64,000 bases of DNA from Labrys wisconsinensis (GTDB lineage Bacteria; Pseudomonadota; Alphaproteobacteria; Rhizobiales; Labraceae), in contig NZ_JAUSVX010000011.1 in NCBI RefSeq assembly GCF_030814995.1, positions 124,001-188,000 of the forward strand. The letters are read 5' to 3'. Of the stretch, positions 1 through 64,000 are shown piece by piece. The first letter of the stretch is position 1. Every line of letters begins with the position of its first letter. A model generated the notes under the pieces. That model did no database searches. It was not told where the DNA came from and saw only the letters and a list, made by a program, of their open reading frames with translations. Both the position numbers and the translations under genes were made by a program.

Positions 1-377
1 AGCGAGCCGGTGACATGGCCCGCCTTGCCGGCGAACGGGGTAGTGCGTCCCAGCGCCGAGATGCAGACGACGCGCTTGCCCCCCCGCGTCTTCAGCGCCG
101 CAGCCGCCGGACGCGTGAAATCGACATAGGCGGCTTCCAGGCTGTCGGCGTGAGGATCGGGCGGCACCAGCCAGAACACGGCGTTGGCGCCCGAGAACGC
201 GCGGTTCACAACCTCGACGTCGGCATGCGAGCCCTGAACGACCTCGACGCGCGCACGCAGATCGTCACTGAGCTTGGAGGGATCGCGCACGATGACGCGG
301 ACGGGGGCACCGGCGTCGAGCAGATTGGCGACGACTTGACGGCCGATATCGCCGGTGGGGGTGGTGACGACAATCAC
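1..377 (-). CDS. NmrA-like NAD(P)-binding reductase, 3' end outside window
   Basis: The reverse strand is open from a GTG at 377 to the window edge. It encodes about 125 residues beginning MIVVTTPTGDIGRQVVANLL, then a strand ending in RVIVRDP and a segment NAVFWLVPPDP. This is the N-terminal Rossmann half of NmrA/atypical SDR proteins (TPTGDIG in place of GATGxxG), which bind NAD(P)H and often act as quinone or nitrogen-sensing reductases. GTG 377 fits the frame and has an AAGGA about 10 bases upstream; the nearby ATG at 387 is out of frame. The gene diverges from the AraC regulator at 535, a common regulator/target pairing. The C-terminus is not in the window, so substrate class is open. Confidence 0.8.
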   Translation of the reverse strand, partial: MIVVTTPTGDIGRQVVANLLDAGAPVRVIVRDPSKLSDDLRARVEVVQGSHADVEVVNRAFSGANAVFWLVPPDPHADSLEAAYVDFTRPAAAALKTRGGKRVVCISALGRTTPFAGKAGHVTGS

Positions 378-534
378 GGGTGCTCATCCTTTTCGCTGGG
401 GACCGGGCGACGCCCGACACGGACGTCTGCGTGGCGCGGTCGACATTTGGGGCTGCGCCGAAGATAGGGTATCGCCTTGAGGACGGTCTATGTCGTAAGG
501 TCCGCGATACCGTCGCGATCGTCCGGATAGCCCG

Positions 535-1560
535 ATGGACCCGCTCTCGGAGCTTCTCTCGCTGCTACGGCCTCGCGGGGCCGTCTCGTCTCGCCTTGAC
601 GCGGGAGGCGACTGGTCGATCCAGTTCGGCGGCCAGCGCAAACACATCAAGTGCTATGTCATCCTGGCCGGCGAGTGCTGGCTGGCCGTCGACGGCGTCG
701 CAGACGTCGCGCGCCTCGAGCAGGGCGATTGCTTTGTCCTGCCGAGCGGACCCTCGTTCCGGCTGGCCAGCGATCTCGCCCTACCCTCGATCGCAGCCTC
801 GGCGATCTTCCCTGACGCTCGGGCCGGCGGTGTGGTGACTGTCGCTGGAGGCGGCGAGTTCTCGTTGCTCGCCAGCCGCTTCGCGGTCAGCGGCAAGCAC
901 GCCGAGAGGCTGCTCGGATTGCTTCCGCCGATTGTGCATCTCCGCAAGGACGCTGATCGGTTTGCGCTGCGGTGGTCTGTGGAGCGCATGATGCAGGAAC
1001 TGCGTGAGAAACAGCCCGGCGGCGATCTCATTGCCCAGGATCTTGCTCGCATGATGCTGGTGCAAGCTCTGCGCGCGCGTCTCGCGGAAGGCCTCGGTGA
1101 GGGCGCGGGATGGTTCTTCGCCCTGGCGGACAAACACCTCAGCCTCGCGATCACCGCCATGCACGCCGATCCGGCCCGACGGTGGACATTGCGGGACTTG
1201 GGAATGCAGGCGGGCATGTCGCGCTCGGTTTTCGCACTCCGGTTCAAGGAAGTGGTGGGCGAGACGCCCATGCAATATCTGACGCGCTGGCGAATGCTTC
1301 TGGCCTGCGACCGGCTGGAGCATGCTGGCGATCCGGTTGCAATAATCGCCGAGGCTCTCGGGTACGAGTCCGAGAGCGCATTCAGCGCGGCCTTCAAACG
1401 TTTCATGGGATGTTCGCCGCGGCAATATTGTAGGGCGGCCGACGAAGACCATCGCGAAAGCCCAACAGCGCCGTCTTCCTCCGGCGGATTGGATCTCCAC
1501 GCTGAAGCGCCGACGAGGGATCGGCGCCGCAGAGTCCGTGACAGACTTGTTGATGCATGA
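535..1560 (+). CDS. AraC family transcriptional regulator with cupin sensor domain
   Basis: 341 residues. The first ~180 form an AraC-type cupin sensor (segments CYVILAGECWLAV and LEQGDCFVLPSG). Residues ~195-300 hold the two helix-turn-helix motifs of AraC/XylS proteins (WTLRDLGMQAGMSRSVFALRFK and AIIAEALGYESESAFSAAFKR, ending GCSPRQY). About 45 residues follow the usual PxQY end, a polar Arg-rich tail that is longer than normal for the family. The layout, divergent from an NmrA-like reductase starting at 377, suggests it controls that gene. The start ATG 535 has no strong Shine-Dalgarno. Family assignment is secure; ligand unknown. Confidence 0.88.
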   Translation: MDPLSELLSLLRPRGAVSSRLDAGGDWSIQFGGQRKHIKCYVILAGECWLAVDGVADVARLEQGDCFVLPSGPSFRLASDLALPSIAASAIFPDARAGGVVTVAGGGEFSLLASRFAVSGKHAERLLGLLPPIVHLRKDADRFALRWSVERMMQELREKQPGGDLIAQDLARMMLVQALRARLAEGLGEGAGWFFALADKHLSLAITAMHADPARRWTLRDLGMQAGMSRSVFALRFKEVVGETPMQYLTRWRMLLACDRLEHAGDPVAIIAEALGYESESAFSAAFKRFMGCSPRQYCRAADEDHRESPTAPSSSGGLDLHAEAPTRDRRRRVRDRLVDA

Positions 1561-1603
1561 CCCGCGAGGAAGGGGCGAATGGTCCGCACCCTCGGAGAGC
1601 AAT

Positions 1604-1680
1604 GGCCAGCTACGCCGCCAACCGTGGAATGGTCCTCTCCGCAAATCGCAAGAATCGGGTGTTGCGAGCCCCCGCAACCA
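1604..1680. repeat. 77-bp dispersed repeat, copy A (between convergent gene ends)
   Basis: This segment aligns without gaps to 4048-4124, with about 62 of 77 positions identical by eye. The best conserved part is AAATCGCAAGAATC followed by GTGTTGCGAGCC and CGCAAC. The end can fold as a hairpin with arms GTTGCG and CGCAAC. It lies in the ~340-bp gap between the AraC gene and the convergent dehydrogenase. I see no other gene in that gap. The similarity also shows in translated reading frames, but these are not credible genes. Confidence 0.75.
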
Positions 1681-1903
1681 CTCTCCTCCACGATCCGGTG
1701 CCCCCGAGTTTTCTCCAGCGCGCGATCCTTGGTCGCTGGGTCAGGCCTGGCGAGCTTGGCCCTGCTCCGCCACCAACCCCGCGAGGAGGGCGGTTGGCGG
1801 ACCTGTCTTCTCCGCATCGGGATGGTCGCCCTGAGAGCTGCGATTATCCCGCGTTCACTCCCGGGTTCGCCGGAACCATGATCCGAATTCGAAATCGATG
1901 CGA

Positions 1904-2926
1904 TCACACCATTTCAACAACGATCTTGCCGAAAGCACCGCGATCCAGATGACCAAGTGCCGCCGGCAGATCGCTCATGGGATAGCGGGTGTCGATGACG
2001 GGCTTCAGTCCCGTCCGGTCAACCGCGCGAACAAGGTCTTCCAAAGCGCGACGATGCCCCGTGCCGATACCATGGACGGTTACGTCCTTGAGCAGCAACG
2101 GCATCAGCGGAGCGGTCACTTCGAAACCCTCCAACGCGCCGATCAAACAAATGTGGCCGCCGACGGCGGCCATTTGCGCCGCCTTGCCCAGATGCGGGCC
2201 GCCGATCAGTTCCAGGATGTGGTCCGCCCCCCGATGGAGAGTGATCTCGTAGACAGCTTCGACCAGGTCGGCTTTTCGGCGATCGATGCAATGGTCGGCG
2301 CCGAGCGCCTCGGCACGCGCCAGCTTGTCGGCGCTACCGGAGATTATCACCCCGGCTCCGTGCGCCTTGGCGATCTGGAGGCCGAACAGCGCGACGCCGC
2401 CCGTCCCCTCGATCAGCACCGTTTGGCCCGCACGCACCCGGGCGCGCTCGACGAGCGCGAACCAGGCGGTGAGCCCGGCGCACGGCAAGGTGCTGGCTTG
2501 TGCATCATCCAATGTGGTTGGCGCCGGCACGAACCATTCCTCCGGGAAGGCCACATAGTCCGCCAGCACACCGGGATAGTACCCCCCGAGCGTTCGATAG
2601 GACGGCGTGCGGGCGTCGCCTGACCGAGCGCCGTCGATCCAGCCGGGGGCGAAAGTCGAGATGACCCGTTCACCTCGGGAGAAACGGGTGGCGTCCTCGC
2701 CGAGGGCTACGACCGTTCCGGCAAGATCGGACCCCGGTGTGAAAGGGAATCCCAGCGGTAGGCCCCTGCCACTCTCGATCACCATCCTGTCGCGATAGTT
2801 GAGTGCGACCGCCGCTACCTTCACCAAGACTTCACGCCGCGCTGGCGACGGCAACGAGACTTCCCGTAGTTCGAGCCGCTCCCGGCCGATGGCGTCCATC
2901 TCCCAGCGCCGCATTGTCTCCGTCAT
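1904..2926 (-). CDS. Zinc-independent NAD(P)-dependent alcohol dehydrogenase (MDR superfamily)
   Basis: 340 residues with the medium-chain dehydrogenase/reductase fold. An N-terminal GroES-like domain (to ~residue 130, segment GFPFTPGSDLAGTVVALG) is followed by a Rossmann domain with the glycine motif EGTGGVALFG near residue 173. The structural-zinc cysteine cluster of classical alcohol dehydrogenases is missing and no catalytic Cys/His pair is evident, so it belongs with the quinone-oxidoreductase-like, zinc-free MDR branch. It reduces or oxidises small carbonyls/alcohols with NAD(P)(H). It is divergent from the LysR gene at 3059, the likely regulator. Substrate unknown. Confidence 0.85.
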   Translation of the reverse strand: MTETMRRWEMDAIGRERLELREVSLPSPARREVLVKVAAVALNYRDRMVIESGRGLPLGFPFTPGSDLAGTVVALGEDATRFSRGERVISTFAPGWIDGARSGDARTPSYRTLGGYYPGVLADYVAFPEEWFVPAPTTLDDAQASTLPCAGLTAWFALVERARVRAGQTVLIEGTGGVALFGLQIAKAHGAGVIISGSADKLARAEALGADHCIDRRKADLVEAVYEITLHRGADHILELIGGPHLGKAAQMAAVGGHICLIGALEGFEVTAPLMPLLLKDVTVHGIGTGHRRALEDLVRAVDRTGLKPVIDTRYPMSDLPAALGHLDRGAFGKIVVEMV

Positions 2927-3017
2927 TCAATATTCCTTCGCGATTCAGGCGCCACCCTTGCGCCGACGGCGATACAGGACGGCCCGCACCTTGGGCGCGA
3001 GCACTATCGCGCCGTCG

Positions 3018-3042
3018 ATTATGCGTGATAATCCGCTATAAT
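3018..3042. promoter_or_regulatory. LysR-type operator and -10 element in divergent promoter
   Basis: ATTATGCGTGATAAT (3018-3032) is an interrupted palindrome with arms ATTAT/ATAAT and contains T-N11-A, the classic LysR-type box. It is followed by a perfect TATAAT at 3037-3042. It lies between the divergent dehydrogenase (start 2926) and LysR gene (start 3059), where an autoregulatory site would be expected. Binding by the neighbouring LysR is inferred. Confidence 0.45.
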
Positions 3043-3058
3043 CAGCATAGGTCGTTGC

Positions 3059-3988
3059 GTGTGGAGCATCAATTTGAAGGGCACTGAATTCGCCGAACTG
3101 ACGGCCTTTCTAACCGTTTCGGACGAAAGGAACTTCAGACGCGCCGCCCAACGGCTTGGGATGTCACCGTCCGCGCTCAGCCATATGATCCGGTCGCTGG
3201 AGGAGCGCCTCGGCGCCAGGCTTCTCAACAGGACGACCCGGAGTGTTGCACCGACCGAAGCGGGGCAGGCCTTGTTCGACCGGTTGCGCCCCGCGATCGA
3301 TGACATGGAAGGCGCCATTCGGGACGTCGGTGCTTACCAGACGCAACCCAGGGGCATTGTTCGCGTCAACTTGCCGCGCATTGCCGCTCGTCTTGTCGTA
3401 ACGCCGATCCTTGCCGATTTTCTAGGGGAATATCCTGAGATCCGGCTCGATCTGGTGATCGACGACACACTCACCGACGTCGTGGCCAAGGGCTTTGATG
3501 CTGGGATTCGATCGGGCGAACTCGTGCAGCAAGACATGATCGCGGTGAGACTGACGCCCGATCTGAGGATGGCTGTCGTTGGCTCTCCGGCCTATTTCGC
3601 GGGTCGGGCATTGCCCGAAGTGCCGCGGGATATCCGAGATCATCGTTGCATCACCTATCGGTGGAGCGAAACTGGGGTTTTGTACCGCTGGAGTTTCGAC
3701 GGTCCCGGCGGGTCTGTCGACGTCGACGTCGACAGCATCGTTACCGCCAACGACACGGACCTGCTCCTTGCGGCCGCGCTGCAGGGAGCAGGCCTTGCTT
3801 TCACTCCTGAAAGTTTCGTGGCGCCTTATATTGAAAGCGGAGAACTCGTCCGAGTGCTCGAACCTTGGTGCAAGCCTTTTTCGGGCTTCTATCTCTACTA
3901 TCCCAACAGGCCCCGCATGCCGTTGGCACTGAGAGCCTTCATTGACTTCATCAAGTTTCGGAATTCCCTTGAACGGCAGTTAGCCTGA
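3059..3988 (+). CDS. LysR family transcriptional regulator
   Basis: 309 residues. The N-terminal winged helix-turn-helix (FLTVSDERNFRRAAQRLG, then SALSHMIRSLEERLG) is typical of LysR proteins, followed by a periplasmic-binding-like effector domain (residues ~90-300, starting GIVRVNLPRIAARLVVTPIL). The start is uncertain: GTG 3059 is the longest choice, but TTG 3074 has a GGAG at a better distance and gives a more usual N-terminus. The gene is divergent from the zinc-free dehydrogenase and is preceded by a T-N11-A box. Base composition looks lower in G+C than in genes beyond 11 kb. Effector unknown. Confidence 0.88.
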   Translation: MWSINLKGTEFAELTAFLTVSDERNFRRAAQRLGMSPSALSHMIRSLEERLGARLLNRTTRSVAPTEAGQALFDRLRPAIDDMEGAIRDVGAYQTQPRGIVRVNLPRIAARLVVTPILADFLGEYPEIRLDLVIDDTLTDVVAKGFDAGIRSGELVQQDMIAVRLTPDLRMAVVGSPAYFAGRALPEVPRDIRDHRCITYRWSETGVLYRWSFDGPGGSVDVDVDSIVTANDTDLLLAAALQGAGLAFTPESFVAPYIESGELVRVLEPWCKPFSGFYLYYPNRPRMPLALRAFIDFIKFRNSLERQLA

Positions 3989-4047
3989 GCCGCCCGCGAT
4001 AGAGCAAACCATCTGCTTCCGGCTCACACCAGACATTGGCGCGTCGG

Positions 4048-4124
4048 CGCCGGCTACGCTGCCGGCTTTGGTATAGTCCTCTCGAGAAATCGCAAGAATC
4101 TGGTGTTGCGAGCCCTCGCAACTA
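4048..4124. repeat. 77-bp dispersed repeat, copy B (between convergent gene ends)
   Basis: Second copy of the element at 1604-1680, same orientation. Here the hairpin is more complete: GTTGCGAG and CTCGCAAC separated by two bases. It again lies between two convergent genes (LysR ending 3988 and MFS pump ending 4224). No T-run follows, so it is not a textbook intrinsic terminator. Confidence 0.75.
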
Positions 4125-4223
4125 CCCCACAAATCGCTTCGATAACCTGCCCTACGATACTTGGAGTCGTGGTTAAGAACGCAAATATTCAGATCAAGTG
4201 AAGCCGTTTTATTTGATATTGCT

Positions 4224-5675
4224 CTAACCCGGCCTGCGCGCTGCTGCGCGTTTGTCGTCCGGTAGCCACAGCGACAGCACGCCGCCCAGAGCGAGGAGCG
4301 CGACGTTACAGCCGAGTGCGATGGCGAAGGCATCTGCGTAGGCGGCGAGATCCTGTCCGGCGCCGAGAATGCTGAAGAAGACGCCGCCGACGATCGCAAC
4401 GCCGAGGGCTGCGCCAATCTGGAAGGTGGAAATGACGATGCCTGATGCGAGTCCGGCGTGACGCTGATCGACGCCGCTGATCACCGCTTTGATCACCGAA
4501 GGCGTCAAGATGCCGAACCCTAATCCCGCCACCGAAAGGCCGATCTCGAGCCACCCCTGAAGCGCCCCCGCCACGGCGAAGATCACCACGCTGAAGCCGA
4601 GAACCTGGCCGATGAAACCCAGCGTCAACGCACGAGGTCCGAGCCGCCGCATGACGCCGGCCGCGGCAAACGACGCCATGAAATAGCCGATGCCGAAGGG
4701 GAGCGTCCGCAAGCCGGCGTCGAGCGGCGTCAGATGCAGGCCGCCTTGCAAATAGACCGAGAACATCAAATAGAAGGCCGCGTGCATGTAAAAGACGAGC
4801 GCCATCGCGACGCCGATTGCGAAGCCTCTCTCGCGGAACAGCGACAGATCGACCAGCGGCGAGCCGCCGCGATCCATCAGTCGCTTCTCGAACCGGATGA
4901 AGGCGGCCAGCGCCACGGGAGACGCGACGAGCATGGCGACGAGCCAGAACGGCCATCCCATCTCCCACCCTTCGACCAGCGGGTAAACCAGCAGGCCGAG
5001 CGTTGCCGATAGAAGCGCCACGCCGCCGATATCGAGCTTGTGTGCGTGATCGGCCCGCGAATCGCCGAGAAAGAGCAGGCTGCCGATGAAGGCGGCGAGT
5101 CCGATCGGCACGTTGACGAGAAAGATCGCCTGCCAGGTGAACCCGAAGGGATGCGACGACACCAGCACGCCGCCGAAGATCTGGCCTGCAATGTTGGCAA
5201 AACCGAAGGTGGCGCCATAAAGGCCCAGCGCTTTTCCCTGCTCCGATGCCGGGAACAGGACGCGGATCGAGGCAAGGACCTGCGGCGCCATCACCGTCGC
5301 GGTCAGGCCTTGCAGACTACGGCCGGCAATGAGAATGGCGGGTGACCACGCAGTGCCGCACAGCACGGACGCGATGGTGAAGCCCGCGACGCCCAGCATG
5401 AACATCCGCTTGCGGCCGAGCCAATCGCCCAGCCGGCCGCCGGTGATGAGAAACACCGCATAGGTCGCCGCATAGGCTGATATGACGAACTGAAGGTCAC
5501 TCGATGTCGCGCTCAGAGTCTGGCGGATCGCCGGCAGCGCCAGATTGACGACGTTGAAATCGAGCACTGGCAGGAACGCGCCGGTCAGAAGGACGGGCAG
5601 GGCGAACCATCGCCGCGGATCGCCGTCTGCCTGCAAGACGCTTTCCCGTGCCACTGCTCCAGCCTCTGCGCTCAT
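4224..5675 (-). CDS. MFS drug efflux transporter, DHA2 (14-TM) family
   Basis: 483 residues, an inner-membrane proton antiporter of the EmrB/QacA type. Motif A appears as GRLGDWLGRKRM in loop 2-3 and motif C-like glycines follow in TM5; the many hydrophobic segments fit 14 helices. The start at ATG 5675 has AGGAGC six bases upstream. A longer frame extends upstream but only as a shadow of the next gene. It is a close paralogue of the gene at 5765-7210 (shared FVISAYAATYAVFLITGG, APQVLASIRVLFP, SSHPFGF.WQAIF), in the same orientation 89 bp downstream of it, so tandem duplication is likely. Substrate cannot be told. Confidence 0.9.
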   Translation of the reverse strand: MSAEAGAVARESVLQADGDPRRWFALPVLLTGAFLPVLDFNVVNLALPAIRQTLSATSSDLQFVISAYAATYAVFLITGGRLGDWLGRKRMFMLGVAGFTIASVLCGTAWSPAILIAGRSLQGLTATVMAPQVLASIRVLFPASEQGKALGLYGATFGFANIAGQIFGGVLVSSHPFGFTWQAIFLVNVPIGLAAFIGSLLFLGDSRADHAHKLDIGGVALLSATLGLLVYPLVEGWEMGWPFWLVAMLVASPVALAAFIRFEKRLMDRGGSPLVDLSLFRERGFAIGVAMALVFYMHAAFYLMFSVYLQGGLHLTPLDAGLRTLPFGIGYFMASFAAAGVMRRLGPRALTLGFIGQVLGFSVVIFAVAGALQGWLEIGLSVAGLGFGILTPSVIKAVISGVDQRHAGLASGIVISTFQIGAALGVAIVGGVFFSILGAGQDLAAYADAFAIALGCNVALLALGGVLSLWLPDDKRAAARRPG

Positions 5676-5764
5676 GGCTTGCTCCTGATCGTTGCCGCGC
5701 CGCTCTCTTCGCGCGGACGATCTGTTCGTGCTTGATGGGACGTGTGGTGCTTCGCGGGTTGTCA

Positions 5765-7210
5765 TCACCGGTTGGCGGATCGCGCGGGATCTCTGGCCAC
5801 CGACACGGAAAGGGCGCCGCCGAGCACCAGCACCGCCACGATGCAGCCGAGCGCGAGCGAGAAGGCAAAGGGATAGGCCTCGCTGGTTTGCCCGCCTCCC
5901 AGCGCGCCGTAGAACACGCCGCCGATGATCGCGATGCCGATCGCGGAGCCGATTTGCAGGGCGGAGATGACGACGCCCGACGCCAATCCGGCGTGGCGAG
6001 GATCGACGCTGCCGATGACCGCCTTGATGACGGATGGCATGATGATGCCGAAGCCCATCCCTGCGGCGATGAGACCGATGTCCAGACAGCCGGGCAGGAT
6101 GGATGCCACCGCCAATGCGATGATGAGGAAACCGAGCGCCTGAAGGGCAAAGCCGAGCGTCAGCGCGTAGGAGCCGAGGCGTTGCATGAGATAGGACGAT
6201 GCCAGTGAGGCGACGAAGCTTCCGCCGACATAAGGCAATGTCGCGACGCCCGCCTGCATCGGCGTCATGCCGAGCCCGCTTTGCAGAAAGACCGAGAAGG
6301 TCAGGAAGAAAGCGTTCTGTATGTAGAAGGCGAGCGCCATGACGATGCCCGTGGCGAAGCGCCTGTCTCGGAACAGCGACAACTCCACCAGTGGCGAGCC
6401 GCCGCGCCTGGCCAGCCCCCGCTCGAACAGGACGAAGCCTGCCAGCGCGGCCGGCGAGGCCATGAGCATGGCCACGACCCACCACGGCCAACCCATCTCG
6501 CGCCCCTCGATCAGCGGGTAGATCAGCAGACCCAGAGTCAGCGACAACAGAACGACACCGCCGATATCGAGGCTTTGCGCATGCTGTGATCGTGAATCAC
6601 GCAGGAAGGCCATTCCGCCGAGCAGCGTCGCGAGCCCGATCGGAATATTGACGAAGAAGATCGCCTGCCAGGCGAAGCCGAAGGGATGAGACGAGACCAG
6701 GACGCCGCCGAGAACCTGGCCGCAGAGATTGGCCAGGCCAAAAGTCGCCCCATAGAGTGCGAGCGCCCGTCCTTGCGCTGCGCCGGGAAACAGAACGCGG
6801 ATCGACGCCAGCACCTGTGGCGCCATGACAGTCGCCATGACGCCCTGGAGGATACGGCCGGCGATCAGGGCTGCCGGAGACCAGGCTGCGCCGCAGAGCG
6901 CCGAAGCGAAGGTGAACCCCGCAACGCCGGTCAGGAACGTGGTCTTGCGTCCATGGAGGTCGCCGAGGCGTCCGCCCGTGATGAGGAACACCGCATAGGT
7001 GGCCGCGTAGGCGGAGATCACGAACTGCACATCGCTCGATGTCGCGCCGAGATCCTGCCGGATCGCCGGTAGCGCCAGATTGACGATGGTGAAGTCAAGC
7101 GGCGGCAGGAACGCGCCGGCGAGCAGGACGGGCAGGGCGAGCCACCCGCGCATACCGATCTCGGCGGCGGGTGCGGTCTGATCTGCACGTTCCTCGGTCT
7201 GCGTACTCAT
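5765..7210 (-). CDS. MFS drug efflux transporter, DHA2 (14-TM) family, tandem paralogue
   Basis: 481 residues, same architecture as the following pump at 4224-5675. ATG 7210 is preceded by GGAGG at good spacing; the in-frame extension upstream to 7294 lacks a ribosome site. It has motif A as GRLGDLHGRKTT and a C-terminal half with helices 8-14. It is the promoter-proximal gene of the pair and is divergent from a LysR gene at 7338. The pair therefore probably forms one LysR-controlled efflux operon. Two near-duplicate pumps suggest dosage or substrate divergence. Confidence 0.9.
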   Translation of the reverse strand: MSTQTEERADQTAPAAEIGMRGWLALPVLLAGAFLPPLDFTIVNLALPAIRQDLGATSSDVQFVISAYAATYAVFLITGGRLGDLHGRKTTFLTGVAGFTFASALCGAAWSPAALIAGRILQGVMATVMAPQVLASIRVLFPGAAQGRALALYGATFGLANLCGQVLGGVLVSSHPFGFAWQAIFFVNIPIGLATLLGGMAFLRDSRSQHAQSLDIGGVVLLSLTLGLLIYPLIEGREMGWPWWVVAMLMASPAALAGFVLFERGLARRGGSPLVELSLFRDRRFATGIVMALAFYIQNAFFLTFSVFLQSGLGMTPMQAGVATLPYVGGSFVASLASSYLMQRLGSYALTLGFALQALGFLIIALAVASILPGCLDIGLIAAGMGFGIIMPSVIKAVIGSVDPRHAGLASGVVISALQIGSAIGIAIIGGVFYGALGGGQTSEAYPFAFSLALGCIVAVLVLGGALSVSVARDPARSANR

Positions 7211-7291
7211 CAAGCCCCTCCGATCGATCGCACGACAGCGTCGATCCGATCGCCACATTGCGTCTGGAGACCAACATAGGCGGAGCTTGAC

Positions 7292-7325
7292 CATACAGTA
7301 ATGGTATGCTTCTCTATTTTAGAGA
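7292..7325. promoter_or_regulatory. Inverted repeats in MFS/LysR divergent promoter
   Basis: Two palindromes sit in the 127-bp gap between the MFS pump start (7210) and the LysR start (7338). CATAC-N7-GTATG lies at 7292-7308, and TCTCTA-TTT-TAGAGA at 7311-7325 is perfect. A further partial match, CATATTGGTATG, follows just before the LysR start. The region is noticeably A+T-rich. These are good candidates for the LysR binding sites; which one is used is unknown. Confidence 0.45.
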
Positions 7326-7337
7326 TAACATATTGGT

Positions 7338-8204
7338 ATGATTGCCATGGCGAGCCTGGATGTCGATGCCGTGCAGGCATTCGTTTTTGTGGCCGATTTT
7401 CAGAGCTTCACCCGCGCGGCCGAGGCGCTTGATACGTCCCAGGCTGCGATCAGCGTGAAGCTGAAGCGGCTGGAGGATCGGCTGGGCGAAAAGCTGATCG
7501 AGCGGACCCCGCGGTTGGTGCGCCTGTCGGCGCGTGGTGCGGCCTTTCTGGGCGTCGCGCGCGAGTTCATTGCGGCGCATGAGCGTGCCGTCGCCGGCCT
7601 CACTTCGGCGCCGCGCCGCTTTACGCTCGGTATCGCGGATCAGGCGGCGGGTCCCGAGCTGCCGGTCCTGTTGGCCCGCCTCCATGCCTACGACCCCGCC
7701 CTGTTGATCGAGGTGCAGATCGAGGCATCGCGCAATCTGCTGGATGCCTTCGACCGCGGCGCGCTCGATGCGGCGATCGTTCGCCGCGAGGACGATCGCC
7801 GCGACGGCGAGGTTCTGGCGCAGGAACCTTTTGGCTGGTTTGCACTGCCGGGCTTCGCGCACCGGGAGGGCGAAGCCCTTCGGCTGGCGTCGCTGGCCGT
7901 CTCATGCGGTGTCCGCAATATCGCCACCCGGGCACTCGACGCCGCCGGCGTGCGTTGGATCGAGGTCTTCGTGGGCGGCGGCGCTGCGGCTGTCGTCGCC
8001 GCCGTGTCGGCTGGCCTCGCCGTCGCCGCGCTGGCGCATCGTGTCGTGCCGGTCGGTGTTGTCGAGGTCGGAGAACGGCTTGAGCTTCCCGCGCTTCCTT
8101 CATCCGAGATCGTGCTTCACTCCAGCTTGTCGGACGCGCGGTCACGCGGCGCCTTGCGCACGCTTGCCGCGGCCTTTCGCGAACACCGCGCGCCGTCTTC
8201 GTGA
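7338..8204 (+). CDS. LysR family transcriptional regulator
   Basis: 288 residues. The helix-turn-helix (FVFVADFQSFTRAAEALDTSQAAISVKLKRLEDRLG) is typical; the effector domain runs from ~residue 95. It is slightly shorter than the family norm (~300). ATG 7338 and ATG 7347 are both possible starts, neither with a clear ribosome site. Divergent from the tandem MFS pumps, which it probably regulates. Confidence 0.87.
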   Translation: MIAMASLDVDAVQAFVFVADFQSFTRAAEALDTSQAAISVKLKRLEDRLGEKLIERTPRLVRLSARGAAFLGVAREFIAAHERAVAGLTSAPRRFTLGIADQAAGPELPVLLARLHAYDPALLIEVQIEASRNLLDAFDRGALDAAIVRREDDRRDGEVLAQEPFGWFALPGFAHREGEALRLASLAVSCGVRNIATRALDAAGVRWIEVFVGGGAAAVVAAVSAGLAVAALAHRVVPVGVVEVGERLELPALPSSEIVLHSSLSDARSRGALRTLAAAFREHRAPSS

Positions 8205-8545
8205 GAGTTGATCCCGGATAGATCGTCGCTCTCGGCCGCATGTGCCAACGCCGCGGAAATCGATCGTCGGTGGCTCCGGCGCAATGCCACGACGGCTGGC
8301 AACGCCCCAATCGCCATCATGGTCATGCGTCGGGATGTGATCGAACCGCACTGTGCCAGCAACGCCCGGCAAGTCGAAGATGCACCTGGTCAGCGACGCG
8401 AGGCAGGGATAGTCGACAAGCCGCCCAGCGGGCCGTTTATCGGTTCGCGTGAAGACAATGCAAAAACAAGGAGAAGCGAGTTCGATCCATGCATTGTGTT
8501 ATGTTTCCAATACGATGCCAGGCGACACGCGTTGGAAGCACAATA
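8205..8545. other. 341-bp gap with no recognisable gene; one hairpin
   Basis: Between convergent LysR and amidase ends. Short open frames exist but none has a ribosome site or a recognisable motif. The only structure I see is an imperfect hairpin at 8502-8540 with arms TGTTTCCAATACG and CGCGTTGGAAGCA (about 10 of 13 pairs plus a G-U), just past the amidase stop. It could be a transcript-end structure although no U-run follows it. Confidence 0.4.
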
Positions 8546-9952
8546 CTAGATGTCCGGGTGCAGGCTGCGAACCGGGCTCACGCCCTCGAGCAGCGACGCC
8601 AGGTGCAGGATCGTGGACTCTGCCTGCCACTTGCCGACAATCTGCACGTTGATCGGCAACCCCTCCTTGCTCGTGCCGAACCGCATCGCGACACCGGGCA
8701 GCCCGGTGACGTTGAGCGGCACGGTCGCGCCCTGGAGGTAGGTGGCGTCCACGGTCTGGCCGTCGATGATGAATTCCTCGACGCCATGCTTGTGGGCCGG
8801 GATCGGCAGCACGTGGGTCATCAGCGCGTCGTAGCCCGAGAAGTAGTCGGCATAGCCATCGCGCAGCCGCTCGGCCGCCTGCTCGGCGTCGATATAGTCC
8901 TTCATCGAGGTGTCGGGCAGCGAAAGCATGGTCTTGGCCATCTTGTACATTTCGTCCTCGTGGCCCGCCGTCGCTTCCGCGAACGCGGGCTTCATCTCCA
9001 TCACATGCAGGCGGTTGAACACGTCGAGGGCGAAATCGCGCTCCAGCGCCGGGATGCTCACCTGCTCGACGAAGACGCCGATGTCCTTCAGCGCCTCGGC
9101 CGCGGCCTCGACCGTCGCGGCCACCTCGGGATCGACCGGCCCGAAGCCGGGTCCGACCATCCAGCCCACCCGGAGCTGGCGATAGGGCTGGCGGCCGATG
9201 CCCGCATCGAATTGGACGGTGCTCGTGGCGAGCGCGTCCTGGCCGTCGGGCCCGACCAGTTGCGAAAAAGCGAGCGCGATGTCGCGAACCGAGCGGGCCA
9301 TCGGCCCGACATGCCAGAAGCGGCGCGGCGCGCGCGGCCAGATACCGGTCATGGGCACGCGGCCATGCGTCGCCTTCATGGACGTGATGCCGGTTTGCGC
9401 GGCGGGCCCACGCACGGAGATGGCGAGATCGGTGCCGAGACCGATCGGAGACATTCCCGCCGCGATGGCCGCCGATTCGCCGCCGCTCGAACCGCCCGGA
9501 GTGCGGGTCACATCCCAAGGGTTGTTCGACCGGCCGGAGAGCAAATTGTCGCTCTCGATCCAGTAGGAAAATTCGGGAAGGTTGGTCTTGGCCAGCAGAA
9601 TGCCGCCCGCCTTCTTCATGCGCGCCACGCTGGTCGCATCGACGTCGGGAACGCGCCCCTTGAAGATCGGCGATCCACGCTGGGTCGGCACGCCGGCGGT
9701 GTCGATGGAGTCCTTCGCCGTGAAGGGCACGCCGTGAAGCGGGCCGAGTTTCTCTCCCGACAGAACCGCGGCCTCCGCGGCCTTCGCGGCTTTCAGCACG
9801 TCATCGGCCACCGTGACGACCGCGTTGACCTTGGGGTTGACGGCCTCGATGCGATCGAGATGCGCCTGCATGACTTCGACCGGCGAAATCTCGCGGTGCC
9901 GGATCAGTTCGGCCAGCCTGGTTGCGTCGGAGTAAAAGATTGAAGCGGTCAT
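8546..9952 (-). CDS. Amidase (amidase signature family)
   Basis: 468 residues with the complete Ser-cisSer-Lys triad of the amidase signature family: Lys80 in FTAKDS, Ser155 in PGGSSGGE, Ser179 in GTDLAISVRGPAA. The spacings (75 and 24) match family members. The usual GGS before the nucleophile is replaced by AIS, which is unusual. These enzymes hydrolyse amides to acid plus ammonia in the cytoplasm. It is divergent from a TetR gene; two matching operators lie between them, with one (9963-9982) right in front of this gene, so expression is very likely TetR-controlled. The substrate is unknown. Confidence 0.9.
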   Translation of the reverse strand: MTASIFYSDATRLAELIRHREISPVEVMQAHLDRIEAVNPKVNAVVTVADDVLKAAKAAEAAVLSGEKLGPLHGVPFTAKDSIDTAGVPTQRGSPIFKGRVPDVDATSVARMKKAGGILLAKTNLPEFSYWIESDNLLSGRSNNPWDVTRTPGGSSGGESAAIAAGMSPIGLGTDLAISVRGPAAQTGITSMKATHGRVPMTGIWPRAPRRFWHVGPMARSVRDIALAFSQLVGPDGQDALATSTVQFDAGIGRQPYRQLRVGWMVGPGFGPVDPEVAATVEAAAEALKDIGVFVEQVSIPALERDFALDVFNRLHVMEMKPAFAEATAGHEDEMYKMAKTMLSLPDTSMKDYIDAEQAAERLRDGYADYFSGYDALMTHVLPIPAHKHGVEEFIIDGQTVDATYLQGATVPLNVTGLPGVAMRFGTSKEGLPINVQIVGKWQAESTILHLASLLEGVSPVRSLHPDI

Positions 9953-9962
9953 TTTGAATTTG

Positions 9963-10037
9963 CCTACCTGTCACTTGATAGGTGATGCTTAGGCCTTTCA
10001 TTTTTCCGCGTCAACGTCTATCTGTCACTTGGTAGGG
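9963..10037. promoter_or_regulatory. Paired TetR-type operators between amidase and tetR
   Basis: Two direct copies of a 19-bp palindromic word, consensus CTAYCTGTCACTTGRTAGG, start at 9964 and 10018, 54 bp apart. The arms (CTAYC and GRTAG) vary in opposite ways in the two copies, while the core TGTCACTT is invariant. One copy abuts the amidase start (9952) and the other the TetR start (10062). This is what an autoregulated divergent TetR promoter looks like. The binding is inferred, not shown. Confidence 0.75.
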
Positions 10038-10061
10038 AAATCGAGGGGAGTGAGGTCAGGA

Positions 10062-10625
10062 ATGGGCACGAGTGCCAGGGAAGCCATCTTGGAGGCCGCC
10101 AGACGGACCGCACAGGCGCATGGGTACAGCGGCTTGAATTTCCGCGAACTCGCGGCCGAAGTGGGCATCAAAGGCGCGAGTGTCCACTATCATTTTCCAA
10201 CCAAGGCCGATCTGGGCGTGGCTGTAGCCAAGCGCTATTGGGAAGAGTCGGCGGCTGTTCTGGACGCATTGTGGGCCGAATCCTCTGATCCGGTCCGCTG
10301 TTTGCGCCAGTATCCCGATACATTTCGCAAGTCGCTCGAGAATGGCAACCGTATCTGCCTCTGCAGCTTCATGTCTGCCGAGTATGACGACCTGCCCGAG
10401 CCGGTAAAAAGAGAGGTGATGACCTTTGCCGACGTCAATGTGGCGTGGCTCGCCAAGGTCCTGTCCGCTGCGACCGAAATGAGCGCCGATGAGAGCCAGC
10501 AGCGGGCTCGCGCCATCTTCGCCGCCGTCGCGGGCGCTCAGCTCATGGCGCGGAGCCGCTCGGACATCGCGGTCTTTGACGCGTTGCTCGATAGCTATCG
10601 CGTGGTCGGTCTCCTGCCGGCTTAG
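10062..10625 (+). CDS. TetR family transcriptional regulator
   Basis: 187 residues from ATG 10062 (GAGGGGAGTGAGG lies upstream; an in-frame GTG at 10029 would place the start inside the operator). The N-terminal helix-turn-helix is typical: ILEAARRTAQAHGYSGLNFRELAAEVGIKGASVHYHFPTK... with YHF as the recognition-helix end. The rest is an all-helical ligand/dimerisation domain with CLCSFMSAEYDDLP. It faces the amidase at 8546-9952 across two near-identical operators, so it most likely represses that amidase and itself. Ligand unknown. Confidence 0.9.
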   Translation: MGTSAREAILEAARRTAQAHGYSGLNFRELAAEVGIKGASVHYHFPTKADLGVAVAKRYWEESAAVLDALWAESSDPVRCLRQYPDTFRKSLENGNRICLCSFMSAEYDDLPEPVKREVMTFADVNVAWLAKVLSAATEMSADESQQRARAIFAAVAGAQLMARSRSDIAVFDALLDSYRVVGLLPA

Positions 10626-11007
10626 GGGGCAATCCCGCAGACTATCGCACCATGACGTGCAATCGGCCGGGCTGGCGAGCCGAGAACGATGAAACGGAGA
10701 ACGACGTCCGCGCCATAGCCCTCCGGAATCGAGGCATGAGCGAATGCCTGGAATGGGGTGGATTGCGGACTGGCGGCTTTTTGTCGGAAGCACCAGAAAG
10801 CGGCCGTTGGGGAAGACGAGCGTGCCTGGGCACTCGCCATGTGACGGAGCCGGGATCCCTCCACCTTGACCTCCCACGCAGGCATTCCTACAAGACAGAG
10901 CATGGCAACACACCTCTGATTGGCCGCGCCCGGCGGCATTGAGCGAAGCGCACCCGTGCACGCACGCGGGGCCACTTCCATTTGCCAAGCCTCAATCAGA
11001 GATTTTC
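10626..11007. other. 382-bp gap, nothing recognised
   Basis: Lies between the TetR gene and the P-loop kinase. Open frames on both strands (for example on the minus strand between 10622 and 10981) lack ribosome sites and familiar motifs. I see no strong inverted repeat or promoter. It may hold eroded coding sequence but I cannot support that. Confidence 0.3.
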
Positions 11008-11511
11008 ATGCCCACGCTCTACCTCACTTGCGGCCTTCCCGGTTCAGGGAAGACGTCGCTCGCCAAGATGATCGAACACGAAGCATCTGCCCTCCGTCTC
11101 ACCGGAGACGACTGGATGCATAAGCTTTATCCCGGCATCTCTACCCCGGAAGCCGAAACCGGTCCGTGCCGAAGTCGGGTCGAGAGCCTGCAATGGCAGA
11201 TCGCTCTGCGGGCCATCAGGGTTCAGTGCAACGTGGTGGTGGATTGGGGAGTGTGGTCGCGGGCAGAGCGCGACGCCTGCAGGGACGAAGCTCGCGCGCA
11301 TGGTGCCCGCGTCGTCCTCTGCTTCCGAGACGTTCCATTTGAGGAGCTTTGGAACCGTCTCTCTCGGCGAAACGCCGAGCTTCCAGCCGGGACTTTCCAC
11401 ATCGCGCGGGCGGACCTGCTGAGGTGGTCGAAGCTGTTTGAGCCGCCAGGCGCCGAGGAGATGGCGCTCTATGATCTGCCGGACAACCCGGCCATCACCG
11501 CCCTTTTATGA
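11008..11511 (+). CDS. P-loop ATPase/kinase (AAA_33, zeta-toxin/polynucleotide-kinase-like)
   Basis: 167 residues. Walker A is GLPGSGKT (residues 9-16) immediately after the first beta strand, followed by LTGDDW (Asp34/35), the metal/substrate aspartate expected in small-molecule kinases of this group, and a late Arg-rich lid (WNRLSRRNAELP). Such proteins phosphorylate small molecules, nucleic acid ends or antibiotics. The longer frame from 10939 is unlikely because Walker A normally sits near the N-terminus. No antitoxin gene is adjacent, so a toxin role is not supported. It stands alone, followed by a phosphatase 120 bp away. Confidence 0.78.
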   Translation: MPTLYLTCGLPGSGKTSLAKMIEHEASALRLTGDDWMHKLYPGISTPEAETGPCRSRVESLQWQIALRAIRVQCNVVVDWGVWSRAERDACRDEARAHGARVVLCFRDVPFEELWNRLSRRNAELPAGTFHIARADLLRWSKLFEPPGAEEMALYDLPDNPAITALL

Positions 11512-11631
11512 CACGCCTCGGCGATAGGCTCGTCTGGGTCTGCAGAGCAGGCGGTTTGGACCAGTCTTCCGGTTGCTCAAGACGAAAGCTCAGCCGTTTA
11601 TGGCAGCTTTGACGACCTATCGGAGGCTCGA

Positions 11632-12204
11632 TTGAGCACGGTCTTCTTCATCACGCACCCGGAGGTCGTGGTCGACCCCGATCGGCCCGTGCCGCGCTGG
11701 CATCTGTCGCCGAAGGGCGTGGAGCGAATGAGGGCCTTTGCCGCCTCGGCCGAGATGCGGGCCGTGCGGACGATATGGGCCAGCGATGAGACGAAGGCGA
11801 TCGAAGCGGCGGGGATCCTGGCCGGCGTGCACGGCCTGCCCCTCGCCGTCCTGCATGAGCTCCATGAGAACGATCGAAGCGCGACGGGATTTCTGCCGCC
11901 GCCCGAATTCGAGCGGGTTGCCGACGCGTTCTTCGCGAGTCCGGACGAAAGCGTGCGAGGCTGGGAGCGCGCAGCCGATGCGCAGGCCAGGGTGGTCAAG
12001 GCGTTCGAGACCATCCTGGCGTCCGAGATCGCAGGCGATGTCGCCATCGTCGCGCATGGCGGTGTCGGCACCTTGCTGCTGTGCCACCTCTGCGGTGCGC
12101 CGATAACGCGAGACCTCGACCAGCCCTTCCAGGGGCATTATTGGTCCTGTTCGCTGGAGACCCGCGAAATTCGCCATCGATGGCGCTCGATCGCTCCGCG
12201 CTGA
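11632..12204 (+). CDS. Histidine phosphatase (phosphoglycerate mutase-like) family protein
   Basis: 190 residues from TTG 11632, which has GGAGG five bases upstream. The phosphohistidine is His9 in FFITHPEVV; the usual RHG is THP, a variant seen in one branch of the family. The second catalytic His is in VAHGGVGTLL near residue 142. The acidic segment LHELHENDRS matches the family's substrate loop. It dephosphorylates small phosphoesters in the cytoplasm. The stop codon directly touches a relic of a HigB toxin, so a rearrangement placed these genes side by side. Confidence 0.85.
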   Translation: MSTVFFITHPEVVVDPDRPVPRWHLSPKGVERMRAFAASAEMRAVRTIWASDETKAIEAAGILAGVHGLPLAVLHELHENDRSATGFLPPPEFERVADAFFASPDESVRGWERAADAQARVVKAFETILASEIAGDVAIVAHGGVGTLLLCHLCGAPITRDLDQPFQGHYWSCSLETREIRHRWRSIAPR

Positions 12205-12267
12205 CAAGTCGGGAGCTCGGGTGGCCAGGCCGGGCCGGGCAATGTCGGGATCGCGGACGACCACTGA
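12205..12267 (+). pseudogene. Relic of HigB-type toxin C-terminus
   Basis: In the frame running from 12205 to the TGA at 12265-12267 the last residues are QAGPGNVGIADDH. HigB/RelE-type toxins that partner VapI-type HigA typically end in a sequence like P-x-x-V-E-I-V-D-Y-H. Four of the last eight residues are identical to that tail and the others differ by single bases. The distance to the antitoxin ATG (17 bp) is normal for higBA. Everything upstream of the tail is gone, replaced by the phosphatase gene. The call is by motif and position only. Confidence 0.5.
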
Positions 12268-12284
12268 GGAAAGGAGATCGGGCC

Positions 12285-12568
12285 ATGCTCATGAGAGCCG
12301 TTCACCCCGGCGAAGTCCTCAAGGACGAATTGGATGAACTGGGGATCACGCCGGCCGAGTTCGCGCGACAGATCGACGTGCCTCCGAGCCGGGTCAGCCG
12401 GATCATCGCGGGCAAGCGCGCGGTGACCGGCGACACCGCCCTGCGCTTCGGCCCTGGTTCGGTACCGATCCGCAGTTCTGGCTCAACCTGCAGGGCGCCC
12501 ATGACATCCGCCTCGCCGAGGAAAAGGTGGGGCGGGACATTGCCAGGCTGCCGGTCCGGGCTGCATGA
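12285..12568 (+). pseudogene. higA: HigA-type antitoxin, frameshifted
   Basis: From ATG 12285 (AAGGAGAT upstream) the frame reads VHPGEVLKDELDELGITPAEFARQID, then SRVSRIIAGKRAVTGDTALRFG, the helix-turn-helix of the HigA/VapI antitoxins. After position 12453 a single base (a G) appears to be missing. In the shifted frame the expected family C-terminus follows perfectly: RWFGTDPQFWLNLQGAHDIR... to a TGA at 12566-12568. As it stands the product would be aberrant after ~56 residues. A sequencing error is possible, but the toxin gene upstream is also eroded, which favours true decay. Confidence 0.8.
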
Positions 12569-12611
12569 CGCGATCGGGCCATGCCGAGCTTTGCCTTGCC
12601 CTTGACCCCCG

Positions 12612-13352
12612 CTACAGGGCGAGGCCGCCGTCGATGGTCAGGCTCGACCCGGTCATGTAGCCCGATTCCCGGCTGGCGAGATAGGCAACGAGGCCGACGA
12701 TCTCGTCGGGCTCGCCGACGCGCCGGAGCGGGATGATCGGCGCCAGGGCATCGAGATGGGCGGCCGTCATGTCGGTGCGCGTCGGCCCGGGCTGGATGTT
12801 GTTGACCGTGATGCCGCGCGGCGCGAGGTCCACGGCGATGCCCTTGACCATGACCGCCACCGCCGCCTTGGTCATGGCGTAGACGCTGGAGCCGGGATAG
12901 CCGCTGCGCACCGCGGTGTTGCTGCCGATGGTGATGATGCGGCTGCCTTCGCCGAGATGCGCGGCCGCCGCCTGGATGGCGAGGAAGACGCCGCGGACGT
13001 TCACGTCCAGCATCAGATCGAGCTCCTCGACGCCGACGGCCATGACGTCGCCGAGCCGCAGGATGCCGGCATTGACCACGGCGACGTCGAGGCGCCCGAA
13101 GCGCGCCACGGCTTCCTCCACGGCACGGCGGATGGCCTGCGGGTCGGCGCTGTCCGCGGCGATCGCCAGCCCCGTACGCCCCTCCGCCTCGATGGCGCGC
13201 ACGGTCTCGGCCGCCTTGTCTGGAGCGGAGACATAGGTGAGGGCGACGTCGGCGCCCTCCCGTGCCAGGCGGCGCGCTGCTGCGGCGCCGATGCCGCGCG
13301 AGCCGCCGAACACCATGGCGGCCTTGCCGGCCAGGCTGCGATCCTCGGTCAT
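12612..13352 (-). CDS. Short-chain dehydrogenase/reductase (3-ketoacyl-reductase-like)
   Basis: 246 residues, classical SDR. Cofactor motif GGSRGIGAAAARRL near residue 16, NAG in VVNAGIL, catalytic Ser in IGSNTA and YAMTK (Tyr-x3-Lys), and the C-terminal YMTGSSLTIDGGLAL. It catalyses NAD(P)-dependent oxidoreduction of a keto/hydroxy group. ATG 13352 has GGAG at the right spacing; upstream in-frame codons lie in the operator region. It follows a TetR gene by 68 bp with a candidate operator in the gap, so a TetR-controlled SDR is likely. Confidence 0.9.
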   Translation of the reverse strand: MTEDRSLAGKAAMVFGGSRGIGAAAARRLAREGADVALTYVSAPDKAAETVRAIEAEGRTGLAIAADSADPQAIRRAVEEAVARFGRLDVAVVNAGILRLGDVMAVGVEELDLMLDVNVRGVFLAIQAAAAHLGEGSRIITIGSNTAVRSGYPGSSVYAMTKAAVAVMVKGIAVDLAPRGITVNNIQPGPTRTDMTAAHLDALAPIIPLRRVGEPDEIVGLVAYLASRESGYMTGSSLTIDGGLAL

Positions 13353-13367
13353 GTCTGCTCCATTTTT

Positions 13368-13380
13368 GATCGGTCGGTCC
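13368..13380. promoter_or_regulatory. NemR/AcrR-like operator upstream of SDR
   Basis: GATCGGTCGGTCC reads GGACCGACCGATC on the coding strand, close to the GACCGACCGGTC core known for NemR-type TetR operators (about 11 of 12). It sits 15 bp before the SDR start and 40 bp after the end of the tetR gene. Its position suggests the adjacent TetR acts here. Confidence 0.45.
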
Positions 13381-13420
13381 ATAATTGGCCGAGCCAAAGC
13401 ATCGGATGGTTCTATTGGGG

Positions 13421-14008
13421 TCATCGGCGAGGCTTCAGGCGTTCGATCGCGAAGCGGGCCTGGGCCCGGAGCGGGGCGGCGGCGGCACCGCCGCGGGCCG
13501 CGAGTTGCAGGCCCTGCATGGTCATGGCGATGAAGGCGGCGGCTTCGGCGCAGTCGAGCGAGGGGTCGATCTCCCCCAGCGCCTGGCCTTGCCCGAGCCG
13601 TTCGACCAGCCGGTCGTGCAGCACGGGCGAGGCACGGCCGCGCAGCGCCAGGATCTCCGGATCCTCCGCTCCGAACTCGCAGACGGCGCCGACACCCATG
13701 CAGCCGCGGCTGCGCAGCGCGTCGTCGTCGCTGACGAGGCCGACCAGCAGCGCCTCGAGCCCGGAGAGCGGCGAGGCTGGGGCCCCGAGGCGACGCAGAT
13801 GGCCGGCGACGCTCGCTTGCTGATAGGCCTCCAGCGCCTCCAGATAGAGGGCTCGCTTGTCGCGGAAGGCGTTGTAGAGGCTCTGACGGCCGATCCCCAT
13901 GGCGGCCAGCAGGTCGTCGGTCGAGGTCGAGGCATAGCCTTTGCCCCAGAACACGCCCATGGCGCGTTCCAGAGCCTCCTCCCGATCGAATTCCCGCGGC
14001 CTGGCCAT
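13421..14008 (-). CDS. TetR family transcriptional regulator
   Basis: 195 residues from ATG 14008 (MARPREFDREEAL, the usual opening); ATG 14020 is an alternative. The helix-turn-helix is ALERAMGVFWGKGYASTSTDDLLAAMGIGRQSLYNAF. The C-terminal ligand domain contains a Cys in SRGCMGVGAVCE, which matches regulators that sense reactive electrophiles. It precedes the SDR at 12612-13352 on the same strand, with a NemR-like operator between them. A second inverted repeat lies just upstream of this gene (14029-14044). Role in electrophile/aldehyde response is inferred. Confidence 0.88.
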   Translation of the reverse strand: MARPREFDREEALERAMGVFWGKGYASTSTDDLLAAMGIGRQSLYNAFRDKRALYLEALEAYQQASVAGHLRRLGAPASPLSGLEALLVGLVSDDDALRSRGCMGVGAVCEFGAEDPEILALRGRASPVLHDRLVERLGQGQALGEIDPSLDCAEAAAFIAMTMQGLQLAARGGAAAAPLRAQARFAIERLKPRR

Positions 14009-14028
14009 GGCGCGTGACATGCCAGTTG

Positions 14029-14044
14029 TTGACTTATCTGTCAA
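14029..14044. promoter_or_regulatory. Inverted repeat upstream of tetR gene
   Basis: TTGACTTATCTGTCAA: perfect 5-bp arms TTGAC/GTCAA around a 6-bp spacer, located 21 bp before the tetR start and just after the amidase stop (14062). A possible autoregulatory or promoter site. Confidence 0.4.
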
Positions 14045-14061
14045 TAATGCGGGTAGTCCGT

Positions 14062-15429
14062 CTAGTCCCCCCGGATCGTCGCCTCCGCCGCCAGCGCGGC
14101 CGCGAGCAGCCGCTCGTCCTCACCGGCGAGGCCGGAGAGGAGGAAGCCGACGGGCATTCCGGCCTCGCCGGTGCCGCAGGGGATGGAGACGCCGCACCAG
14201 TCGAGGAAATTGCCGAGGGCGGTGTTGCGCAGCGTCCTGGCATTGACCTTGAAGAACAGCTCGACATCCTCCTCCAACGCCGCGATCGGCGGCGCGACAT
14301 GGGCGATGGTCGGGAAGGCAACCAGGGTCTCGCGGCCGACCAGGGCGTCCGTCTCGGCGATCAGCCGGCCGCGCGCCTCGATGATGGCGCGATAGTCGGG
14401 CAGGGAGATATTGGCGCCGAGCCGGGCCCGCGCCACCACGCGCTGGTCGATCTCCTCCGCCGCCGGCCCGGTCAGCCGCTCGATATGCTGGGCATAGGCC
14501 TCGGCGGTGACGAGCGCGCCACGGGCCCGGGTGAGCTCGGCCAGCGCATCGAAGGCCGGCAGGTTCAGGCGCTCGATCCGCGCGCCCCTTGCGGCGAGGC
14601 GCCCGAGCGCCGCCTCGAACGCGGTCGCGACCGCCGGCTTGAGGTCGTCGAGCACGACATTGGCGGGCACGACGAGGCGCAGGTCATCGAGCCCGCCGCG
14701 GGCGATGACGGGCCCCGGCAGCCCCAGCATGGCGGCGTCGACCAGCACGGCGTCCTCCACCGTGCGGCAGAGCGGCCCGAGGGAATCCAGGCTCGTGGCG
14801 AGGGGAAACACCCCGTCCATGGGGTAGCGGCCGCGCGTGGCCTTGTAGCCGACGACGCCGTTATAGGCAGCGGGAATGCGCACCGAGCCGCCGGTATCCG
14901 TGCCCATGGCCACGGGCAGGAGGCCCTTGGCCACCGCCACGCCGGAGGCCGATGACGAGCCGCCGGGGATGCGCGGCGTGTCGCGGCCATGCGGGTTGCG
15001 CGGCGTGCCGTAATGCGGATTGAGGCCGATGCCGGAAAAGGCGAACTCGGTCATGTTGAGGCGGCCGACGGAGACCATGCCGGCCTCCTTGAGCCTTGCG
15101 ACCACCGCCGCGTCGCGCGCCGCCGGCGGGTCCGCGGCGAGCACGCGCGAGCCGACAGTCGTCACCTCGCCCTCGAGGTCGAACAGGTCCTTCCAGCCGA
15201 TCGGCACGCCGTCGAGCAGGCTGCGAGCCCGGCCGTCGCGCAGCCGTCGCGAGGCGGCATGGGCCTCCTTCAGCGCCCGGTCCGGCGTCGGGCGGATGAC
15301 GATCGCCCGGTCGTCGCAGGTTTCGATCGCGGCCAGCGTCGCCTCGGCGAGCGCGACCGCGTCGAGCGCGCCCGCCTGCAGCAGGGCCGCGAGCTGGAGC
15401 GCCGATTTTCCCTGGATGTCGATGGCCAA
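14062..15429 (-). CDS. Amidase (amidase signature family), possible half-amidase
   Basis: 455 residues with a full catalytic triad: Lys80 in IGWKDLFD, Ser158 in PGGSSSASG, Ser182 in GTDTGGSVRIPAA. It belongs to the amidase-signature enzymes near AtzF/allophanate hydrolase and glutamyl-tRNA amidotransferase A in overall appearance, but lacks the C-terminal AtzF domain. It lies downstream of the deacetylase/imidase-type hydrolase (18424-19305) on the same strand and separated from it by CobW-type genes. A role converting the half-amide product of an imidase to acid plus ammonia fits that order, as an inference. A C-rich repeat precedes it, so it may have its own promoter. Confidence 0.88.
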   Translation of the reverse strand: MAIDIQGKSALQLAALLQAGALDAVALAEATLAAIETCDDRAIVIRPTPDRALKEAHAASRRLRDGRARSLLDGVPIGWKDLFDLEGEVTTVGSRVLAADPPAARDAAVVARLKEAGMVSVGRLNMTEFAFSGIGLNPHYGTPRNPHGRDTPRIPGGSSSASGVAVAKGLLPVAMGTDTGGSVRIPAAYNGVVGYKATRGRYPMDGVFPLATSLDSLGPLCRTVEDAVLVDAAMLGLPGPVIARGGLDDLRLVVPANVVLDDLKPAVATAFEAALGRLAARGARIERLNLPAFDALAELTRARGALVTAEAYAQHIERLTGPAAEEIDQRVVARARLGANISLPDYRAIIEARGRLIAETDALVGRETLVAFPTIAHVAPPIAALEEDVELFFKVNARTLRNTALGNFLDWCGVSIPCGTGEAGMPVGFLLSGLAGEDERLLAAALAAEATIRGD

Positions 15430-15496
15430 AACGAATCCTCCGAGCTTGAATCAAGGCGTTGTCCGGGGATAACCCCGTCAAACGCGACGGTCGCCA

Positions 15497-15642
15497 TTCC
15501 CCTCCCCCTTGCGGGGAGGGGGTAGGGGTGGGGGTCGTGCAGAACGAAGCGGAGCACGGCGTCACAGAGCGCCCTTTAAGGGCTGCCCCACCTCACTCCG
15601 TACGACCCCCACCCTTTATCCCTCCCAGCAAGGGGGAGGGAA
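15497..15642. repeat. C-rich inverted repeat element, copy 1
   Basis: Begins TTCCCCTCCCCCTTGCGGGG followed by GTAGGGGTGGGGGTCGT; ends with ACGACCCCCACCC and AGCAAGGGGGAGGGAA. Outer and inner arms are complementary, so the whole ~146-bp unit can fold. A second unit with the same arms is at 48886-48994. It fills most of the 298-bp gap between the binding-protein homologue and the amidase. Non-coding dispersed repeats of this type are common in alphaproteobacteria. Confidence 0.85.
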
Positions 15643-15727
15643 GGCCCAGGCGTTGAGCCTGGATCAACATCGGCCGCGTCTCGCTCGACCGTATGGGCCC
15701 ACGCACTGCATGAACGCCCGATGAAAC

Positions 15728-16960
15728 CTACCCTACCAACTGCGCCCAGCGGCGGACCAGGTAGTTGTGCTCGTCCATGGTCGTGTTCCAGACGGCGATG
15801 GAATTGGCGCGCTGGCGATAGGAGCCGCCGTCGCGCACCGAGCCCGCCCGGATGGTGATGGCGCCGTCCGGCCCGGGCAGGTCGGTCCGGGTCGGCAGGC
15901 CTTCGTACCAGTAGTTCCACTCGTCCGGCGTGAGATGGGCCCGGACGCGGCCGGGAATGGACATGTAGTAGCCCTGGCGCGCCATCACGGCGCCGGGCCA
16001 GCCCGACAGCCACCAGTTGAGATAATCGTAGGCGACGTCGAGCATGCGGCCGGTGAGGCCGCTGGAGAGGCACAGGCCGCCGTGCCAGGCGCGGTAGCCT
16101 TCGCGCGGTACCGCCTCGGTCACCGCCACGCCGCAATGGCGCAGGGTGGTGAGGCCGGGCGACCACATGCTCTGGATGGCGACGCTGCCGGCGCACATCA
16201 TGTCGGCGGCCTCCGCCGCCGTCTTCCAGAAGCCGGCGAAGTAACCACTCTTGCGCCGCTCGATCAGGATGCCGAGCAGCGTGTCGATCTCCTCGGTCGA
16301 CATGTTGCCGATGTCCTCGAAGCTCATCAGCCCGAGGGACTGGACTGCCAGGGCCGCGTCGAAGACGCCGATCGCCGGCTCGTCGACCAGTGCTGCCCGG
16401 CCGTGCCAGCGCCCGTCGAGCAGGGCGCCCCAGGAATCGATCGGCCCGGCCGCGTCGCCGAGCAGGTCGGGCCGGAAGGCGAAGGCATCGAAATTATGCG
16501 TGGTCGGCAGCATGGAGAGCCAGCGCGAAGGCGCCGGCCCGAGCGCCCGGTTGGGCTGGACGAACAGCTTGGTGACCGGCGCGTCGCCGAAGCCGATGCG
16601 GGCGCCGGGATCGATCCGGCCGGTCTTGGTGAGGTCGGTCACCTCGTCCCAGAGCGTGATGCGCGTGCGGTCGATGGGCTGGATGGCCCGCCAGTACCAG
16701 ACGATGTCGAGGTTGTGGAAGCACTGGTCGTAGACGTCGTAGCTGCCCGGCTCGGCCGCCGCCTGGTGCTGGGCGGTGACGAAGTTGCGGCTCTCGAAGG
16801 CGATGTCGATGCCGAGATCCGCCTGCGCGCGCAGGCGCAGATCCTCCAGGAGCGAGATCTCGGTGCCGAGCACGCGCAGTCTCGGCCGCGCGAGCGTGCG
16901 CACGGCCGGCGCCGCGGGGGGCCTTTCCGGCTCGCCTCCCGTCATGGACGTCTCGGGCAC
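15728..16960 (-). CDS. PotD-like substrate-binding protein homologue without signal peptide
   Basis: 410 residues. The fold is that of the spermidine/putrescine-type ABC binding proteins (SBP_bac_8): FWKTAAEAADMMCAGSVAIQSMW and PREGYRAWHGGLCLSSG. The last third resembles the exported binding protein at 20662-21897 (both have EGYRAW, a QGYY motif, a W/FWYEG motif and a DGGS motif). Unlike that paralogue it has no Sec or Tat signal: the N-terminus is polar and Pro/Arg-rich (GGEPERPPAAPAV) with no hydrophobic core. It may be a cytosolic receptor or may have lost export. It follows the CobW gene by 34 bp. Confidence 0.8.
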   Translation of the reverse strand: MPETSMTGGEPERPPAAPAVRTLARPRLRVLGTEISLLEDLRLRAQADLGIDIAFESRNFVTAQHQAAAEPGSYDVYDQCFHNLDIVWYWRAIQPIDRTRITLWDEVTDLTKTGRIDPGARIGFGDAPVTKLFVQPNRALGPAPSRWLSMLPTTHNFDAFAFRPDLLGDAAGPIDSWGALLDGRWHGRAALVDEPAIGVFDAALAVQSLGLMSFEDIGNMSTEEIDTLLGILIERRKSGYFAGFWKTAAEAADMMCAGSVAIQSMWSPGLTTLRHCGVAVTEAVPREGYRAWHGGLCLSSGLTGRMLDVAYDYLNWWLSGWPGAVMARQGYYMSIPGRVRAHLTPDEWNYWYEGLPTRTDLPGPDGAITIRAGSVRDGGSYRQRANSIAVWNTTMDEHNYLVRRWAQLVG

Positions 16961-16994
16961 GGCAGGGAGGACGGCATCGGGGGCTGCCTGGTCA

Positions 16995-18047
16995 TCATCG
17001 CTGCGGCTCGACGGCCGCCACCCTGTTGAAGGCCGCCAGAGAGCGCCGGATCAAGCCGGAATCGAGGTCATCCACGATGAAGACGATGCGCGAGCGCCGG
17101 TCGCCGTCGGGCCAGGCCCGCATGTGCACGGGCGTGTGCACGAGGTGCTGCACGCCGTGGATCGCCACCGGGGCCTGCTCTCCCGCGAGGTTGAGGATGC
17201 CCTTGACCCGCAGGATCCGGTCGCCGTGCCGGTTGAGCAGCATGGTCAGCCAGATGCCGAAGGCGGTCCAGTCGATCGGCTCGTCCACCGTCACCACGAA
17301 GGAGCGGATGCGCCCGCCGTGCCGCGTTCCCTCCTCGGGTCCGCCCGGCGCCTCGGCCAGGGTCGGATCGTCGCTGCGGAAGGCGCGGCGGAACCAGGCG
17401 CGGGTCGAGCGGTCGGGGCCGGAGCCCTCCTGTGCGAACAGGGTCGCGGCACTGCAATCAGCCTCCGTGGCGGCGAGGATCGGCGCGTCGGGATTGAGGT
17501 GGCGCAGCCGGGCGACCAGGCCGGCGACCGCGACCTCTTCGGCGATGTCGGTCTTGGTCAGCACCAGACGGTCCGCGATCGCCGCCTGGCGCGTCGATTC
17601 GACATGGGTGTCGAGCTGGAACGCTCCGTTCACCGCATCCACCGTGGCGACCACCGTTCCCGGCCGGACGTGATGCCGGAGCACCGGGTCGGCCTTGAGG
17701 GTGGTGAGAATGGGGAAGGGATCGGCGAGGCCGGTGCTCTCGATCACCAGGCGGTCGAAAGCGGGGATCTCGCCGCGCTCGCGCTTGCCGTGGATGGCGC
17801 GGATCGCCTGCGCCAGCTCGCCGCGGATGGTGCAGCACAGGCAGCCCGAGGGCAGCAGCACCATGGTCTCGTCGATGCGCTCGACGAGGTGGTGGTCGAG
17901 CCCGACCTCGCCGAACTCGTTGATCAGCACCGCGGCGCGGGCGAGGGCGGGGTCGGCGAGCAGGCGGCGCAACAGCGTGGTCTTGCCCGAGCCGAGGAAG
18001 CCGGTGAGGAGGTTCACCGGCGTGAAGGCCGGCGCGTCAGCGGCCAT
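16995..18047 (-). CDS. CobW/COG0523 family GTP-binding metallochaperone
   Basis: 350 residues of the G3E GTPase family. Walker A GFLGSGKT (16-23), metal-binding GCLCC (Cys69-Leu-Cys-Cys72), the Asp-rich ESTGLADP switch region and the guanine motif TKTD are all present, with a CobW C-terminal domain after ~residue 240 (ILRVKGILNLAGEQ). These proteins use GTP to load zinc or another metal into client enzymes. It overlaps the small CxxC gene by 11 bp and sits beside a probable metal-dependent hydrolase (18424-19305), its most likely client. No Zur-like box was recognised. Confidence 0.9.
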   Translation of the reverse strand: MAADAPAFTPVNLLTGFLGSGKTTLLRRLLADPALARAAVLINEFGEVGLDHHLVERIDETMVLLPSGCLCCTIRGELAQAIRAIHGKRERGEIPAFDRLVIESTGLADPFPILTTLKADPVLRHHVRPGTVVATVDAVNGAFQLDTHVESTRQAAIADRLVLTKTDIAEEVAVAGLVARLRHLNPDAPILAATEADCSAATLFAQEGSGPDRSTRAWFRRAFRSDDPTLAEAPGGPEEGTRHGGRIRSFVVTVDEPIDWTAFGIWLTMLLNRHGDRILRVKGILNLAGEQAPVAIHGVQHLVHTPVHMRAWPDGDRRSRIVFIVDDLDSGLIRRSLAAFNRVAAVEPQR

Positions 18048-18369
18048 GCCGCCGCTCCATGGCTTCGATCACCGGCAGGGCGAGGGGGTCGCAGGCCCGG
18101 CCGATCAGCCGCTCCGCCGCGGGCCAGAGATGGCCGAGATCGTCGATGATCTCGGTCTTGCCGGTCCGCGTCGACAGAAGGAAGGAGGCGCCCTGCCAGT
18201 CCGACAGGGTCAGGCCGAAGGGCTCCAGCACCTCGCGGGCGATGCGCACCCGGTTCATGCGCTCGCGGCGGCGCTCGAGGGGATCGCCGTTGCGCGTGAA
18301 CACGCCGGGCCGCGCCACCGCATCGGCCCAGTGCTCGTTGCCTCCCAGGACGCCGCAGAGCGAACACAT
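18037..18369 (-). CDS. Small CxxC-containing protein, partner of CobW GTPase (function unknown)
   Basis: 110 residues from ATG 18369, which has GAGGTG six bases upstream. The protein opens MCSLCGVLGGNEHWAD, with a CxxC pair and a nearby His that could bind a metal, and is otherwise hydrophilic with Arg-rich helices. I do not recognise a named family. It overlaps the CobW gene by 11 bp, so the two are translationally coupled. A metal-handling or substrate-delivery role alongside CobW is inferred from this. Confidence 0.75.
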   Translation of the reverse strand: MCSLCGVLGGNEHWADAVARPGVFTRNGDPLERRRERMNRVRIAREVLEPFGLTLSDWQGASFLLSTRTGKTEIIDDLGHLWPAAERLIGRACDPLALPVIEAMERRHGR

Positions 18370-18423
18370 CAGATTCACCTCGCTGGAGCGGCCGGGCCGG
18401 AGATCACCGACCCGGCCCTCCCG

Positions 18424-19305
18424 TCACTTCTGGCGCGGGAAGCGCCGGGCGAAATCGTCAGCCATCTCGTTCATCGTCACGAACCGGACGCCGGGGTGCT
18501 TGGCCATATGGGCATAGAGCCGCTCCAGCATCATCAGGACCTGCGGCCGCCCGGAGACGTCGGGATGGATGGTGATGGGGAACACGGCATAGTCCATCTC
18601 GCGATAGACCCAGTCGAACTGGTCGCGCCAGATCTGCTCGATATCGCGCGGGTTGACGAAGCCGTGGCTGTTCGGGGCCTTCTTGATGAACATCATCGGC
18701 GGCAGGTCGTCGAGATACCAGGAGGCCGGGATCTCGATCAGGTCGGTCTCGCGCCCGCGCTTCAGCGGCACCATCCAGTCGCCCGGCTTGCGGGAATAGT
18801 CGATCTTGGTCCAGGAATCGCCGACGCGCACATAATAGGGCGTGAAGTCGTTGTGCATCAGCGAGTGGTCGTACTTGATGCCGCGCTCGAGCAAGAGCTC
18901 GTTGGTGACGTTGGAGAATTCCCACCAGGGTGCGACATAGCCGGTCGGCCGCTTGCCCGACAGCTTCGTCACGAGGTCGATGCACTTGTCGAGGATCTCG
19001 ACCTCCTGCTCGCGGGTCATCGCGATCGGGTTCTCGTGGGTGTAGCCGTGGATGCCGATCTCGTGGCCGGCATCGGCGACCGCCTGCATCTCCTTCGGGA
19101 AGGTCTCGATGGAATGGCCAGGGATGAACCAGGTCGTCTTGATGCCGAAGCGCTCGAACAGCTTCAGCAGGCGGGGCGAGCCGACCTCGCCGGCGAACAG
19201 GCCGCGCGAGATGTCGTCGGGCGAATCCTCGCCGCCATAGGAGCCGATCCAGCCGGCGACGGCGTCGACGTCGATGCCGAAGCCGCAGAGTATTTCCTTT
19301 GCCAT
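18424..19305 (-). CDS. Polysaccharide-deacetylase/imidase-type hydrolase (HP0310-like)
   Basis: 293 residues with the NodB-homology fold. Metal ligands are Asp12/Asp14 in [10 protein letters not shown], and His86 and His90 in [13 protein letters not shown]; the catalytic tail includes [10 protein letters not shown]. The N-terminus with [14 protein letters not shown] is typical of the HP0310/PgdA-like branch, which includes cyclic imidases. From memory a Pseudomonas putida imidase has this length; I cannot confirm this here. It has no signal peptide, so it acts in the cytoplasm, against a peptidoglycan role. It lies between an ATPase and a CobW pair, suggesting hydrolysis of an imported cyclic imide or amide. 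Confidence 0.82.
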
Positions 19306-19362
19306 GGGTGAGGTCTCCTCATTTCATGTTGAAGAACATGGTTTTCTTGAACGGACGGCTTG

Positions 19363-20457
19363 TCACGCCGCCGGGATGACCGTGGCCTCGGCGGGGCTCC
19401 AGGCCAGGACGATGTCCGCGCCCGGCGCGAAGGCACCGGGGGGATATTTGTCGATATGCGCTTCCAGCGAGAGGGCGCGGCCGCCGGGCAGCTCGACGGA
19501 GAGATGCGAGATATGGCCGACGACATCGAGGCGCCGGACGGTGGCGGCGACCGCATTGCCCGCGCCTGCCGCCGGCTCGCCCGCGGCAGCGCGCACCTCG
19601 ATGGCTTCGGCGGGCACGACGATCTTGGCAGCGCTGCCTTCTGCCAGGGCGCCGTTCGCCGTGCCCCGGAGCCGGCCGAGCGGGGTGTCGACCACCACGC
19701 GCCCGTCCTCGATGCCGCCGACGGCGCCGTCGAGAATGGTGTTGCGGCCGATGAACTGCGCCACGAACGGCGTGTTCGGCCGGGTATAGAGCTGGTGCGG
19801 CGGGCTGATCTGCTCGACGCGGCCCTGGTTCATCACCACGATGCGGTCGGACAGCGCCAGCGCCTCCGACTGGGCATGGGTGACGAAGACGAAGGTGACG
19901 CCGAGCCGCTTCTGCAAGAGCTTCAATTCGTTCTGGATCGCCTTGCGCAGGTTGGCGTCGAGCGCGCCGAGCGGCTCGTCCAGGAGCAGGATGTCCGGCT
20001 CGACCACCAGGCCGCGGGCGAGGGCGATGCGCTGGCGCTGGCCGCCCGACAGCTTGTCCGGGCGCTTGTCGGCCACGTCTTCCAGGCCGAGCGTCGCCAG
20101 CATGTGGTCGACCTTGGCGTCGCGCTCGGCTTTCGGCAGGCCTTTGACCTCCAGGCCGTAGCCGATGTTGCGGCGCACGGTCATGTGCGGGAACAGGGCA
20201 TAGTTCTGGAAGATCATCGAGGTCGGCCGGCGCTCCGGCGGCACGTCGTTGATGCGCACGCCCTTGATCATCACGTCGCCGGAGGAGATCGCCTCGAAGC
20301 CGGCGATCATGCGCAGGGTCGTGGTCTTGCCGCAGCCGGAGGGTCCGAGAAAGGCGATGAACTCGCCCTTGGCCACGGCGAGATCGAAGCCGGCCACGGC
20401 CGGGGTGCCGTTGTCGTAGACCTTGCCGACCTTGATCAGTTGGAGGTCGTGGATCAT
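19363..20457 (-). CDS. ABC transporter ATPase, spermidine/putrescine (PotA) type
   Basis: 364 residues. Walker A GPSGCGKTT, Q-loop MIFQNYALFPH, signature LSGGQRQR, Walker B ILLLDEPLGALD and the H-loop VTHAQSEA are all intact. A C-terminal TOBE/MOP-like domain covers residues ~245-364. ATG 20457 is preferred: GGAG is upstream, and the longer frame to 20481 adds only eight polar residues. It energises a PotB/PotC-type importer. The cluster has two such ATPases (this one and 25246-26322) for one permease pair, which is odd. Confidence 0.9.
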   Translation of the reverse strand: MIHDLQLIKVGKVYDNGTPAVAGFDLAVAKGEFIAFLGPSGCGKTTTLRMIAGFEAISSGDVMIKGVRINDVPPERRPTSMIFQNYALFPHMTVRRNIGYGLEVKGLPKAERDAKVDHMLATLGLEDVADKRPDKLSGGQRQRIALARGLVVEPDILLLDEPLGALDANLRKAIQNELKLLQKRLGVTFVFVTHAQSEALALSDRIVVMNQGRVEQISPPHQLYTRPNTPFVAQFIGRNTILDGAVGGIEDGRVVVDTPLGRLRGTANGALAEGSAAKIVVPAEAIEVRAAAGEPAAGAGNAVAATVRRLDVVGHISHLSVELPGGRALSLEAHIDKYPPGAFAPGADIVLAWSPAEATVIPAA

Positions 20458-20541
20458 CGCGTATCGCTCCGTGCGCGGCATGAAGGGGGAAAGCCCGAGG
20501 GTCCTGAAAGGCGTCCTGAGACAGGCGCGCTGCGCTTTCCG

Positions 20542-20632
20542 CCGTCATGGCCGGGCTCGTCCCGGCCATCCACGCGAACTCGACGTTGGTTTGTGTTCGC
20601 GTGGATGGCCGGATCAAGTCCGGCCATGACGG
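20542..20632. repeat. Long hairpin repeat (REP-like) between binding protein and ATPase
   Basis: CCGTCATGGCCGGGCTCGTC at 20542 continues to CACGCGAAC (20579). GTTCGCGTGGATGGCCGG (from 20595) is the return arm, ending GGCCATGACGG at 20632. Arms of about 38 bases pair almost fully around a ~15-base loop. It lies between the binding protein stop (20662) and the ATPase start (20457). It could stabilise or end upstream transcript. Such elements are frequent in alphaproteobacterial genomes. Confidence 0.85.
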
Positions 20633-20661
20633 GCCGGCTCACTTATTCCCGGGACGATGCC

Positions 20662-21897
20662 TCAGGCGTTGAGGAACTCGTCCCATTTCTGGATGAGATG
20701 GTCGTAGGCGTCGGGCCACTGGTGCCAGTAGGCGACGTTGGCGGCGCGCTCCTCCAGGCTGCCGCCGTCGCGCAGGTCGCCGGCCTTGATGCCGCGCTCG
20801 GTGGCGCCGACCCAGGGCTTGCCCTCGTACCAGAAGGCGTATTTCTCCGGCGCCATCTCGGCCTTGATGTTGGTCGTCGGCGAGTAATAGCCCTGCTCGG
20901 AGACGGTGATCCCCGGCTTGCCGGAGAGCCAGTAATCGGCATAGGCGCTGACCGCTTCCTTGTTGGCGGAGCCGGCGATCAGCGAGGGGCCGATGGCCCA
21001 GGCGCGGTAGCCCTCCTTCGGGCGGGCATATTTGCAGGCCTTGCCCTGGGCCTTCACCGCCATGACGGCCGGCTGCCAGGCGTCGCACACCACCATCTCG
21101 CCGGAGGCGAGCAGGTTGACCAGCTCGCCGAAATCACCCCAGAGGGCGCGGAACTGGCCATCCTTCTTCTTCGACACCAGGAACTTGGCGGCTTCGTCGA
21201 TCTCGGCCTCGGATGGGTTGCCGGGATTCTTGACCGCCGACAATCCGAGCGAGTTCATCGCCATCACGGCCTGGCCGAAGGCGATCAGCGGGTCGGTGTT
21301 GAGGCCGGACTTGCCCTTCCACTTCGGATCGAAGATCGCCGCCCAGGTGTTGGCTTCCTCGTCGGACAGGACCTCCGGGTTGTAGCCAATGGAATCGTAA
21401 TTGTAGACGGCGGGCACCATCCACAGCGAGGTATGGCCCGCGTCCTGCCAGATCTGGCCGGTGATCTGGGCCTTGGGGTCCCATTTGTCGCTGGGCTTGG
21501 TGAAGGTGTCGCGGATATTGGCCCAGTTCTTGAGGGAGGACGCCGCGATCGGCTCGACATTGTTGGTCATCACCACCGAGGGCAGGCGCTCGGCGATCAC
21601 TTCCCAGCAGTCATAGTCCTTCGAGCCGGACAGGATCTTGGTCTGGGCGTCCGGGAAGGTCGCGGCGGTGCCGGAGGTCGTGCCGACGCCGGATGCGGCC
21701 TTGAAATCGGCCAGGATGCGCTCCTGCACCGTCACCGACAGGCCGATGGTGCGCAGGCTCTCGCTCGCCAGGCTCGTGCCCGCGGCCCAGGCGGCGCGGG
21801 AGGAGAGCAGCGGCGTGCCGCCGCCCATCGCCAGCGCCATCATTCCCGCGGACCGCTTCAGGAGGGAGCGGCGCGTCAACTCGCTCAAATCAGACAT
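20662..21897 (-). CDS. ABC transporter substrate-binding protein, PotD-like, Tat-exported
   Basis: 411 residues. The N-terminus TRRSLLKRSAGMMALAMGGG, ending SRAAWA-AGT, is a twin-arginine signal, so the protein folds in the cytoplasm before export. The mature part is a spermidine/putrescine-type binding protein (SBP_bac_8; EGYRAWAIGPS, YWLSGKPG, FWYEGKPW). ATG 21897 starts the signal peptide; a longer frame is a shadow. It delivers substrate to permeases at 23458-25194. Tat export is unusual for polyamine binders and suggests a different substrate. Confidence 0.9.
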   Translation of the reverse strand: MSDLSELTRRSLLKRSAGMMALAMGGGTPLLSSRAAWAAGTSLASESLRTIGLSVTVQERILADFKAASGVGTTSGTAATFPDAQTKILSGSKDYDCWEVIAERLPSVVMTNNVEPIAASSLKNWANIRDTFTKPSDKWDPKAQITGQIWQDAGHTSLWMVPAVYNYDSIGYNPEVLSDEEANTWAAIFDPKWKGKSGLNTDPLIAFGQAVMAMNSLGLSAVKNPGNPSEAEIDEAAKFLVSKKKDGQFRALWGDFGELVNLLASGEMVVCDAWQPAVMAVKAQGKACKYARPKEGYRAWAIGPSLIAGSANKEAVSAYADYWLSGKPGITVSEQGYYSPTTNIKAEMAPEKYAFWYEGKPWVGATERGIKAGDLRDGGSLEERAANVAYWHQWPDAYDHLIQKWDEFLNA

Positions 21898-21935
21898 GGG
21901 GTTCCGTCTCCGGTTCTGGTTGATTGGCTTTGTTT

Positions 21936-22697
21936 TCAGTAGCGGCCCACCAGGAGCCCGCCGTCGACCACCAGCGTCTGGCCCGTGAGGTAGCGGGCGC
22001 CGGCGGAGGATAGGAAGGTGATGACGTCGGCGATCTCCTCCGGCTCGCCGATCCTGCCCATGGGGATGAAGGCGCCGGCCGCCTCGGCCGCTTCCGGGCC
22101 GAGCGAATGTTCCTTGGAGAGGAGCTGCGCCGTGCGGATGTAGCCGGGCGCGACGCCGTTGACCCGGACGCCGTCGCGGGCGACCTCGACGGCAAGGCCG
22201 CGCACCAGGCCGACCACGCCGGCCTTGGCCGAGGAATAGTGGACGTGCTCGTCCCAGCCATAGGCGACCCCCATGATCGAGGAGAGCGCCACCACGGCGC
22301 CGGATTTGCGCGCCCGCATGCCGGGCAGCGCCGCGCGCACCACGCGGAAAATGCCCTTGAGATCGATGTCGAAGGTCAGGTCCCACTTGTCGTCGTCGAG
22401 CCGGGCGAGCGGCACGCGGTGGGCGATGCCGGCATTGGCGACGACGACGTCGATGCCGCCGTGGCGCGCCTCGACGTCGGCGACCACCGCATCGGCGCGC
22501 TCGGTGGAGCGCACGTCGAGGGCTGTGAATTCGGCCGAGCCGCCGGCCGCCCCGATCTCCTCGACGACGGCCTTGCCTTCCGCCTCCAGGATGTCGGTGA
22601 CCACGACATGGTCGCCGAGCGCGGCGAAGGCCTTGGCGGTGGCGCGGCCGATGCCGATGCCGCCGCCGGTGATCAGGACTGTGCGTGGCTTGGTCAT
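21936..22697 (-). CDS. Short-chain dehydrogenase/reductase
   Basis: 253 residues. Cofactor motif TGGGIGIGRATAKAF, an Asp at the end of strand beta2 (VTDILE) predicting NAD(H), NAG in VVANAGIA, catalytic Ser in ALSSIMG and YSSAK (Tyr-x3-Lys). The C-terminus YLTGQTLVVDGGLLVGRY is canonical. GGAGA precedes ATG 22697. It is located between the second SDR and the binding protein, inside the importer cluster, so it probably acts on the imported compound. Exact substrate unknown. Confidence 0.9.
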   Translation of the reverse strand: MTKPRTVLITGGGIGIGRATAKAFAALGDHVVVTDILEAEGKAVVEEIGAAGGSAEFTALDVRSTERADAVVADVEARHGGIDVVVANAGIAHRVPLARLDDDKWDLTFDIDLKGIFRVVRAALPGMRARKSGAVVALSSIMGVAYGWDEHVHYSSAKAGVVGLVRGLAVEVARDGVRVNGVAPGYIRTAQLLSKEHSLGPEAAEAAGAFIPMGRIGEPEEIADVITFLSSAGARYLTGQTLVVDGGLLVGRY

Positions 22698-22717
22698 GGG
22701 GGTCTCCGATCTCTCAC

Positions 22718-23458
22718 TCACAGCATCACGTCGCCGGAATTCGGCCCGAGCGTCTGCCCGACGAACAGGCTGGCGGCGGGCGAGGCGAGGAAGGCGACCG
22801 TGGCCGCCACCTCCTCCGGCTCGCCGAAGCGGCCGAGCGGCAGCTCCTTCGCTTTGCGGCTGCGCCAGTCCTCCGAGAGGGCCAGCACCAGCGGCGTGTT
22901 GATCGGGCCCGGAGCGACCGCATTGACGCGCACGCCGCGGCTCGACACCTCGCGGGCCAGCGACTTGGTCATGCCGATGATCGCAGCCTTGGCGCCGGAA
23001 TAATGGGCGAGCTCGATGCCGCCGATCTGGCCGAGCTGCGAGGCGATGTTGACGATGACGCCATGGCCCGCCGCGAGCATCGCCGGCAGCACCGCCCGCA
23101 TCATCAGGAAGGCGCCGCGGACATGCACGGCGAACATCCGGTCGAAATCCGCCGGCTCGAGATGCTCGAACAGGCACTGGTGCACATGGCCGGCATTGTT
23201 GACGAGCAGGCCCACCGGGCCGAGGCCGGCCCGCGCCGCCGCGACGATCGCCGCGACATCATCTTCCCTGGAGACATCGCCGGCGGCGGCGAGCGCCCGG
23301 CCGCCGTTGGCCGCGATGGCGTCGGCGACGGCCTGCGCCCGCTCCAGGGTGAGGTCGTTGACCAGCACGGCGTAACCGTCGGCGGCCAGGCGCTGCGCCA
23401 CGGCCTTGCCGATCCCGGAGCCCGCGCCGGTGACGATTGCGACAGTGTCGGCGGACAT
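22718..23458 (-). CDS. Short-chain dehydrogenase/reductase
   Basis: 246 residues. Motifs: TGAGSGIGKAVAQRL, Asp in VNDLTLER (NAD preference), NNAGH, IASQLGQ with YSGAK. ATG 23458 is chosen over 23461 because GGAGGAGG then lies at usual spacing; it overlaps the permease stop by one base (TGATG), typical of coupled translation. It is a paralogue-type partner of the next SDR. Both sit within the importer operon. Confidence 0.9.
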   Translation of the reverse strand: MSADTVAIVTGAGSGIGKAVAQRLAADGYAVLVNDLTLERAQAVADAIAANGGRALAAAGDVSREDDVAAIVAAARAGLGPVGLLVNNAGHVHQCLFEHLEPADFDRMFAVHVRGAFLMMRAVLPAMLAAGHGVIVNIASQLGQIGGIELAHYSGAKAAIIGMTKSLAREVSSRGVRVNAVAPGPINTPLVLALSEDWRSRKAKELPLGRFGEPEEVAATVAFLASPAASLFVGQTLGPNSGDVML

Positions 23459-24303
23459 CATGCCTCCTCCTGGATGGCGATGCGCCTGCTGCGCCGGACG
23501 GACAGGCCCATCAGGATGGCGTAGACGCCGAGCAGGGCGAAGGAGAACAGGGTGGTGAGCACGCCGAAGGCGAAGACGTTCGGGTGGATCTCCACCGAGA
23601 ACGTGCCGTAGATCGCCAGCGGCAGGGTGAGGTCCCGCCCCGAGGCGAAGAGGGTGCGCGAGAACTCGTCATAGCTGAGGGTGAAGGCGAACAGCATCGC
23701 CGAGAGCACGCCCGGGAAGATCAGCGGGAAGGTCACCTTGCGAAAGGTGCGCGCCGGCGACACGCCGAGCGACCAGGAGGCCTCCTCGACGCTCTGGTCG
23801 AAGCGGTTGAAGATCGCCAGCATCACCAGGAAGGCGAAGGGATAGGTGTAGACCACGTGCAGGACGAAGGCCGTGCCCCACCAGTGCCGGTCGATGCCGA
23901 GCACGTTGGCCACCAGCGCCATGCCGAGGCCGACGAGCACGCCCGGCACCATCATGCCGAGCACGATGAGGTAGAAGGCGAGGCCCGAGCCCCTGAATTT
24001 CGAGCGGAAGGCCTGGGCCGAGGTGACGCCGAGCACGGTCGAGACGACCATCGTCATCACGGCCAGCGCCAGCGAGCGCCCGAGGCTCTCGTCGATCGGC
24101 AGCGGCGCGATGCGCGAGGGCGGCGTCAGGCCGAACAGGTGCCGGTACCAGTAGGTCGACCATTCGATGATCGGGAATTGCGGGCCGCCTTCCGGTCCGG
24201 TCTGGAACGACAGGATCGCCAGGACGACGAAGGGCCCGTAGAGGAAGAGCAGGAACAGGCCGGTATAGACGGCGAGGATTGGCTTGATGCCGCGCGCCTG
24301 CAT
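23458..24303 (-). CDS. ABC transporter permease, PotC-like
   Basis: 281 residues, six predicted helices. The EAA loop that contacts the ATPase is EEASWSLGVSPARTFRKVTFPLIFPG (residues ~185-210). The first helix is VYTGLFLLFLYGPFVVLAIL. It pairs with the permease ending at 24307 (3-bp gap). It is the inner-membrane channel half for the PotD-like binding protein. Confidence 0.9.
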   Translation of the reverse strand: MQARGIKPILAVYTGLFLLFLYGPFVVLAILSFQTGPEGGPQFPIIEWSTYWYRHLFGLTPPSRIAPLPIDESLGRSLALAVMTMVVSTVLGVTSAQAFRSKFRGSGLAFYLIVLGMMVPGVLVGLGMALVANVLGIDRHWWGTAFVLHVVYTYPFAFLVMLAIFNRFDQSVEEASWSLGVSPARTFRKVTFPLIFPGVLSAMLFAFTLSYDEFSRTLFASGRDLTLPLAIYGTFSVEIHPNVFAFGVLTTLFSFALLGVYAILMGLSVRRSRRIAIQEEA

Positions 24304-24306
24304 GGC

Positions 24307-25194
24307 TCAGAGCTCCTTCCTGAGATCGACGATGCGCAGCAGCCCCGCCACGACGGCACCCATGACGATGGTCAGGACCACGCCGACCACGGCGGCGAAG
24401 GCCCATTTCAGCGAGCCGACCTGGGTGACGATGATGTTGCCGAGCAGATTGACCTTGCGGCCCGACAGGGCGGCTGACGTGGCGAACTCGCCCAGCACCA
24501 TGACCGAGACGAAGATCGAGCCGACGACCACGCCCGGCATCGACAGGGGCAGGATGATGGTGCGGAAGATGCGCCAGAACCCGGCGCCGAGGTCGCGCGC
24601 CGCCTCGATGACATTGGGATCGATGCGCCCGAGCATGAAGGCGACCGGGCCGACCATGAAGACGCAGTAGATCTGCGTCATGCCGATCACCACCGACAGG
24701 TCGGAGAACAGCAGCGCCTCGATCGGCTGGCTGATGATGCCGCCCTTGAGCAGGATCAGGTTGATGGCGCCTTCCTTGCCCAGCATCGGCCGCCAGGCCA
24801 GCACGCGGATCAGGAACGAGGTCCAGAACGGGATGACGCACAGGACCAGGAGCGAGGTCTGCAGCGTCTTGTTGCGGACGAACAGGCCGACGAACAGGGC
24901 GGTGGGGTAGCCCACCAGGATGGTCGCCGCCAGGACCGTCAGCCAGATGCGGATCGTGGTCCAGAGCGCGTCGAGATAGGTCTCGCTGCTGAAGAAGGTG
25001 ACCCAGCTCTTGGTGGTGAGGATCGGCTCGATCTTGAAGGTGGTCTGGGTCCAGAACGAGACATAGACCATCATCAGGATGGGGACGAGCAGGAAGAGCA
25101 CCATCCAGATCAGGCCCGGCGCCAGCAGCCAGGGCGTCCTGCCGCGGGCAGAGCGCGCCGGCTCGGCCGCTGCGGTTTCGCCGGTCGTCGTCAT
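24307..25194 (-). CDS. ABC transporter permease, PotB-like
   Basis: 295 residues with six helices and the EAA loop IEAARDLGAGFWRIFRTIILPLS. The N-terminal cytosolic segment is polar, then LAPGLIWMVLFLLVPILMM begins the membrane part. Partner of the PotC-like permease that follows 3 bp later. Upstream by 51 bp is its ATPase. Confidence 0.9.
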   Translation of the reverse strand: MTTTGETAAAEPARSARGRTPWLLAPGLIWMVLFLLVPILMMVYVSFWTQTTFKIEPILTTKSWVTFFSSETYLDALWTTIRIWLTVLAATILVGYPTALFVGLFVRNKTLQTSLLVLCVIPFWTSFLIRVLAWRPMLGKEGAINLILLKGGIISQPIEALLFSDLSVVIGMTQIYCVFMVGPVAFMLGRIDPNVIEAARDLGAGFWRIFRTIILPLSMPGVVVGSIFVSVMVLGEFATSAALSGRKVNLLGNIIVTQVGSLKWAFAAVVGVVLTIVMGAVVAGLLRIVDLRKEL

Positions 25195-25245
25195 CCAGTC
25201 GGTCTCCGTTGCGGACCCGGGGGGTGGCGAGAGACATGGCGGCCC

Positions 25246-26322
25246 TCACGCGAACAGGAGCGCGCGGTCGCGCTTCCAGACGAGGCCGTAGCGCTGCTGC
25301 GGCGCATAGTCGGCGGGCGGCCGGTGGCTGAGATGGGCCTCCACCTCGACCACCTGGCCGTTGTCGAGGGCGAAGAAGGCGTTCACCGCGGCGCCGCTAT
25401 ATTCGGAGGCGACGAAGGCCGCCTCGACGCGCACCTCGTCGGGCGCGGGGGGAGCGGAGACCGGGCGGACCTCGATGCGGTCGTAGCGCACGGCATAGGC
25501 GGGCCCGCCGCCGGGCAGGCGCGGGCCGCCGCCGATGGCGAAGCGGCCGGCCGGCCCGACGAAGGCCTCGCCGTCGACCGCGCCGTCGAACAGGTTGTAG
25601 CAATTGAGGAAGCGCGCCACTGCGGGCGAGGCGGGGCGGTTGTAGATGGTATCGGCATCCGCCGCCTGGGCGATCCGGCCTCTGTCCAGCACCAGCACGG
25701 TGTCGCCCATGGCGAGCGCCTCGGATTCGCTGCCGGTGACATGCAGGAAGGTGACGCCGAGGCGCTCGCGGATCTGCCGCAGCTCCGTCCGCATGCGAGC
25801 CCGCAGGTTGGCGTCGAGCGCGCCGAGCGGCTCGTCGAGCAGCACGAGATGGGGCTCGGTGACCAGCGTGCGGGCGAGGGCGACCCGCTGGCGCTGGCCG
25901 CCGGAGATCTGGGCGACGCCGCGATCCTCCAGGCCGAGGAGGCCGACCAGGTCGATGATCGCGCCGACCTTGCGGCGCAGCACGGCGCGATCGGTCAGCG
26001 CGCCGGTCTCCCGGTTCTCCAGGCCATAGGCGATGTTGCCGGCGACGGAGAGGTGCGGGAACAGGGCGAAGTTCTGGAAGACGAAGCCGATGCCGCGCCG
26101 ATGCGCCGGGACATGGCCGATCGGCCGGCCGTTCAACCGTACCGAGCCGCGGTCCGGCTGCTCGAAGCCGGCGATGACGCGCAGCAGCGTCGTCTTGCCC
26201 GAGCCGCTGGGCCCGAGCAGCGACACGTAGGCGTTGCCGGGGATGGTCAGGTCGATGCCGCCGAGCGCCTGCAGATCGCCGTAGGATTTCCCAATGTCGG
26301 ACAGGTGGAGAACATCTGTCAA
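25246..26322 (-). CDS. ABC transporter ATPase, PotA type
   Basis: 358 residues when read from TTG 26322. TTG is chosen because GGAGG lies five bases upstream and the N-terminus TDVLHLSDIGKSYGDL is where family members begin; a frame to 26415 lacks a ribosome site and crosses a palindrome. Walker A GPSGSGKTT, QNFALFPHLS, ISGGQRQR, LLDEPLGALD and the switch His are present, plus a TOBE-like C-terminus. The H-loop reads HVTGSESEA, with T-G rather than T-H, so the canonical switch His may be one position off; this is worth checking. First gene of the importer operon. Confidence 0.87.
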   Translation of the reverse strand: MTDVLHLSDIGKSYGDLQALGGIDLTIPGNAYVSLLGPSGSGKTTLLRVIAGFEQPDRGSVRLNGRPIGHVPAHRRGIGFVFQNFALFPHLSVAGNIAYGLENRETGALTDRAVLRRKVGAIIDLVGLLGLEDRGVAQISGGQRQRVALARTLVTEPHLVLLDEPLGALDANLRARMRTELRQIRERLGVTFLHVTGSESEALAMGDTVLVLDRGRIAQAADADTIYNRPASPAVARFLNCYNLFDGAVDGEAFVGPAGRFAIGGGPRLPGGGPAYAVRYDRIEVRPVSAPPAPDEVRVEAAFVASEYSGAAVNAFFALDNGQVVEVEAHLSHRPPADYAPQQRYGLVWKRDRALLFA

Positions 26323-26405
26323 AAAGGCCTCCGGAGTGGTCGTTTGCCTGAAAGAAGGCTTGTTCTTGCGGGATTGCCGAACATTTCGACGCAAGACGTC
26401 GCCTT

Positions 26406-26430
26406 TCGCTCGCAACGACGTTGCGAGCGA
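26406..26430. promoter_or_regulatory. 12-bp-arm palindrome upstream of ABC operon
   Basis: TCGCTCGCAACG, one base, then CGTTGCGAGCGA: a near-perfect 25-bp palindrome 84 bp upstream of the ATPase start. It lies in the 585-bp region shared with the divergent GntR regulator. It is the strongest operator candidate for that regulator. Confidence 0.5.
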
Positions 26431-26468
26431 TTGGATAGTCCTTGAATCGACTGTGCTGGCTCACCCGG

Positions 26469-26494
26469 TCATTGCTTTTGCAGCAATGATTTTT
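26469..26494. promoter_or_regulatory. Hairpin with T-run in ABC/GntR intergenic region
   Basis: TCATTGCT, five-base loop, AGCAATGA, then TTTTT on the plus strand. It looks like an intrinsic terminator, but no plus-strand gene reads into it. It could be an inverted-repeat operator instead. The rest of the 26323-26907 gap holds two copies of GTATGCAA (26518-26525 and 26806-26813), possible half-sites for a GntR-type protein, and no credible gene. Confidence 0.35.
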
Positions 26495-26907
26495 GGGATC
26501 GTATGACAATCGATTTTTGTATGCAACAGTCTTTCTTGGGCGTCGTGCTCAAAGATTGGGCGCGCAGCAGATCTGATGGTCCTGTGGGTGCCCGGCGAGG
26601 GATTTGCTGCATTCCCGTGCGGTCTTCGGTCCCGTATTGGCATTCATGGGTGATTTTGGTCGCGATCGGTGCGGGCGTGCGCGGCGAGAATGGCGGTGGT
26701 CGTGAGTGGTGCGACCCGAGGCTGGCTCGCGATGGCGCGTGGGCTGTTGCGCGAGCGCGCCGCCGCTGGGCGATTTCCCGGGATGCCTCTCAAAAAATCA
26801 ACTAAGTATGCAAAGTACAATTTATAGTGCGCCGGGACGGGCCGGGGGCAAACGCGGTAGACAGGACGATGGCGGTGACGACGCGAGCGGGGAGGGTGGT
26901 TGCCGGG

Positions 26908-27918
26908 ATGCCAGGGTCGAAGCCGCGCCAGCCGGCACAGCGGCGCTACGAGATCGTCGAGGACGTGCTGCGCGCCAATATCCGGTCGGGGCGCCTGCCG
27001 GAAGGGCTCGTGCTGCTCGAAGGGCCGATCGCCGACATCTTCCAGACCTCGCGCGCGCCGGTCCAGCGTGCCCTGCTGCGCCTCGAGGCCGAGCAACTCG
27101 TCCGCCGATTCAAGGGGCGCGGCTATCTCGTCGGGCCGCCCGGGCGGCCCGTCGCGCCGCTGCGCACCGACATCAAGGCGCTGGGCCTCGTGCTGCCCCG
27201 GGCGATCGACGAGGCGCTGCAGAGCCGCTCGACCTGGGAGCGCATCTACGAGTCGATCGAGGCCGATGTGGCCGCCTGCGTGGTGTTCGGGCGCTACCGC
27301 ATCATCGAGATCGAGCTCGCCGAGCATTTCGATGTCAGCCGCACCGTGGTGCGCGACGTGCTCGGGCGGCTGCAGGAGCGCGGGCTGGTGCGCAAGAACC
27401 AGAGCTCCCACTGGATCGCGGGCCCGCTGACGGCGAAGTCGATCAAGGACCGCTTCGCGCTGCGCCGCATCCTGGAGCCGCCGGCCCTGGTCTCGGCGGC
27501 GCCGCGCATCGACCGTTCGGGGCTGACCGCCCTGCTCGACAGCCTGTCCGAGGCGGAGCGGGCGGCGTCCGACGCCGAGCTGCCGGACCGGGAGGATCTG
27601 GAGACGCGGCTGGTCGAGACCTGCGTCATGGCCACGCCCAACGAGCGCCTGCGCGAGCTCATCCGGGACAATCTGCTGCCGGTCACCGCCTCCGAGCGCC
27701 TGCTGCGCCAGCTCGGCCTGCCGCGCGACCGCATCGCCATCGCCGAATATCGCCTGATCGTCGAGCTTCTCGCCCGTGGCGCGATCGAGGCGGCCGCGGC
27801 CATGCTCGATGCGCATCTGGAAGAGGCGATGAACCGCAACATCGCGCAGATGAAGATCGTCGCGGTGATCCCGACGCCCCGGGCGGTGGCGCCCTATCTG
27901 ACGCGGGTCTCGGAGTAG
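26908..27918 (+). CDS. GntR family regulator with two winged-helix domains and FCD-type C-terminus
   Basis: 336 residues from ATG 26908 (GGAGGG upstream; ATG 26869 is an alternative). Residues ~13-75 form a GntR winged helix (RYEIVEDVLRANIRSGRLPEG, APVQRALLRLEAEQLV). Residues ~108-180 form a second one (IYESIEADVAACVVFG, VSRTVVRDVLGRLQERGLV), followed by an FCD-like helical ligand domain (FALRRILEPPALVSAA, residues ~190-310). GntR/FCD proteins usually have one winged helix. It is divergent from the importer operon and lies upstream of the amino acid permease/aminotransferase pair, so it may control either. Confidence 0.85.
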   Translation: MPGSKPRQPAQRRYEIVEDVLRANIRSGRLPEGLVLLEGPIADIFQTSRAPVQRALLRLEAEQLVRRFKGRGYLVGPPGRPVAPLRTDIKALGLVLPRAIDEALQSRSTWERIYESIEADVAACVVFGRYRIIEIELAEHFDVSRTVVRDVLGRLQERGLVRKNQSSHWIAGPLTAKSIKDRFALRRILEPPALVSAAPRIDRSGLTALLDSLSEAERAASDAELPDREDLETRLVETCVMATPNERLRELIRDNLLPVTASERLLRQLGLPRDRIAIAEYRLIVELLARGAIEAAAAMLDAHLEEAMNRNIAQMKIVAVIPTPRAVAPYLTRVSE

Positions 27919-27985
27919 AGGCGCTCCGCCGCAGATCGCCGGCTGCTCGGGCGGGGCGAGCAGCCGGCTTCCGGGGCAGGCGACG

Positions 27986-29473
27986 TCAGAGCAGGTCGGG
28001 CGGGCCGGCGGTTCCCGCCGACAGGCGCTTGCGCAGGACGAGGGCCCACCACAGCGTCCCGATCGCCAGGACGACCAGCGTGACGATCGCGGCCGGATGG
28101 CTCTCCTCCGGCAGCGTGAAGGTGGCGACGACGCACAGCGTCCAGGCAAGGCCGGCGAAGATGGTCGGCACCAGCCAGCGGCCGAGGCTGAACGTGCCCG
28201 CCGGCGCCTCCGGAATCCGGCCGGCACGCCAGGCCAGGAACGCGGCGAGCAGGGTCAGGAAGTAGGTGAGATAGTAGGTCAGCCCGACCATGGAATAGAT
28301 CGCCGTGACGATGCCGCCGCTCGCCAGGTTGAGCAGGATGGCGATGACGGTGATCAGGAGGATGGAGGCAACCGGCGTGCCCGTCCGCTCGTGGACGCTC
28401 GCGAGGAACTGCGAGGCGGGCAGCATGTTGTCTCGCGCCAGCGCAAACGACATGCGGGTGGCCACGGCCATGTTGGCGATCAGGCAGGCGAAGATCGAGG
28501 CGAACGCCACGAAGATCATGGCATCGGCGCCGAGCGGGCCGACCTGGCGCCGGACCAGGAGAATGACCGGGTTCTCCGCTTCCTTCAGGAAATCCGCGAT
28601 CGGTCCGGGTATGGCGAGCGCCAGCAGGGTGAAGAGCACGATGCCGAAGACGCTGGAGATCGCCACCGCGCGGATCATGGCCTTGGCGGCCGTCCGGCGC
28701 GGATCATGTGTCTCCTCGGCCAGGTCCGCCGCGCCCTCCCAGCCGAGAAGCACGGAGACCGGCAGCAGCGTCGCCAGGGCCACGGTCGAGAAGGTGATGG
28801 GCAGGCCGCTCACCGGCTGGGTCTCGACCAGGAGATGGATGCCCTGCGTGCTGCCGAAGAAATAGAAGAGGCCGCCGATCAGCACGGCGATCAGCACCAC
28901 CGTCCCGATCAGCTCGATGACGGCGCCGAGATCGTTGATCCTCGTCGCGAGCCTGATGCCGAAGATGTTGAGGGCGCAGACGACCAGCGTCGCCGCGATG
29001 CTCAGCATCTGGATCTGGCCTTGCGTCGGCTCCGCCCAGATCTCCGGCGCGAACACCGAGCCGATCGCCGAGGCGGTTCCGGCCGTGCCGGCGATGAAGG
29101 AGATGAAAGCCACCCAGCCGGTGAACCAGCCGAAGCTCTTGCCCACCAGCCGGCTCGACCATTGATAGGCGTAGCCGGTGACGGGAATGCGGGCGGAGAG
29201 ATGCGCGTAGACCGCCACGATGCAGGCGACCAGCGGAATGACCAGCAGCCAGAGCAGGATGCCGATGCCGCCGACCCGGGTGAAGGGATCGGCGAACAGG
29301 GTCACCACGCCGGTGTTGATGGACACCATCGAGAAGGCCAGGGCGAAGGACGTGAACGGTCCCATCGTCCGGTGCAGCTTCTGCTTGTAGCCGAGAGCGG
29401 CGAGATCGGCGTCGTCGGCCGACCCCGCGGCGGGCGCCGGGGAGAGCTCCAGCCGGGCATCGATCGAGGTCAT
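27986..29473 (-). CDS. Amino acid/polyamine permease (APC superfamily)
   Basis: 495 residues, 12 predicted helices, inner membrane. The N-terminal half contains GPFTSFALAFSMVSINTGV, the region equivalent to the TM1 substrate-binding turn, and LLGWEGAADLAEETHDPRRTAAKAMIRA, the Glu-rich loop typical of the eukaryote-like amino acid/GABA permease branch (ACT family). It starts at ATG 29473, overlapping the aminotransferase stop by one base (TGATG), so the two are translated together. Likely substrate is an omega-amino acid or GABA-like compound, judged from that pairing. Confidence 0.87.
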   Translation of the reverse strand: MTSIDARLELSPAPAAGSADDADLAALGYKQKLHRTMGPFTSFALAFSMVSINTGVVTLFADPFTRVGGIGILLWLLVIPLVACIVAVYAHLSARIPVTGYAYQWSSRLVGKSFGWFTGWVAFISFIAGTAGTASAIGSVFAPEIWAEPTQGQIQMLSIAATLVVCALNIFGIRLATRINDLGAVIELIGTVVLIAVLIGGLFYFFGSTQGIHLLVETQPVSGLPITFSTVALATLLPVSVLLGWEGAADLAEETHDPRRTAAKAMIRAVAISSVFGIVLFTLLALAIPGPIADFLKEAENPVILLVRRQVGPLGADAMIFVAFASIFACLIANMAVATRMSFALARDNMLPASQFLASVHERTGTPVASILLITVIAILLNLASGGIVTAIYSMVGLTYYLTYFLTLLAAFLAWRAGRIPEAPAGTFSLGRWLVPTIFAGLAWTLCVVATFTLPEESHPAAIVTLVVLAIGTLWWALVLRKRLSAGTAGPPDLL

Positions 29474-30786
29474 CACGGACGCCCTCCCTCGATATCGCCG
29501 AGCACCTCGTCGAGCACGTCCAGGGCCTTGGCCAGGTCCTCGCGGGCGATGTCGAGCGGCGGCTTGATCTTGATCAGGTTGCCGAGGCCGGCATAGCGGC
29601 TCTCGCCGAACAGCACGCCCTTGGCGAGGCCCCGGCGGTACACCTCCTGCGCTTCGCGCCGGGCGGGCTCCTTGGTCGTCCGGTCCGTCACCAGCTCGAT
29701 CGCGACCATCAGGCCGGGACAGCGGACATCGCCGATCAGCCGGCGGCGGGCCTGCATCTCCCTGAGCCGCAAGGTGGCATAGTCGCCGTGCTCCCGGGCA
29801 CGGTCGCACAGCTTGTCGCTCTGGATGGCGTTGACCGTGGCCAGGGCGGCCGCCAGCGAGACCGGGAAATGGCCGAAGGTCAGCGCGTCCTCGCCTTCGT
29901 CGAACCATGTCAGCCTCTCGTCGGCCAGGATGCCTGCCAGGGGGAAGCCGCCGCCGACGCCCTTGCCGAAGGTGAGGATGTCGGGCACGACGCCGTAATA
30001 GTCCGACGCCCACATCGTCCCCAGGCGTCCGAAGCCGGACTGGATCTCGTCCCAGATCAGCAGAATGCCGTGCCGATCGCAGAGATCGCGCAGTCCGGTG
30101 TAGAAGGAGCGGGGGAATTCGTTGTGGCCGCCATTGCCCTGGATCGGCTCCATCATCACGGCCGCGACCGGGCCGTCGAGCCCCTTGCCGATCATGTCGT
30201 CGATCAGGTCGAGGCACAGGGCCGCGTCCTGCTCAGGCGTGAGGCCCTTGCGGGGACGATAGGTATCGGGACGCGGGGCGCGGGCGAAGCGCGGCTGGAT
30301 CGGCAGGAACGGATTGTCGGGATGCGGCCAGCTCGCGGCGAGCGTCGCCAGCGACCTGCCGTGATAGCCGTCCTGGAGGACGATGAGGTTTTTCGCCTCC
30401 GGCCGGTTCTTGAAGGCGAGCTTCATGGCCATTTCGGTCGCCAGGCTGCCATGGAGGCAGTAGCCGACCTGGTGAAGGGCGCCCGGAGCGATCTCCCGCA
30501 GCTTGGCGGACAAGGCCAGCAGCGGAACCGAGTTGAAGTTGGGGCGCGCATGGGTGATCTGGCGGATCTGCGCGATCGCCGCCTCGATCACCCGAGGATC
30601 ATTGGCGCCGAGATTGTTGGACCATGCCTGGGACGTGCAGTCGATATAGCGCCGGCCCTGGTCGTCCCAGACGTAAGACCCCAGCGCCTTCACCAGGGTC
30701 AGCTTCTCCGGTCTTTCCGCCGTGCCGACCGGATCTGACTTGCCCGGCTCCAGTCCCGGGCGACGAAGAGCAGATGTTTGCAACAT
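29473..30786 (-). CDS. Class III aminotransferase (PLP; GABA/omega-amino acid type)
   Basis: 437 residues from ATG 30786 (GGAGGGA six bases upstream). The PLP lysine lies in ILTFGKGVGGGFPLAG. Other class III motifs are HGSLATEMAMKLA, LIVLQDGYHGRSLATL and the Asp in IWDEIQSGFGR. It transfers an amino group from a terminal or omega amine to a keto acid. It forms a two-gene operon with the APC permease and is divergent from a LysR gene at 30892. Substrate could be GABA, beta-alanine or a related amine. Confidence 0.9.
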   Translation of the reverse strand: MLQTSALRRPGLEPGKSDPVGTAERPEKLTLVKALGSYVWDDQGRRYIDCTSQAWSNNLGANDPRVIEAAIAQIRQITHARPNFNSVPLLALSAKLREIAPGALHQVGYCLHGSLATEMAMKLAFKNRPEAKNLIVLQDGYHGRSLATLAASWPHPDNPFLPIQPRFARAPRPDTYRPRKGLTPEQDAALCLDLIDDMIGKGLDGPVAAVMMEPIQGNGGHNEFPRSFYTGLRDLCDRHGILLIWDEIQSGFGRLGTMWASDYYGVVPDILTFGKGVGGGFPLAGILADERLTWFDEGEDALTFGHFPVSLAAALATVNAIQSDKLCDRAREHGDYATLRLREMQARRRLIGDVRCPGLMVAIELVTDRTTKEPARREAQEVYRRGLAKGVLFGESRYAGLGNLIKIKPPLDIAREDLAKALDVLDEVLGDIEGGRP

Positions 30787-30891
30787 GATGTTTCCCTCCG
30801 GCCGGCGCAATTGCATGGCCGGGTTGCACGGTAGGCATGCGTGCTGCATGGTGAGAAAGACGATTTTCCACCTGACTTATTTGCCCCGCTT

Positions 30892-31782
30892 ATGAGCGCT
30901 GATCTCCGGCATTTGCGTGCCTTCGCAGCCGTTGCCGAGGAGCTGAACTTCGTTCGAGCGGCCGAGCGCCTGCATGTTTCCCAGCCGGCCTTGTCGCAGA
31001 CCATCCGGCAGCTCGAAGCGATCCTGAACGTGCAGCTGTTCGACCGCGACACGCGGCAGGTCCGCCTGACGGACGCGGGAGCGTCCCTCCTGGAGGAAGC
31101 GCGCGATATCCTGAACCGCTACCAGGCCTTCGTCGACCGCTCCCGCGCCCTCGGCCGCGGACTGCGGGAGACCTTGCGGGTCGGCTATCTCATCGGCGCC
31201 GCGGTCGATCTCGTCCCGTCGGTCATTCGCGCTTTTCGAGACCAGTTTCCGAACGTCAATCTGATCCTGAAGGAATATGATTTCTCGATGCCGGAGGCGG
31301 GCATCTTCGGCGAAGTCGACGTCTCTATCCTGCGGCCGCCGATCGAAGATGGTGCGCTGCAATTCGTCACGCTGCTCGAAGAGCCTTGCGTCGCCTGCCT
31401 GCCCGCGGGGCATCCGCTGGCACGGGCTCCCACGGTCAGCGTCTTCAAGCTCCTGGACGAGCCCATCGTCGCTGCACCGGGGCACGGCGTCTGGCGGGAC
31501 TATTGGCTCGCCTGCGATTTTCGTGACGGGCGGCCGCCGAACGTGGTGCACGAGGCTCCGACATTCGAGGCGGAGCTTCAGGCCGTCGCCGCCGGGCGCG
31601 GCATCAGCATCACGGCCGCGGCGGCGGGGCGCTTCTATGCAAGGCCCGGGCTGGCCTTCCCGACGATCGCGGACATGCCCCCGTGCAAGGTCTCCGTCGC
31701 CCTCCCGGCCAATCCGGTGCCGCTCGCGCTGCAATTCGCGCGAATCGCGACATCGGTCGCTGGGGCTCACAGGCCGGCATGA
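30892..31782 (+). CDS. LysR family transcriptional regulator
   Basis: 296 residues from ATG 30892 (MSADLRHLRAFAAVAEELNFVRAAERLHVSQPALSQ...). The longer frame to 30841 lacks support. The effector domain starts near residue 90 (LRVGYLIGAAVDLVPSVI). Divergent from the aminotransferase/permease operon, which it most likely activates. ATGC-N5-GCAT at 30837-30849 is a weak dyad in the promoter gap. Confidence 0.88.
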   Translation: MSADLRHLRAFAAVAEELNFVRAAERLHVSQPALSQTIRQLEAILNVQLFDRDTRQVRLTDAGASLLEEARDILNRYQAFVDRSRALGRGLRETLRVGYLIGAAVDLVPSVIRAFRDQFPNVNLILKEYDFSMPEAGIFGEVDVSILRPPIEDGALQFVTLLEEPCVACLPAGHPLARAPTVSVFKLLDEPIVAAPGHGVWRDYWLACDFRDGRPPNVVHEAPTFEAELQAVAAGRGISITAAAAGRFYARPGLAFPTIADMPPCKVSVALPANPVPLALQFARIATSVAGAHRPA

Positions 31783-31890
31783 GCCGTGGATCGCGACGCA
31801 GGGCTGCGGGCGCCGCCTCGGTCTGCGCATCCGGCTGCCGGCGCCGGGGAGCGCGGCGGCTCATCCGTGAGCCCGACCGTCTGCCCTGGC

Positions 31891-33108
31891 TTAGGCCGCC
31901 TTCTCCCCGCAGAGCCTGGCGCATGCGGCGATGATGCGGTCGCAGGCCCTGACGAGATCCTCCGTCGCGGACGCATAGGAGATGCGGACATAGGCGGGGG
32001 CCAGGAAGCCCGAGCCGGGGACGACGGCAACGCCGGCTTCCTCGAGCAGATACATGGCGAAATCGGTGTCGGTCTCGATCATCCGCCCGGAGGCCGTCCG
32101 CCGGCCGATCACGCCGGCACAGCTGGGAAAGACGTAGAACGCTCCGTCCGGGATGCGGCATGTCAGCCCCGGCGCCCGGTTGAGCATCTCGACCACGAGG
32201 TCTCGGCGCGTCTCGAACTCGGCCGCGAAGCGCGGCACATGGCTCTGGTCGCCGGCGATCGCCTCGATCGCGGCATGCTGCGAGATCGAGCTGGTGTGGG
32301 ACGTCGTCTGGCCCTGGATGACGTTCATGGCCTCGATCAGCTCGATCGGTCCGGCGCCATAGCCGACGCGCCAGCCGGTCATGGCATTGGTCTTGGAGAC
32401 GCCGTTGACGACGAGCGTGCGCCTGAACAGGTCGGGAGCCGCGCGTGCCATGCTGACGAAGCGCGCCGGTCCGTAGACCAGCTTCTCGTAGATGTCGTCG
32501 GCGAGAACCCAGACATGCGGGTGGCGGCGCAGCACTGCCGCGAGCCCGACCAGCTCGGCCTCGCTGTAGACGGCGCCGGTGGGATTGCAGGGCGAGTTGA
32601 GCAGCAGCCACTTGGTGGCGGGTCCGATGGCCGTCTCGAGCGCCGCCGGATCGAGCTTGAAGCCGTCGGCCTCGGCGCAATCCACGATCACCGGCCGGCC
32701 GCCGGCCAGCCGCACCATGTCGGGGTAGGAAACCCAGCAGGGCGCGGGAATGACCACCTCCTCGCCGGGATCGAGGCTGGCGAAGAGCGCGTTGAAGACG
32801 ATCTGCTTGGCCCCGCACCCGACCGTGATCTGGTCCAGCGTATAGCCGAGGTCGTTGTCCCGAAGCAGCTTGTCGCGAATGGCCGCCCGCAGCGGCTTGA
32901 TGCCGGCCACCGGGGTGTATCGTGTCCGGCCCTCCTGAATGGCGCGAATGCCGGCACCGGCGACGTTCCCGGGAGTGTCGAAATCGGGTTCGCCGGCGCT
33001 GAGCGTGATCACGTCCCTGCCCTGCTCCCGCAGCGCCGCAGCCCTGGCGGTCATCGCCTTCGTCTCGGAGGGGCGGATCTGGCCGATGCGACGCGCAAGG
33101 ATTGTCAT
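31891..33108 (-). CDS. Class I aminotransferase, aspartate aminotransferase-like
   Basis: 405 residues. PLP motifs: LSAGEPDFDTPGNV, SPCNPTGAVYS (Asn binding PLP O3'), ADDIYEKLVY (Asp-Tyr), PLP Lys in VVNGVSKTNAMTGWRVGYG, and a late Arg in AYVRISYAS for substrate carboxylate. Fold type I subgroup I-alpha/gamma. It stands between LysR genes and lies 178 bp downstream of one (33287-34186) on the same strand. Substrate is likely an acidic or neutral amino acid. Confidence 0.88.
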   Translation of the reverse strand: MTILARRIGQIRPSETKAMTARAAALREQGRDVITLSAGEPDFDTPGNVAGAGIRAIQEGRTRYTPVAGIKPLRAAIRDKLLRDNDLGYTLDQITVGCGAKQIVFNALFASLDPGEEVVIPAPCWVSYPDMVRLAGGRPVIVDCAEADGFKLDPAALETAIGPATKWLLLNSPCNPTGAVYSEAELVGLAAVLRRHPHVWVLADDIYEKLVYGPARFVSMARAAPDLFRRTLVVNGVSKTNAMTGWRVGYGAGPIELIEAMNVIQGQTTSHTSSISQHAAIEAIAGDQSHVPRFAAEFETRRDLVVEMLNRAPGLTCRIPDGAFYVFPSCAGVIGRRTASGRMIETDTDFAMYLLEEAGVAVVPGSGFLAPAYVRISYASATEDLVRACDRIIAACARLCGEKAA

Positions 33109-33261
33109 GGCTTGTCCTGCCTCGCCCCCAGGTCCGAGCCGGCGCGGACTGAAACGCCGGGGCGCCGCCGCCGGCAGCGTTTGCGTCGGCTCGCTGCGCG
33201 TGCTCGCGCAGTTCTATGGCGCGCCGCTGGGATGGCCGCCAGTCCGAAGTTCTAACAAGCT

Positions 33262-33278
33262 TGACAGTTAAACTGACA
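33262..33278. promoter_or_regulatory. Palindrome upstream of aminotransferase
   Basis: TGACAGTT, one base, AACTGACA (7 of 8 positions pair). It lies 153 bp upstream of the aminotransferase start and just after the LysR stop, a plausible operator or promoter dyad in an A+T-rich patch. Confidence 0.35.
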
Positions 33279-33286
33279 TGAAACCG

Positions 33287-34186
33287 TCACAGGGCGGGTT
33301 TGGCGTCGTCCGCTCGGCCGGCTTCCACCAGGGCTTCCAGAAAGGCGCGGTGGTGCCTGCTGCGCATCGCGATCGCCGGATAGAGCGTGTGAAACCCCGG
33401 GCCCGCCACGGTGCGGTCGGCGAATGGCGCGACCAGGCGTCCGCCGGCCATGTCGTCACGAACCAGGCAGAGCGGTCCGATCGCGATGCCGAGGCCGCTG
33501 ATGGCCGCCTGAAGGGACAGGAAGAAATGCTCGTAATATGGGCCGGGCGGCGTCTCCTCGAGGGGGATGCCGCTGACTTCGAACCATTTCCGCCAGGCAT
33601 CCGGTCGCGACTTGAGGTGCAGCAGGGTCTGGTGACGAAACGTGCCGGGATCCCGGCAATCCACCTCGAGGCTCGGAGACATCAGGGCCGTCGAATGGTC
33701 TTCGACGATCTTCTGACATTTGCAGTCCAATCTTTCCATGGGAACCCGTCTGAAGATGAAGTCGTAGCTTCTGTTCAGATGATCGATGCCGTCCGACGTC
33801 GACGTCTCGACGACCACCTTGACCGACGGGTTCTGGATCTGGAACTGCGAGGATTTCGGTATGAGCCACCGCATCGCGAAGGAGGGCGTCGCATTGACGG
33901 TGATCGTCGTGCTTCCGTTCCGGGAATTGAATTGGTCGCATGCGGTGGCCATGCGATCGAACGCCATTTTCAGCTCCTCGAGGAGCAGCCGGGCTCCTTC
34001 GGTCGGCTCCACCCTGCGTCCGCGCCTGAGGAAGAGGGCTTGCCCGAAATACTCTTCCAGACTTTTGATCTGCTGGCTGACGGCGCTGTGAGAGACGCCC
34101 AGCTCGGTGGCCGCCTGCGTCACGCTCGCCCGCCTGGCGGTTGCCTCGAAAGCGCGCAGCGCGTTGAGGGATGGCAGCTTCCGCAT
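33287..34186 (-). CDS. LysR family transcriptional regulator, GcvA-like
   Basis: 299 residues from ATG 34186 (MRKLPSLNALRAFEATARRASVTQAATELGVSHSAVSQQI...), the start typical of the GcvA-like branch, which has a short N-terminus. The upstream extension to 34258 crosses a palindrome and is unlikely. The C-terminal effector domain spans residues ~90-295. It is divergent from the phosphodiesterase/binding protein/oxidase operon at 34342 and could regulate this or the aminotransferase behind it. Confidence 0.88.
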   Translation of the reverse strand: MRKLPSLNALRAFEATARRASVTQAATELGVSHSAVSQQIKSLEEYFGQALFLRRGRRVEPTEGARLLLEELKMAFDRMATACDQFNSRNGSTTITVNATPSFAMRWLIPKSSQFQIQNPSVKVVVETSTSDGIDHLNRSYDFIFRRVPMERLDCKCQKIVEDHSTALMSPSLEVDCRDPGTFRHQTLLHLKSRPDAWRKWFEVSGIPLEETPPGPYYEHFFLSLQAAISGLGIAIGPLCLVRDDMAGGRLVAPFADRTVAGPGFHTLYPAIAMRSRHHRAFLEALVEAGRADDAKPAL

Positions 34187-34195
34187 GTCAGTTTT

Positions 34196-34213
34196 CCTAA
34201 CCAACATGTTAGG
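34196..34213. promoter_or_regulatory. Perfect inverted repeat in LysR/phosphodiesterase divergent promoter
   Basis: CCTAAC-CAACAT-GTTAGG, 6-bp perfect arms, ten bases upstream of the LysR start. The nested AACATGTT is itself palindromic and partly repeated as AGAACATGCT just beyond it. A likely autoregulatory site. Confidence 0.5.
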
Positions 34214-34341
34214 AGAACATGCTTTACTTGCAAATGCAAATGCACAATCGTCGAACAAGACGTTGAAAGATGTGCCGCGCCGAGCCTGGATGATCTTTCG
34301 AGTCGAGCCAATCTCTTCCCACGGCGAGCGAAATCAGTTGC

Positions 34342-35898
34342 ATGAAGCCAGGCAGCCGCAAGGTCGTCGTCGTCAGTTTTGACGGCCTCCGGCCAGATCT
34401 GATCGATCGTGTCCTGACGCCGAACATCTGCCGGCTGCAGGATGTCGGTGCGACGCTCGCGCGGCACCGGACCGGCTATCCCAGTGAAACGCGCGTGGCA
34501 TTTCCGAGCCTGGTGACGGGCGCGACCGCCAGCCGTCACGGCATGGTGGGCAACAAATACGTGGATCGTCTGGCGACGCCCCACCGCTATGTCGATACCG
34601 CCGATGCGGTTCTGCTCGACCGGCTGAACCGGGAGAGCGCCGGCCGCCTGATGACGACCCCGACACTGGGGGAGATCCTTGCGACGGCCGGTCGAAGCAT
34701 GGCGGTGCTGGCGAGCAACACGGCCGGCACGACGCGGCTCTTTCATCACAAGGCCGAAGACTTCGGCCATATCAGGCTCTCCGGTCATTTCCGGGAAGCG
34801 TGCACCCCTGCCGACGTCCTGGCCGCAGCCGAGGCGCAGTTCGGCCGGCTGCCGCCGGTCCCGCCGCGGGGCGAACCGGACTTTGAAGCACAGGACTTCC
34901 TGACCTCCGCGTTCCTGGGCCTGATCTGGCCGCGTTTTGCGCCGGACCTGACCATCCTGTCCTTCGGCGAGCCCGACACCAGCTCTCATCTCAACGGCAC
35001 CGGGGCGCCGAAGACGCGCGAGATCATCGCGTTCTGCGATCGCCAGCTCGGCCGGCTGATCGACTGGTGGGAGGGCGAAGGCCGGGATGCCGGCGTCCAG
35101 ATCATGGTCATGTCGGACCATGGCCACATCACCGCCCATACCAGGGCCTCGGTCGTCGGCGATCTCGGCCGGGCCGGCTATTCGCCGGGTGTCGCGCCCG
35201 GCATCGGCGTCGACGTCGTCGTCGTGCCCGGACAGGTGGGCTCGCTCTATCTGACGGATCCGGATCCCTCGCAGGTGACCCGGCTGGTCGAGTCCATCGT
35301 GGGCCTGCCCTGGTGCGGACCGGTCTTCACCAGGCCGAGGAACGAGGTCGAAGGCATCGCCCGGGGCAGCCTGGGAATGCATCTGGTCTTCGCTGACCAT
35401 GACAGGGCGCCGGATGTCTATTTCGCCTTCCGCGCCGACGACACGGTCGATCCGTTCGGTCTCATCGGCGGCACCTTCTACGACAATGACCGGCGAGCGG
35501 GCCTCGGCGTGCACGGCGGACTGCATCCGAAGGAATTGGCCACCGTCGGCGTCGTCGCCGGCTCGTCGTTCCGCGGTGCCGGGTTCGTGTCCAGCACGCC
35601 GTCCGGCATCTGCGACCTGGCGCCGACCATTCTGCGGATCCTGGGCATCGCGCCACCGGCCGGCATGACCGGGCGCGTGCTTGCCGAGATCGTCGACGAC
35701 GAGTCGTCGGCCGATGCGAGCCCGGCCGTCCGGTCGGAACAGGTCACCGCCGGCCTCGGCGACTACGAGCAGGTCCTGCGGCGGGTCGCCGTCGGCCCGA
35801 CGATCTATCTCGACGGCGGTTGGGCCGGCGTGAAGGCGACACGAGACCGCGGGCTGTCCGACGCGCCGGGCGCTCGCGGTGGCGGCACAGCCGCGTGA
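34342..35898 (+). CDS. Type I phosphodiesterase / alkaline phosphatase superfamily protein
   Basis: 518 residues of the nucleotide pyrophosphatase/phosphodiesterase (NPP) fold. Metal Asp in VVVSFDGLRPD, nucleophile Thr in YPSETRVAFPSLVTGATASRHG, second metal set FGEPDTSSHLNG and VMSDHGHI, and His in VHGGLHPKEL. The spacing resembles the phosphonoacetate hydrolase-like/NPP group. It has no signal peptide. It hydrolyses a phosphodiester or phosphonate-type bond and precedes a UgpB-like binding protein by 33 bp, so it may act on an imported phosphodiester. Substrate unproven. Confidence 0.85.
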   Translation: MKPGSRKVVVVSFDGLRPDLIDRVLTPNICRLQDVGATLARHRTGYPSETRVAFPSLVTGATASRHGMVGNKYVDRLATPHRYVDTADAVLLDRLNRESAGRLMTTPTLGEILATAGRSMAVLASNTAGTTRLFHHKAEDFGHIRLSGHFREACTPADVLAAAEAQFGRLPPVPPRGEPDFEAQDFLTSAFLGLIWPRFAPDLTILSFGEPDTSSHLNGTGAPKTREIIAFCDRQLGRLIDWWEGEGRDAGVQIMVMSDHGHITAHTRASVVGDLGRAGYSPGVAPGIGVDVVVVPGQVGSLYLTDPDPSQVTRLVESIVGLPWCGPVFTRPRNEVEGIARGSLGMHLVFADHDRAPDVYFAFRADDTVDPFGLIGGTFYDNDRRAGLGVHGGLHPKELATVGVVAGSSFRGAGFVSSTPSGICDLAPTILRILGIAPPAGMTGRVLAEIVDDESSADASPAVRSEQVTAGLGDYEQVLRRVAVGPTIYLDGGWAGVKATRDRGLSDAPGARGGGTAA

Positions 35899-35931
35899 AA
35901 GGCCGGCGCAGTCTGGATTGAGGAGAGATCC

Positions 35932-37203
35932 ATGGGGTCCCCGTCCCGCCGCGACGTCCTTGCCGCGATGCTCGCCGCGCCCGCCGCGATGTCGGCCGGG
36001 CGCGGCCACGCGCAAACGCCGATGACGCTGAAAGCTTCCTATTCCACCAGCGCATTCGACAAGCTGATGGCGCAGGCCGGTGCGCTGTATGCCCGGCGCG
36101 GCACGACGATCGTCGAGTTTCTGCGCCCGACGCCGGAGAACCACGACGCCCACCTGAAGCAGACATTGCTGCGGGCCGTCACCGGCGGCCTGCCGGACGT
36201 GTCGTTCCAGGCCAACAATCACGTCGCGCGCCTGGTGCGCAGCACGATCGCGCAGCCGCTCGACGCCTTCGCGAATTCGGATCCCGATTGGTCCGCCGTC
36301 GGGACATCGGCGGTCGGCCGGGTCGGCCGGGTCAATGGCATCGTCTATGGCATACCTTTCCAGATATCCGTGCCGATCTGCATGGTGAATCTCGATTTGG
36401 CTGCGCGCGCGGGCGTTGCTCCGGATGCCATCCCGCAGGACTGGCCGGGACTGCTGTCGCTGGCCAAGCAGATCACGGCGCTGGGCTCCAGGCTCGTCGG
36501 TGGCTTCTTCGACTTCGGCGCCGCCTGGACGTTCCAGGCGCTCGTCACGGCGCAGGGCGGGCGCATGGCGACGCCGGATGGCCGCAAGGTCGCGTTCGAC
36601 GGAGCGGAAGGCCTCGCCGCGCTTCAGGTCGTTCGCGGATTTGGCGAAGCCGGCATGGTGGACATGACCCAGTCGCAGGCGCTGCAAGCCTTCGGTGCCG
36701 GCATGATCGGGGTTCTCGCCACCTCCAACAACGTGCTCGCCGGCCTGGAACAACAGGCCGGCGATCGGTTCAGGATCGGCACGGTGCCGTGGCCTCTGAC
36801 CTCGCCGGAAGGGCGGGTGCCGGCAGGCGGGCGAACCGGCGTGATCTTCACCAGGGATGCTGCGCGCCAGGCTGCCGCATGGGATTTCCTGCGCTTCATG
36901 TCGAGCCCGGAGGTTCAGACCCTCGTCGTGAAGGCGACCGGCGCGATCCCCGTCGATCCCGATGCGGTCGAGGCGCCGGAGCGGCTCGGGCGGTTCTATG
37001 CGGAGCATCCCAACCATCGGGCCGGCCTGGCGCGGAGCAGGCAGCTCACCGGCTGGTACAGCTATCCCGGCGACAACACCGCGGAGATCACCGACGTCAT
37101 GATCGAGCATCTGCGATCGGTCGCCGCACGGACGGTCGCTCCGGAGCCCGCCCTCGAGGCGATGCGCCGCGACGTGCAAGCGCTCCTGCCCGCAACCCTC
37201 TGA
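35932..37203 (+). CDS. ABC substrate-binding protein, UgpB-like, Tat-exported, without adjacent permeases
   Basis: 423 residues. The N-terminus has SRRDVLAAMLAAPAAM and ends RGHA-QTP, a twin-arginine signal; GGAGAG precedes ATG 35932. The mature protein resembles carbohydrate/glycerol-3-phosphate binders (SBP_bac_1): GIVYGIPFQISVPICMVN, ALQAFGAGMIGVLATSNNV, and a final AMRRDVQALL. No permease or ATPase gene lies nearby, so it must borrow a distant transporter. With the phosphodiesterase before it this suggests uptake of glycerophosphodiester-like compounds; that is inference. Confidence 0.87.
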   Translation: MGSPSRRDVLAAMLAAPAAMSAGRGHAQTPMTLKASYSTSAFDKLMAQAGALYARRGTTIVEFLRPTPENHDAHLKQTLLRAVTGGLPDVSFQANNHVARLVRSTIAQPLDAFANSDPDWSAVGTSAVGRVGRVNGIVYGIPFQISVPICMVNLDLAARAGVAPDAIPQDWPGLLSLAKQITALGSRLVGGFFDFGAAWTFQALVTAQGGRMATPDGRKVAFDGAEGLAALQVVRGFGEAGMVDMTQSQALQAFGAGMIGVLATSNNVLAGLEQQAGDRFRIGTVPWPLTSPEGRVPAGGRTGVIFTRDAARQAAAWDFLRFMSSPEVQTLVVKATGAIPVDPDAVEAPERLGRFYAEHPNHRAGLARSRQLTGWYSYPGDNTAEITDVMIEHLRSVAARTVAPEPALEAMRRDVQALLPATL

Positions 37204-37250
37204 GCAGGTCGACGACCGCGCTGCGCGTCAACGGCTGGACAAGACACGAA

Positions 37251-38513
37251 ATGGCGCAAATGACCCATGTGGCGGTGGTCGGGGCCGGCATTGTCGGTGT
37301 GACGACGGCTTATTCGCTGCTTCGGAGCGGATACGCAGTCACCCTGGTCGATCCGGAAGAGCCGGGCAGCGCCCGGGCGGCCAGCTTCGGCAATGGCGGG
37401 TGGCTCAGCCCGAGCCTGGTCATCCCCAGCGCGATGCCGGGGCTCTGGAAGATGATACCGGGCATGCTGCTGGATCCCAGGGGGCCGCTCACCGTCGATA
37501 TCCGGCGGCTTCCTCGCTTGATGCCGTGGCTGACGCGGTTCATCTGGAACGGGGCGACCGAAGAGCGCGTCAGGCCGACGTCACGGGCCCTGAGCCGTCT
37601 CGTCGGCAGCTGCCCGGACAGGCACCGCCAGATCGCGTCCGAGATCGGCGCCTCGCATCTCATCGAGCCGAGCGGCCTTCTGTTCCTGTACAGAAGCCGG
37701 CAAGCCTATGCGCGGGAGGCCCTGCCGTGGGCCTTGCGGCGGGAGCTCGGTGCCAGGTGGATCGAGCTCGACGAGGGGCCCCTGCGCGAGGTCGAGCCGG
37801 GGACGCCCGATATCTACGGGTTCGGCGCGCTGGTCGAGGGCGGCCATTGTGTCGACCCCGGCAAGTTCGTCGCCGCGCTCGGCCGCTTCCTCGTCGCGAA
37901 CGGGGTCGTCCATCGCCGGGGCAGAGCCCTGGGCTTCAGCTTCGACGGCGATCGTCTGACCGGTATCGAGACCGAGGGCGGAAACATTGCCTGCGACAAG
38001 GCGGTCGTCTCGGCAGGCGCCTGGTCGGGCACGCTGGCAGCCGCGCTCGGCGACAGGGTCCCGCTCGAGGCCGAGCGCGGCCACCACATCGTCATTCCCG
38101 GCCCGGCGCCGGCGCTGCGCAACCGCCTCCTGCTCACGGACCGCAAGATCACCGTGCGAAGGGTCGGGGATGCGACGAAGATCACGGGCCAGGTCGATTT
38201 CTCCGGGCTGGAGAAACCCGCCAATCCGCTGCGGTTCCAGGTCCTGCGGGATCTGGCGGCCGACGCCTTCCCGATCCTGGGCAGCGCCGGGAGCCGCGAG
38301 ATGGCCACGTGGATGGGGCGTCGGCCATCGCTGCCGGACGGGTTGCCGGTCATCGGGCGCAGCACGCGCTCGCCCGACGTGGTCCATGCGTTCGGGCATG
38401 GGCATGTCGGCTTTGCCTCGGCGCCGGAAACGGCGCGGCTGGTGACGGGCATCATCACCGGCACCGCTCGCGAAAGCGACATTGCCGCCTACTCGCCGAG
38501 GCGATTCCGATAG
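37251..38513 (+). CDS. FAD-dependent D-amino acid dehydrogenase/oxidase (DadA-like)
   Basis: 420 residues, cytosolic or membrane-associated flavoenzyme of the DAO family. FAD motif VAVVGAGIVGVTTAYSLLR (GxGxxG) at the N-terminus, a second FAD contact in ASFGNGGWLSPS, and a late glycine motif VHAFGHGHVGFASAPETARL. It oxidises an amine such as a D-amino acid, glycine or N-methylated amino acid. It follows the binding protein by 47 bp. The gene has a weak ribosome site; a later ATG at 37260 is possible. Confidence 0.86.
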   Translation: MAQMTHVAVVGAGIVGVTTAYSLLRSGYAVTLVDPEEPGSARAASFGNGGWLSPSLVIPSAMPGLWKMIPGMLLDPRGPLTVDIRRLPRLMPWLTRFIWNGATEERVRPTSRALSRLVGSCPDRHRQIASEIGASHLIEPSGLLFLYRSRQAYAREALPWALRRELGARWIELDEGPLREVEPGTPDIYGFGALVEGGHCVDPGKFVAALGRFLVANGVVHRRGRALGFSFDGDRLTGIETEGGNIACDKAVVSAGAWSGTLAAALGDRVPLEAERGHHIVIPGPAPALRNRLLLTDRKITVRRVGDATKITGQVDFSGLEKPANPLRFQVLRDLAADAFPILGSAGSREMATWMGRRPSLPDGLPVIGRSTRSPDVVHAFGHGHVGFASAPETARLVTGIITGTARESDIAAYSPRRFR

Positions 38514-38529
38514 TCGCGGCGCCCCAGCC

Positions 38530-40896
38530 CTATTCCGCCGCGTCGCGCAGAGCCGGCTGCTGCTCCAGCGCCCGCATCCCGGCATTGATGCTGGCGATCA
38601 GCGCCTCGACCTCGTCCCGGTCGAAGCGCAGGCGCAGCCGCCGGTCGAGCGAGGTGACGATGCCGAAGAACGAGTTGCGGCAATGCTCGAGCAAGCGCTC
38701 GGCGTCGGCTTCGTTCACCGCCAGCTTGCCGGCGAGGAAGCCGGCGAAGGCCTTCCGTGCGATCGGGTTCTCCAGGATGAAGATCGGCTGCGTGTCCCAG
38801 GCGACGGGGCGGTGACGCACGACGCCGGCATCGCATTGCACGCGCGCCTCAAGGCGGATGTCGCGCGAGGAGGCGCCGATCGCCACCGTGACCACGTCGG
38901 TGTCGAGCACCCAGCCGCCCCGCGCCGGATCGAAGGCCTCGAAGTCGCGGGCCGTCAGGGCAATCCGCACCCGCCTGGTCTCGCCGGGCTCGAGCGCCAC
39001 CTTGACGAAGCCGCGCAGGTTGCGCGGGCTCGCCTGCAGGCGCGGGGCCGTGGGCTGGAGATAGAGCTGGACGATCTCCTTGCCCGCTCTCGCGCCGGTG
39101 TTGGTGACGGAGACGCTGGCGGTGAGGCCCTCCCCGGGACCGACGCGCGTGCGGTCGAGGGTCAGATCGGCATAGGCGAAGCTGGTGTAGCTCAGCCCGA
39201 AGCCGAAGGGGAACAGCGGCTCGATGCCACGCTTGTCGTAGTGGCGGTAGCCGACATGGATGCCTTCGCAATAGAGGTGCCGGCCGTTCTCGCCCGGATA
39301 GGTCGGGTAGCCCGGGATGTCCTCGATCCGCTTGGGGAAGGTGGTGGTGAGCTTGCCGGACGGGCTCACGCGTCCGAACAGGATGTCGGCCACTGCCGCG
39401 CCCATGCCCTGGCCGGAGAAGAAGGTCTCGACCACGGCTCCGACCGCATCGAGCCAGGGCATCGCCACCGCGTCGGGATTGGCGAGAACGACGATCACCT
39501 TCGGATGCGCCGCCGCCAGCGCGGCGATCAGCGCATCCTGCCCCGGCGCGAGCGCGAGGTCGCGGCGATCCGAGCCTTCGCCGTCATAGCCGACGATGGT
39601 GTTGGCGAAGACGATGACGGTGTCGGCCCTTGCCGCCGCCGCCAGAGCCTCCTGCCGCAGCGCCTCATGGCGGGCGGGATCGTCGGACGTGCCGACGACA
39701 TGGTCGACCTGCGCGGCGAGGCGGCGGATCTCGTCGAGCGGGCGGTCGACGAAGGTCGGCGTCGTGGTGGCGCAGCCCGAGCCCTGGATCACCGCCTCGG
39801 TCGCGCTCTCGCCGATCACCAGGATGCGGCCGGCCTTGCCGGGATCGAGCGGCAGCAGGCCGTCCTCGTTCCTCAGCAGCACGATCGATTCCGCCGCGAA
39901 GCGCCGGGCGAGGGCGTGATGGGCGGTGAAGTCGCACGGCCGGCGGTCCTCGCCGGCGAGCGCCCGCCCCACCAGGACGAGCACGCGCTCGCAGGCGCTG
40001 TCGACCACGGCCATCGGCACCGTGCCGGCCTCGATCGCCGCCAGCAGGTCCTCCTTACGGGTCGAGCTCTCCGGCATGTCGAGGTCGTTGCCGGCGATGA
40101 GCGAGGCGGGCCGGTCCTTGACGCCCTGCCAGTCCGACATGACCAGGCCCTCGAAGCCCCAGTCCTCGCGCAGCACCTCGGTGAGCAGCCAGTGGTTCTC
40201 CGCGGCCTGGACACCGTTGAGCCGGTTGTAGGCGCTCATCACCGTCCAGGGCCGGCTCTTGGCGACGGCTCGCTCGAAGCCGAGAAGATAGATCTCGCGC
40301 AGCGCTCGTTCCTCCACCACCGAATCCATGGTGGTGCGCTCGACCTCGGAATTGTTGCAGGCGAAATGCTTCAGCGAGGCGCCGACGCCGCCGTCCTGCA
40401 TGCCGTTGATGACGCCGGCGGCGATGTCGCCGGTCAGCACCGGGTCCTCGGCGTAATATTCGTAAGCGCGGCCGCCGAGCGGGGTGCGGCGGATGTTGAT
40501 GCCCGGCCCGAGCAGCACATGCACGCCCAGCGCCTGGCATTCGCGGGCGAGGGCCGCGCCGAGCTCGTGGGCGAGGTCGACGTCCCAGGAGCAGCCCAGG
40601 CTCGAGCCGTTGGGAAAGCAGGTCGCGGCCTTCATCGTGCCCCAGGCGGTCTGCACGTCGTTGGCGCGGCGGTTGACCACGCCGAGGAAGGCGTCGAAGT
40701 CCTGGCCGCCCTTCATGTCGTTGTCGATCTGGTCGACGGAATAGCGCACGCCATAGGTGCCGTCGGTCATGACGATGGAGGGGATGCCGAAGCGCTCGAT
40801 CGCCCGCGTCTTCCACATGTTGAAGCCGCTGAGGAGGTCGACTTTCTCGGCATGGGTGAGAGAGGCGATCACGGTCTTGGCGTCGAAGGCGGTCAT
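38530..40896 (-). CDS. Glycoside hydrolase family 3 (beta-glucosidase-like)
   Basis: 788 residues. The catalytic TIM barrel and following sandwich domain are complete. The nucleophile Asp is in GLVMSDWQGV (near residue 235), preceded by KHFACNN and RNLNG-type contacts (SAYNRLNGVQAAEN). The C-terminal half contains FGFGLSYTSFAY and a fibronectin type III-like domain (residues ~590-680). There is no signal peptide, so it acts on imported oligosaccharide. It is convergent with the oxidase gene and followed upstream by an aminotransferase; no sugar importer is adjacent. Confidence 0.92.
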   Translation of the reverse strand: MTAFDAKTVIASLTHAEKVDLLSGFNMWKTRAIERFGIPSIVMTDGTYGVRYSVDQIDNDMKGGQDFDAFLGVVNRRANDVQTAWGTMKAATCFPNGSSLGCSWDVDLAHELGAALARECQALGVHVLLGPGINIRRTPLGGRAYEYYAEDPVLTGDIAAGVINGMQDGGVGASLKHFACNNSEVERTTMDSVVEERALREIYLLGFERAVAKSRPWTVMSAYNRLNGVQAAENHWLLTEVLREDWGFEGLVMSDWQGVKDRPASLIAGNDLDMPESSTRKEDLLAAIEAGTVPMAVVDSACERVLVLVGRALAGEDRRPCDFTAHHALARRFAAESIVLLRNEDGLLPLDPGKAGRILVIGESATEAVIQGSGCATTTPTFVDRPLDEIRRLAAQVDHVVGTSDDPARHEALRQEALAAAARADTVIVFANTIVGYDGEGSDRRDLALAPGQDALIAALAAAHPKVIVVLANPDAVAMPWLDAVGAVVETFFSGQGMGAAVADILFGRVSPSGKLTTTFPKRIEDIPGYPTYPGENGRHLYCEGIHVGYRHYDKRGIEPLFPFGFGLSYTSFAYADLTLDRTRVGPGEGLTASVSVTNTGARAGKEIVQLYLQPTAPRLQASPRNLRGFVKVALEPGETRRVRIALTARDFEAFDPARGGWVLDTDVVTVAIGASSRDIRLEARVQCDAGVVRHRPVAWDTQPIFILENPIARKAFAGFLAGKLAVNEADAERLLEHCRNSFFGIVTSLDRRLRLRFDRDEVEALIASINAGMRALEQQPALRDAAE

Positions 40897-41044
40897 GCGG
40901 GTCTCCTCGCCATCACGGGCGCTGCTCGGACTTCGCGTCGAACAGCGAAGCCTTGCTCATGTCGAAATGCCGGGTGAGCTCGCCTCGCGAAAATAATATC
41001 TCTCGATGATCTGGATCGGAAATCGTGATCCAGGCGCGCAGCCG

Positions 41045-42274
41045 CTATGCCGCGCGCCGGCCGATCGCCCCTTCGAGCAGGCCGCCGAGCCGGGCGATGC
41101 CCGCCTCGATCGCCGCCTCGTCGGCGCAGGAGAAGCTGAGGCGCAGCGTGTTGGCGCCAGTGCCGTCGGCGTGGAAGGCCTGGCCCGGCACGAAGGCGAC
41201 CTTCTGCGTCTCGACCGCCTCGGCGAGCAGCGCTGCCGCATCGAGGCCGGCCGGCAGGGTCAGCCAGACGAACATGCCGCCCTCGGGTCGCGTCCAGGCG
41301 ACGCCTGCCGGCATGTACCGGGCGAGGGCGGCGAGCATGGCGTCGCGCCGGCGCCTGTAGACGGCGCGGACCCGCTCGACCTGTTCGCCGAACTGGCCGG
41401 CGGCGACCTCGGCGATCGCCATCTGGTTGATGGTGGAGGAGTGCAGGTCCGCCGCCTGCTTGATCAGCACCAGCTTGCCGATCACCGCCCGGCTGGCGAC
41501 GACGAAGCCGACGCGCAGGCCCGGCGACAGGGTCTTGGAGAAGCTGCCGCAATAGATCGTCCGCGTCCGCTCGATGTCGCCGCCCTTGCGGGCGAGCTCG
41601 AGCGCCAGGATGGGCGGGATCGGCTCGCCGTCATAGCGCAGCGCCTGATAGGCGGCATCCTCGACCAAGGCGACGTCGAGCTCCTCGGCGAGATCGATCA
41701 GCCGCTCGCGGCCCTCCCGGCCCAGGGTCTCGCCGGTCGGGTTGGCGAAGTCGGCGGAGAGATAGGCGAGCTTGACCCGGCCGCCCGCAGCGGCCGCGGC
41801 CTGGCGGTAGGACTCGGCCGTGCGGTTGCCGCCGGGCGAGAGCTGGTCATAAGCCGGCTCATAGGCGTTGAAGGCCTGCAGCGCGCCGAGATAGGTCGGC
41901 GTGGTGACGAGGGCGGTGTCGCTGGGCGAGAGATAGAGCTTGCCGAGATAGTCGAGCGCCTGCTGCGAGCCCGAGACGATGAAGACGTTGTCGGCCGTGC
42001 AGGCGATGCCGAGCCCGGCCATCTGCCCGACCAGCCGGTCGCGCAGCGGCCGGTAGCCCTCGCTCACCGAATATTGCAGGGCCGCGCGTCCGGCCTCGCC
42101 GGCGAGGATGTGCCGATAGGCCTCGGCGAAAGCCTCGGCGGGGAAGAGCGCGGGATCGGGAATGCCGCCGGCAAAAGAGACGATGTCCGGCCGGTCGAGC
42201 AGCTTCAGCAGCTCCCGGATCTCCGACGCCTTCATGCGCCCCGCGCGCGTGGCAAAGGCCGCTTCCGTCACCAT
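41045..42274 (-). CDS. Class I/II PLP-dependent aminotransferase (MocR-domain/2-aminoadipate type)
   Basis: 409 residues from ATG 42274 (GGAGG five bases upstream). PLP motifs: VSFAGGIPDPALFP, YLSADFANPTGETLG, VEDAAYQALRY, and Lys in CGSFSKTLSPGLRVG. This branch shares its catalytic domain with MocR regulators but has no DNA-binding domain here. It transaminates aromatic or 2-aminoadipate-type amino acids. An excellent palindrome lies 42 bp upstream. The nearest neighbours are a GH3 enzyme and an M20 hydrolase. Confidence 0.9.
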   Translation of the reverse strand: MVTEAAFATRAGRMKASEIRELLKLLDRPDIVSFAGGIPDPALFPAEAFAEAYRHILAGEAGRAALQYSVSEGYRPLRDRLVGQMAGLGIACTADNVFIVSGSQQALDYLGKLYLSPSDTALVTTPTYLGALQAFNAYEPAYDQLSPGGNRTAESYRQAAAAAGGRVKLAYLSADFANPTGETLGREGRERLIDLAEELDVALVEDAAYQALRYDGEPIPPILALELARKGGDIERTRTIYCGSFSKTLSPGLRVGFVVASRAVIGKLVLIKQAADLHSSTINQMAIAEVAAGQFGEQVERVRAVYRRRRDAMLAALARYMPAGVAWTRPEGGMFVWLTLPAGLDAAALLAEAVETQKVAFVPGQAFHADGTGANTLRLSFSCADEAAIEAGIARLGGLLEGAIGRRAA

Positions 42275-42315
42275 GGGGTCCTCCATCGGCTTTTGCGGCA
42301 GCATCGCACCTTGGG

Positions 42316-42344
42316 CAAATAAGTCAATAGTACTGACCTATTTG
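42316..42344. promoter_or_regulatory. 29-bp palindromic operator upstream of aminotransferase
   Basis: Arms CAAATAAGTCA (42316-42326) and TGACCTATTTG (42334-42344) pair at 10 of 11 positions around a 7-bp A+T-rich core. It lies between the aminotransferase start (42274) and the M20 hydrolase end (42457). It is A+T-rich in a G+C-rich region. The binding protein is unknown; GntR-type factors bind sites with similar GTC/GAC half-sites. Confidence 0.6.
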
Positions 42345-42456
42345 GCGAGGTCGACATGAAGCCGGAGCCCGATCCACCGTGAGGTTGTGATGTCGGGGAG
42401 CCGATCGAGAGGCGCCGCCGCTTGCGGCCCTCAGCCTGTTCGCCGGCGAGCCGCTA

Positions 42457-43701
42457 TCAGCCGCGGCGCAGCGCCAGGCTCCAGCGATGGAGCGCCTCGA
42501 TGCCGAGCCGGACGTCTGCGACGGTGACGCTTTCGGCGGGATGATGGCTGATGCCGCCTGCGCAGCGCAGGAACAGCATGCCGATCTCGGTGATCGCGCT
42601 CACGGCGATGCCGTCATGGCCCGCGCCGCTCGCCAGGCGTGGGGCGGGCAGGCCCATGCCCGCGAGGACCCCGGCCAGAGCTTCGACGAGGCGTGGCGAG
42701 CAGGGCGTCGTCTCGGTCCGGCTGGTGACCTGCCAGGCAAGCTCGACCCTGCGGCGCCGGGCGGACGCCTGGAACTCCGCCAGGGCGGCGTCGACGAGCC
42801 TGGTGCGGACCTCGTCCTGCGCCGCGCGGATGTCGACGGAGAAGCGCACCCGGCCGGGGATGACGTTCACGGCATCGGGGGCGACCCGCAGGTGGCCGAC
42901 CGTGCCGACGGCCTCGGCGCCGGCGCAGAGGCGTTCGACCGCCAGCACGCATTCGGCGGCGGCGGCGAGCGCATCGCGCCGCAGACGCATCGGCACGGTG
43001 CCGGCGTGCCCCGCAGTGCCGTCGACGGTGACCAGCAGGCGCGTCGCCCCGGCGATGGCGGTGACGCAGCCGAGCGGAACATCCGCGTCCTCCAGCGCCG
43101 GTCCCTGCTCGATATGCAGCTCGAGATAGGCGGCCGGCGGATCCCGGCGCCGGCTGGCGGCGCCGACGCCGTCCGGATCGACGCCGAAGCTGCGCAGCGC
43201 CGTCGCAGCGTCGATGCCGTCGGCGTCGCGCCGCTCCCGCCAGTCCGGCGCCAGCGTGCCGGCCACGGCGGCGCTGCCGAGGATCGAGCCGCCGAAGCGC
43301 ACGCCCTCCTCGTCGGCGAAGCCGATCACCTCCACGGCGAGGGGCAGGCGGCGGCCCTCGCGCCGCAGCCGTTCGACCACGGCGATGCCCGCGACCACGC
43401 CGAGCGGCCCGTCATAGCGGCCGCCGTCGCGCACGGTGTCGAGATGCGAGCCGATCATCACGGCAGAGGCGCCGGCGGTCTCCGCCTCCCAGCGGCCGAC
43501 GACATTGCCGGCCGCGTCGATCCCAGCCGCCATGCCGGCCTCGCGCATCCAGGCGAGGACGCGGGCATTGGCGTCGCGCAACGCCGGCGAGAAGGCGAGG
43601 CGCGTGATCCGGCCGGGCTCGTCGGTGCAGGCCGCGAGCGCGTCGAGACGCGCCATCGCGATGTCGGCGTCGTCCCGGCTCGGCTCAGAAGCGGACGTCA
43701 C
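42457..43701 (-). CDS. M20 zinc-dependent hydrolase (N-carbamoyl-amino acid / allantoate amidohydrolase type)
   Basis: 414 residues from GTG 43701 (AAGGA upstream), overlapping the preceding gene by 17 bp. Metal ligands are in order: His in IGSHLDTV, Asp in GGRYDGPLG, Glu in GFADEEGVRFG, His in LELHIEQGP, and His in GGISHHPAE. The dimerisation insert (VDGTAGHAGTVPM) matches the hydantoin-utilisation C/allantoate amidohydrolase branch. It hydrolyses ureido amides with loss of ammonia and CO2. It is the last gene of the ureide block started upstream by the hydantoinase-type enzyme. Confidence 0.9.
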   Translation of the reverse strand: MTSASEPSRDDADIAMARLDALAACTDEPGRITRLAFSPALRDANARVLAWMREAGMAAGIDAAGNVVGRWEAETAGASAVMIGSHLDTVRDGGRYDGPLGVVAGIAVVERLRREGRRLPLAVEVIGFADEEGVRFGGSILGSAAVAGTLAPDWRERRDADGIDAATALRSFGVDPDGVGAASRRRDPPAAYLELHIEQGPALEDADVPLGCVTAIAGATRLLVTVDGTAGHAGTVPMRLRRDALAAAAECVLAVERLCAGAEAVGTVGHLRVAPDAVNVIPGRVRFSVDIRAAQDEVRTRLVDAALAEFQASARRRRVELAWQVTSRTETTPCSPRLVEALAGVLAGMGLPAPRLASGAGHDGIAVSAITEIGMLFLRCAGGISHHPAESVTVADVRLGIEALHRWSLALRRG

Positions 43702-44476
43702 GGTTGACGTCCTTGTAGAGGAGATAGGCCGAGGGGGTCCAACCCGTGGGGTAGAACAGCTGCGGACAATAGGGGCCCATCCAGATGAAGTCGCCCTGCC
43801 AGACCTCGTGCCAGTCCTGGTCGAGGAGATACATGCCCTGGCCTTCCAGCATCACCAGCCCGTGCTCGTTGATGTGGGTCTCCACATCGGGAAAATGGGC
43901 GCCTGGCGCGAAGGACAGGATGTTCATCTCCATGTCGAAGCGCATGTCGCCATGGGGCAGGAGGTGCTCCCAGGTGCGGCCCTCCGTGCCGTTGTGGTTG
44001 ACTTTCTCGACCGCGGAGCGCCGGGAGACGATCGGCTCGGGCACCGGCAGCCCGGCCGGCTCATAGGGCCGCTTCAGGCCGATCACGGCGGCCTCTTGCG
44101 GGCCGTCATTGCGCAGGGAGAAGCGGGTCTCCGGCGGGAGATAGGCAAAGCCTTCGCGGTCGAGCGGGAAGGCCGTGCCCTCGACCGTGAGCATCACCGG
44201 CCCGCCGGTGATGTAGAAGAACCGCTCCAGGCCGTCGCCGAAGGCTTCGCACGTGCCGCCGTCCGGCGCGATCTCGAGCAGGGCCTGGGCAAAGCGGGCG
44301 CCGAGCTGCGGCGCGGCCTGGAAGCGCACGATGGTCTTCTCCCAGCGCGGGAGGTAGCTGTCCATGATGCCTTCGGGCGGCATCACGGCATAGTTGCGCT
44401 TCACGACGCCGCGGGTATGGCCATAGGCGCCGGGCGGCAGGCGGCCCGGCTTCACCGGCATCGAGCGGGGATGCAT
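43685..44476 (-). CDS. (S)-ureidoglycine aminohydrolase-like bicupin protein
   Basis: 263 residues, two cupin domains. The first includes FYITGGPVMLTVEG; the second has FAPGAHFPDVETHINEHG with the metal-binding His and Glu residues, followed by EGQGMYLLDQDWHEVWQGDFIWMGPYCPQLFYPTG. Ureidoglycine aminohydrolase (allE/ylbA type) releases ammonia from ureidoglycine in allantoin breakdown using Mn. It starts at ATG 44476 after GGGAGG. It lies between RidA and the M20 hydrolase, an order consistent with ureide catabolism. Confidence 0.88.
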   Translation of the reverse strand: MHPRSMPVKPGRLPPGAYGHTRGVVKRNYAVMPPEGIMDSYLPRWEKTIVRFQAAPQLGARFAQALLEIAPDGGTCEAFGDGLERFFYITGGPVMLTVEGTAFPLDREGFAYLPPETRFSLRNDGPQEAAVIGLKRPYEPAGLPVPEPIVSRRSAVEKVNHNGTEGRTWEHLLPHGDMRFDMEMNILSFAPGAHFPDVETHINEHGLVMLEGQGMYLLDQDWHEVWQGDFIWMGPYCPQLFYPTGWTPSAYLLYKDVNRDVRF

Positions 44477-44488
44477 CGAAGACCTCCC

Positions 44489-44866
44489 TCAGAAATCGGC
44501 CGGCAGCGCCACCGTCATGATGATCTCGACGAGGTCGCCGTCGGGCATCACCGACTGCACGAAGGAGCGGACGGGGCCGCAGCCTGCGGGCATCCATTTC
44601 GCCCAGACCGCGTCGAATTCGGGCTTGCGGCCATGGTCGGTGACGATCACCTCGGCCCGCATGATCCGGGTCCGGTCGAGGCCGTGGTCGCGGAGATAGC
44701 CGTCGATGACCGCGAGCGCGTCCTCGGCCTGGCCGGGCAGGTCCAGCGTCAGGTCGCGCGCGGTGGCGACGCACCAGAGGAAGCCGCCGCCGCCGGGAAA
44801 GCGGTGGATCGCGACCTTGGACTTGGTCGGCATCTCCTCGATCGGGGTGCGGATGATGTCGGTCAT
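44489..44866 (-). CDS. RidA/YjgF-like deaminase
   Basis: 125 residues. The RidA fold is indicated by GGFLWCVATARDLTLDLPGQAEDALAVIDGYLRDHGL and by the Arg in GPVRSFVQ followed by the LVEIIMTVALP strand. RidA proteins hydrolyse reactive enamine/imine intermediates. The N-terminal part diverges from E. coli RidA, so it may have a pathway-specific imine. It is 12 bp from the aminohydrolase gene and 9 bp from the dihydropyrimidinase gene. Confidence 0.82.
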   Translation of the reverse strand: MTDIIRTPIEEMPTKSKVAIHRFPGGGGFLWCVATARDLTLDLPGQAEDALAVIDGYLRDHGLDRTRIMRAEVIVTDHGRKPEFDAVWAKWMPAGCGPVRSFVQSVMPDGDLVEIIMTVALPADF

Positions 44867-44875
44867 GATCGTTCC

Positions 44876-46327
44876 TCAGGCGAGTTGGGCGCGGGCGGCG
44901 TCGAAGCCGTTGGCGAGGCGGCCGAGCGGCCGGGCGAGGTCGTAGGGGCCGCGTGGCAGGAACCGGCCCGAGCCTTCCTCCGCCAGCAGCTTGCCCTCGC
45001 GCATGGCTGGGATGCCGCGGCGGATGGTCATCACCGGCCAGCCCGTCACCTCGCGTCCCTCATAGGGCGTGTAGTCGACGGCATGCTGCAGCAGCGCATT
45101 GGTCAGGGTGACGCGCTTGCCCGGGTCCCACAGCACGATGTCGGCATCGGCGCCCGGCGCGATGGTGCCCTTGCGCCCGCCGAGGCCGTAGATCCGCGCC
45201 GGGTTGGCGGCCGTCAGGGCGACGAAGGTGGGGAGGTCGATGCGGCCCTTGACCACGCCCTCGGAGAACAGCAGCGGCAGGCGCGAGCCGACGCCCGGCA
45301 CGCCGTTGGGGATGTCGCGGAAGGAGGCGTCCCGGCCGTGCATGTCCTTGGCATGGTGGCCGGTGGTGTTGAAGGCGCTGTGGTCGGAGGAGACGACGTC
45401 GAGCACGCCCTGGCGCATCATCTCCCACAGGCCCTCGTGGTCGGCCTCGTCGCGCGGTGCCGGGCTGCACATGGCCTTCGACCCCTCGAAGCCGGGGCGG
45501 TCCATGTCGGCGGCGGTGAGGGCGAAATACTGCGGGCAGGTCTCGCCCCAGACCTTGAGGCCGCGGCGCTTGGCCCGGGCGATCTCCTCGGCGACCTCGG
45601 CGCAGGAGACGTGGAAGACCTGGATCGGGGTGTCGACCAGCTCGGCCAGGGCGATGGCGCGGTAGGTCGTCTCGCGCTCCACCACCTTGGGCCGCGACCA
45701 GGCATGGTATTTCGGCGCGGTCAGGCCGGCGGCCAGGAGCTGCTCGGTCAGCCAGCCGATGGCGTCGTAGTTCTCGCAATGCACCGCCACCATGGCGCCC
45801 TCGCGCCGCGCGGCGGCGAGCACGCGCAGGAACTGGCGGTCGTCGAGCCGGGCGCCGTCATAGGTGAGGAAGACCTTGAGGCTGCGGATGCCGGAGGCGA
45901 CGATCGCCGGGATCTCGGCCAGCACCGCATCGGTCGGATCGGTGACGATCTGGTGGAAGCTGTAGTCGATGATCGAGCGCTCGCCCCGCCGCAGCGTCTC
46001 GGCCAGCACGTCGCGGATCGGCTCGCCCTTGAACTGGGCGACGAAGGAGATCGCCGTGGTCGTGCCGCCGGCCAGCGCCGAGCGGCTGCCGGTGACAAAG
46101 TCCTCGGCGCCATAGCCCATGCCCGGCTCGACCTGGTCGAGATGGCAATGGGTGTCGACCCCGCCCGGCATCACCAGCAGGCCGTCGGCCTCGATCGTCT
46201 GCCGGCCGGCGAGGTTTTCGCCCACGGCGGCGATGCGCCCACCGCGGATGCCGACATCGGCGCGGAAGACCTGCGTTTCCGTCACCACGGTGCCGCCGCG
46301 GATGGCGAGGTCGAAATCATCCGTCAT
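44876..46327 (-). CDS. Dihydropyrimidinase/hydantoinase
   Basis: 483 residues, amidohydrolase superfamily. Metal ligands: THCHLDQ (N-terminal HxH), the carboxylated Lys in SLKVFLTYDG, His in AVHCENYD, His in VFHVSCAEV and Asp in SSDHSAFN. The typical opening PGGVDTHCHLD and DFVTGSRSALAGGTTTAISF match dihydropyrimidinases. It opens a cyclic diamide ring, giving an N-carbamoyl acid for the M20 hydrolase. Its stop overlaps the M-strand neighbour TenA by 4 bp (46324-46327). Could alternatively be an allantoinase. Confidence 0.9.
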   Translation of the reverse strand: MTDDFDLAIRGGTVVTETQVFRADVGIRGGRIAAVGENLAGRQTIEADGLLVMPGGVDTHCHLDQVEPGMGYGAEDFVTGSRSALAGGTTTAISFVAQFKGEPIRDVLAETLRRGERSIIDYSFHQIVTDPTDAVLAEIPAIVASGIRSLKVFLTYDGARLDDRQFLRVLAAARREGAMVAVHCENYDAIGWLTEQLLAAGLTAPKYHAWSRPKVVERETTYRAIALAELVDTPIQVFHVSCAEVAEEIARAKRRGLKVWGETCPQYFALTAADMDRPGFEGSKAMCSPAPRDEADHEGLWEMMRQGVLDVVSSDHSAFNTTGHHAKDMHGRDASFRDIPNGVPGVGSRLPLLFSEGVVKGRIDLPTFVALTAANPARIYGLGGRKGTIAPGADADIVLWDPGKRVTLTNALLQHAVDYTPYEGREVTGWPVMTIRRGIPAMREGKLLAEEGSGRFLPRGPYDLARPLGRLANGFDAARAQLA

Positions 46328-46989
46328 GGCGCGGCTCCCTCGAACGGCGCCTGGTGGAAGGCGATCTCGAGCTCCAGGGCGCGCCGGAACCGGTCACCGA
46401 GACGATCTTCCTCGGCTGGATCGGCGGCGTCGAGCTGGCGGCGCAGCCAGTCGGCCTGCGCCAGGAATTCGGGTTCGGCATGCAGGTCGACCCAGCGCCT
46501 GAGGATGGGATCGCCGATCCGGCATGCGGCGGCGCGGGTGCACCAGGTGGCGTACATCCATTCGGCCGCCAGCATGATGGCGACGCCGTCGCGATAGGTG
46601 CCGTCGCGGGCGATGGCGAGCATGCCGTCCCGGAAGGCGAACACCGACGGCGGCAAGGGGCGGGCGCGGTCGGCCGCGGTGATGCCGAGCGCCGCGAAGG
46701 TGCGCTCGAAATAGCCGATCTGCTCGACCGCCAGCGCCTGCAGCACCCCGGCGAGCCAGCGCCGCTCCTCCAGTCCTGGTGCCTTGACCAGCATATGCCC
46801 GAAGATCAGCATCGCGGTCTCGACGAAATCGCATTCATAGACGAGATAGGCCTTGAAGGTGTCCGCGCTCAGGCGGTCGGCTTCGATCTCGGCGACGAAG
46901 CGATGCGCCTGCATCGCGTCCCACACGTCCTGGTTGGCGGCGCGGATGCGCTCCGACAGCGGCTTGATGTCCTTCACGTCGATGCTCAC
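46324..46989 (-). CDS. TenA_E family protein (aminopyrimidine/thiaminase-like hydrolase)
   Basis: 221 residues from GTG 46989, with GGGAGTGAG upstream. The all-helical TenA fold is seen in FKAYLVYECDFVETAM, EQIGYFERTFAALG and the C-terminal LELEIAFHQAPF Glu. In the catalytic helix the usual Cys (LLPCYWLY) is replaced by MLAAEWMY, so it is of the TenA_E type. TenA enzymes split C-N bonds of pyrimidines. It is in an operon with dihydropyrimidinase and BtpA, 5 bp after the latter, suggesting a pyrimidine-like substrate. Confidence 0.85.
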   Translation of the reverse strand: MSIDVKDIKPLSERIRAANQDVWDAMQAHRFVAEIEADRLSADTFKAYLVYECDFVETAMLIFGHMLVKAPGLEERRWLAGVLQALAVEQIGYFERTFAALGITAADRARPLPPSVFAFRDGMLAIARDGTYRDGVAIMLAAEWMYATWCTRAAACRIGDPILRRWVDLHAEPEFLAQADWLRRQLDAADPAEEDRLGDRFRRALELEIAFHQAPFEGAAP

Positions 46990-46994
46990 GCTGC

Positions 46995-47840
46995 TCACTC
47001 CCCGGACCGGATGGTCCGGACCTTGTCCATGAAGGCGGCGACCCGCCGCTGGTCGACATTGTTCCACCAGACGCCGTCATGCTTGAGCGCGCTGGCGACG
47101 ATCACGCCGTCGAGCAGCGGCAGGATGGTGGCGATGTTGTCGGGCGTCGCGCCGCTGCCGACCAGGAGCGGCAGGCCGGTCGCCGCGCGCATCGCCTCGA
47201 TCTCGTCGACCGCGGCCGCATCGCCGGTGCGCTGGCCGGTGCAGATCACGGCGTCGGCATCGAAGAACTCGACGTCGCGCACCAGCTCCGCCACCGGCCG
47301 GTCGGCGACGATGGCGTGGGCGCCGTGCTTGACATGGGCGTCGGCGAAGACGGCGACGTCCTCGGCGCCGATGGCCTTGCGATAGCGCAGCGCCGCCGCC
47401 GCCTCGCCCTCGACGATGCCCTCATTGGCGACATAGGCGTTGGCCCATTGGTTGACGCGCACGAAATTCGCCCCGGACGCCTTGGCGACGGCCAGCGCCG
47501 GCATGGCGGCGTTGGCCAGGACATTGATGCCGATGGGGACATCGACCTTCTGGCGGATGCGGTCGGTGATGACAGCCAGGCCGGTGGTGATTTCATGGCC
47601 GATCCGGTCGGGCTTCAGGAACGGGATGTCCCCGTGGTTCTCGATGATCAGGCCGTCGACGCCGCCATCGACATAGGACATTGCATCGGATATTGCAGTT
47701 GAAACAGTATTCTTGAAGTCATTGTCCTGGCATCGTGGCGTTCCAGGCATGGGCGGACAGTGAACAACGCCGATGATGACTTGATTTTTGCCAAATAATC
47801 GCTTGATAATGCTTGTCGATTTGTGCGATATCGGGGCCAA
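46995..47840 (-). CDS. BtpA/SgcQ family (COG0434) TIM-barrel protein
   Basis: 281 residues from TTG 47840, chosen because AAGGAGG lies seven bases upstream; a longer frame has no ribosome site. GVVHCPPMPGTPR is the family's N-terminal motif, followed by YVDGGVDGLIIENHGDIPF and GINVLANAAMPALAVAKASGANFVRVNQW. The C-terminal GSGATPDNIATILPLLDGVIVASALK is a phosphate-binding turn of TIM barrels. BtpA is named for a role in photosystem I biogenesis, but SgcQ-like members sit in sugar clusters. Its function here is unproven; a phosphoribosyl-type substrate fits the adjacent kinase. Confidence 0.85.
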   Translation of the reverse strand: MAPISHKSTSIIKRLFGKNQVIIGVVHCPPMPGTPRCQDNDFKNTVSTAISDAMSYVDGGVDGLIIENHGDIPFLKPDRIGHEITTGLAVITDRIRQKVDVPIGINVLANAAMPALAVAKASGANFVRVNQWANAYVANEGIVEGEAAAALRYRKAIGAEDVAVFADAHVKHGAHAIVADRPVAELVRDVEFFDADAVICTGQRTGDAAAVDEIEAMRAATGLPLLVGSGATPDNIATILPLLDGVIVASALKHDGVWWNNVDQRRVAAFMDKVRTIRSGE

Positions 47841-47865
47841 GAGCTTGCCTCCTTGAGGGATTTGA

Positions 47866-48759
47866 ATGTTTCTGGTTCTGGGAAACGCGACGGTCGACGA
47901 GTCGATGACCGTCGAGGCATGGCCGTCGCCGGGCCAGACGGTGGTGGTCGGCCCGCCACGGCGCGATCTCGGCGGCAAGGGCGCCAACCAGGCGCTGGTG
48001 CTCGGCCGGACCGGCGCGCCGGTCCGCTTCGTCGCGGCGATCGGCCGGGATGCCGAGGGCGACTGGATCGCCGCCCGCCTGGCGGCGGAGGGGCTGCCCG
48101 AAAGCGACCTGCTGCGCGTCGAGGCGGCGACGGACCGCTCGATGATCTTCGTCAACGGGGCGGGCGAGAATGCCATCGCCTCCACCACGGCCGCGGCCTG
48201 CTCGATCGAGCCTGCCATGGCCGCCGCCTGCGTCGCCCGGCTCGGGCCCGGCGACGGGCTGCTGATGCAGGGCAACCTGACGCTCGCGGCGACGCGGGCC
48301 GCTTTTGCCGCGGCCCGGCAGACGGGCGTCCGCACGGTGTTCAATCCCTCGCCGGTCCAGCCGGGCTTCGCCGATCTCTTCGCGCTGGTCGACCTGCTCG
48401 TCCTCAACGAGGGCGAGGCGGCGGCCTTCGGCGGCGCCGGCGCGCCGGAAGAGGCGGCGCAGGCCCTGCGTCGGGCTGGTGCCGGCACCGTGGTGCTGAC
48501 GCTGGGTGGGCGCGGCGCCGTGCTGGCCGATGATGCCGGCGCCGACCACGTGCCGGCGCGGCCGGTGCCGGTGGTCGATACGACCGGGGCGGGCGACACG
48601 TTCATGGGCGTGCTGGCCGCGGCCGTCCTCCACCGCGGCCTGCCGCTGCGCGCCGCCGTGGCGGCGGCCGGCGCCGCGGCGGCCCTGACGGTGCAGCGCC
48701 AGGGCACGGTGTCGGCCTTCCCGAGCGGCGAGGAGATCGCGGGCCTGCTGCCGGGCTGA
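47866..48759 (+). CDS. PfkB family sugar kinase (ribokinase-like)
   Basis: 297 residues. Motif 1 RRDLGGKGANQALVLGRTGA near residue 35 and motif 2 DTTGAGDTFMGVLAAA near residue 240 contain the catalytic Asp. The Lys/Asn contacts in LLVLNEGEAAAF and TLGGRGAVL fit ribokinases. It phosphorylates a sugar or nucleoside with ATP. It is divergent from the BtpA gene with only 25 bp between start codons, so they must share a very compact control region. The ribose-type importer lies at 50-53 kb. Confidence 0.9.
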   Translation: MFLVLGNATVDESMTVEAWPSPGQTVVVGPPRRDLGGKGANQALVLGRTGAPVRFVAAIGRDAEGDWIAARLAAEGLPESDLLRVEAATDRSMIFVNGAGENAIASTTAAACSIEPAMAAACVARLGPGDGLLMQGNLTLAATRAAFAAARQTGVRTVFNPSPVQPGFADLFALVDLLVLNEGEAAAFGGAGAPEEAAQALRRAGAGTVVLTLGGRGAVLADDAGADHVPARPVPVVDTTGAGDTFMGVLAAAVLHRGLPLRAAVAAAGAAAALTVQRQGTVSAFPSGEEIAGLLPG

Positions 48760-48885
48760 TGGGACCGGAGGCGGCGACGGGAGCCGGTAGCGGGGGCTCG
48801 TTCGCGAACAAATGCTTCAGACGATGTCCGAGCATAGCGGCAGAGCGAGATGCGGCCGCCGTTGAAGAGGGCGCGACGCTGGTTT

Positions 48886-48994
48886 TTCCCCTCCCCCTTG
48901 TGGGGAGGGGCTAGGGGTGGGGGTCGTCGGCGTAGGGCGCGCGCTATCCTGGTGGACCCCCACCCCTTACCCCTCCCCACAAGGGGGAGGGGAA
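48886..48994. repeat. C-rich inverted repeat element, copy 2
   Basis: Begins TTCCCCTCCCCCTTGTGGGG and GGGGCTAGGGGTGGGGGTCGT; ends GACCCCCACCCC and CACAAGGGGGAGGGGAA. Shares its arms and order with 15497-15642 but has a shorter centre. It occupies much of the 295-bp gap between the kinase and the convergent phosphotriesterase-family gene. I see no other feature there. Confidence 0.85.
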
Positions 48995-49054
48995 TGGCTG
49001 GCGTCGCGCTCGACGTGGATGGTCCCGAACAGGCTTTCGGCATGAGAGAGGGCC

Positions 49055-50119
49055 TCACGCCGGCGCCGAGAAGACGCGGCGCGGATTGTCGACCATCAAA
49101 GCCCGGATCTCGGCGTCGCTCACCCCATGGCGCTTCAGGCGCGGCAGGAAATGGCGCTGGATATAGGCGTAGCCGAAGCCGCCATAGCGGGTGAGCATCA
49201 TCTTCAGGAACACGTCCTGCGACAGGACCAACTGGCCGCCGAAGCCGGCATCGATCAGCCCCTTGATGGCGCGGGCGTTTTCCTCCTCGGACGGACATTG
49301 CACGCCCTGGTCGGCATACCAGAAGTCCATGCCCACCATGTCATATTCGAGGATGGCGCCGCGGCGGGCGAGCGCGAACTGGTAGTCGGTGTCGAACCAG
49401 GACGGGTTCAGGTGGCAGAGGACGGTGTGGCCGAGGTCGCCGCCCTCGTCCGCGACGATGTCGAGCACCCGGTGGGCGTGACGGAACCAGCCGGGAAGAT
49501 GCACCATCAGCGGCAGGCCGGTGCGCCTTTGCGCCGCGGCGGCGCCGCGCAGGGACTTTTCCTCGTCCGGCGTGAAGTCCGAGGAGACGCCGATCTCGCC
49601 GATCAGGCCGATACGGATGCCGCTGTCGCCGACGCCGTCCAGCGCCTCGCGCACGATCTCGTCGGCGATGTCGCGGGCGCTCATCGCCGCGACCTCGGGG
49701 GGATGCGAGCTCTGGAGGTAATAGCCGGCGCCCATCACGATCTGCAGGCCCGTCGCCCGCGAAATGCGCGCCAAGGCTTCGGGGTTGCGACCGATGCCGC
49801 GGCAGGTCGGGTCGACCACGGTGCGCCCGCCCAGGGCGGCGACGGGCTTCAGCTCGGCGATCGCCAGGGCCTCGTCGTCGAGGGCGCAATTGTGCCGGTT
49901 GGCGAAAGGGTCCATCCGCAGTTCGCCGAGGATCTCGATCGAGACCGGGCCGGTGCCGAGATAGGCCCGCTCCGGCTGCTTCGGCTCGTTCCACCAGCAG
50001 CGGCAATCGTTGAGGATGTGCTCGTGCATCAGCGTCACGCCGAGGGAGTCGGCCGAAATCGGCCCCAGCACGGTCATCGCCTTGCCGGAGCCGATATGGG
50101 TTTCAGAGAGTTCGGACAT
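49055..50119 (-). CDS. Phosphotriesterase family amidohydrolase/lactonase
   Basis: 354 residues. Binuclear metal site: MHEHI (HxH, residues ~31-34), Glu in IGLIGEIGVSSD in place of the carboxylated Lys of classical phosphotriesterase, His in MVHLPGW, His in LCHLNPSW and Asp in LSQDVFLK. Glu in that position is seen in several PTE-like lactonases and sugar-related members. It is the last gene of the LacI/importer operon (gap 10 bp). Probably opens a lactone or hydrolyses an ester or cyclic phosphodiester; substrate unknown. Confidence 0.88.
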   Translation of the reverse strand: MSELSETHIGSGKAMTVLGPISADSLGVTLMHEHILNDCRCWWNEPKQPERAYLGTGPVSIEILGELRMDPFANRHNCALDDEALAIAELKPVAALGGRTVVDPTCRGIGRNPEALARISRATGLQIVMGAGYYLQSSHPPEVAAMSARDIADEIVREALDGVGDSGIRIGLIGEIGVSSDFTPDEEKSLRGAAAAQRRTGLPLMVHLPGWFRHAHRVLDIVADEGGDLGHTVLCHLNPSWFDTDYQFALARRGAILEYDMVGMDFWYADQGVQCPSEEENARAIKGLIDAGFGGQLVLSQDVFLKMMLTRYGGFGYAYIQRHFLPRLKRHGVSDAEIRALMVDNPRRVFSAPA

Positions 50120-50128
50120 GGCTGATCC

Positions 50129-51124
50129 TCAGCTCCGGCGCCGCACGGTGCCGACATGGTCGAAGATGCGGGTGTTGAGCCAGATGGCGGTCAGGATGAT
50201 GGCGCCGGTGACGATCTGGGTGAAGAAGGCGTCGATATGCGCCAGGATCAGGCCGTTGCTGATCACCGAGATGGTGAGCGCGCCGAGCACCGTGCCGACG
50301 ATGGTGCCGCGCCCGCCGGCCAGCGAGGTGCCCCCGAGCACCACGGCGGCGATCACGTCGAGCTCCGTGCCGACGGCGGCGTTGGAGGAGCCGGAGCCGA
50401 GCCGCGCTGCGACCACCAGGGCGGCAAGGGCCGAGGCGACGCCGCTCCAGACATAGACCGAGGCGACGACCCGCTGGGCCGGCATGCCGACGCGGCGCGC
50501 CGCCTCGGCATTGGCGCCGACCGCGCAGACGCGCCGGCCGTAGAGGGTGGTGTTCAGCACGACATAGCCGATCACGGCGACGGCGAGGCCGAGGATGGCC
50601 GGATTGGGGATGCCGAAGAGGGTGCCGCGGCCGATCGACAGGAACAGGCTCGGCGGGATCAGGATCGAGAAGCCGCCGGTGAGGACGAGGGCCACGCCGC
50701 GGATGGCGGAGAGGCCGGCGAGCGTGACGATGAAGGCCGGGATCTTCTGGTAGGCGATGAAGAAGCCCTGGAACAGGCCGATGGCCGCGCCGAGGGCGAG
50801 CATGAGGACGCAGACCAGCGGCCAGTCCCAGCCGGCGCGCAGCAGCAGAGCCGCGGCGGCGTTGACCAGGGCGATGATCGAGCCGACGGAGAGGTCGATG
50901 CCGCCCGTGGTGATGACGAAGGTCATGGCCACCGCCACGATCAGCGTCGGCGCCGCCTGGCGCAGCAGGTTGAGGAGGTTGCCCGTCGACAGGAACACGT
51001 CGTTGAGCGCCGTGAACAGGGCGCAGCAGGCGATGAGGAACACCGCGATCGACAGGACATGGGCATGCGTCTGGAAGAAGTCGCGCAGCCTGGAGCCCTG
51101 CTGGCGCTCGGTATAGGCGGTCAT
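50129..51124 (-). CDS. ABC transporter permease, ribose (RbsC) type
   Basis: 331 residues. ATG 51124 overlaps the ATPase stop by four bases (ATGA). Eight to ten helices follow (VLSIAVFLIACCALFTAL, VTTGGIDLSVGS etc.). FVITTGGIDLSVGSI and VGANAEAARRVGMPAQR are the hallmark segments of the BPD_transp_2 sugar permease family. It forms the channel for the binding protein at 51915. Confidence 0.9.
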   Translation of the reverse strand: MTAYTERQQGSRLRDFFQTHAHVLSIAVFLIACCALFTALNDVFLSTGNLLNLLRQAAPTLIVAVAMTFVITTGGIDLSVGSIIALVNAAAALLLRAGWDWPLVCVLMLALGAAIGLFQGFFIAYQKIPAFIVTLAGLSAIRGVALVLTGGFSILIPPSLFLSIGRGTLFGIPNPAILGLAVAVIGYVVLNTTLYGRRVCAVGANAEAARRVGMPAQRVVASVYVWSGVASALAALVVAARLGSGSSNAAVGTELDVIAAVVLGGTSLAGGRGTIVGTVLGALTISVISNGLILAHIDAFFTQIVTGAIILTAIWLNTRIFDHVGTVRRRS

Positions 51125-51918
51125 GAGCGAAGCCCCTCTCCGACGATCAGGCGGACGATGTCCTCCAGGCTGGTCTCCTGGATGGCGCGCTCGGCCACCT
51201 TGATGCCCTCGTACATCACGGCGATGCGGTCGCAGACGCGGAACAGGTCCTGCAGGCGATGGGTGATCAGCACCACGGCGACGCCTTCGGCCTTGAGGCG
51301 GCCGATCAGGGCCAGCACCGCCTCGACCTCGGCGACGGCCAGCGCCGAGGTCGGCTCGTCGAGGATCAGCACGCGCGGATTGAACGAGGCCGACCGCGCG
51401 ATGGCGATCGATTGGCGCTGGCCGCCGGAGAGCTGCGCCACCTTGACGGCGACGTTGGGGATGCGAATCTCGAGCCGCTGCAGCATCTGGCGGGCACCGT
51501 GCTGCATCGCCGCCTTGTCGAGGAAGGGGCCGCGCCGGAGCTCCCGGCCGAGATAGAGATTGCCGGCGACGTCGATCGTGTCGCACAGGCTGAGGTCCTG
51601 GTAGACCATCTCGACGCCGCGCTCGCGCGCCTCGGCCGGCCCGGCATAGCGGACCTCCTTGCCGTCGAGCTCGATCGTGCCCTCGTCGGCGATATAGGTG
51701 CCGGCGAGGATCTTGGTGAAGGTCGACTTGCCGGCGGCATTGTCGCCGACGAGGCCGAGGCATTCGCCGGACCAGAGGTCGAGGTCGACCCCGCGCAAGG
51801 CCTGGTTGGAGCCGAAGGTCTTGCGGATGCCGCGCACGCGCATGCGCGGCTCGCGCCCGCCCCGGACCGCCGGAGCGGAAGCGGCCGGAGCCGCTCCCGT
51901 CATGGCGCCCGTCGTCAC
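51121..51918 (-). CDS. ABC transporter ATPase, single-domain (FrcA/RbsA-like)
   Basis: 265 residues. Walker A GDNAAGKST (unusual Asn-Ala in place of Gly-Ala-Gly), Q-loop MVYQDLSLCD, signature LSGGQRQSIAIA, Walker B LILDEPTSALAV, H-loop LITHRLQD. Ribose-type transporters usually have a fused double ATPase (~500 residues); this is a single copy, as in FrcA. It overlaps its neighbours by 4 bp on both sides. Confidence 0.9.
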   Translation of the reverse strand: MTTGAMTGAAPAASAPAVRGGREPRMRVRGIRKTFGSNQALRGVDLDLWSGECLGLVGDNAAGKSTFTKILAGTYIADEGTIELDGKEVRYAGPAEARERGVEMVYQDLSLCDTIDVAGNLYLGRELRRGPFLDKAAMQHGARQMLQRLEIRIPNVAVKVAQLSGGQRQSIAIARSASFNPRVLILDEPTSALAVAEVEAVLALIGRLKAEGVAVVLITHRLQDLFRVCDRIAVMYEGIKVAERAIQETSLEDIVRLIVGEGLRS

Positions 51919-52850
51919 TTGAACGCCGCCCGGAACTGGTCGACGTTCTTGGAGGTGACGATGGTCACCGGCACCTTGATGGCCTTGTCGACCTTGCCGC
52001 CGCTCGCCAGCGTGCCGAGCGCCTCGATCGCCTTCTGGCCTTCCTGCTCGGGGTCCTGCTGCACCACGCCGACGAGGTAGCCGGCATCGATGGCGGCTAC
52101 CGCCTGGGCGCTGAGGTCCCAGCCGAAGATCTTGACCTTGTCGGTGCGGCCCTGGCTCTGCGCCGCGGCGATGGCGCCGACGAGGGCGGGCTCGCCGGTG
52201 GCGTAGATCGTCTGCATGTCGGGGTTGCCGGTGAGCAGGTTCTCGCCTGCCGACAGCGCCTGGTCCTGGATGTTGCGGCCATCGACGACACCGACCGTGG
52301 TGACGCCGCCGGCGGCCTTGATGACGTCGTCGAAGCCCTTCTGGCGGGTGTTCTGCAGGTCGGAATTGAGGGCGCCGACGACGCCGAGCGTCGCCTTGCC
52401 GCCGAGATTGGCCTTGACGTAATCCATGTAGAACTCGCCGATCAGCTTGCCGGCGGCATAATTGTCGACCGAGATCTGCGAGGCCTGCGGCCCCTCGGGC
52501 AGGATGCCGTCGACGGCGACGACCGGGATGCCCGCTGCGACCGCCGAGCGGACCGCCGGCATGATGCCGTTCTGGTCGACCGAGACGATGACGATGCCGT
52601 CGACCTTCTGCTGGGTATAGGTGTCGAAGGCGTTGTCCTGGGCCTGCGCCGAATTGTTGGCGTCGAAGACCAGCAGCTTGTCGCCGGCGGCGTCGGCGGC
52701 CTTCTGGGCGCCGCGGGTGATGTCGGTGAAGAACGAGACCTGCTGGTTGTACTGGATCAGGGCGAAGGTCTTGCCCTTGGCGTCGGCTGATGTGGCGAGG
52801 CCGGCGACCAGGATGGCGGCGGCCGTGAGCTTGAGCATCGTGCGGTTCAT
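51915..52850 (-). CDS. Periplasmic sugar-binding protein, RbsB type
   Basis: 311 residues with a Sec signal MNRTMLKLTAAAILVAGLAT ending SADA-KGK. The Peripla_BP_4 fold is shown by YNQQVSFFTDITRGAQKAADAAGDKLLVFDANN, DGIVIVSVD, VVAVDGILP and GVVQQDPEQEGQKAIEAL. Ligand class is ribose, nucleoside or similar. It starts on the LacI stop (ATGA overlap), so one mRNA carries regulator, importer and hydrolase. Confidence 0.9.
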   Translation of the reverse strand: MNRTMLKLTAAAILVAGLATSADAKGKTFALIQYNQQVSFFTDITRGAQKAADAAGDKLLVFDANNSAQAQDNAFDTYTQQKVDGIVIVSVDQNGIMPAVRSAVAAGIPVVAVDGILPEGPQASQISVDNYAAGKLIGEFYMDYVKANLGGKATLGVVGALNSDLQNTRQKGFDDVIKAAGGVTTVGVVDGRNIQDQALSAGENLLTGNPDMQTIYATGEPALVGAIAAAQSQGRTDKVKIFGWDLSAQAVAAIDAGYLVGVVQQDPEQEGQKAIEALGTLASGGKVDKAIKVPVTIVTSKNVDQFRAAFK

Positions 52851-53920
52851 GGCGGTGGAGTCCCCTTTTGTTTGGCTTGGCGTGGTTCTTTTCTTGTTGT
52901 TGCGTCTTGCGGCGGCCGGGCGACGGATTCCCGCAGGATCAGTTCGACCGGCAGATGCTCGACGACCGTGTCGACCGCCTCGCCCTCGAGGGCGCGGACG
53001 AGCAGGTCGACGGCGCGCCGGCCCATGGCGTCGACGGGCTGGCGGATGGAGGTCAGCGGCGGATCGAACAGCACGAACGGGGCGATGTCGTCGAAGCCGA
53101 TGACCGACAGGCGCTGCGGGATGGGCAGGCGCTCGCGCCGGAAGATCTCCAGGGCGCCGATCATGATCTGGTCGCTGGAGACGAGCAGGGCGGTGGCCGC
53201 GCTTCTCGCCAGCAGGCGCTCGGCGCAGGCACGGCCGTGCTCCGGCGAATAGTCGCCGCAATAGACGTCGCTGACCTCGGCGGCCGCGCCCGCCTCGGCG
53301 ATGGCCCGGCGCACGCCGGCGAGACGGGCCTGGGTGCTGCGCATGGCCTCGGGGCCGCCGAAGAAGGCGATGCGGCGATGGCCCATCTCGACGAGGTGGC
53401 GGCCGGCGAGGAAGCCGCCCTGCTCGTTGTCGCTGAACACCTTGGAGCCGCGGACCCCGGCGACGTCCTCGTCGAGGATGACGATGCGCCGGCTGGAGGT
53501 GTTGATCGGCTCCTTCAGCGTGCCGTCATCGGGATGGTTGGTGACGAAGATGATGCCGTCGACCGCGGTGCGGCTCAGCCGGGCCAGGTATTCACGCTCG
53601 CGGTCCTGGGTGTTGAGCGAGGCGCACAGCGTCAGGCCGTAGCCGCGCCGGGCCGCCTCGCGCTCGACCGCCGCGGCCAGCCGGGCGAAATAGGGGTTGG
53701 TAATGTCGGGGACCACCAGGCCGAGCGTGTCGGAGCGGCCGCGGCTGAGGCTGCGCGCATGCGGGTTGGGCTGGTAGCCGAGCGCCTCGATGGCCTGGCG
53801 CACACGCGCCGCGGTCGCCTCGGGAAGCTGGATGCTGTTGTTGAGGTAGCGCGAGACGGTCGCGACCGACACGCTCGCCGAGCGCGCCACATCCGACAGC
53901 CGTGCAACCCGCTTTTCCAT
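52847..53920 (-). CDS. LacI family transcriptional regulator
   Basis: 357 residues. The N-terminal helix-turn-helix and hinge are SDVARSASVSVATVSRYLNNS and RYLNN..PNPHARSL, and the Peripla_BP-like core runs from residue ~60 (TLGLVVPDITNPYFARL). Its stop overlaps the importer's binding protein, so it is the first gene of its operon. Two related dyads lie in the shared promoter with the divergent amidase operon. It would respond to the imported sugar-like ligand, which is unknown. Confidence 0.9.
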   Translation of the reverse strand: MEKRVARLSDVARSASVSVATVSRYLNNSIQLPEATAARVRQAIEALGYQPNPHARSLSRGRSDTLGLVVPDITNPYFARLAAAVEREAARRGYGLTLCASLNTQDREREYLARLSRTAVDGIIFVTNHPDDGTLKEPINTSSRRIVILDEDVAGVRGSKVFSDNEQGGFLAGRHLVEMGHRRIAFFGGPEAMRSTQARLAGVRRAIAEAGAAAEVSDVYCGDYSPEHGRACAERLLARSAATALLVSSDQIMIGALEIFRRERLPIPQRLSVIGFDDIAPFVLFDPPLTSIRQPVDAMGRRAVDLLVRALEGEAVDTVVEHLPVELILRESVARPPQDATTRKEPRQAKQKGTPPP

Positions 53921-53923
53921 CGT

Positions 53924-54113
53924 GTAACCGCTTTACCAATCTGCGACGAGACTATCGCGAGTCCGAGGGCATGCAAGCGAATAATTTGGGCAAGCCTGCC
54001 AGCGAGTTGGCACACAACAGACTGGAAATGCTCGATTCTTGGGCGATGATGGCAACGAAACCGATTGGCATCGCGATTGCTCGTTATCCCGTTGCTGTTG
54101 TAAAAGGCTTTAC
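53924..54113. promoter_or_regulatory. Two LacI-type operators in divergent promoter
   Basis: GTAACCGCTTTAC (53924-53936) directly precedes the LacI start (53920). GTAAAAGGCTTTAC (54100-54113) lies 38 bp before the AtzH-like gene. Both share GTAA and GCTTTACC around a C/G centre, close to the family consensus. Their 176-bp spacing could allow looping. Binding by the LacI protein is inferred. Confidence 0.55.
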
Positions 54114-54151
54114 CGAATGGGCGGAAAGCCCGTCGCAAGCCGGAGGTGAGG

Positions 54152-54547
54152 ATGATGGAGACCAACCGTCCCGAGGTGTTGGCCGAGGTCTGGGCCGCCT
54201 ATCGCCGCTATGAGGACGCGCTGCTCGCGGCCGACGCGGCGACGCTCGACGACTTGTTCTGGCGCGACGGGCGGACGATTCGCTACGGCGCGGACGAGAT
54301 CCTCTACGGCCACCCCGCCATCGCCGCCTTCAACGCCCGCCGCCGGCTCAATCCCGAGCGCGTGCTCGTCGACACGGTGGTGACCAGCTACGGCGCCGAC
54401 TTCGCCACCGCCTCGACCCTGTTCACCGATGTGCCGGACGGCAGGATCGGCCGGCAGATGCAGAGCTGGGTCCGGATGCCGGACGGCTGGCGCGTCGTCG
54501 CCGCCCATGTCAGCGTCATCGACAGGCCCAAGGAGATCGGTCGATGA
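54152..54547 (+). CDS. AtzH/HpxZ-like protein (DUF3225)
   Basis: 131 residues. Typical DUF3225 (SnoaL-like cone) features: YEDALLAADAATLDDLFWRDGRTIRYG, AIAAFNARRR and SWVRMPDGWRVVAAHVSVI. Members such as AtzH and HpxZ sit beside amidase-signature enzymes (AtzE, HpxW) in cyanuric acid and hypoxanthine/oxalurate pathways. ATG 54152 is preferred with GGAGG five bases upstream. It overlaps the amidase by 4 bp, which follows the same pattern. Confidence 0.87.
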   Translation: MMETNRPEVLAEVWAAYRRYEDALLAADAATLDDLFWRDGRTIRYGADEILYGHPAIAAFNARRRLNPERVLVDTVVTSYGADFATASTLFTDVPDGRIGRQMQSWVRMPDGWRVVAAHVSVIDRPKEIGR

Positions 54548-55746
54548 GTTCCTGTCGTCCGGACGGCCTTCCCGGGCGGGAGGATTTCGGCGCCTTCGTG
54601 GCCGGGCCGCGCCTGTCGATCGATGGCGCCTCCGCCGGGCCGCTCGCGGGCCTGACCTTCGCCGCCAAGGACCTCTTCGACGTCGCCGGCCACGTCACCG
54701 GCTGCGGCAGCCCGGACTGGGCCGCCAGCCACGGGCCAGCGCAGCGGTCCGCCGCCGCCGTGGACCTCCTGCTCGCTGCCGGAGCGCGGCTCGCCGGCAA
54801 GACCGTGACCGACGAGATCTCGCTCGGGTTGCTCGGACGCAACCGGCATGTCGGCACGCCGGTGAACCCGCGGGCGCCCGATCGCTATCCCGGCGGCTCC
54901 TCCAGCGGTTCGGCCGCCGCGGTGGCGGCCGGCCTGGTGGCGCTGGCGCTCGGCTCCGACAGCGGCGGCTCGATGCGGGTGCCGGCGAGCTTCTGCGGCC
55001 TCTACGGCATCCGCCCGACCCATGGCGCGGTGCCGACCGCCGGGCTGATGACGCAGTCGCCCTCCTTCGACACGGCCGGCTTCTTCGCCGCCGATGCCGA
55101 GATCTTCGCCCGCGTCGGTGCCGTGCTGCTGCCGCAGGGGCCGGAGGAGGGGATCGAGGAGGTGCTCATCGCCGAGGACGCCTTCGCCTGCGCCGACGCG
55201 CCGGTGCGCGGGGCGCTGCGGCCGGCGGTGGCCGCGGTGGCGCAGCATGTCGGCCACAGCCGCTCGATCATCCTGGCGGAGGAGGGGCTGCGGGCCTGGA
55301 ACGGCCACCATGTCCACCTGCAGCATCCTGAATTCGCGCGCACCTTCGGGCCCTGGGTCGATGCGGTCGACCCGCGCCTGTCCTATGACGTGGCGGCGAC
55401 GATCGCCGTGGCGCGGCGGCTGCCGGAGGCGCCGCAGCAGGCGGCCCTGGCCTTCCGGCCGCTGGTCCGCGCCCGGGTCGAGGCGCTGCTCGAGGGCCGG
55501 CGCGTGCTGTGCCTGCCGACCACGCCGATCCTGCCGCCCCGCCGCGACCTCTCGCTCGGCGAGACCGCAGCCGCCTGCGAGCGCATCGTCGACCTCACCT
55601 GCATCGCCGGCCTGACCGGTCTGCCGCAGGTCAGCCTGCCGCTCGGCGCGGCCGAGGGCCTGCCCGTCGGCCTCTCCCTGATCGGCTGGCGCGGTTCGGA
55701 CGGGGCCCTGGTCGAACTCGCCCGCCGTATGGGGAGGCCGGCATGA
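54544..55746 (+). CDS. Amidase (amidase signature family), short form
   Basis: 400 residues with triad Lys42 (FAAKDLFD), Ser119 (PGGSSSGS) and Ser143 (GSDSGGSMRVPAS). At 400 residues it is shorter than the other amidases (455-468), like AMI1-type enzymes. It is coupled to the AtzH-like gene (4-bp overlap) and to the next amidase (4-bp overlap at 55743). It may act on a ureide-type or nitrile-derived amide; the LacI sites upstream suggest induction with the importer. Confidence 0.9.
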   Translation: MSSCRPDGLPGREDFGAFVAGPRLSIDGASAGPLAGLTFAAKDLFDVAGHVTGCGSPDWAASHGPAQRSAAAVDLLLAAGARLAGKTVTDEISLGLLGRNRHVGTPVNPRAPDRYPGGSSSGSAAAVAAGLVALALGSDSGGSMRVPASFCGLYGIRPTHGAVPTAGLMTQSPSFDTAGFFAADAEIFARVGAVLLPQGPEEGIEEVLIAEDAFACADAPVRGALRPAVAAVAQHVGHSRSIILAEEGLRAWNGHHVHLQHPEFARTFGPWVDAVDPRLSYDVAATIAVARRLPEAPQQAALAFRPLVRARVEALLEGRRVLCLPTTPILPPRRDLSLGETAAACERIVDLTCIAGLTGLPQVSLPLGAAEGLPVGLSLIGWRGSDGALVELARRMGRPA

Positions 55747-57137
55747 ACGCGGCCGATTATGCGCGCTACGACGCGGTCGGCCTCGCCGATCTCGTGGCAC
55801 GGGGCGCGGTGTCGCCTGGCGAGGTGCTCGACGCCGCCCTGGCGGCACTCGACGCCCACAATCCCGTCCTGAACGCGGTCGTCATGCGGCACGAGGACGA
55901 GGCGCGGGCGGCGATCGCCGCCGGCCTGCCGGCGGGGCGTTTCCGCGGCGTGCCGTTCCTGCTGAAGGACCTCGATCTCGCGCTGGCGGGAACGCCGCTG
56001 ACGCAGGGCAGCGAGCTCTTCCGGGGCTTCGTGCCCGATCGGGATTCGACGCTGGTCGCCCGCTACAAGGCGGCCGGCCTGGTGATCTTCGGCAAGACCA
56101 ATTCGGCCGAGCTCGGCCTCAGCTTCACCACCGAGCCTGCCGCCTACGGCCCGACCCGCCATCCGCGTGACCCGGCCCTGTCGCCGGGCGGCTCCAGCGG
56201 CGGCGCGGCGGCAGCGGTCGCGTCCGGCATGGTGCCGATGGCGCACGGCACCGACGGCGGCGGCTCGATCCGCCAGCCGGCCGCGCTCACCGGCCTGTTC
56301 GGGCTGAAGCCGAGCCGCGGCCGCACCCCGGCGGGGCCGGAGGCGAGCGAGGTGTTCTTCGGCCTCTCCGTCTCGCATGCGCTGACGCGCAGCGTGCGCG
56401 ACAGCGCCGCCCTGCTCGACGCGACTTGCGGGCACGAGCCGGGCGCGCTGCACTGGCTGCCGGACCCTGCCGTGCCGTTCGAGCGCTGCGCCGAACGCGA
56501 TCCGCCGCCGCTGCGGATCGCGGTGCAGCGACGGCCGTTCAACGGCGCGCCGGTCGACCCGCTGTGCCTCTCGGCGCTCGACGAGGCGGCGCGACTTTGC
56601 GAGAGCTTCGGCCATCGGCTGGAGGAGGATGCGCCCGACCTCGCCGGCATCGCAGCCCATGCCGGCTTGCTCTCCGGTGCCTTCACCGCCGAGCGGATCC
56701 TGGGGTTCGCGGCCATGCGCGGGATCGCCGATCCCCTCGCGCTGATCGAGCCCGCCCATGCCGACCATGTCCGCGCCGCCATGGCGCGGCCGGCGCAGGA
56801 TGTGGTTGCGGCGCTCGCAGCCGTCCGGACCGTAGAACGGCGTTACGCCCGCTTCTTCGAGCGCCACGACATCCTGATGTCGCCGGTCTGCGCCACGCCC
56901 GTATTGCCGCTCGGCTGGCTCTCCGGTCCCGACGGCGAGGAGCGCAGCCGGCGCGCCGCCGCCCATGCGCCGTTCACGGCGCCGTGCAACGCCGCCGGCA
57001 TTCCGGCGATGAGCGTGCCCTTCGCCCAGGGCGGCCGGCTGGTCGGCGTGCAGTTCGCCGCCGCGCTCGGCCGCGAGGACCTGCTCTTCGGCCTCGCCGG
57101 GGCGATCGAGCGGGCGAGGCCGTGGTGGGCGCCCTGA
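55743..57137 (+). CDS. Amidase (amidase signature family)
   Basis: 464 residues with triad Lys75 (FLLKDLDL), Ser151 (PGGSSGGA) and Ser175 (GTDGGGSIRQPAA). A second amidase next to 54544-55746, whose stop it overlaps by 4 bp. The two differ in length and in the segment around the substrate pocket (AELGLSFTTEPAAYG), so they likely act on successive or different amides. It is the last gene of the operon; 283 bp of non-coding DNA follow. Confidence 0.9.
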   Translation: MNAADYARYDAVGLADLVARGAVSPGEVLDAALAALDAHNPVLNAVVMRHEDEARAAIAAGLPAGRFRGVPFLLKDLDLALAGTPLTQGSELFRGFVPDRDSTLVARYKAAGLVIFGKTNSAELGLSFTTEPAAYGPTRHPRDPALSPGGSSGGAAAAVASGMVPMAHGTDGGGSIRQPAALTGLFGLKPSRGRTPAGPEASEVFFGLSVSHALTRSVRDSAALLDATCGHEPGALHWLPDPAVPFERCAERDPPPLRIAVQRRPFNGAPVDPLCLSALDEAARLCESFGHRLEEDAPDLAGIAAHAGLLSGAFTAERILGFAAMRGIADPLALIEPAHADHVRAAMARPAQDVVAALAAVRTVERRYARFFERHDILMSPVCATPVLPLGWLSGPDGEERSRRAAAHAPFTAPCNAAGIPAMSVPFAQGGRLVGVQFAAALGREDLLFGLAGAIERARPWWAP

Positions 57138-57220
57138 CCGGCTCTGCGCCGGACGCCTGGCGAGCCCGGGCGGAAGCCTGCGGAGGCGCCATGCCGCCGT
57201 CGGTGTGGAGGCTCTTGGGT

Positions 57221-57271
57221 TTCCTCGACCGTGATGACGCCCTCGTTGCCGACCTTCTGCATCGCCTCGGT
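57221..57271 (-). pseudogene. groEL fragment (relic)
   Basis: The minus strand encodes TEAMQKVGNEGVITVEE in a clean frame from 57271 to 57221. That is a signature stretch of GroEL chaperonins from Rhizobiales (A/TEAMQKVGNEGVITVEE). No GroEL sequence follows on either side. The rest of the 283-bp gap (57138-57420) shows nothing I can name. Confidence 0.6.
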
Positions 57272-57420
57272 GAGGATGATGCATCGGCGCGGTCGCGCGG
57301 AAAAAGCGCGCGGGGTGTCGGGGAGCGCATGCGGCCATCGTCCTTGGTGCGAGCGGCGCCCTCGCAGGGCGCCGACGCCACCAGCGCCGGCCGGGTCCGG
57401 CCGATAGAGGGACACCAGCC

Positions 57421-57840
57421 ATGGACGCCGTTCAGCCCGCCTGGAAAACCGCCGCGATCCTCATCGCCCGCCTGATCTTCGCCGCCGTCTTCATCATGGC
57501 GGCGGCCTTCAAGTTCGCCGACATGGCGGGCACGGCAGGCTACATCGCCGCGGCCGGCTTCCCGCTGTCCCTGCCGCTCGCCTGGTGCGCCGCCCTGCTC
57601 GAATGCGCGCTGATCATCGCCTTCCTCACCGGCGCCTGGTTCTCCGAAGCCGCGCTGCTGGCCGCCGCCTATGTGATCTTCCTCGCCTTTTCCTTCCACG
57701 GACCGGGACGCTGGGCCGGGAACCAGGCGGAGTTCGGCTTCTTCGTCGACCATTTCACCTTCATGGCCGGCCTGTTCTTCGCCGCGGCGCACGGGCCGGG
57801 CAAGGTGCTGGCGCTGAAGCAGGGCGTGCTCGGGCGCTGA
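57421..57840 (+). CDS. DoxX family membrane protein
   Basis: 139 residues with four predicted transmembrane helices. The segment LIFAAVFIMAAAFKFADMAGTAGYI with the KF-DMAG motif is typical of the DoxX family. It probably binds quinone or acts in thiosulfate/oxidant-related membrane redox. It is separated from the SDR end by 2 bp on the opposite strand, so convergent transcripts meet here. Confidence 0.85.
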   Translation: MDAVQPAWKTAAILIARLIFAAVFIMAAAFKFADMAGTAGYIAAAGFPLSLPLAWCAALLECALIIAFLTGAWFSEAALLAAAYVIFLAFSFHGPGRWAGNQAEFGFFVDHFTFMAGLFFAAAHGPGKVLALKQGVLGR

Positions 57841-57842
57841 CC

Positions 57843-58688
57843 TCACGATGCGGAAAAGTCGGCGCCGAGCGTCGTCTCGCGCCACGCCTCGAAATTGGCG
57901 CGCAGGGCGTCGAGCCGTTCCGAGGCGATCCGCAGGGCCGCCGCGCCGAGCAGGAGACGCAGCGGCGGGTTGTCGGCTTCCACCGCCGCCATCACCGCCG
58001 CCGCGGCCCGGGCGGGGTCGCCTGCCTGCTGCCCCGAACTCGCGCGCGTCTGCCCGCGTCGCCGGCCGGCGGTTGCGGCGTAGTCGTCGATCACCGTGTG
58101 CGATTCGACCATGGATGCGCCCGCCCAGTCCGTGCGGAAGCCGGCGGGCTCGACGATCGTCACCTTGATGCCGAGGGGCGCGACCTCCTGCGCCAGAGAT
58201 TCCGACAGGGCTTCCACTGCGAACTTGGTGGCGTGGTAGTAGCCGGTGGCGGGAAAGGCGGCGAGGCCGCCGATCGAGGAGAAGTTGACGATATGGCCGT
58301 GGCGGCGGGCCCGCATGCCCGGCAGGACCGCCTTCGTCAATGCGGCCAGTCCGAAGACATTGGTCGCGAACAGGTCGCGGACGGCCTCATCCTCGCCCTC
58401 CTCGATTGCGGCGAGGTAGCCGTAGCCGGCATTGTTCACCAGCACGTCGATGCGGCCGAAGCGTCGCTCGGCCTCGGCCACGGCCTGCCGGATCGTGTCG
58501 CTGTCGGTGACGTCGAGGCGCAGGGCCAGCGCGCGCTCGCCGTGCGCGGCCGTGAGGTCCGCGAGCCGGCCCGGCTGCCGCGCCGTGACCACGGCTCGGC
58601 CGCCGCGTTCCAGGACGAGGGCAGCGAGCGCGCGGCCCAAGCCGCGTGAACAGCCGGTGATCAACCAGACGGGAGAATCGTTGCTCAT
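57843..58688 (-). CDS. Short-chain dehydrogenase/reductase
   Basis: 281 residues. Motifs are TGCSRGLGRALAALV, Arg in VVTARQPGRL (NADP-type), NNAGYG, FSSIGG and YYHATKFAV (Tyr-x3-Lys), with a C-terminal extension. ATG 58688 is followed by a divergent AraC gene at 58885, so that regulator may control it. Oxidoreductase function is secure; substrate is not. Confidence 0.9.
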   Translation of the reverse strand: MSNDSPVWLITGCSRGLGRALAALVLERGGRAVVTARQPGRLADLTAAHGERALALRLDVTDSDTIRQAVAEAERRFGRIDVLVNNAGYGYLAAIEEGEDEAVRDLFATNVFGLAALTKAVLPGMRARRHGHIVNFSSIGGLAAFPATGYYHATKFAVEALSESLAQEVAPLGIKVTIVEPAGFRTDWAGASMVESHTVIDDYAATAGRRRGQTRASSGQQAGDPARAAAAVMAAVEADNPPLRLLLGAAALRIASERLDALRANFEAWRETTLGADFSAS

Positions 58689-58884
58689 GAGGGTCTCCTT
58701 CGAGCCGGCGCGACGAGCGCGGCGCAGCCGCGTGATGCGGTGCCGCCTCCATGCCCCGGACGCAGGCGGCGGCGTTAGGGCGATGCTGCCAATGCTTTGC
58801 TCGATCCTGCCGATCCGGGTTCTTCGCTGCCCGGCACTCGCGCAGGCCGGCGTGCGGGCCTACAAGTCGGGCCGGAGACCAGCC

Positions 58885-59775
58885 ATGCCCGACCTCATCG
58901 ACCAGTGCCGCGATCTCGTGGCTCGCCATTGCGCCGGCACTGGCCGCTGGGAGACGCCGGTGTCCGGCCTGGCCCTGTACCGATGCGATGCGCCGACGGC
59001 GCCGGCGCGCACGGTCTACAATCCACGGCTCTGCGTGGTGCTGCAGGGCGGCAAGGAGATCGCCGTCGGTACGCGTCTGCTCCGGCTCGACGCGGGCACC
59101 TGCCTGGTGGCGACCGTGGACATGCCGGTGACGGCGAGCGTGCGTGAGGCGCGGCCCGACCATCCGCATCTCGCGCTCACGCTCGATCTCGACCGTCGCG
59201 CCATCGCCGATATGCTCATCGGCCTGCCGCCGGTGCCGTCCGAGCATCCGCCCGCCGGGATTGCCGCCGGAGCCCTGGCGGATGCGCTGGTCGAGCCGCT
59301 CTGGCGGCTCCTGCGGCTGGTCGAGCAGCCCGGGGACGTCGCGGTGCTCGCGCCGCTGATCGAGCGCGAGATCCACTACCGGCTGCTGCAGGGGGCACAT
59401 GGCCCGTTGCTGCGCCAGATCGCCACCACGGGCACGCATCTCGCCCGGATCGGCCAGGCGACCGCCTGGATCCGCGCGCATTATGCCGAGCCCACCAGCA
59501 TCGAGGCGCTCGCCGGGCTGGCGGGCATGAGCGTGACCTCGCTCCACCGCCACTTCAAGGCGGTGACGATGATGACGCCGCTGCAGTACCGGGCGCGGAT
59601 CAGGCTGCAGGAAGCTCGGCGCCGGCTGCTCGTGGAAGGGCAGGACGCCGGCGCGATCGGCTTCGACGTCGGCTATGACAGCGCCTCGCAGTTCAGCCGC
59701 GAATATCGCCGGATGTTCGGCCGGCCGCCGGCGAGCGACGCCGCCCGCCTGCGCGGCGCCGAGCCGGGCTGGTGA
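58885..59775 (+). CDS. AraC family transcriptional regulator (AraC_N domain)
   Basis: 296 residues from ATG 58885 (GGAG seven bases upstream). Residues 1-180 are the YqhC-like AraC_N sensor (YNPRLCVVLQGGKEIAVGTRLLRLDAGTCLVATVDMPV). The two helix-turn-helix units are EALAGLAGMSVTSLHRHFKAVT and AIGFDVGYDSASQFSREYRRMFG. It is divergent from the SDR, a pairing seen with aldehyde-reductase regulators. The stretch between (58689-58884) is unremarkable. Confidence 0.9.
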   Translation: MPDLIDQCRDLVARHCAGTGRWETPVSGLALYRCDAPTAPARTVYNPRLCVVLQGGKEIAVGTRLLRLDAGTCLVATVDMPVTASVREARPDHPHLALTLDLDRRAIADMLIGLPPVPSEHPPAGIAAGALADALVEPLWRLLRLVEQPGDVAVLAPLIEREIHYRLLQGAHGPLLRQIATTGTHLARIGQATAWIRAHYAEPTSIEALAGLAGMSVTSLHRHFKAVTMMTPLQYRARIRLQEARRRLLVEGQDAGAIGFDVGYDSASQFSREYRRMFGRPPASDAARLRGAEPGW

Positions 59776-59788
59776 ACCGCCTCATCGA

Positions 59789-60262
59789 TCAGGCGATCAC
59801 CGAGGCCGCCTTCGCCTCCGCCGCCTCGATCAGCACCTGCGGGCTGATCCGCAGCTGCAGCCCCCGCTGGCCGCCATTGACATAGACATAAGCCTCGGCA
59901 AGGGCGCTCTCCTCCACGACCGTGGGCAGCCGGCGCCGCTGGCCGAAGGGGCTGACGCCGCCGACCTTGTAGCCGGTGAGCCGTTCGGCGTCGGGCGGCG
60001 GCATCATCTTCGCGGCCTTGCCGCCGAAGGTCGCCGCCACCTTCTTCATGCTGACCTCCCGATCCGAGGGCACGACGATGCAGACGGGGCGGCCGTCGAC
60101 CTCGGCGATCAGGGTCTTGAGCACCCGTCCGGGTGGCTCGCCCAGCGCTTCCGCCGCCTGCAGGCCGACGCGCGGCGCGTCGGGGTCGTAGTCGTAGCTG
60201 CGGAGCTCGAAGCCGAGCCCCTGCCTGGTGAGGGCGAGCGTTGCCGGGGTCGCCTTCGACAT
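59789..60262 (-). CDS. YbaK-type Cys-tRNA(Pro)/aminoacyl-tRNA deacylase
   Basis: 157 residues. LGEPPGRVLKTLIAEVDGRPVCIVVPSDREVSMKKVAATFGGKAAKMM and YKVGGVSPFGQ are the YbaK/EbsC signature, including the catalytic Lys in VLKTL. It clears mischarged Cys-tRNA(Pro) in the cytoplasm. ATG 60262 gives the standard length. Its start region is next to the decayed dehydrogenase fragment that follows on the other strand. Confidence 0.9.
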   Translation of the reverse strand: MSKATPATLALTRQGLGFELRSYDYDPDAPRVGLQAAEALGEPPGRVLKTLIAEVDGRPVCIVVPSDREVSMKKVAATFGGKAAKMMPPPDAERLTGYKVGGVSPFGQRRRLPTVVEESALAEAYVYVNGGQRGLQLRISPQVLIEAAEAKAASVIA

Positions 60263-60335
60263 GCCGATCCTGCCATCCGCGTTGCCGGAGCCAGCTGCCG
60301 GCCGATCGCCCGATGCATGCCGGGTCCGCCGGGCC

Positions 60336-61407
60336 GGCGTCAACCCCGGCGTCGAGGCCCGGGACGAGCAGAGCTGGCGTTGGACCGGCACGGGCCGCCA
60401 TGTCGGCGAGGAGGTCCAGGCCGTGCGCCATGCCGTCGGCCTGGTGGACATGACGCCGATGACGAAGTTCGAGGTGATGGGGCCGGGCGCCGAGGCCTGG
60501 CTCGACCGCATCCTTGCCAACCGCCTGCCCAAGGCCGGCCGCGTCGGCCTCGGCCATCACCTGACGGCGAGGGTCGGCGTCCAGGCCGAATATGTCGTCG
60601 CCCGGCTGGACCACGCGCTATTCTACCTGATCTCGACGCCGCGGGCCGAACGCTGGAATTTCGACGACCTTACCAGGCTCCTGCCCGGCGATGGGAGCGT
60701 GCAGCTGCGCAACGTCACCAACGACCGGGGCCGCTTCACCGTCGTCGGCCCGAATGCCCGCGCCGTGCTGCAACCGCTGACGGAGCTGGACCTCGCGAAT
60801 GCCGCCTTCCCCTGGTTCGGCGTCCGCTCGGGCACGGTGGGGCTCGCCAGCGACGTCCGCTGCTGCGCGTCAATTATGAAGGGGAGCTCGGGTGGGAGCT
60901 CTATCATCCCCTGTGCCATCGGCGTCACCTGCTCGACGCCCTCATGGCCTCGGGGAGGCGCACGGCCTCAGGCTGGTCGGCCTGCAGGCGCTGGAATCGC
61001 TGCGGCTCGAAAAATCCTATCGCGCGATGTACCGGGGCATGAACCCGGAGCTCAGCGCCTGGGAAAGCGGCCTCGACCGGTTCATCCGTCTCGACAAGGG
61101 CGATTTCATCGGCCGGCAGGCAATGCTCGACCAGAAGGCCGCCTGCATCGCCCGCCGCTCCATCACCCTGGCGATCGAGACCGACGGCGCCAGTGCGCTG
61201 ATCCACGAGGGCGTTTATCTCGTCGGCCGGATCACCTCGGGTGGCTATTCCTACGCGTTCGGCCACGACATCGCGCTGGCGCTGCTGCCGCCCGACCTGA
61301 CGGCACCCGGCACCGAACTGGCGGTGCCGATCCTCGGCGAACGCCGCAAGGCGCGCGTCGTCGCGGACTCGCCCTACGATCCGGACGCCGCGCGGAGCCG
61401 GAAGTGA
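60336..61407 (+). pseudogene. Dimethylglycine dehydrogenase-like GcvT domain, two frameshifts
   Basis: Three frames are needed to read it. Frame one covers DEQSWRWTGTGRHVGEEVQAVRHAVGL to GLASDVR (to ~60860). Frame two covers LLRVNYEGELGWELYHPL to LLDALMA (to ~60955). Frame three covers GLRLVGLQALESLRLEKSYRAMYRGM to the TGA at 61407. At 60860/61 a C and at 60955/56 a G appear to be missing. The parts match, in order, the folate-binding domain of dimethylglycine/sarcosine dehydrogenases (also GcvT-like). The FAD domain that should precede it is absent. The start is approximate. Confidence 0.8.
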
Positions 61408-61455
61408 GGTTCCCCGATCGGACTCGAAGGAGGATAGAGGCTCGACGATCATAAA

Positions 61456-61525
61456 TGATCTCTGAGGGATCACTAATCATTCTTGAAACCGGCAAATGCA
61501 TCGGATAATGATAGGCGACTATCGT
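61456..61525. promoter_or_regulatory. Inverted repeats upstream of XRE regulator
   Basis: TGATC-N7-GATCA at 61456-61472, and ATGATAG-GCGA-CTATCGT at 61508-61525 (6 of 7 pair). They lie in the ~140 bp between the pseudogene stop and the XRE start (61551) and are A+T-rich. Likely operator sites for the adjacent XRE protein. Confidence 0.4.
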
Positions 61526-61550
61526 CGATCCGAGTCCTGGTGGGCATGCC

Positions 61551-61850
61551 GTGATCACCGCCGCGCAACTTCGCGCAGCCCGCGCCTTCCTGGGCATCGA
61601 CCAGCGTGAGCTGGCGTCTCTTTCGGGCCTGTCGGTCCCGACCATCCGGCGCATGGAGGCCAGCGACGGCGTCATCCGCGGCAATGTCGATTCGCTGATG
61701 AAGCTGGTCGGTGCCCTGGACGCGGCCGGCATCGAGCTGATCGGCGACGGCGCCGTCAGCGAGGGCGGCGGCCGCGGTATCCGGTTCAAGGAGATGCGCG
61801 TCGCCGCGCCGCCGCAGAGGGCGCCCCGCACGCCGGAAGCCGAGGGGTGA
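61551..61850 (+). CDS. XRE family transcriptional regulator
   Basis: 99 residues from GTG 61551. The helix-turn-helix is AAQLRAARAFLGIDQRELASLSGLSVPTIRRMEASDG. The C-terminus is short and Pro-rich. It is four bases from the hyfB-like gene on the same strand, so it may be the local regulator of that operon. The ribosome site is weak (GTGGG). Confidence 0.82.
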   Translation: MITAAQLRAARAFLGIDQRELASLSGLSVPTIRRMEASDGVIRGNVDSLMKLVGALDAAGIELIGDGAVSEGGGRGIRFKEMRVAAPPQRAPRTPEAEG

Positions 61851-61854
61851 GGCC

Positions 61855-63855
61855 ATGCCCGTCGCCGCTTCCTCGTGGTGCGTCGCGTGCCTGCTCGGCC
61901 TCGCCGTCCTGGCGGCGATCGGCGGCCGCGGTCGGGCGGGGGGCTGGGTCTACGGCGCCACGCTGGTGGTGAGCGTCGCGGCGCTCGTCGCCGCCGGCAT
62001 GGGCCTTGCCCGCGAGCCGACGACCGTGACGCTGCCGCTCGGCCTGCCCTGGATCGGGGCGCATCTGCGCATCGACGCCCTGGCCGCCTTCTTCCTTCTC
62101 GTCGTCAATCTCGGCGGCGCCGCCGCCAGCCTCTACGGCATCGGCCATGGCCGGCACGAACCCGAGCCGCAGCGCGTGCTGCCGTTCTTTCCCGCCTTCC
62201 TCGCCGGCATGAACCTGGTGCTGCTGGCGGACGACGCCTTCACCTTCCTGCTCTCCTGGGAGCTGATGTCACTGGCGTCCTGGGCGCTGGTCATGGCGCA
62301 TCACCGCGAGGCGGCGAACGTCCGCGCCGGCTATGTCTATATCCTGATGGCGAGCTTCGGCACGCTGACGCTGCTGCTCGCCTTCGGCCTGCTCGCCGGG
62401 GCGGACGGGGCCTATGCGTTCGCGGCCATCCGCACGCACGGCCTGCCGCCGGTGTCGGCCGCCCTCGTCCTCGGGCTCGCCCTTATCGGCACGGGTTCGA
62501 AGGCGGGGCTCGTGCCGCTGCATGTCTGGCTGCCGCTGGCCCATCCGGCGGCGCCGAGCCATGTCTCGGCGCTGATGAGCGGCGTGATGACCAAGGTCGC
62601 GGTCTACGGCTTCGCGCGCATCGCCTTCGACCTGCTCGGGCCGCCGGCCTGGTGGTGGGGCGTGCCGGTCCTGGCGGTCGGCGGGGGGACCGCGGCGCTC
62701 GGCGTGCTGCAGGCGCTGATGCAGAACGACCTCAAGCGCGTGCTGGCCTACAGCACGATCGAGAATATCGGCCTCATCTTCGTCGGGCTCGGGCTGGCGC
62801 TCGCCTTCAAGGCCAACGGCCTGCCCGCGGCGGCGGCCCTCGGCATGACCGCCGCCCTCTTCCACGTCTTCAACCATGCCCTGTTCAAGAGCGCCCTGTT
62901 CTTCGGCGCCGGCGCCGTGCTGACGGCGACCGGCGAGCGGCGGATGGAGCACCTCGGCGGCCTCATCCACCGCATGCCGGCCACCAGCGTCCTGGTCCTG
63001 GTCGCCTGCGCCGCGATCTCAGCGCTGCCGCCGCTCAACGGCTTCGCCTCGGAATGGCTCGCCCTGCAGGCGATCCTGCTCAGCCCGCAATTGCCGCAAT
63101 GGGGGCTGAAGCTGCTCGTCCCCGCCACCGGCGCGCTGCTCGCCCTGTCCACCGCGCTGGCGGCGGCCTGCTTCGTGCGGGTCTACGGCATCGTCTTCCT
63201 CGGCCGGCCGCGGACGGTGGCGGCGGAGCGGGCCGTGGAGGTCGACCGCTGGTCCCTCGGCGCGATGGGCCTGCTGCTCGCCCTCTGCCTGCTCGCCGGA
63301 CTGCTGCCGGGGCTGGCGATCGATGGCATCGCGCCGGCGGTGCAGAGCGTCATCGGCGCCCGCATGCCGGCCCAGGCGAGCATCGACTGGCTGTCGATCG
63401 TGCCCGTCGCCGAGAGCCGCAGCTCCTATAACGGCCTGCTCGTCTTCTGCTTCATCGCTGCCTCCGCCTCGCTCGGCGCGCTCGCCATCCACCGGCTGGC
63501 CTCGCGGGCGGTGCGCCGGGCGCCGGCCTGGGACTGCGGCTTTCCCGATCCGAGCTCCGCGACCCAGTATACCGCCGACAGCTTCGCCCAGCCGGTCCGC
63601 CGCGTCTTCGGCACCTTCGTCTTCCGCGCCAGCGAACATGTCGCGATGCCGCCGCCGGGGTCTCTCGCCCCCGCCCGCTTCGAGGTCAGGCTGCACGACT
63701 TCGCCTGGGAGCTGATCTACACGCCGATCGCGCGGATGGTCTCGCGGATCGCCGACCGGCTCAACCGGCTGCAGTTCCTGACCATCCGCCAATATCTCAG
63801 CCTGGTCTTCGCCGCGCTGGTGCTGCTCCTCCTGGGGCTCGCGCTATGGCCCTGA
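61855..63855 (+). CDS. Hydrogenase-4 component B-like proton-pumping subunit (HyfB/NuoL type)
   Basis: 666 residues, membrane protein of the Mrp/NuoL/HyfB antiporter fold. The conserved Glu in LLSWELMSLASW, the Lys in GSKAGLVPLHVWLPLAHP, and the His in FHVFNHALFKSALFFGAGAV are the proton-path residues. The long C-terminal extension matches HyfB. It belongs to a formate hydrogenlyase/energy-converting hydrogenase-type membrane complex. The next gene overlaps it by 10 bp. No catalytic hydrogenase subunit is seen in the window. Confidence 0.9.
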   Translation: MPVAASSWCVACLLGLAVLAAIGGRGRAGGWVYGATLVVSVAALVAAGMGLAREPTTVTLPLGLPWIGAHLRIDALAAFFLLVVNLGGAAASLYGIGHGRHEPEPQRVLPFFPAFLAGMNLVLLADDAFTFLLSWELMSLASWALVMAHHREAANVRAGYVYILMASFGTLTLLLAFGLLAGADGAYAFAAIRTHGLPPVSAALVLGLALIGTGSKAGLVPLHVWLPLAHPAAPSHVSALMSGVMTKVAVYGFARIAFDLLGPPAWWWGVPVLAVGGGTAALGVLQALMQNDLKRVLAYSTIENIGLIFVGLGLALAFKANGLPAAAALGMTAALFHVFNHALFKSALFFGAGAVLTATGERRMEHLGGLIHRMPATSVLVLVACAAISALPPLNGFASEWLALQAILLSPQLPQWGLKLLVPATGALLALSTALAAACFVRVYGIVFLGRPRTVAAERAVEVDRWSLGAMGLLLALCLLAGLLPGLAIDGIAPAVQSVIGARMPAQASIDWLSIVPVAESRSSYNGLLVFCFIAASASLGALAIHRLASRAVRRAPAWDCGFPDPSSATQYTADSFAQPVRRVFGTFVFRASEHVAMPPPGSLAPARFEVRLHDFAWELIYTPIARMVSRIADRLNRLQFLTIRQYLSLVFAALVLLLLGLALWP

Positions 63856-64000
63856 TCCCCTCTCTCGCCGTCCAAGGCGTCCAGATGCTGCTGGTGCTGG
63901 CGCTGGCGCCGCTCCTCACCGGCTTCGTGCGCAAGGTGAAGGCGCGCCTCCTGCGCCGGCGCGGACCTGGCCTCGTCCAGCCCTACCGCGATCTCTGGCG
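63846..64000 (+). CDS. HyfC/NuoH-like membrane subunit (5' part only)
   Basis: From ATG 63846 the frame reads SLAVQGVQMLLVLALAPLLTGFVRKVKARLLRRRGPGLVQPYRDLW to the window edge. This is the NuoH/HyfC/HycD start: one helix and the RRGP-LVQPYRDL quinone-loop-like motif. It overlaps the hyfB-like stop by 10 bp, so the two are coupled. The rest of the gene is outside. Confidence 0.85.
   Translation, partial: MALIPSLAVQGVQMLLVLALAPLLTGFVRKVKARLLRRRGPGLVQPYRDLW

Follow-up and report, generated by a model that had tools for sequence, protein, structure and literature searches.

What does a bacterium take up and degrade with a ribose-type importer that is encoded back to back with two amidases, beside a sugar kinase and a block of ureide enzymes? 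The question is raised by a locus of Labrys wisconsinensis lying in the 64,000-nucleotide stretch of DNA that we analysed, hereafter the window. An earlier note had described there a LacI-ABC-PTE operon facing an AtzH/two-amidase operon, with the kinase and the ureide block adjacent. Pfam and NCBIfam matches confirm both the presence and the arrangement of these genes, and their grouping is not due to chance. The list of genes was right as far as it went, but the unit is larger: it runs down to position 42457 (42457-57137, 15 genes) and comprises a TenA-like gene that had been left out. The explanation that we prefer, and to which we give an even chance, is that LacI controls one catabolic unit whose substrate is a ribose-type N-glycoside carrying a nitrogen-rich aglycone, either nucleoside-like or ureide-like.

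The minus strand carries, in this order, genes for a LacI-family regulator (52847-53920; Pfam LacI and Peripla_BP_3), a substrate-binding protein of ribose-type fold (51915-52850; Peripla_BP_4), an ABC ATPase (51121-51918; ABC_tran), a permease (50129-51124; BPD_transp_2) and a metal-dependent hydrolase of the phosphotriesterase (PTE) family (49055-50119; PTE, 217 bits). A PfkB sugar kinase is encoded on the plus strand (47866-48759), its start codon separated by 25 bp from the TTG start of the gene for a BtpA/SgcQ-family TIM barrel (46995-47840, minus; BtpA, 236.8 bits). The minus strand continues with a TenA-like protein (46324-46989; TENA_THI-4), a hydantoinase/dihydropyrimidinase (44876-46327), a RidA-like protein (44489-44866; Ribonuc_L-PSP), an (S)-ureidoglycine aminohydrolase (43685-44476) and an allantoate amidohydrolase-type enzyme of the M20 family (42457-43701), a family to which YlmB also belongs. 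Divergent from the rest, on the plus strand, are an AtzH-like/HpxZ protein (54152-54547) and two enzymes of the amidase signature family, amidase 1 (54544-55746) and amidase 2 (55743-57137).

That these genes make one functional unit, as had been proposed, is upheld by comparison with other genomes. All 15 genes are present in identical order in Kaistia hirudinis (locus L014), with 66-90% protein identity, while two genomes of another family (G101 and G277) have 12 of them in order and the amidase trio at a separate place. In G101, and again in G292, a kinase is directly joined to atzH-ami1-ami2, and these trio-linked kinases form with four unit kinases a 6-row clade among 78 kinases (support 100/98). 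The trio of G277 has no second kinase beside it; near it are a LacI regulator, sugar ABC genes and an ADP-ribosylglycohydrolase, which belongs to a family that cuts N-glycosidic bonds. Some observations count against our explanation. The scored candidates of G292 include no PTE relative at E <= 1e-100, and Pfam scans of 20 proteins brought up no nucleoside hydrolase or phosphorylase family. Co-occurrence across genomes, a check that the earlier note had suggested, also counts against it: in 297 genomes, where the PTE protein is found in at least 24 (E <= 1e-100) and amidase 1 in at least 22 (E <= 1e-90), no more than 3 have both, and two of these belong to the same genus, in a survey that scored at most six first-look candidates per genome and may have missed some.

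The front half of the unit is a widespread core, taken as importer, PTE-family hydrolase, GATase-like protein, PfkB kinase, BtpA, and TenA or M20 hydrolase. It was found at 80 loci, mostly in Alphaproteobacteria, with Klebsiella and Pantoea in addition. A GATase1-like gene is present at 72 of the 80 and missing from the window; linked amidase trio and ureide genes are seen at a single one. The GATase-like protein of a Rhizobium core matches PDB 2gk3, which we take to be STM3548, and 3soz, labelled STM1381.

Control of the unit can be approached through the divergent gap between lacI and atzH. It holds two predicted operators: O1, GTAACCGCTTTAC (GTAA-N5-TTAC, 53924-53936), lies 4-16 bp upstream of the lacI start codon, and O2, GTAAAAGGCTTTAC (GTAAA-N4-TTTAC, 54100-54113), lies 38 bp upstream of atzH. 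Each is the sole match to its own pattern in the 64 kb (shuffle mean 0.01). The sites invoked previously as shared LacI-type operators are real and both in the gap, although their spacings differ by one base. In the whole genome (8,926,997 bases) GTAAA-N4-TTTAC occurs once, before atzH; a reversed-pattern control likewise finds one place. The five-base spacer of O1 is the same in Kaistia and at two further loci (L146 and L147), where lacI is also the conserved first gene; patterns of the O2 type precede lacI, sbp or the ATPase gene in relatives, and O2 before atzH is kept in Kaistia. Since an operator of the regulator's family is predicted before atzH and conserved there, a lack of co-regulation of the amidases, which the earlier note had named as evidence against its own reading, seems unlikely; to judge from these sites, the amidase trio and the importer are apparently under joint LacI control. 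GTAA-N4 to N7-TTAC sites are present upstream of lacI at 31 of 54 lacI loci; the other 23 have none before lacI, which counts against our explanation. Neither the kinase/btpA junction of the window nor any of 25 divergent junctions of that kind has an operator, so that the sites do not account for the control of that half. The regulator itself has RbsR as its best NCBIfam match (234.5 bits, cut-off 382).

Uptake of free ribose was rejected as the whole explanation, the curated RbsB, RbsK and RbsR cut-offs not being reached and the ribose pocket not being found. The binding protein scores 105.7 bits with the RbsB model (cut-off 337). At 16 positions compared with RbsB, whose ribose contacts are taken from the literature, it keeps six residues (F15, F16, D89, R141, D215, Q235); N13, R90, F164, N190 and F214 are among those that differ, both here and in all 76 of 76 relatives. 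Judged by these residues, it does not have the pocket of RbsB. The nearest structure is PDB 5hsg, with no ligand in its title as listed. The ATPase is not a two-domain RbsA but has one domain (265 aa), aligning to the first half only of RbsA-type models.

The kinase has the PfkB domain, the catalytic Asp, the GGKG motif and the sugar-binding Asp/Asn of PfkB sugar kinases, retaining the ribokinase sugar residues D16, GGKG, N46 and D255; with the ribokinase model TIGR02152 it scores 209.7 bits, below the cut-off of 299.65. At the position of RbsK Glu143 it has Asn, as have 57 of 57 aligned relatives. As a mark of a C1-substituted sugar this was given little weight, because the kinase of PDB 3i3y, presumably a ribose complex, has Asn too and RikA accepts ribose. 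BtpA belongs to the wider BtpA/SgcQ subfamily (TIGR00259, 229.3 bits, cut-off 153.4); identity with the photosystem I protein was discarded (NF045918, 208.6 bits, cut-off 400). In its AlphaFold2 model (pLDDT 85.4), the first Foldseek matches are HisF, TrpA, ThiE, HisAp (HisA/PriA) and TrpF, so that the closest folds to the modelled protein are phosphate-binding barrels. The PTE protein, nearest to PDB 3k2g, has the HxH, bridging Glu, two His and Asp ligands of its superfamily, in a Glu-type site: H32, H34, E175, H207, H236 and D302, which we take to be the metal ligands, are invariant in 85 of 85 sequences. It scores 79.2 bits with the organophosphate hydrolase model (cut-off 500).

Three of the ureide enzymes pass curated cut-offs: the hydantoinase (TIGR02033, 499 bits, cut-off 393.25), the ureidoglycine aminohydrolase (TIGR03214, 300.1 bits, cut-off 200) and the M20 enzyme (NF006775, 515.8 bits, cut-off 479). 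The TenA-like protein is apparently of the TenA_E type: in its AAEWMY motif, Glu stands in 20 of 21 aligned rows at what we assume to be the place of the active-site Cys, the alignment holding no TenA_C sequence. The AtzH-like protein exceeds the HpxZ cut-off (NF033625, 156.8 bits against 135) and keeps in alignment the equivalents of Tyr22, Arg46, Arg66, Arg73 and Gln106/108, with Arg63 replaced by Asn and Arg96 by Asp (numbered with an offset of 3 deduced from a cloning primer in the accessible part of PMC6219798). Amidase 1 passes NF006169 (466.6 bits, cut-off 391); amidase 2 matches Pfam Amidase (277 bits) and passes no NCBIfam cut-off among the matches listed (25 of 26). With AtzE (TIGR02715, cut-off 425.75) the two score 178 and 189.1 bits, and a cyanuric acid operon was rejected on that account.

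From gene content, conserved order, operators, kinase clade and altered pockets, all read from sequence, we infer the class of substrate, the individual reactions and the order of the steps. The N-glycoside would be imported by the ABC system, and its sugar phosphorylated at the 5'-OH by the PfkB kinase, whether still in the glycoside or already released; the phosphorylated sugar compound may then be the substrate of BtpA, as a barrel of the HisA/TrpF/ThiE type. The PTE-family hydrolase and the TenA_E-type enzyme would open or de-aminate the aglycone, and four proteins, the RidA-like one together with the hydantoinase, the M20 amidohydrolase and the ureidoglycine aminohydrolase, could bring the resulting ureide to small acids and ammonia. 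The last amide products would fall to AtzH/HpxZ and the amidase pair, which would respond to the same inducer as the importer.

The alternative that survives best, though we find it unlikely, is that two functions happen to be neighbours: an unrelated sugar-uptake operon and an ordinary allantoin (purine ureide) pathway, in which the hydantoinase would serve as allantoinase and the next steps would belong to allantoate amidohydrolase, ureidoglycine aminohydrolase and oxalurate-type amidases. Indeed, the ureidoglycine aminohydrolase of the unit is the genome's only copy above the cut-off, and a hydroxyisourate hydrolase is encoded on another contig, beside genes resembling by eye those of xanthine dehydrogenase subunits. 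AtzH genes are also known near allantoate amidohydrolase genes, HpxZ/AtzH and that enzyme being paired in enterobacterial clusters (accessible part of PMC6219798; that of PMC4016543 gives ureide background only), a neighbourhood that we count in favour of the N-glycoside unit as well. Against this, the hydantoinase scores 260.2 bits with the allantoinase model TIGR03178 (cut-off 357.85), and a better candidate, at 356.9 bits just below the cut-off, lies elsewhere in the genome. Of 297 Hyphomicrobiales genomes, 3 encode a relative of the RidA-like protein, always within this type of unit; BtpA and TenA, members of the sugar-type core elsewhere, head the ureide-gene strand in four genomes (this one, Kaistia, G101 and G277); and the importer's predicted operator stands upstream of the amidases.

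A sugar-lactone pathway, with the PTE protein as a (phospho)lactonase, the kinase using a free sugar or a sugar acid as its substrate and the nitrogen genes serving something else, appears still less probable. According to the available text of PMC13432705, free ribose is phosphorylated by RikA, whose gene lies near one of the PTE family; this would suit the lactone pathway and also counts against a kinase acting before base release. Yet the match of the PTE protein to the phospho-furanose lactonase model is weak (54.1 bits, cut-off 630), and the lactonase function assigned to it earlier was dropped; the core has enzymes of C-N bonds (TenA at 33, M20 hydrolase at 25 of the 80 loci), and no lactone-forming dehydrogenase is found among the proteins of the unit. 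A more specific proposal, scavenging of ribonucleosides that are damaged or have an opened ring (ribosides of formamidopyrimidine, hydantoin or allantoin that derive from RNA after oxidation or alkylation), is a long shot: the opened base would go to the TenA_E-type, M20 and hydantoinase-ureidoglycine enzymes and the ribose to kinase and BtpA, the core dealing with ring-opened pyrimidine ribosides and the present variant with the hydantoin type. Relatives of the TenA_E-type and M20 enzymes act on N-formyl pyrimidines. Finally, salvage of the thiamin pyrimidine, in which TenA_E and the M20 enzyme would strip base-degraded thiamin of formyl and amino groups, is the least credible, for although the accessible part of PMC10470507 describes TenA_E as binding N-formyl aminomethylpyrimidine (FAMP) with high affinity and names YlmB as the best studied FAMP deformylation enzyme, and Phos_pyr_kin matches the kinase at 20.8 bits (below its cut-off of 27), the kinase keeps its ribokinase sugar residues, the importer is of ribose and not thiamin type, thiaminase II (TIGR04306) is matched at 41.8 bits against 130, and the hydantoinase, ureidoglycine enzyme and amidases find no place.

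With reference to the N-glycoside unit, the value of this rarer variant is that its ureide and amide enzymes are of types whose chemistry is known and that it lacks a GATase-like gene, which narrows the range of possible aglycones. This yields a short list of ligands to try on the binding protein, 5hsg being the solved structure of a relative. The literature within reach, to which most subscription papers do not belong, held no described substrate for the core gene set; its identity would explain a gene family found in many bacteria and could show what BtpA does, and what TenA-like proteins do where thiamin salvage is not involved.

How does the unit compare with known systems? The Klebsiella and Pantoea cores (L155, L099) share with it LacI, binding protein, ATPase, permease, PTE protein, kinase, BtpA, TenA and M20 hydrolase, but have the GATase-like gene that it lacks; the stretches scanned there have no match to its hydantoinase, RidA-like protein, ureidoglycine enzyme, AtzH or amidases. 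The binding protein of the Klebsiella core is that of 5hsg. The annotation of this Klebsiella record places an IS1 at the kinase-like stretch, which lies between BtpA and the binding protein. In hpx and atzG-atzE-atzH clusters, as described in the available text of PMC6219798, HpxZ/AtzH adjoins an amidase with allantoate amidohydrolase nearby, as it does here; the present amidases, however, are not AtzE by model and are joined to a sugar importer, a kinase and BtpA. The yegTUVW operon of E. coli brings together a putative nucleoside transporter, an ADP-ribosylglycohydrolase and a sugar kinase, but has a GntR regulator and a transporter of another family, and is linked to ADP-glucose and glycogen (PMC10819704, accessible part). 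In Salmonella, rikA-STM3548-STM3549-STM3550 resembles the core in its published description, with a PfkB kinase, a glutamine amidotransferase-like protein, a PTE-family protein and a transporter, for which the authors suggest a pathway of unknown substrate (PMC13432705, 2026, accessible part); its transporter is of the DMT type where ours is an ABC importer, and BtpA, TenA, ureide and amidase genes are not named in that description. The Salmonella rikA set is a published similar set of kinase, GATase, PTE and transporter, and the ureide- and amidase-bearing unit described here is a rarer variant of the core.

The ten genes that an earlier note had assembled into one possible nucleoside-analogue pathway (window 46995-57137) were found again at the same positions and with the same family matches. 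Upstream, on the strand that also encodes BtpA, from 46989 down to 42457, lie genes for a TenA-like protein, a hydantoinase, a RidA-like protein, an (S)-ureidoglycine aminohydrolase and an allantoate-type amidohydrolase. What is directly observed of this unit (42457-57137) is its gene content, gene order, operator and residue patterns only. Its most likely role, read from sequence, is the use of a ribose-type N-glycoside, with a putative substrate, reactions and order of steps: the importer would take up the compound, the kinase would phosphorylate its sugar, BtpA would work on the phosphosugar compound, and the aglycone would be hydrolysed step-wise by the PTE-family enzyme, the TenA-like protein, the hydantoinase, the M20 enzyme, the ureidoglycine aminohydrolase and the amidases. 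No enzyme that would cut the glycosidic bond was recognised in the unit: Pfam scans of 20 proteins matched no nucleoside hydrolase or phosphorylase family. Less likely rival readings are a plain sugar pathway, thiamin-pyrimidine salvage, and an ordinary allantoin pathway that lies next to an unrelated sugar operon. A GH3 glycosidase (38530-40896) and a MocR-like aminotransferase domain protein (41045-42304; no DNA-binding family match found) adjoin the ureide block; the Kaistia locus gave no match to either of them. Further on (61855-63855) is a big proton-pumping membrane subunit, which the model calls hydrogenase 4 subunit B (864.2 bits, cut-off 667).

The unit represents a variant form of a core that is widespread, one that has ureide enzymes and lacks the GATase-like protein. 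With the PTE-family protein as query, a scan of genome contigs gave 111 confirmed loci. Among the best 80 of these, some cut by contig ends, genes no more than 8.5 kb away from the PTE gene encode a permease (78), SBP (76), ATPase (75), GATase1-like protein (PF07090; 72), kinase (65), BtpA (59), LacI (45), TenA (33) and M20 hydrolase (25); the hydantoinase, RidA-like protein, ureidoglycine enzyme, AtzH and amidases occur there in a single one, that of Kaistia. The GATase-like gene is absent from all four units with ureide genes (window, Kaistia and two sampled Hyphomicrobiales genomes, G101 and G277; 15 to 21 kb examined). Five genomes of the genus were compared, the window's own included; in three of the four others, the core includes the kinase, BtpA and M20 genes, and in the fourth (L093), the 20 kb read contain importer, PTE and GATase genes only. 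The window's genome (55 contigs, 8,926,997 bases) has another BtpA (48% identical), which adjoins genes of a ribose-type importer and one for a kinase-like protein, 30% identical (L098; G000 contig C2, ~350 kb). A core locus (L074) in a genome labelled Mycobacterium sp. KBS0706 has a kinase that groups among those of Inquilinus limosus; the assembly is probably mislabelled or contaminated.

At 16 RbsB ligand-contact positions checked, the SBP of the window and 76 relatives retains F15, F16, D89, R141, D215 and Q235, and is without N13, R90, F164, N190 and F214, among others. Its AF2 model (pLDDT 90.7) is closest to 5hsg, the SBP of a Klebsiella core cluster. The kinase retains D16, GGKG, N46 and D255 of RbsK, and has Asn at the Glu143 position, as do 57 of 57 aligned relatives.

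The earlier note had proposed co-occurrence as a check. Kaistia hirudinis shares all 15 genes with the window, their order and orientation unchanged (ami2- ami1- atzH- / lacI+ sbp+ atp+ perm+ pte+ kin- btpA+ tenA+ dhp+ ridA+ ugah+ aah+; protein identity 66-90%), and G101 and G277, both of one other family, keep lacI to aah in order (57-88% identity). In a sample of 297 Hyphomicrobiales genomes, relatives of amidase 1 (E <= 1e-90; 22 genomes) and of PTE (E <= 1e-100; 24) occur together in 3. Only three of the 297, the window's genome, G101 and G277, have the RidA-like protein (E <= 1e-15), inside the ureide-type unit every time. All four genomes in which such a unit was found have the atzH-ami1-ami2 trio, linked to it in the window and Kaistia and located elsewhere in G101 and G277 (one genus). 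A PfkB kinase directly precedes the trio in G101 and in a further sampled genome, G292, and not in G277, where genes for a LacI regulator, for sugar ABC proteins and for an ADP-ribosylglycohydrolase are near the trio. When 78 kinases were placed in a maximum-likelihood tree, the two trio-side kinases formed one group with the unit's four (support 100/98).

Very probably, as predicted from sequence, amidase operon and importer are under the same regulator, because the operator pattern of the regulator family occurs before atzH. GTAAA-N4-TTTAC occurs 34 times in 98 loci (1.9 Mb): 27 at <=400 bp upstream of lacI, four between lacI and sbp (L023, L029, L032, L085), two ahead of the L099 ATPase gene, and one at the L029 edge before another ATPase gene. 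In L064 and L087, a site lies between lacI and the divergent kinase. The only exact occurrence in the window's genome is at 54100-54113, 38 bp before atzH. Of the operators that the earlier note held to be shared, two sites are conserved in the divergent gap when it is aligned with Kaistia, but their spacing differs: the lacI-side site (53924-53936) is one base shorter, identically spaced in Kaistia, G101 and G277. For each of these two patterns, shuffled windows averaged 0.01 matches. In Paraburkholderia rhizosphaerae (L086), the core is split into halves that diverge from each other, and the operator is present in two identical copies between lacI and pte.

Only 25 bp (47841-47865) separate the start codons of the divergent kinase and btpA genes. 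Such a divergent arrangement recurs in 25 of the fetched loci (20-126 bp between matched stretches), and no operator site was found at this junction in the window or those 25. The 5' part of btpA (47600-47899) has a G+C of 0.49-0.53 in 200-base steps, against 0.71-0.78 around it, which may hint at a different origin or at other constraints. Where the kinase and PTE genes converge (48871-49009), a 55-nt inverted repeat lies between them, 87% complementary, with 29 nt between arms; its 23-base core has 41 copies in the genome and it is thus a dispersed palindromic repeat.

The TenA-like protein has Glu at the Cys position of thiaminase II. BtpA, with its GSG motif invariant in 58 of 58 sequences, is modelled by AF2 as a TIM barrel (pLDDT 85.4); among the 50 matches listed, HisF, TrpA, ThiE, HisAp and TrpF come first, CutC and aldolases further down, and since TM-scores by query length are 0.49-0.62, the likeness holds at fold level only. 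In AtzH, the Tyr22/Arg46 pair is kept and two pocket arginines are lost (compared with PMC6219798).

The earlier note knew of no described pathway for this gene set, and our search of the open-access literature likewise found none for the ureide variant, nor a paper on it or on the BtpA/TenA core. The nearest account is that of Salmonella rikA, which, in a June 2026 article (PMC13432705), accompanies GATase-like, transporter and phosphotriesterase genes; ribose kinase activity is demonstrated there for RikA, and the article suggests that the gene set may form a pathway for an unknown substrate.
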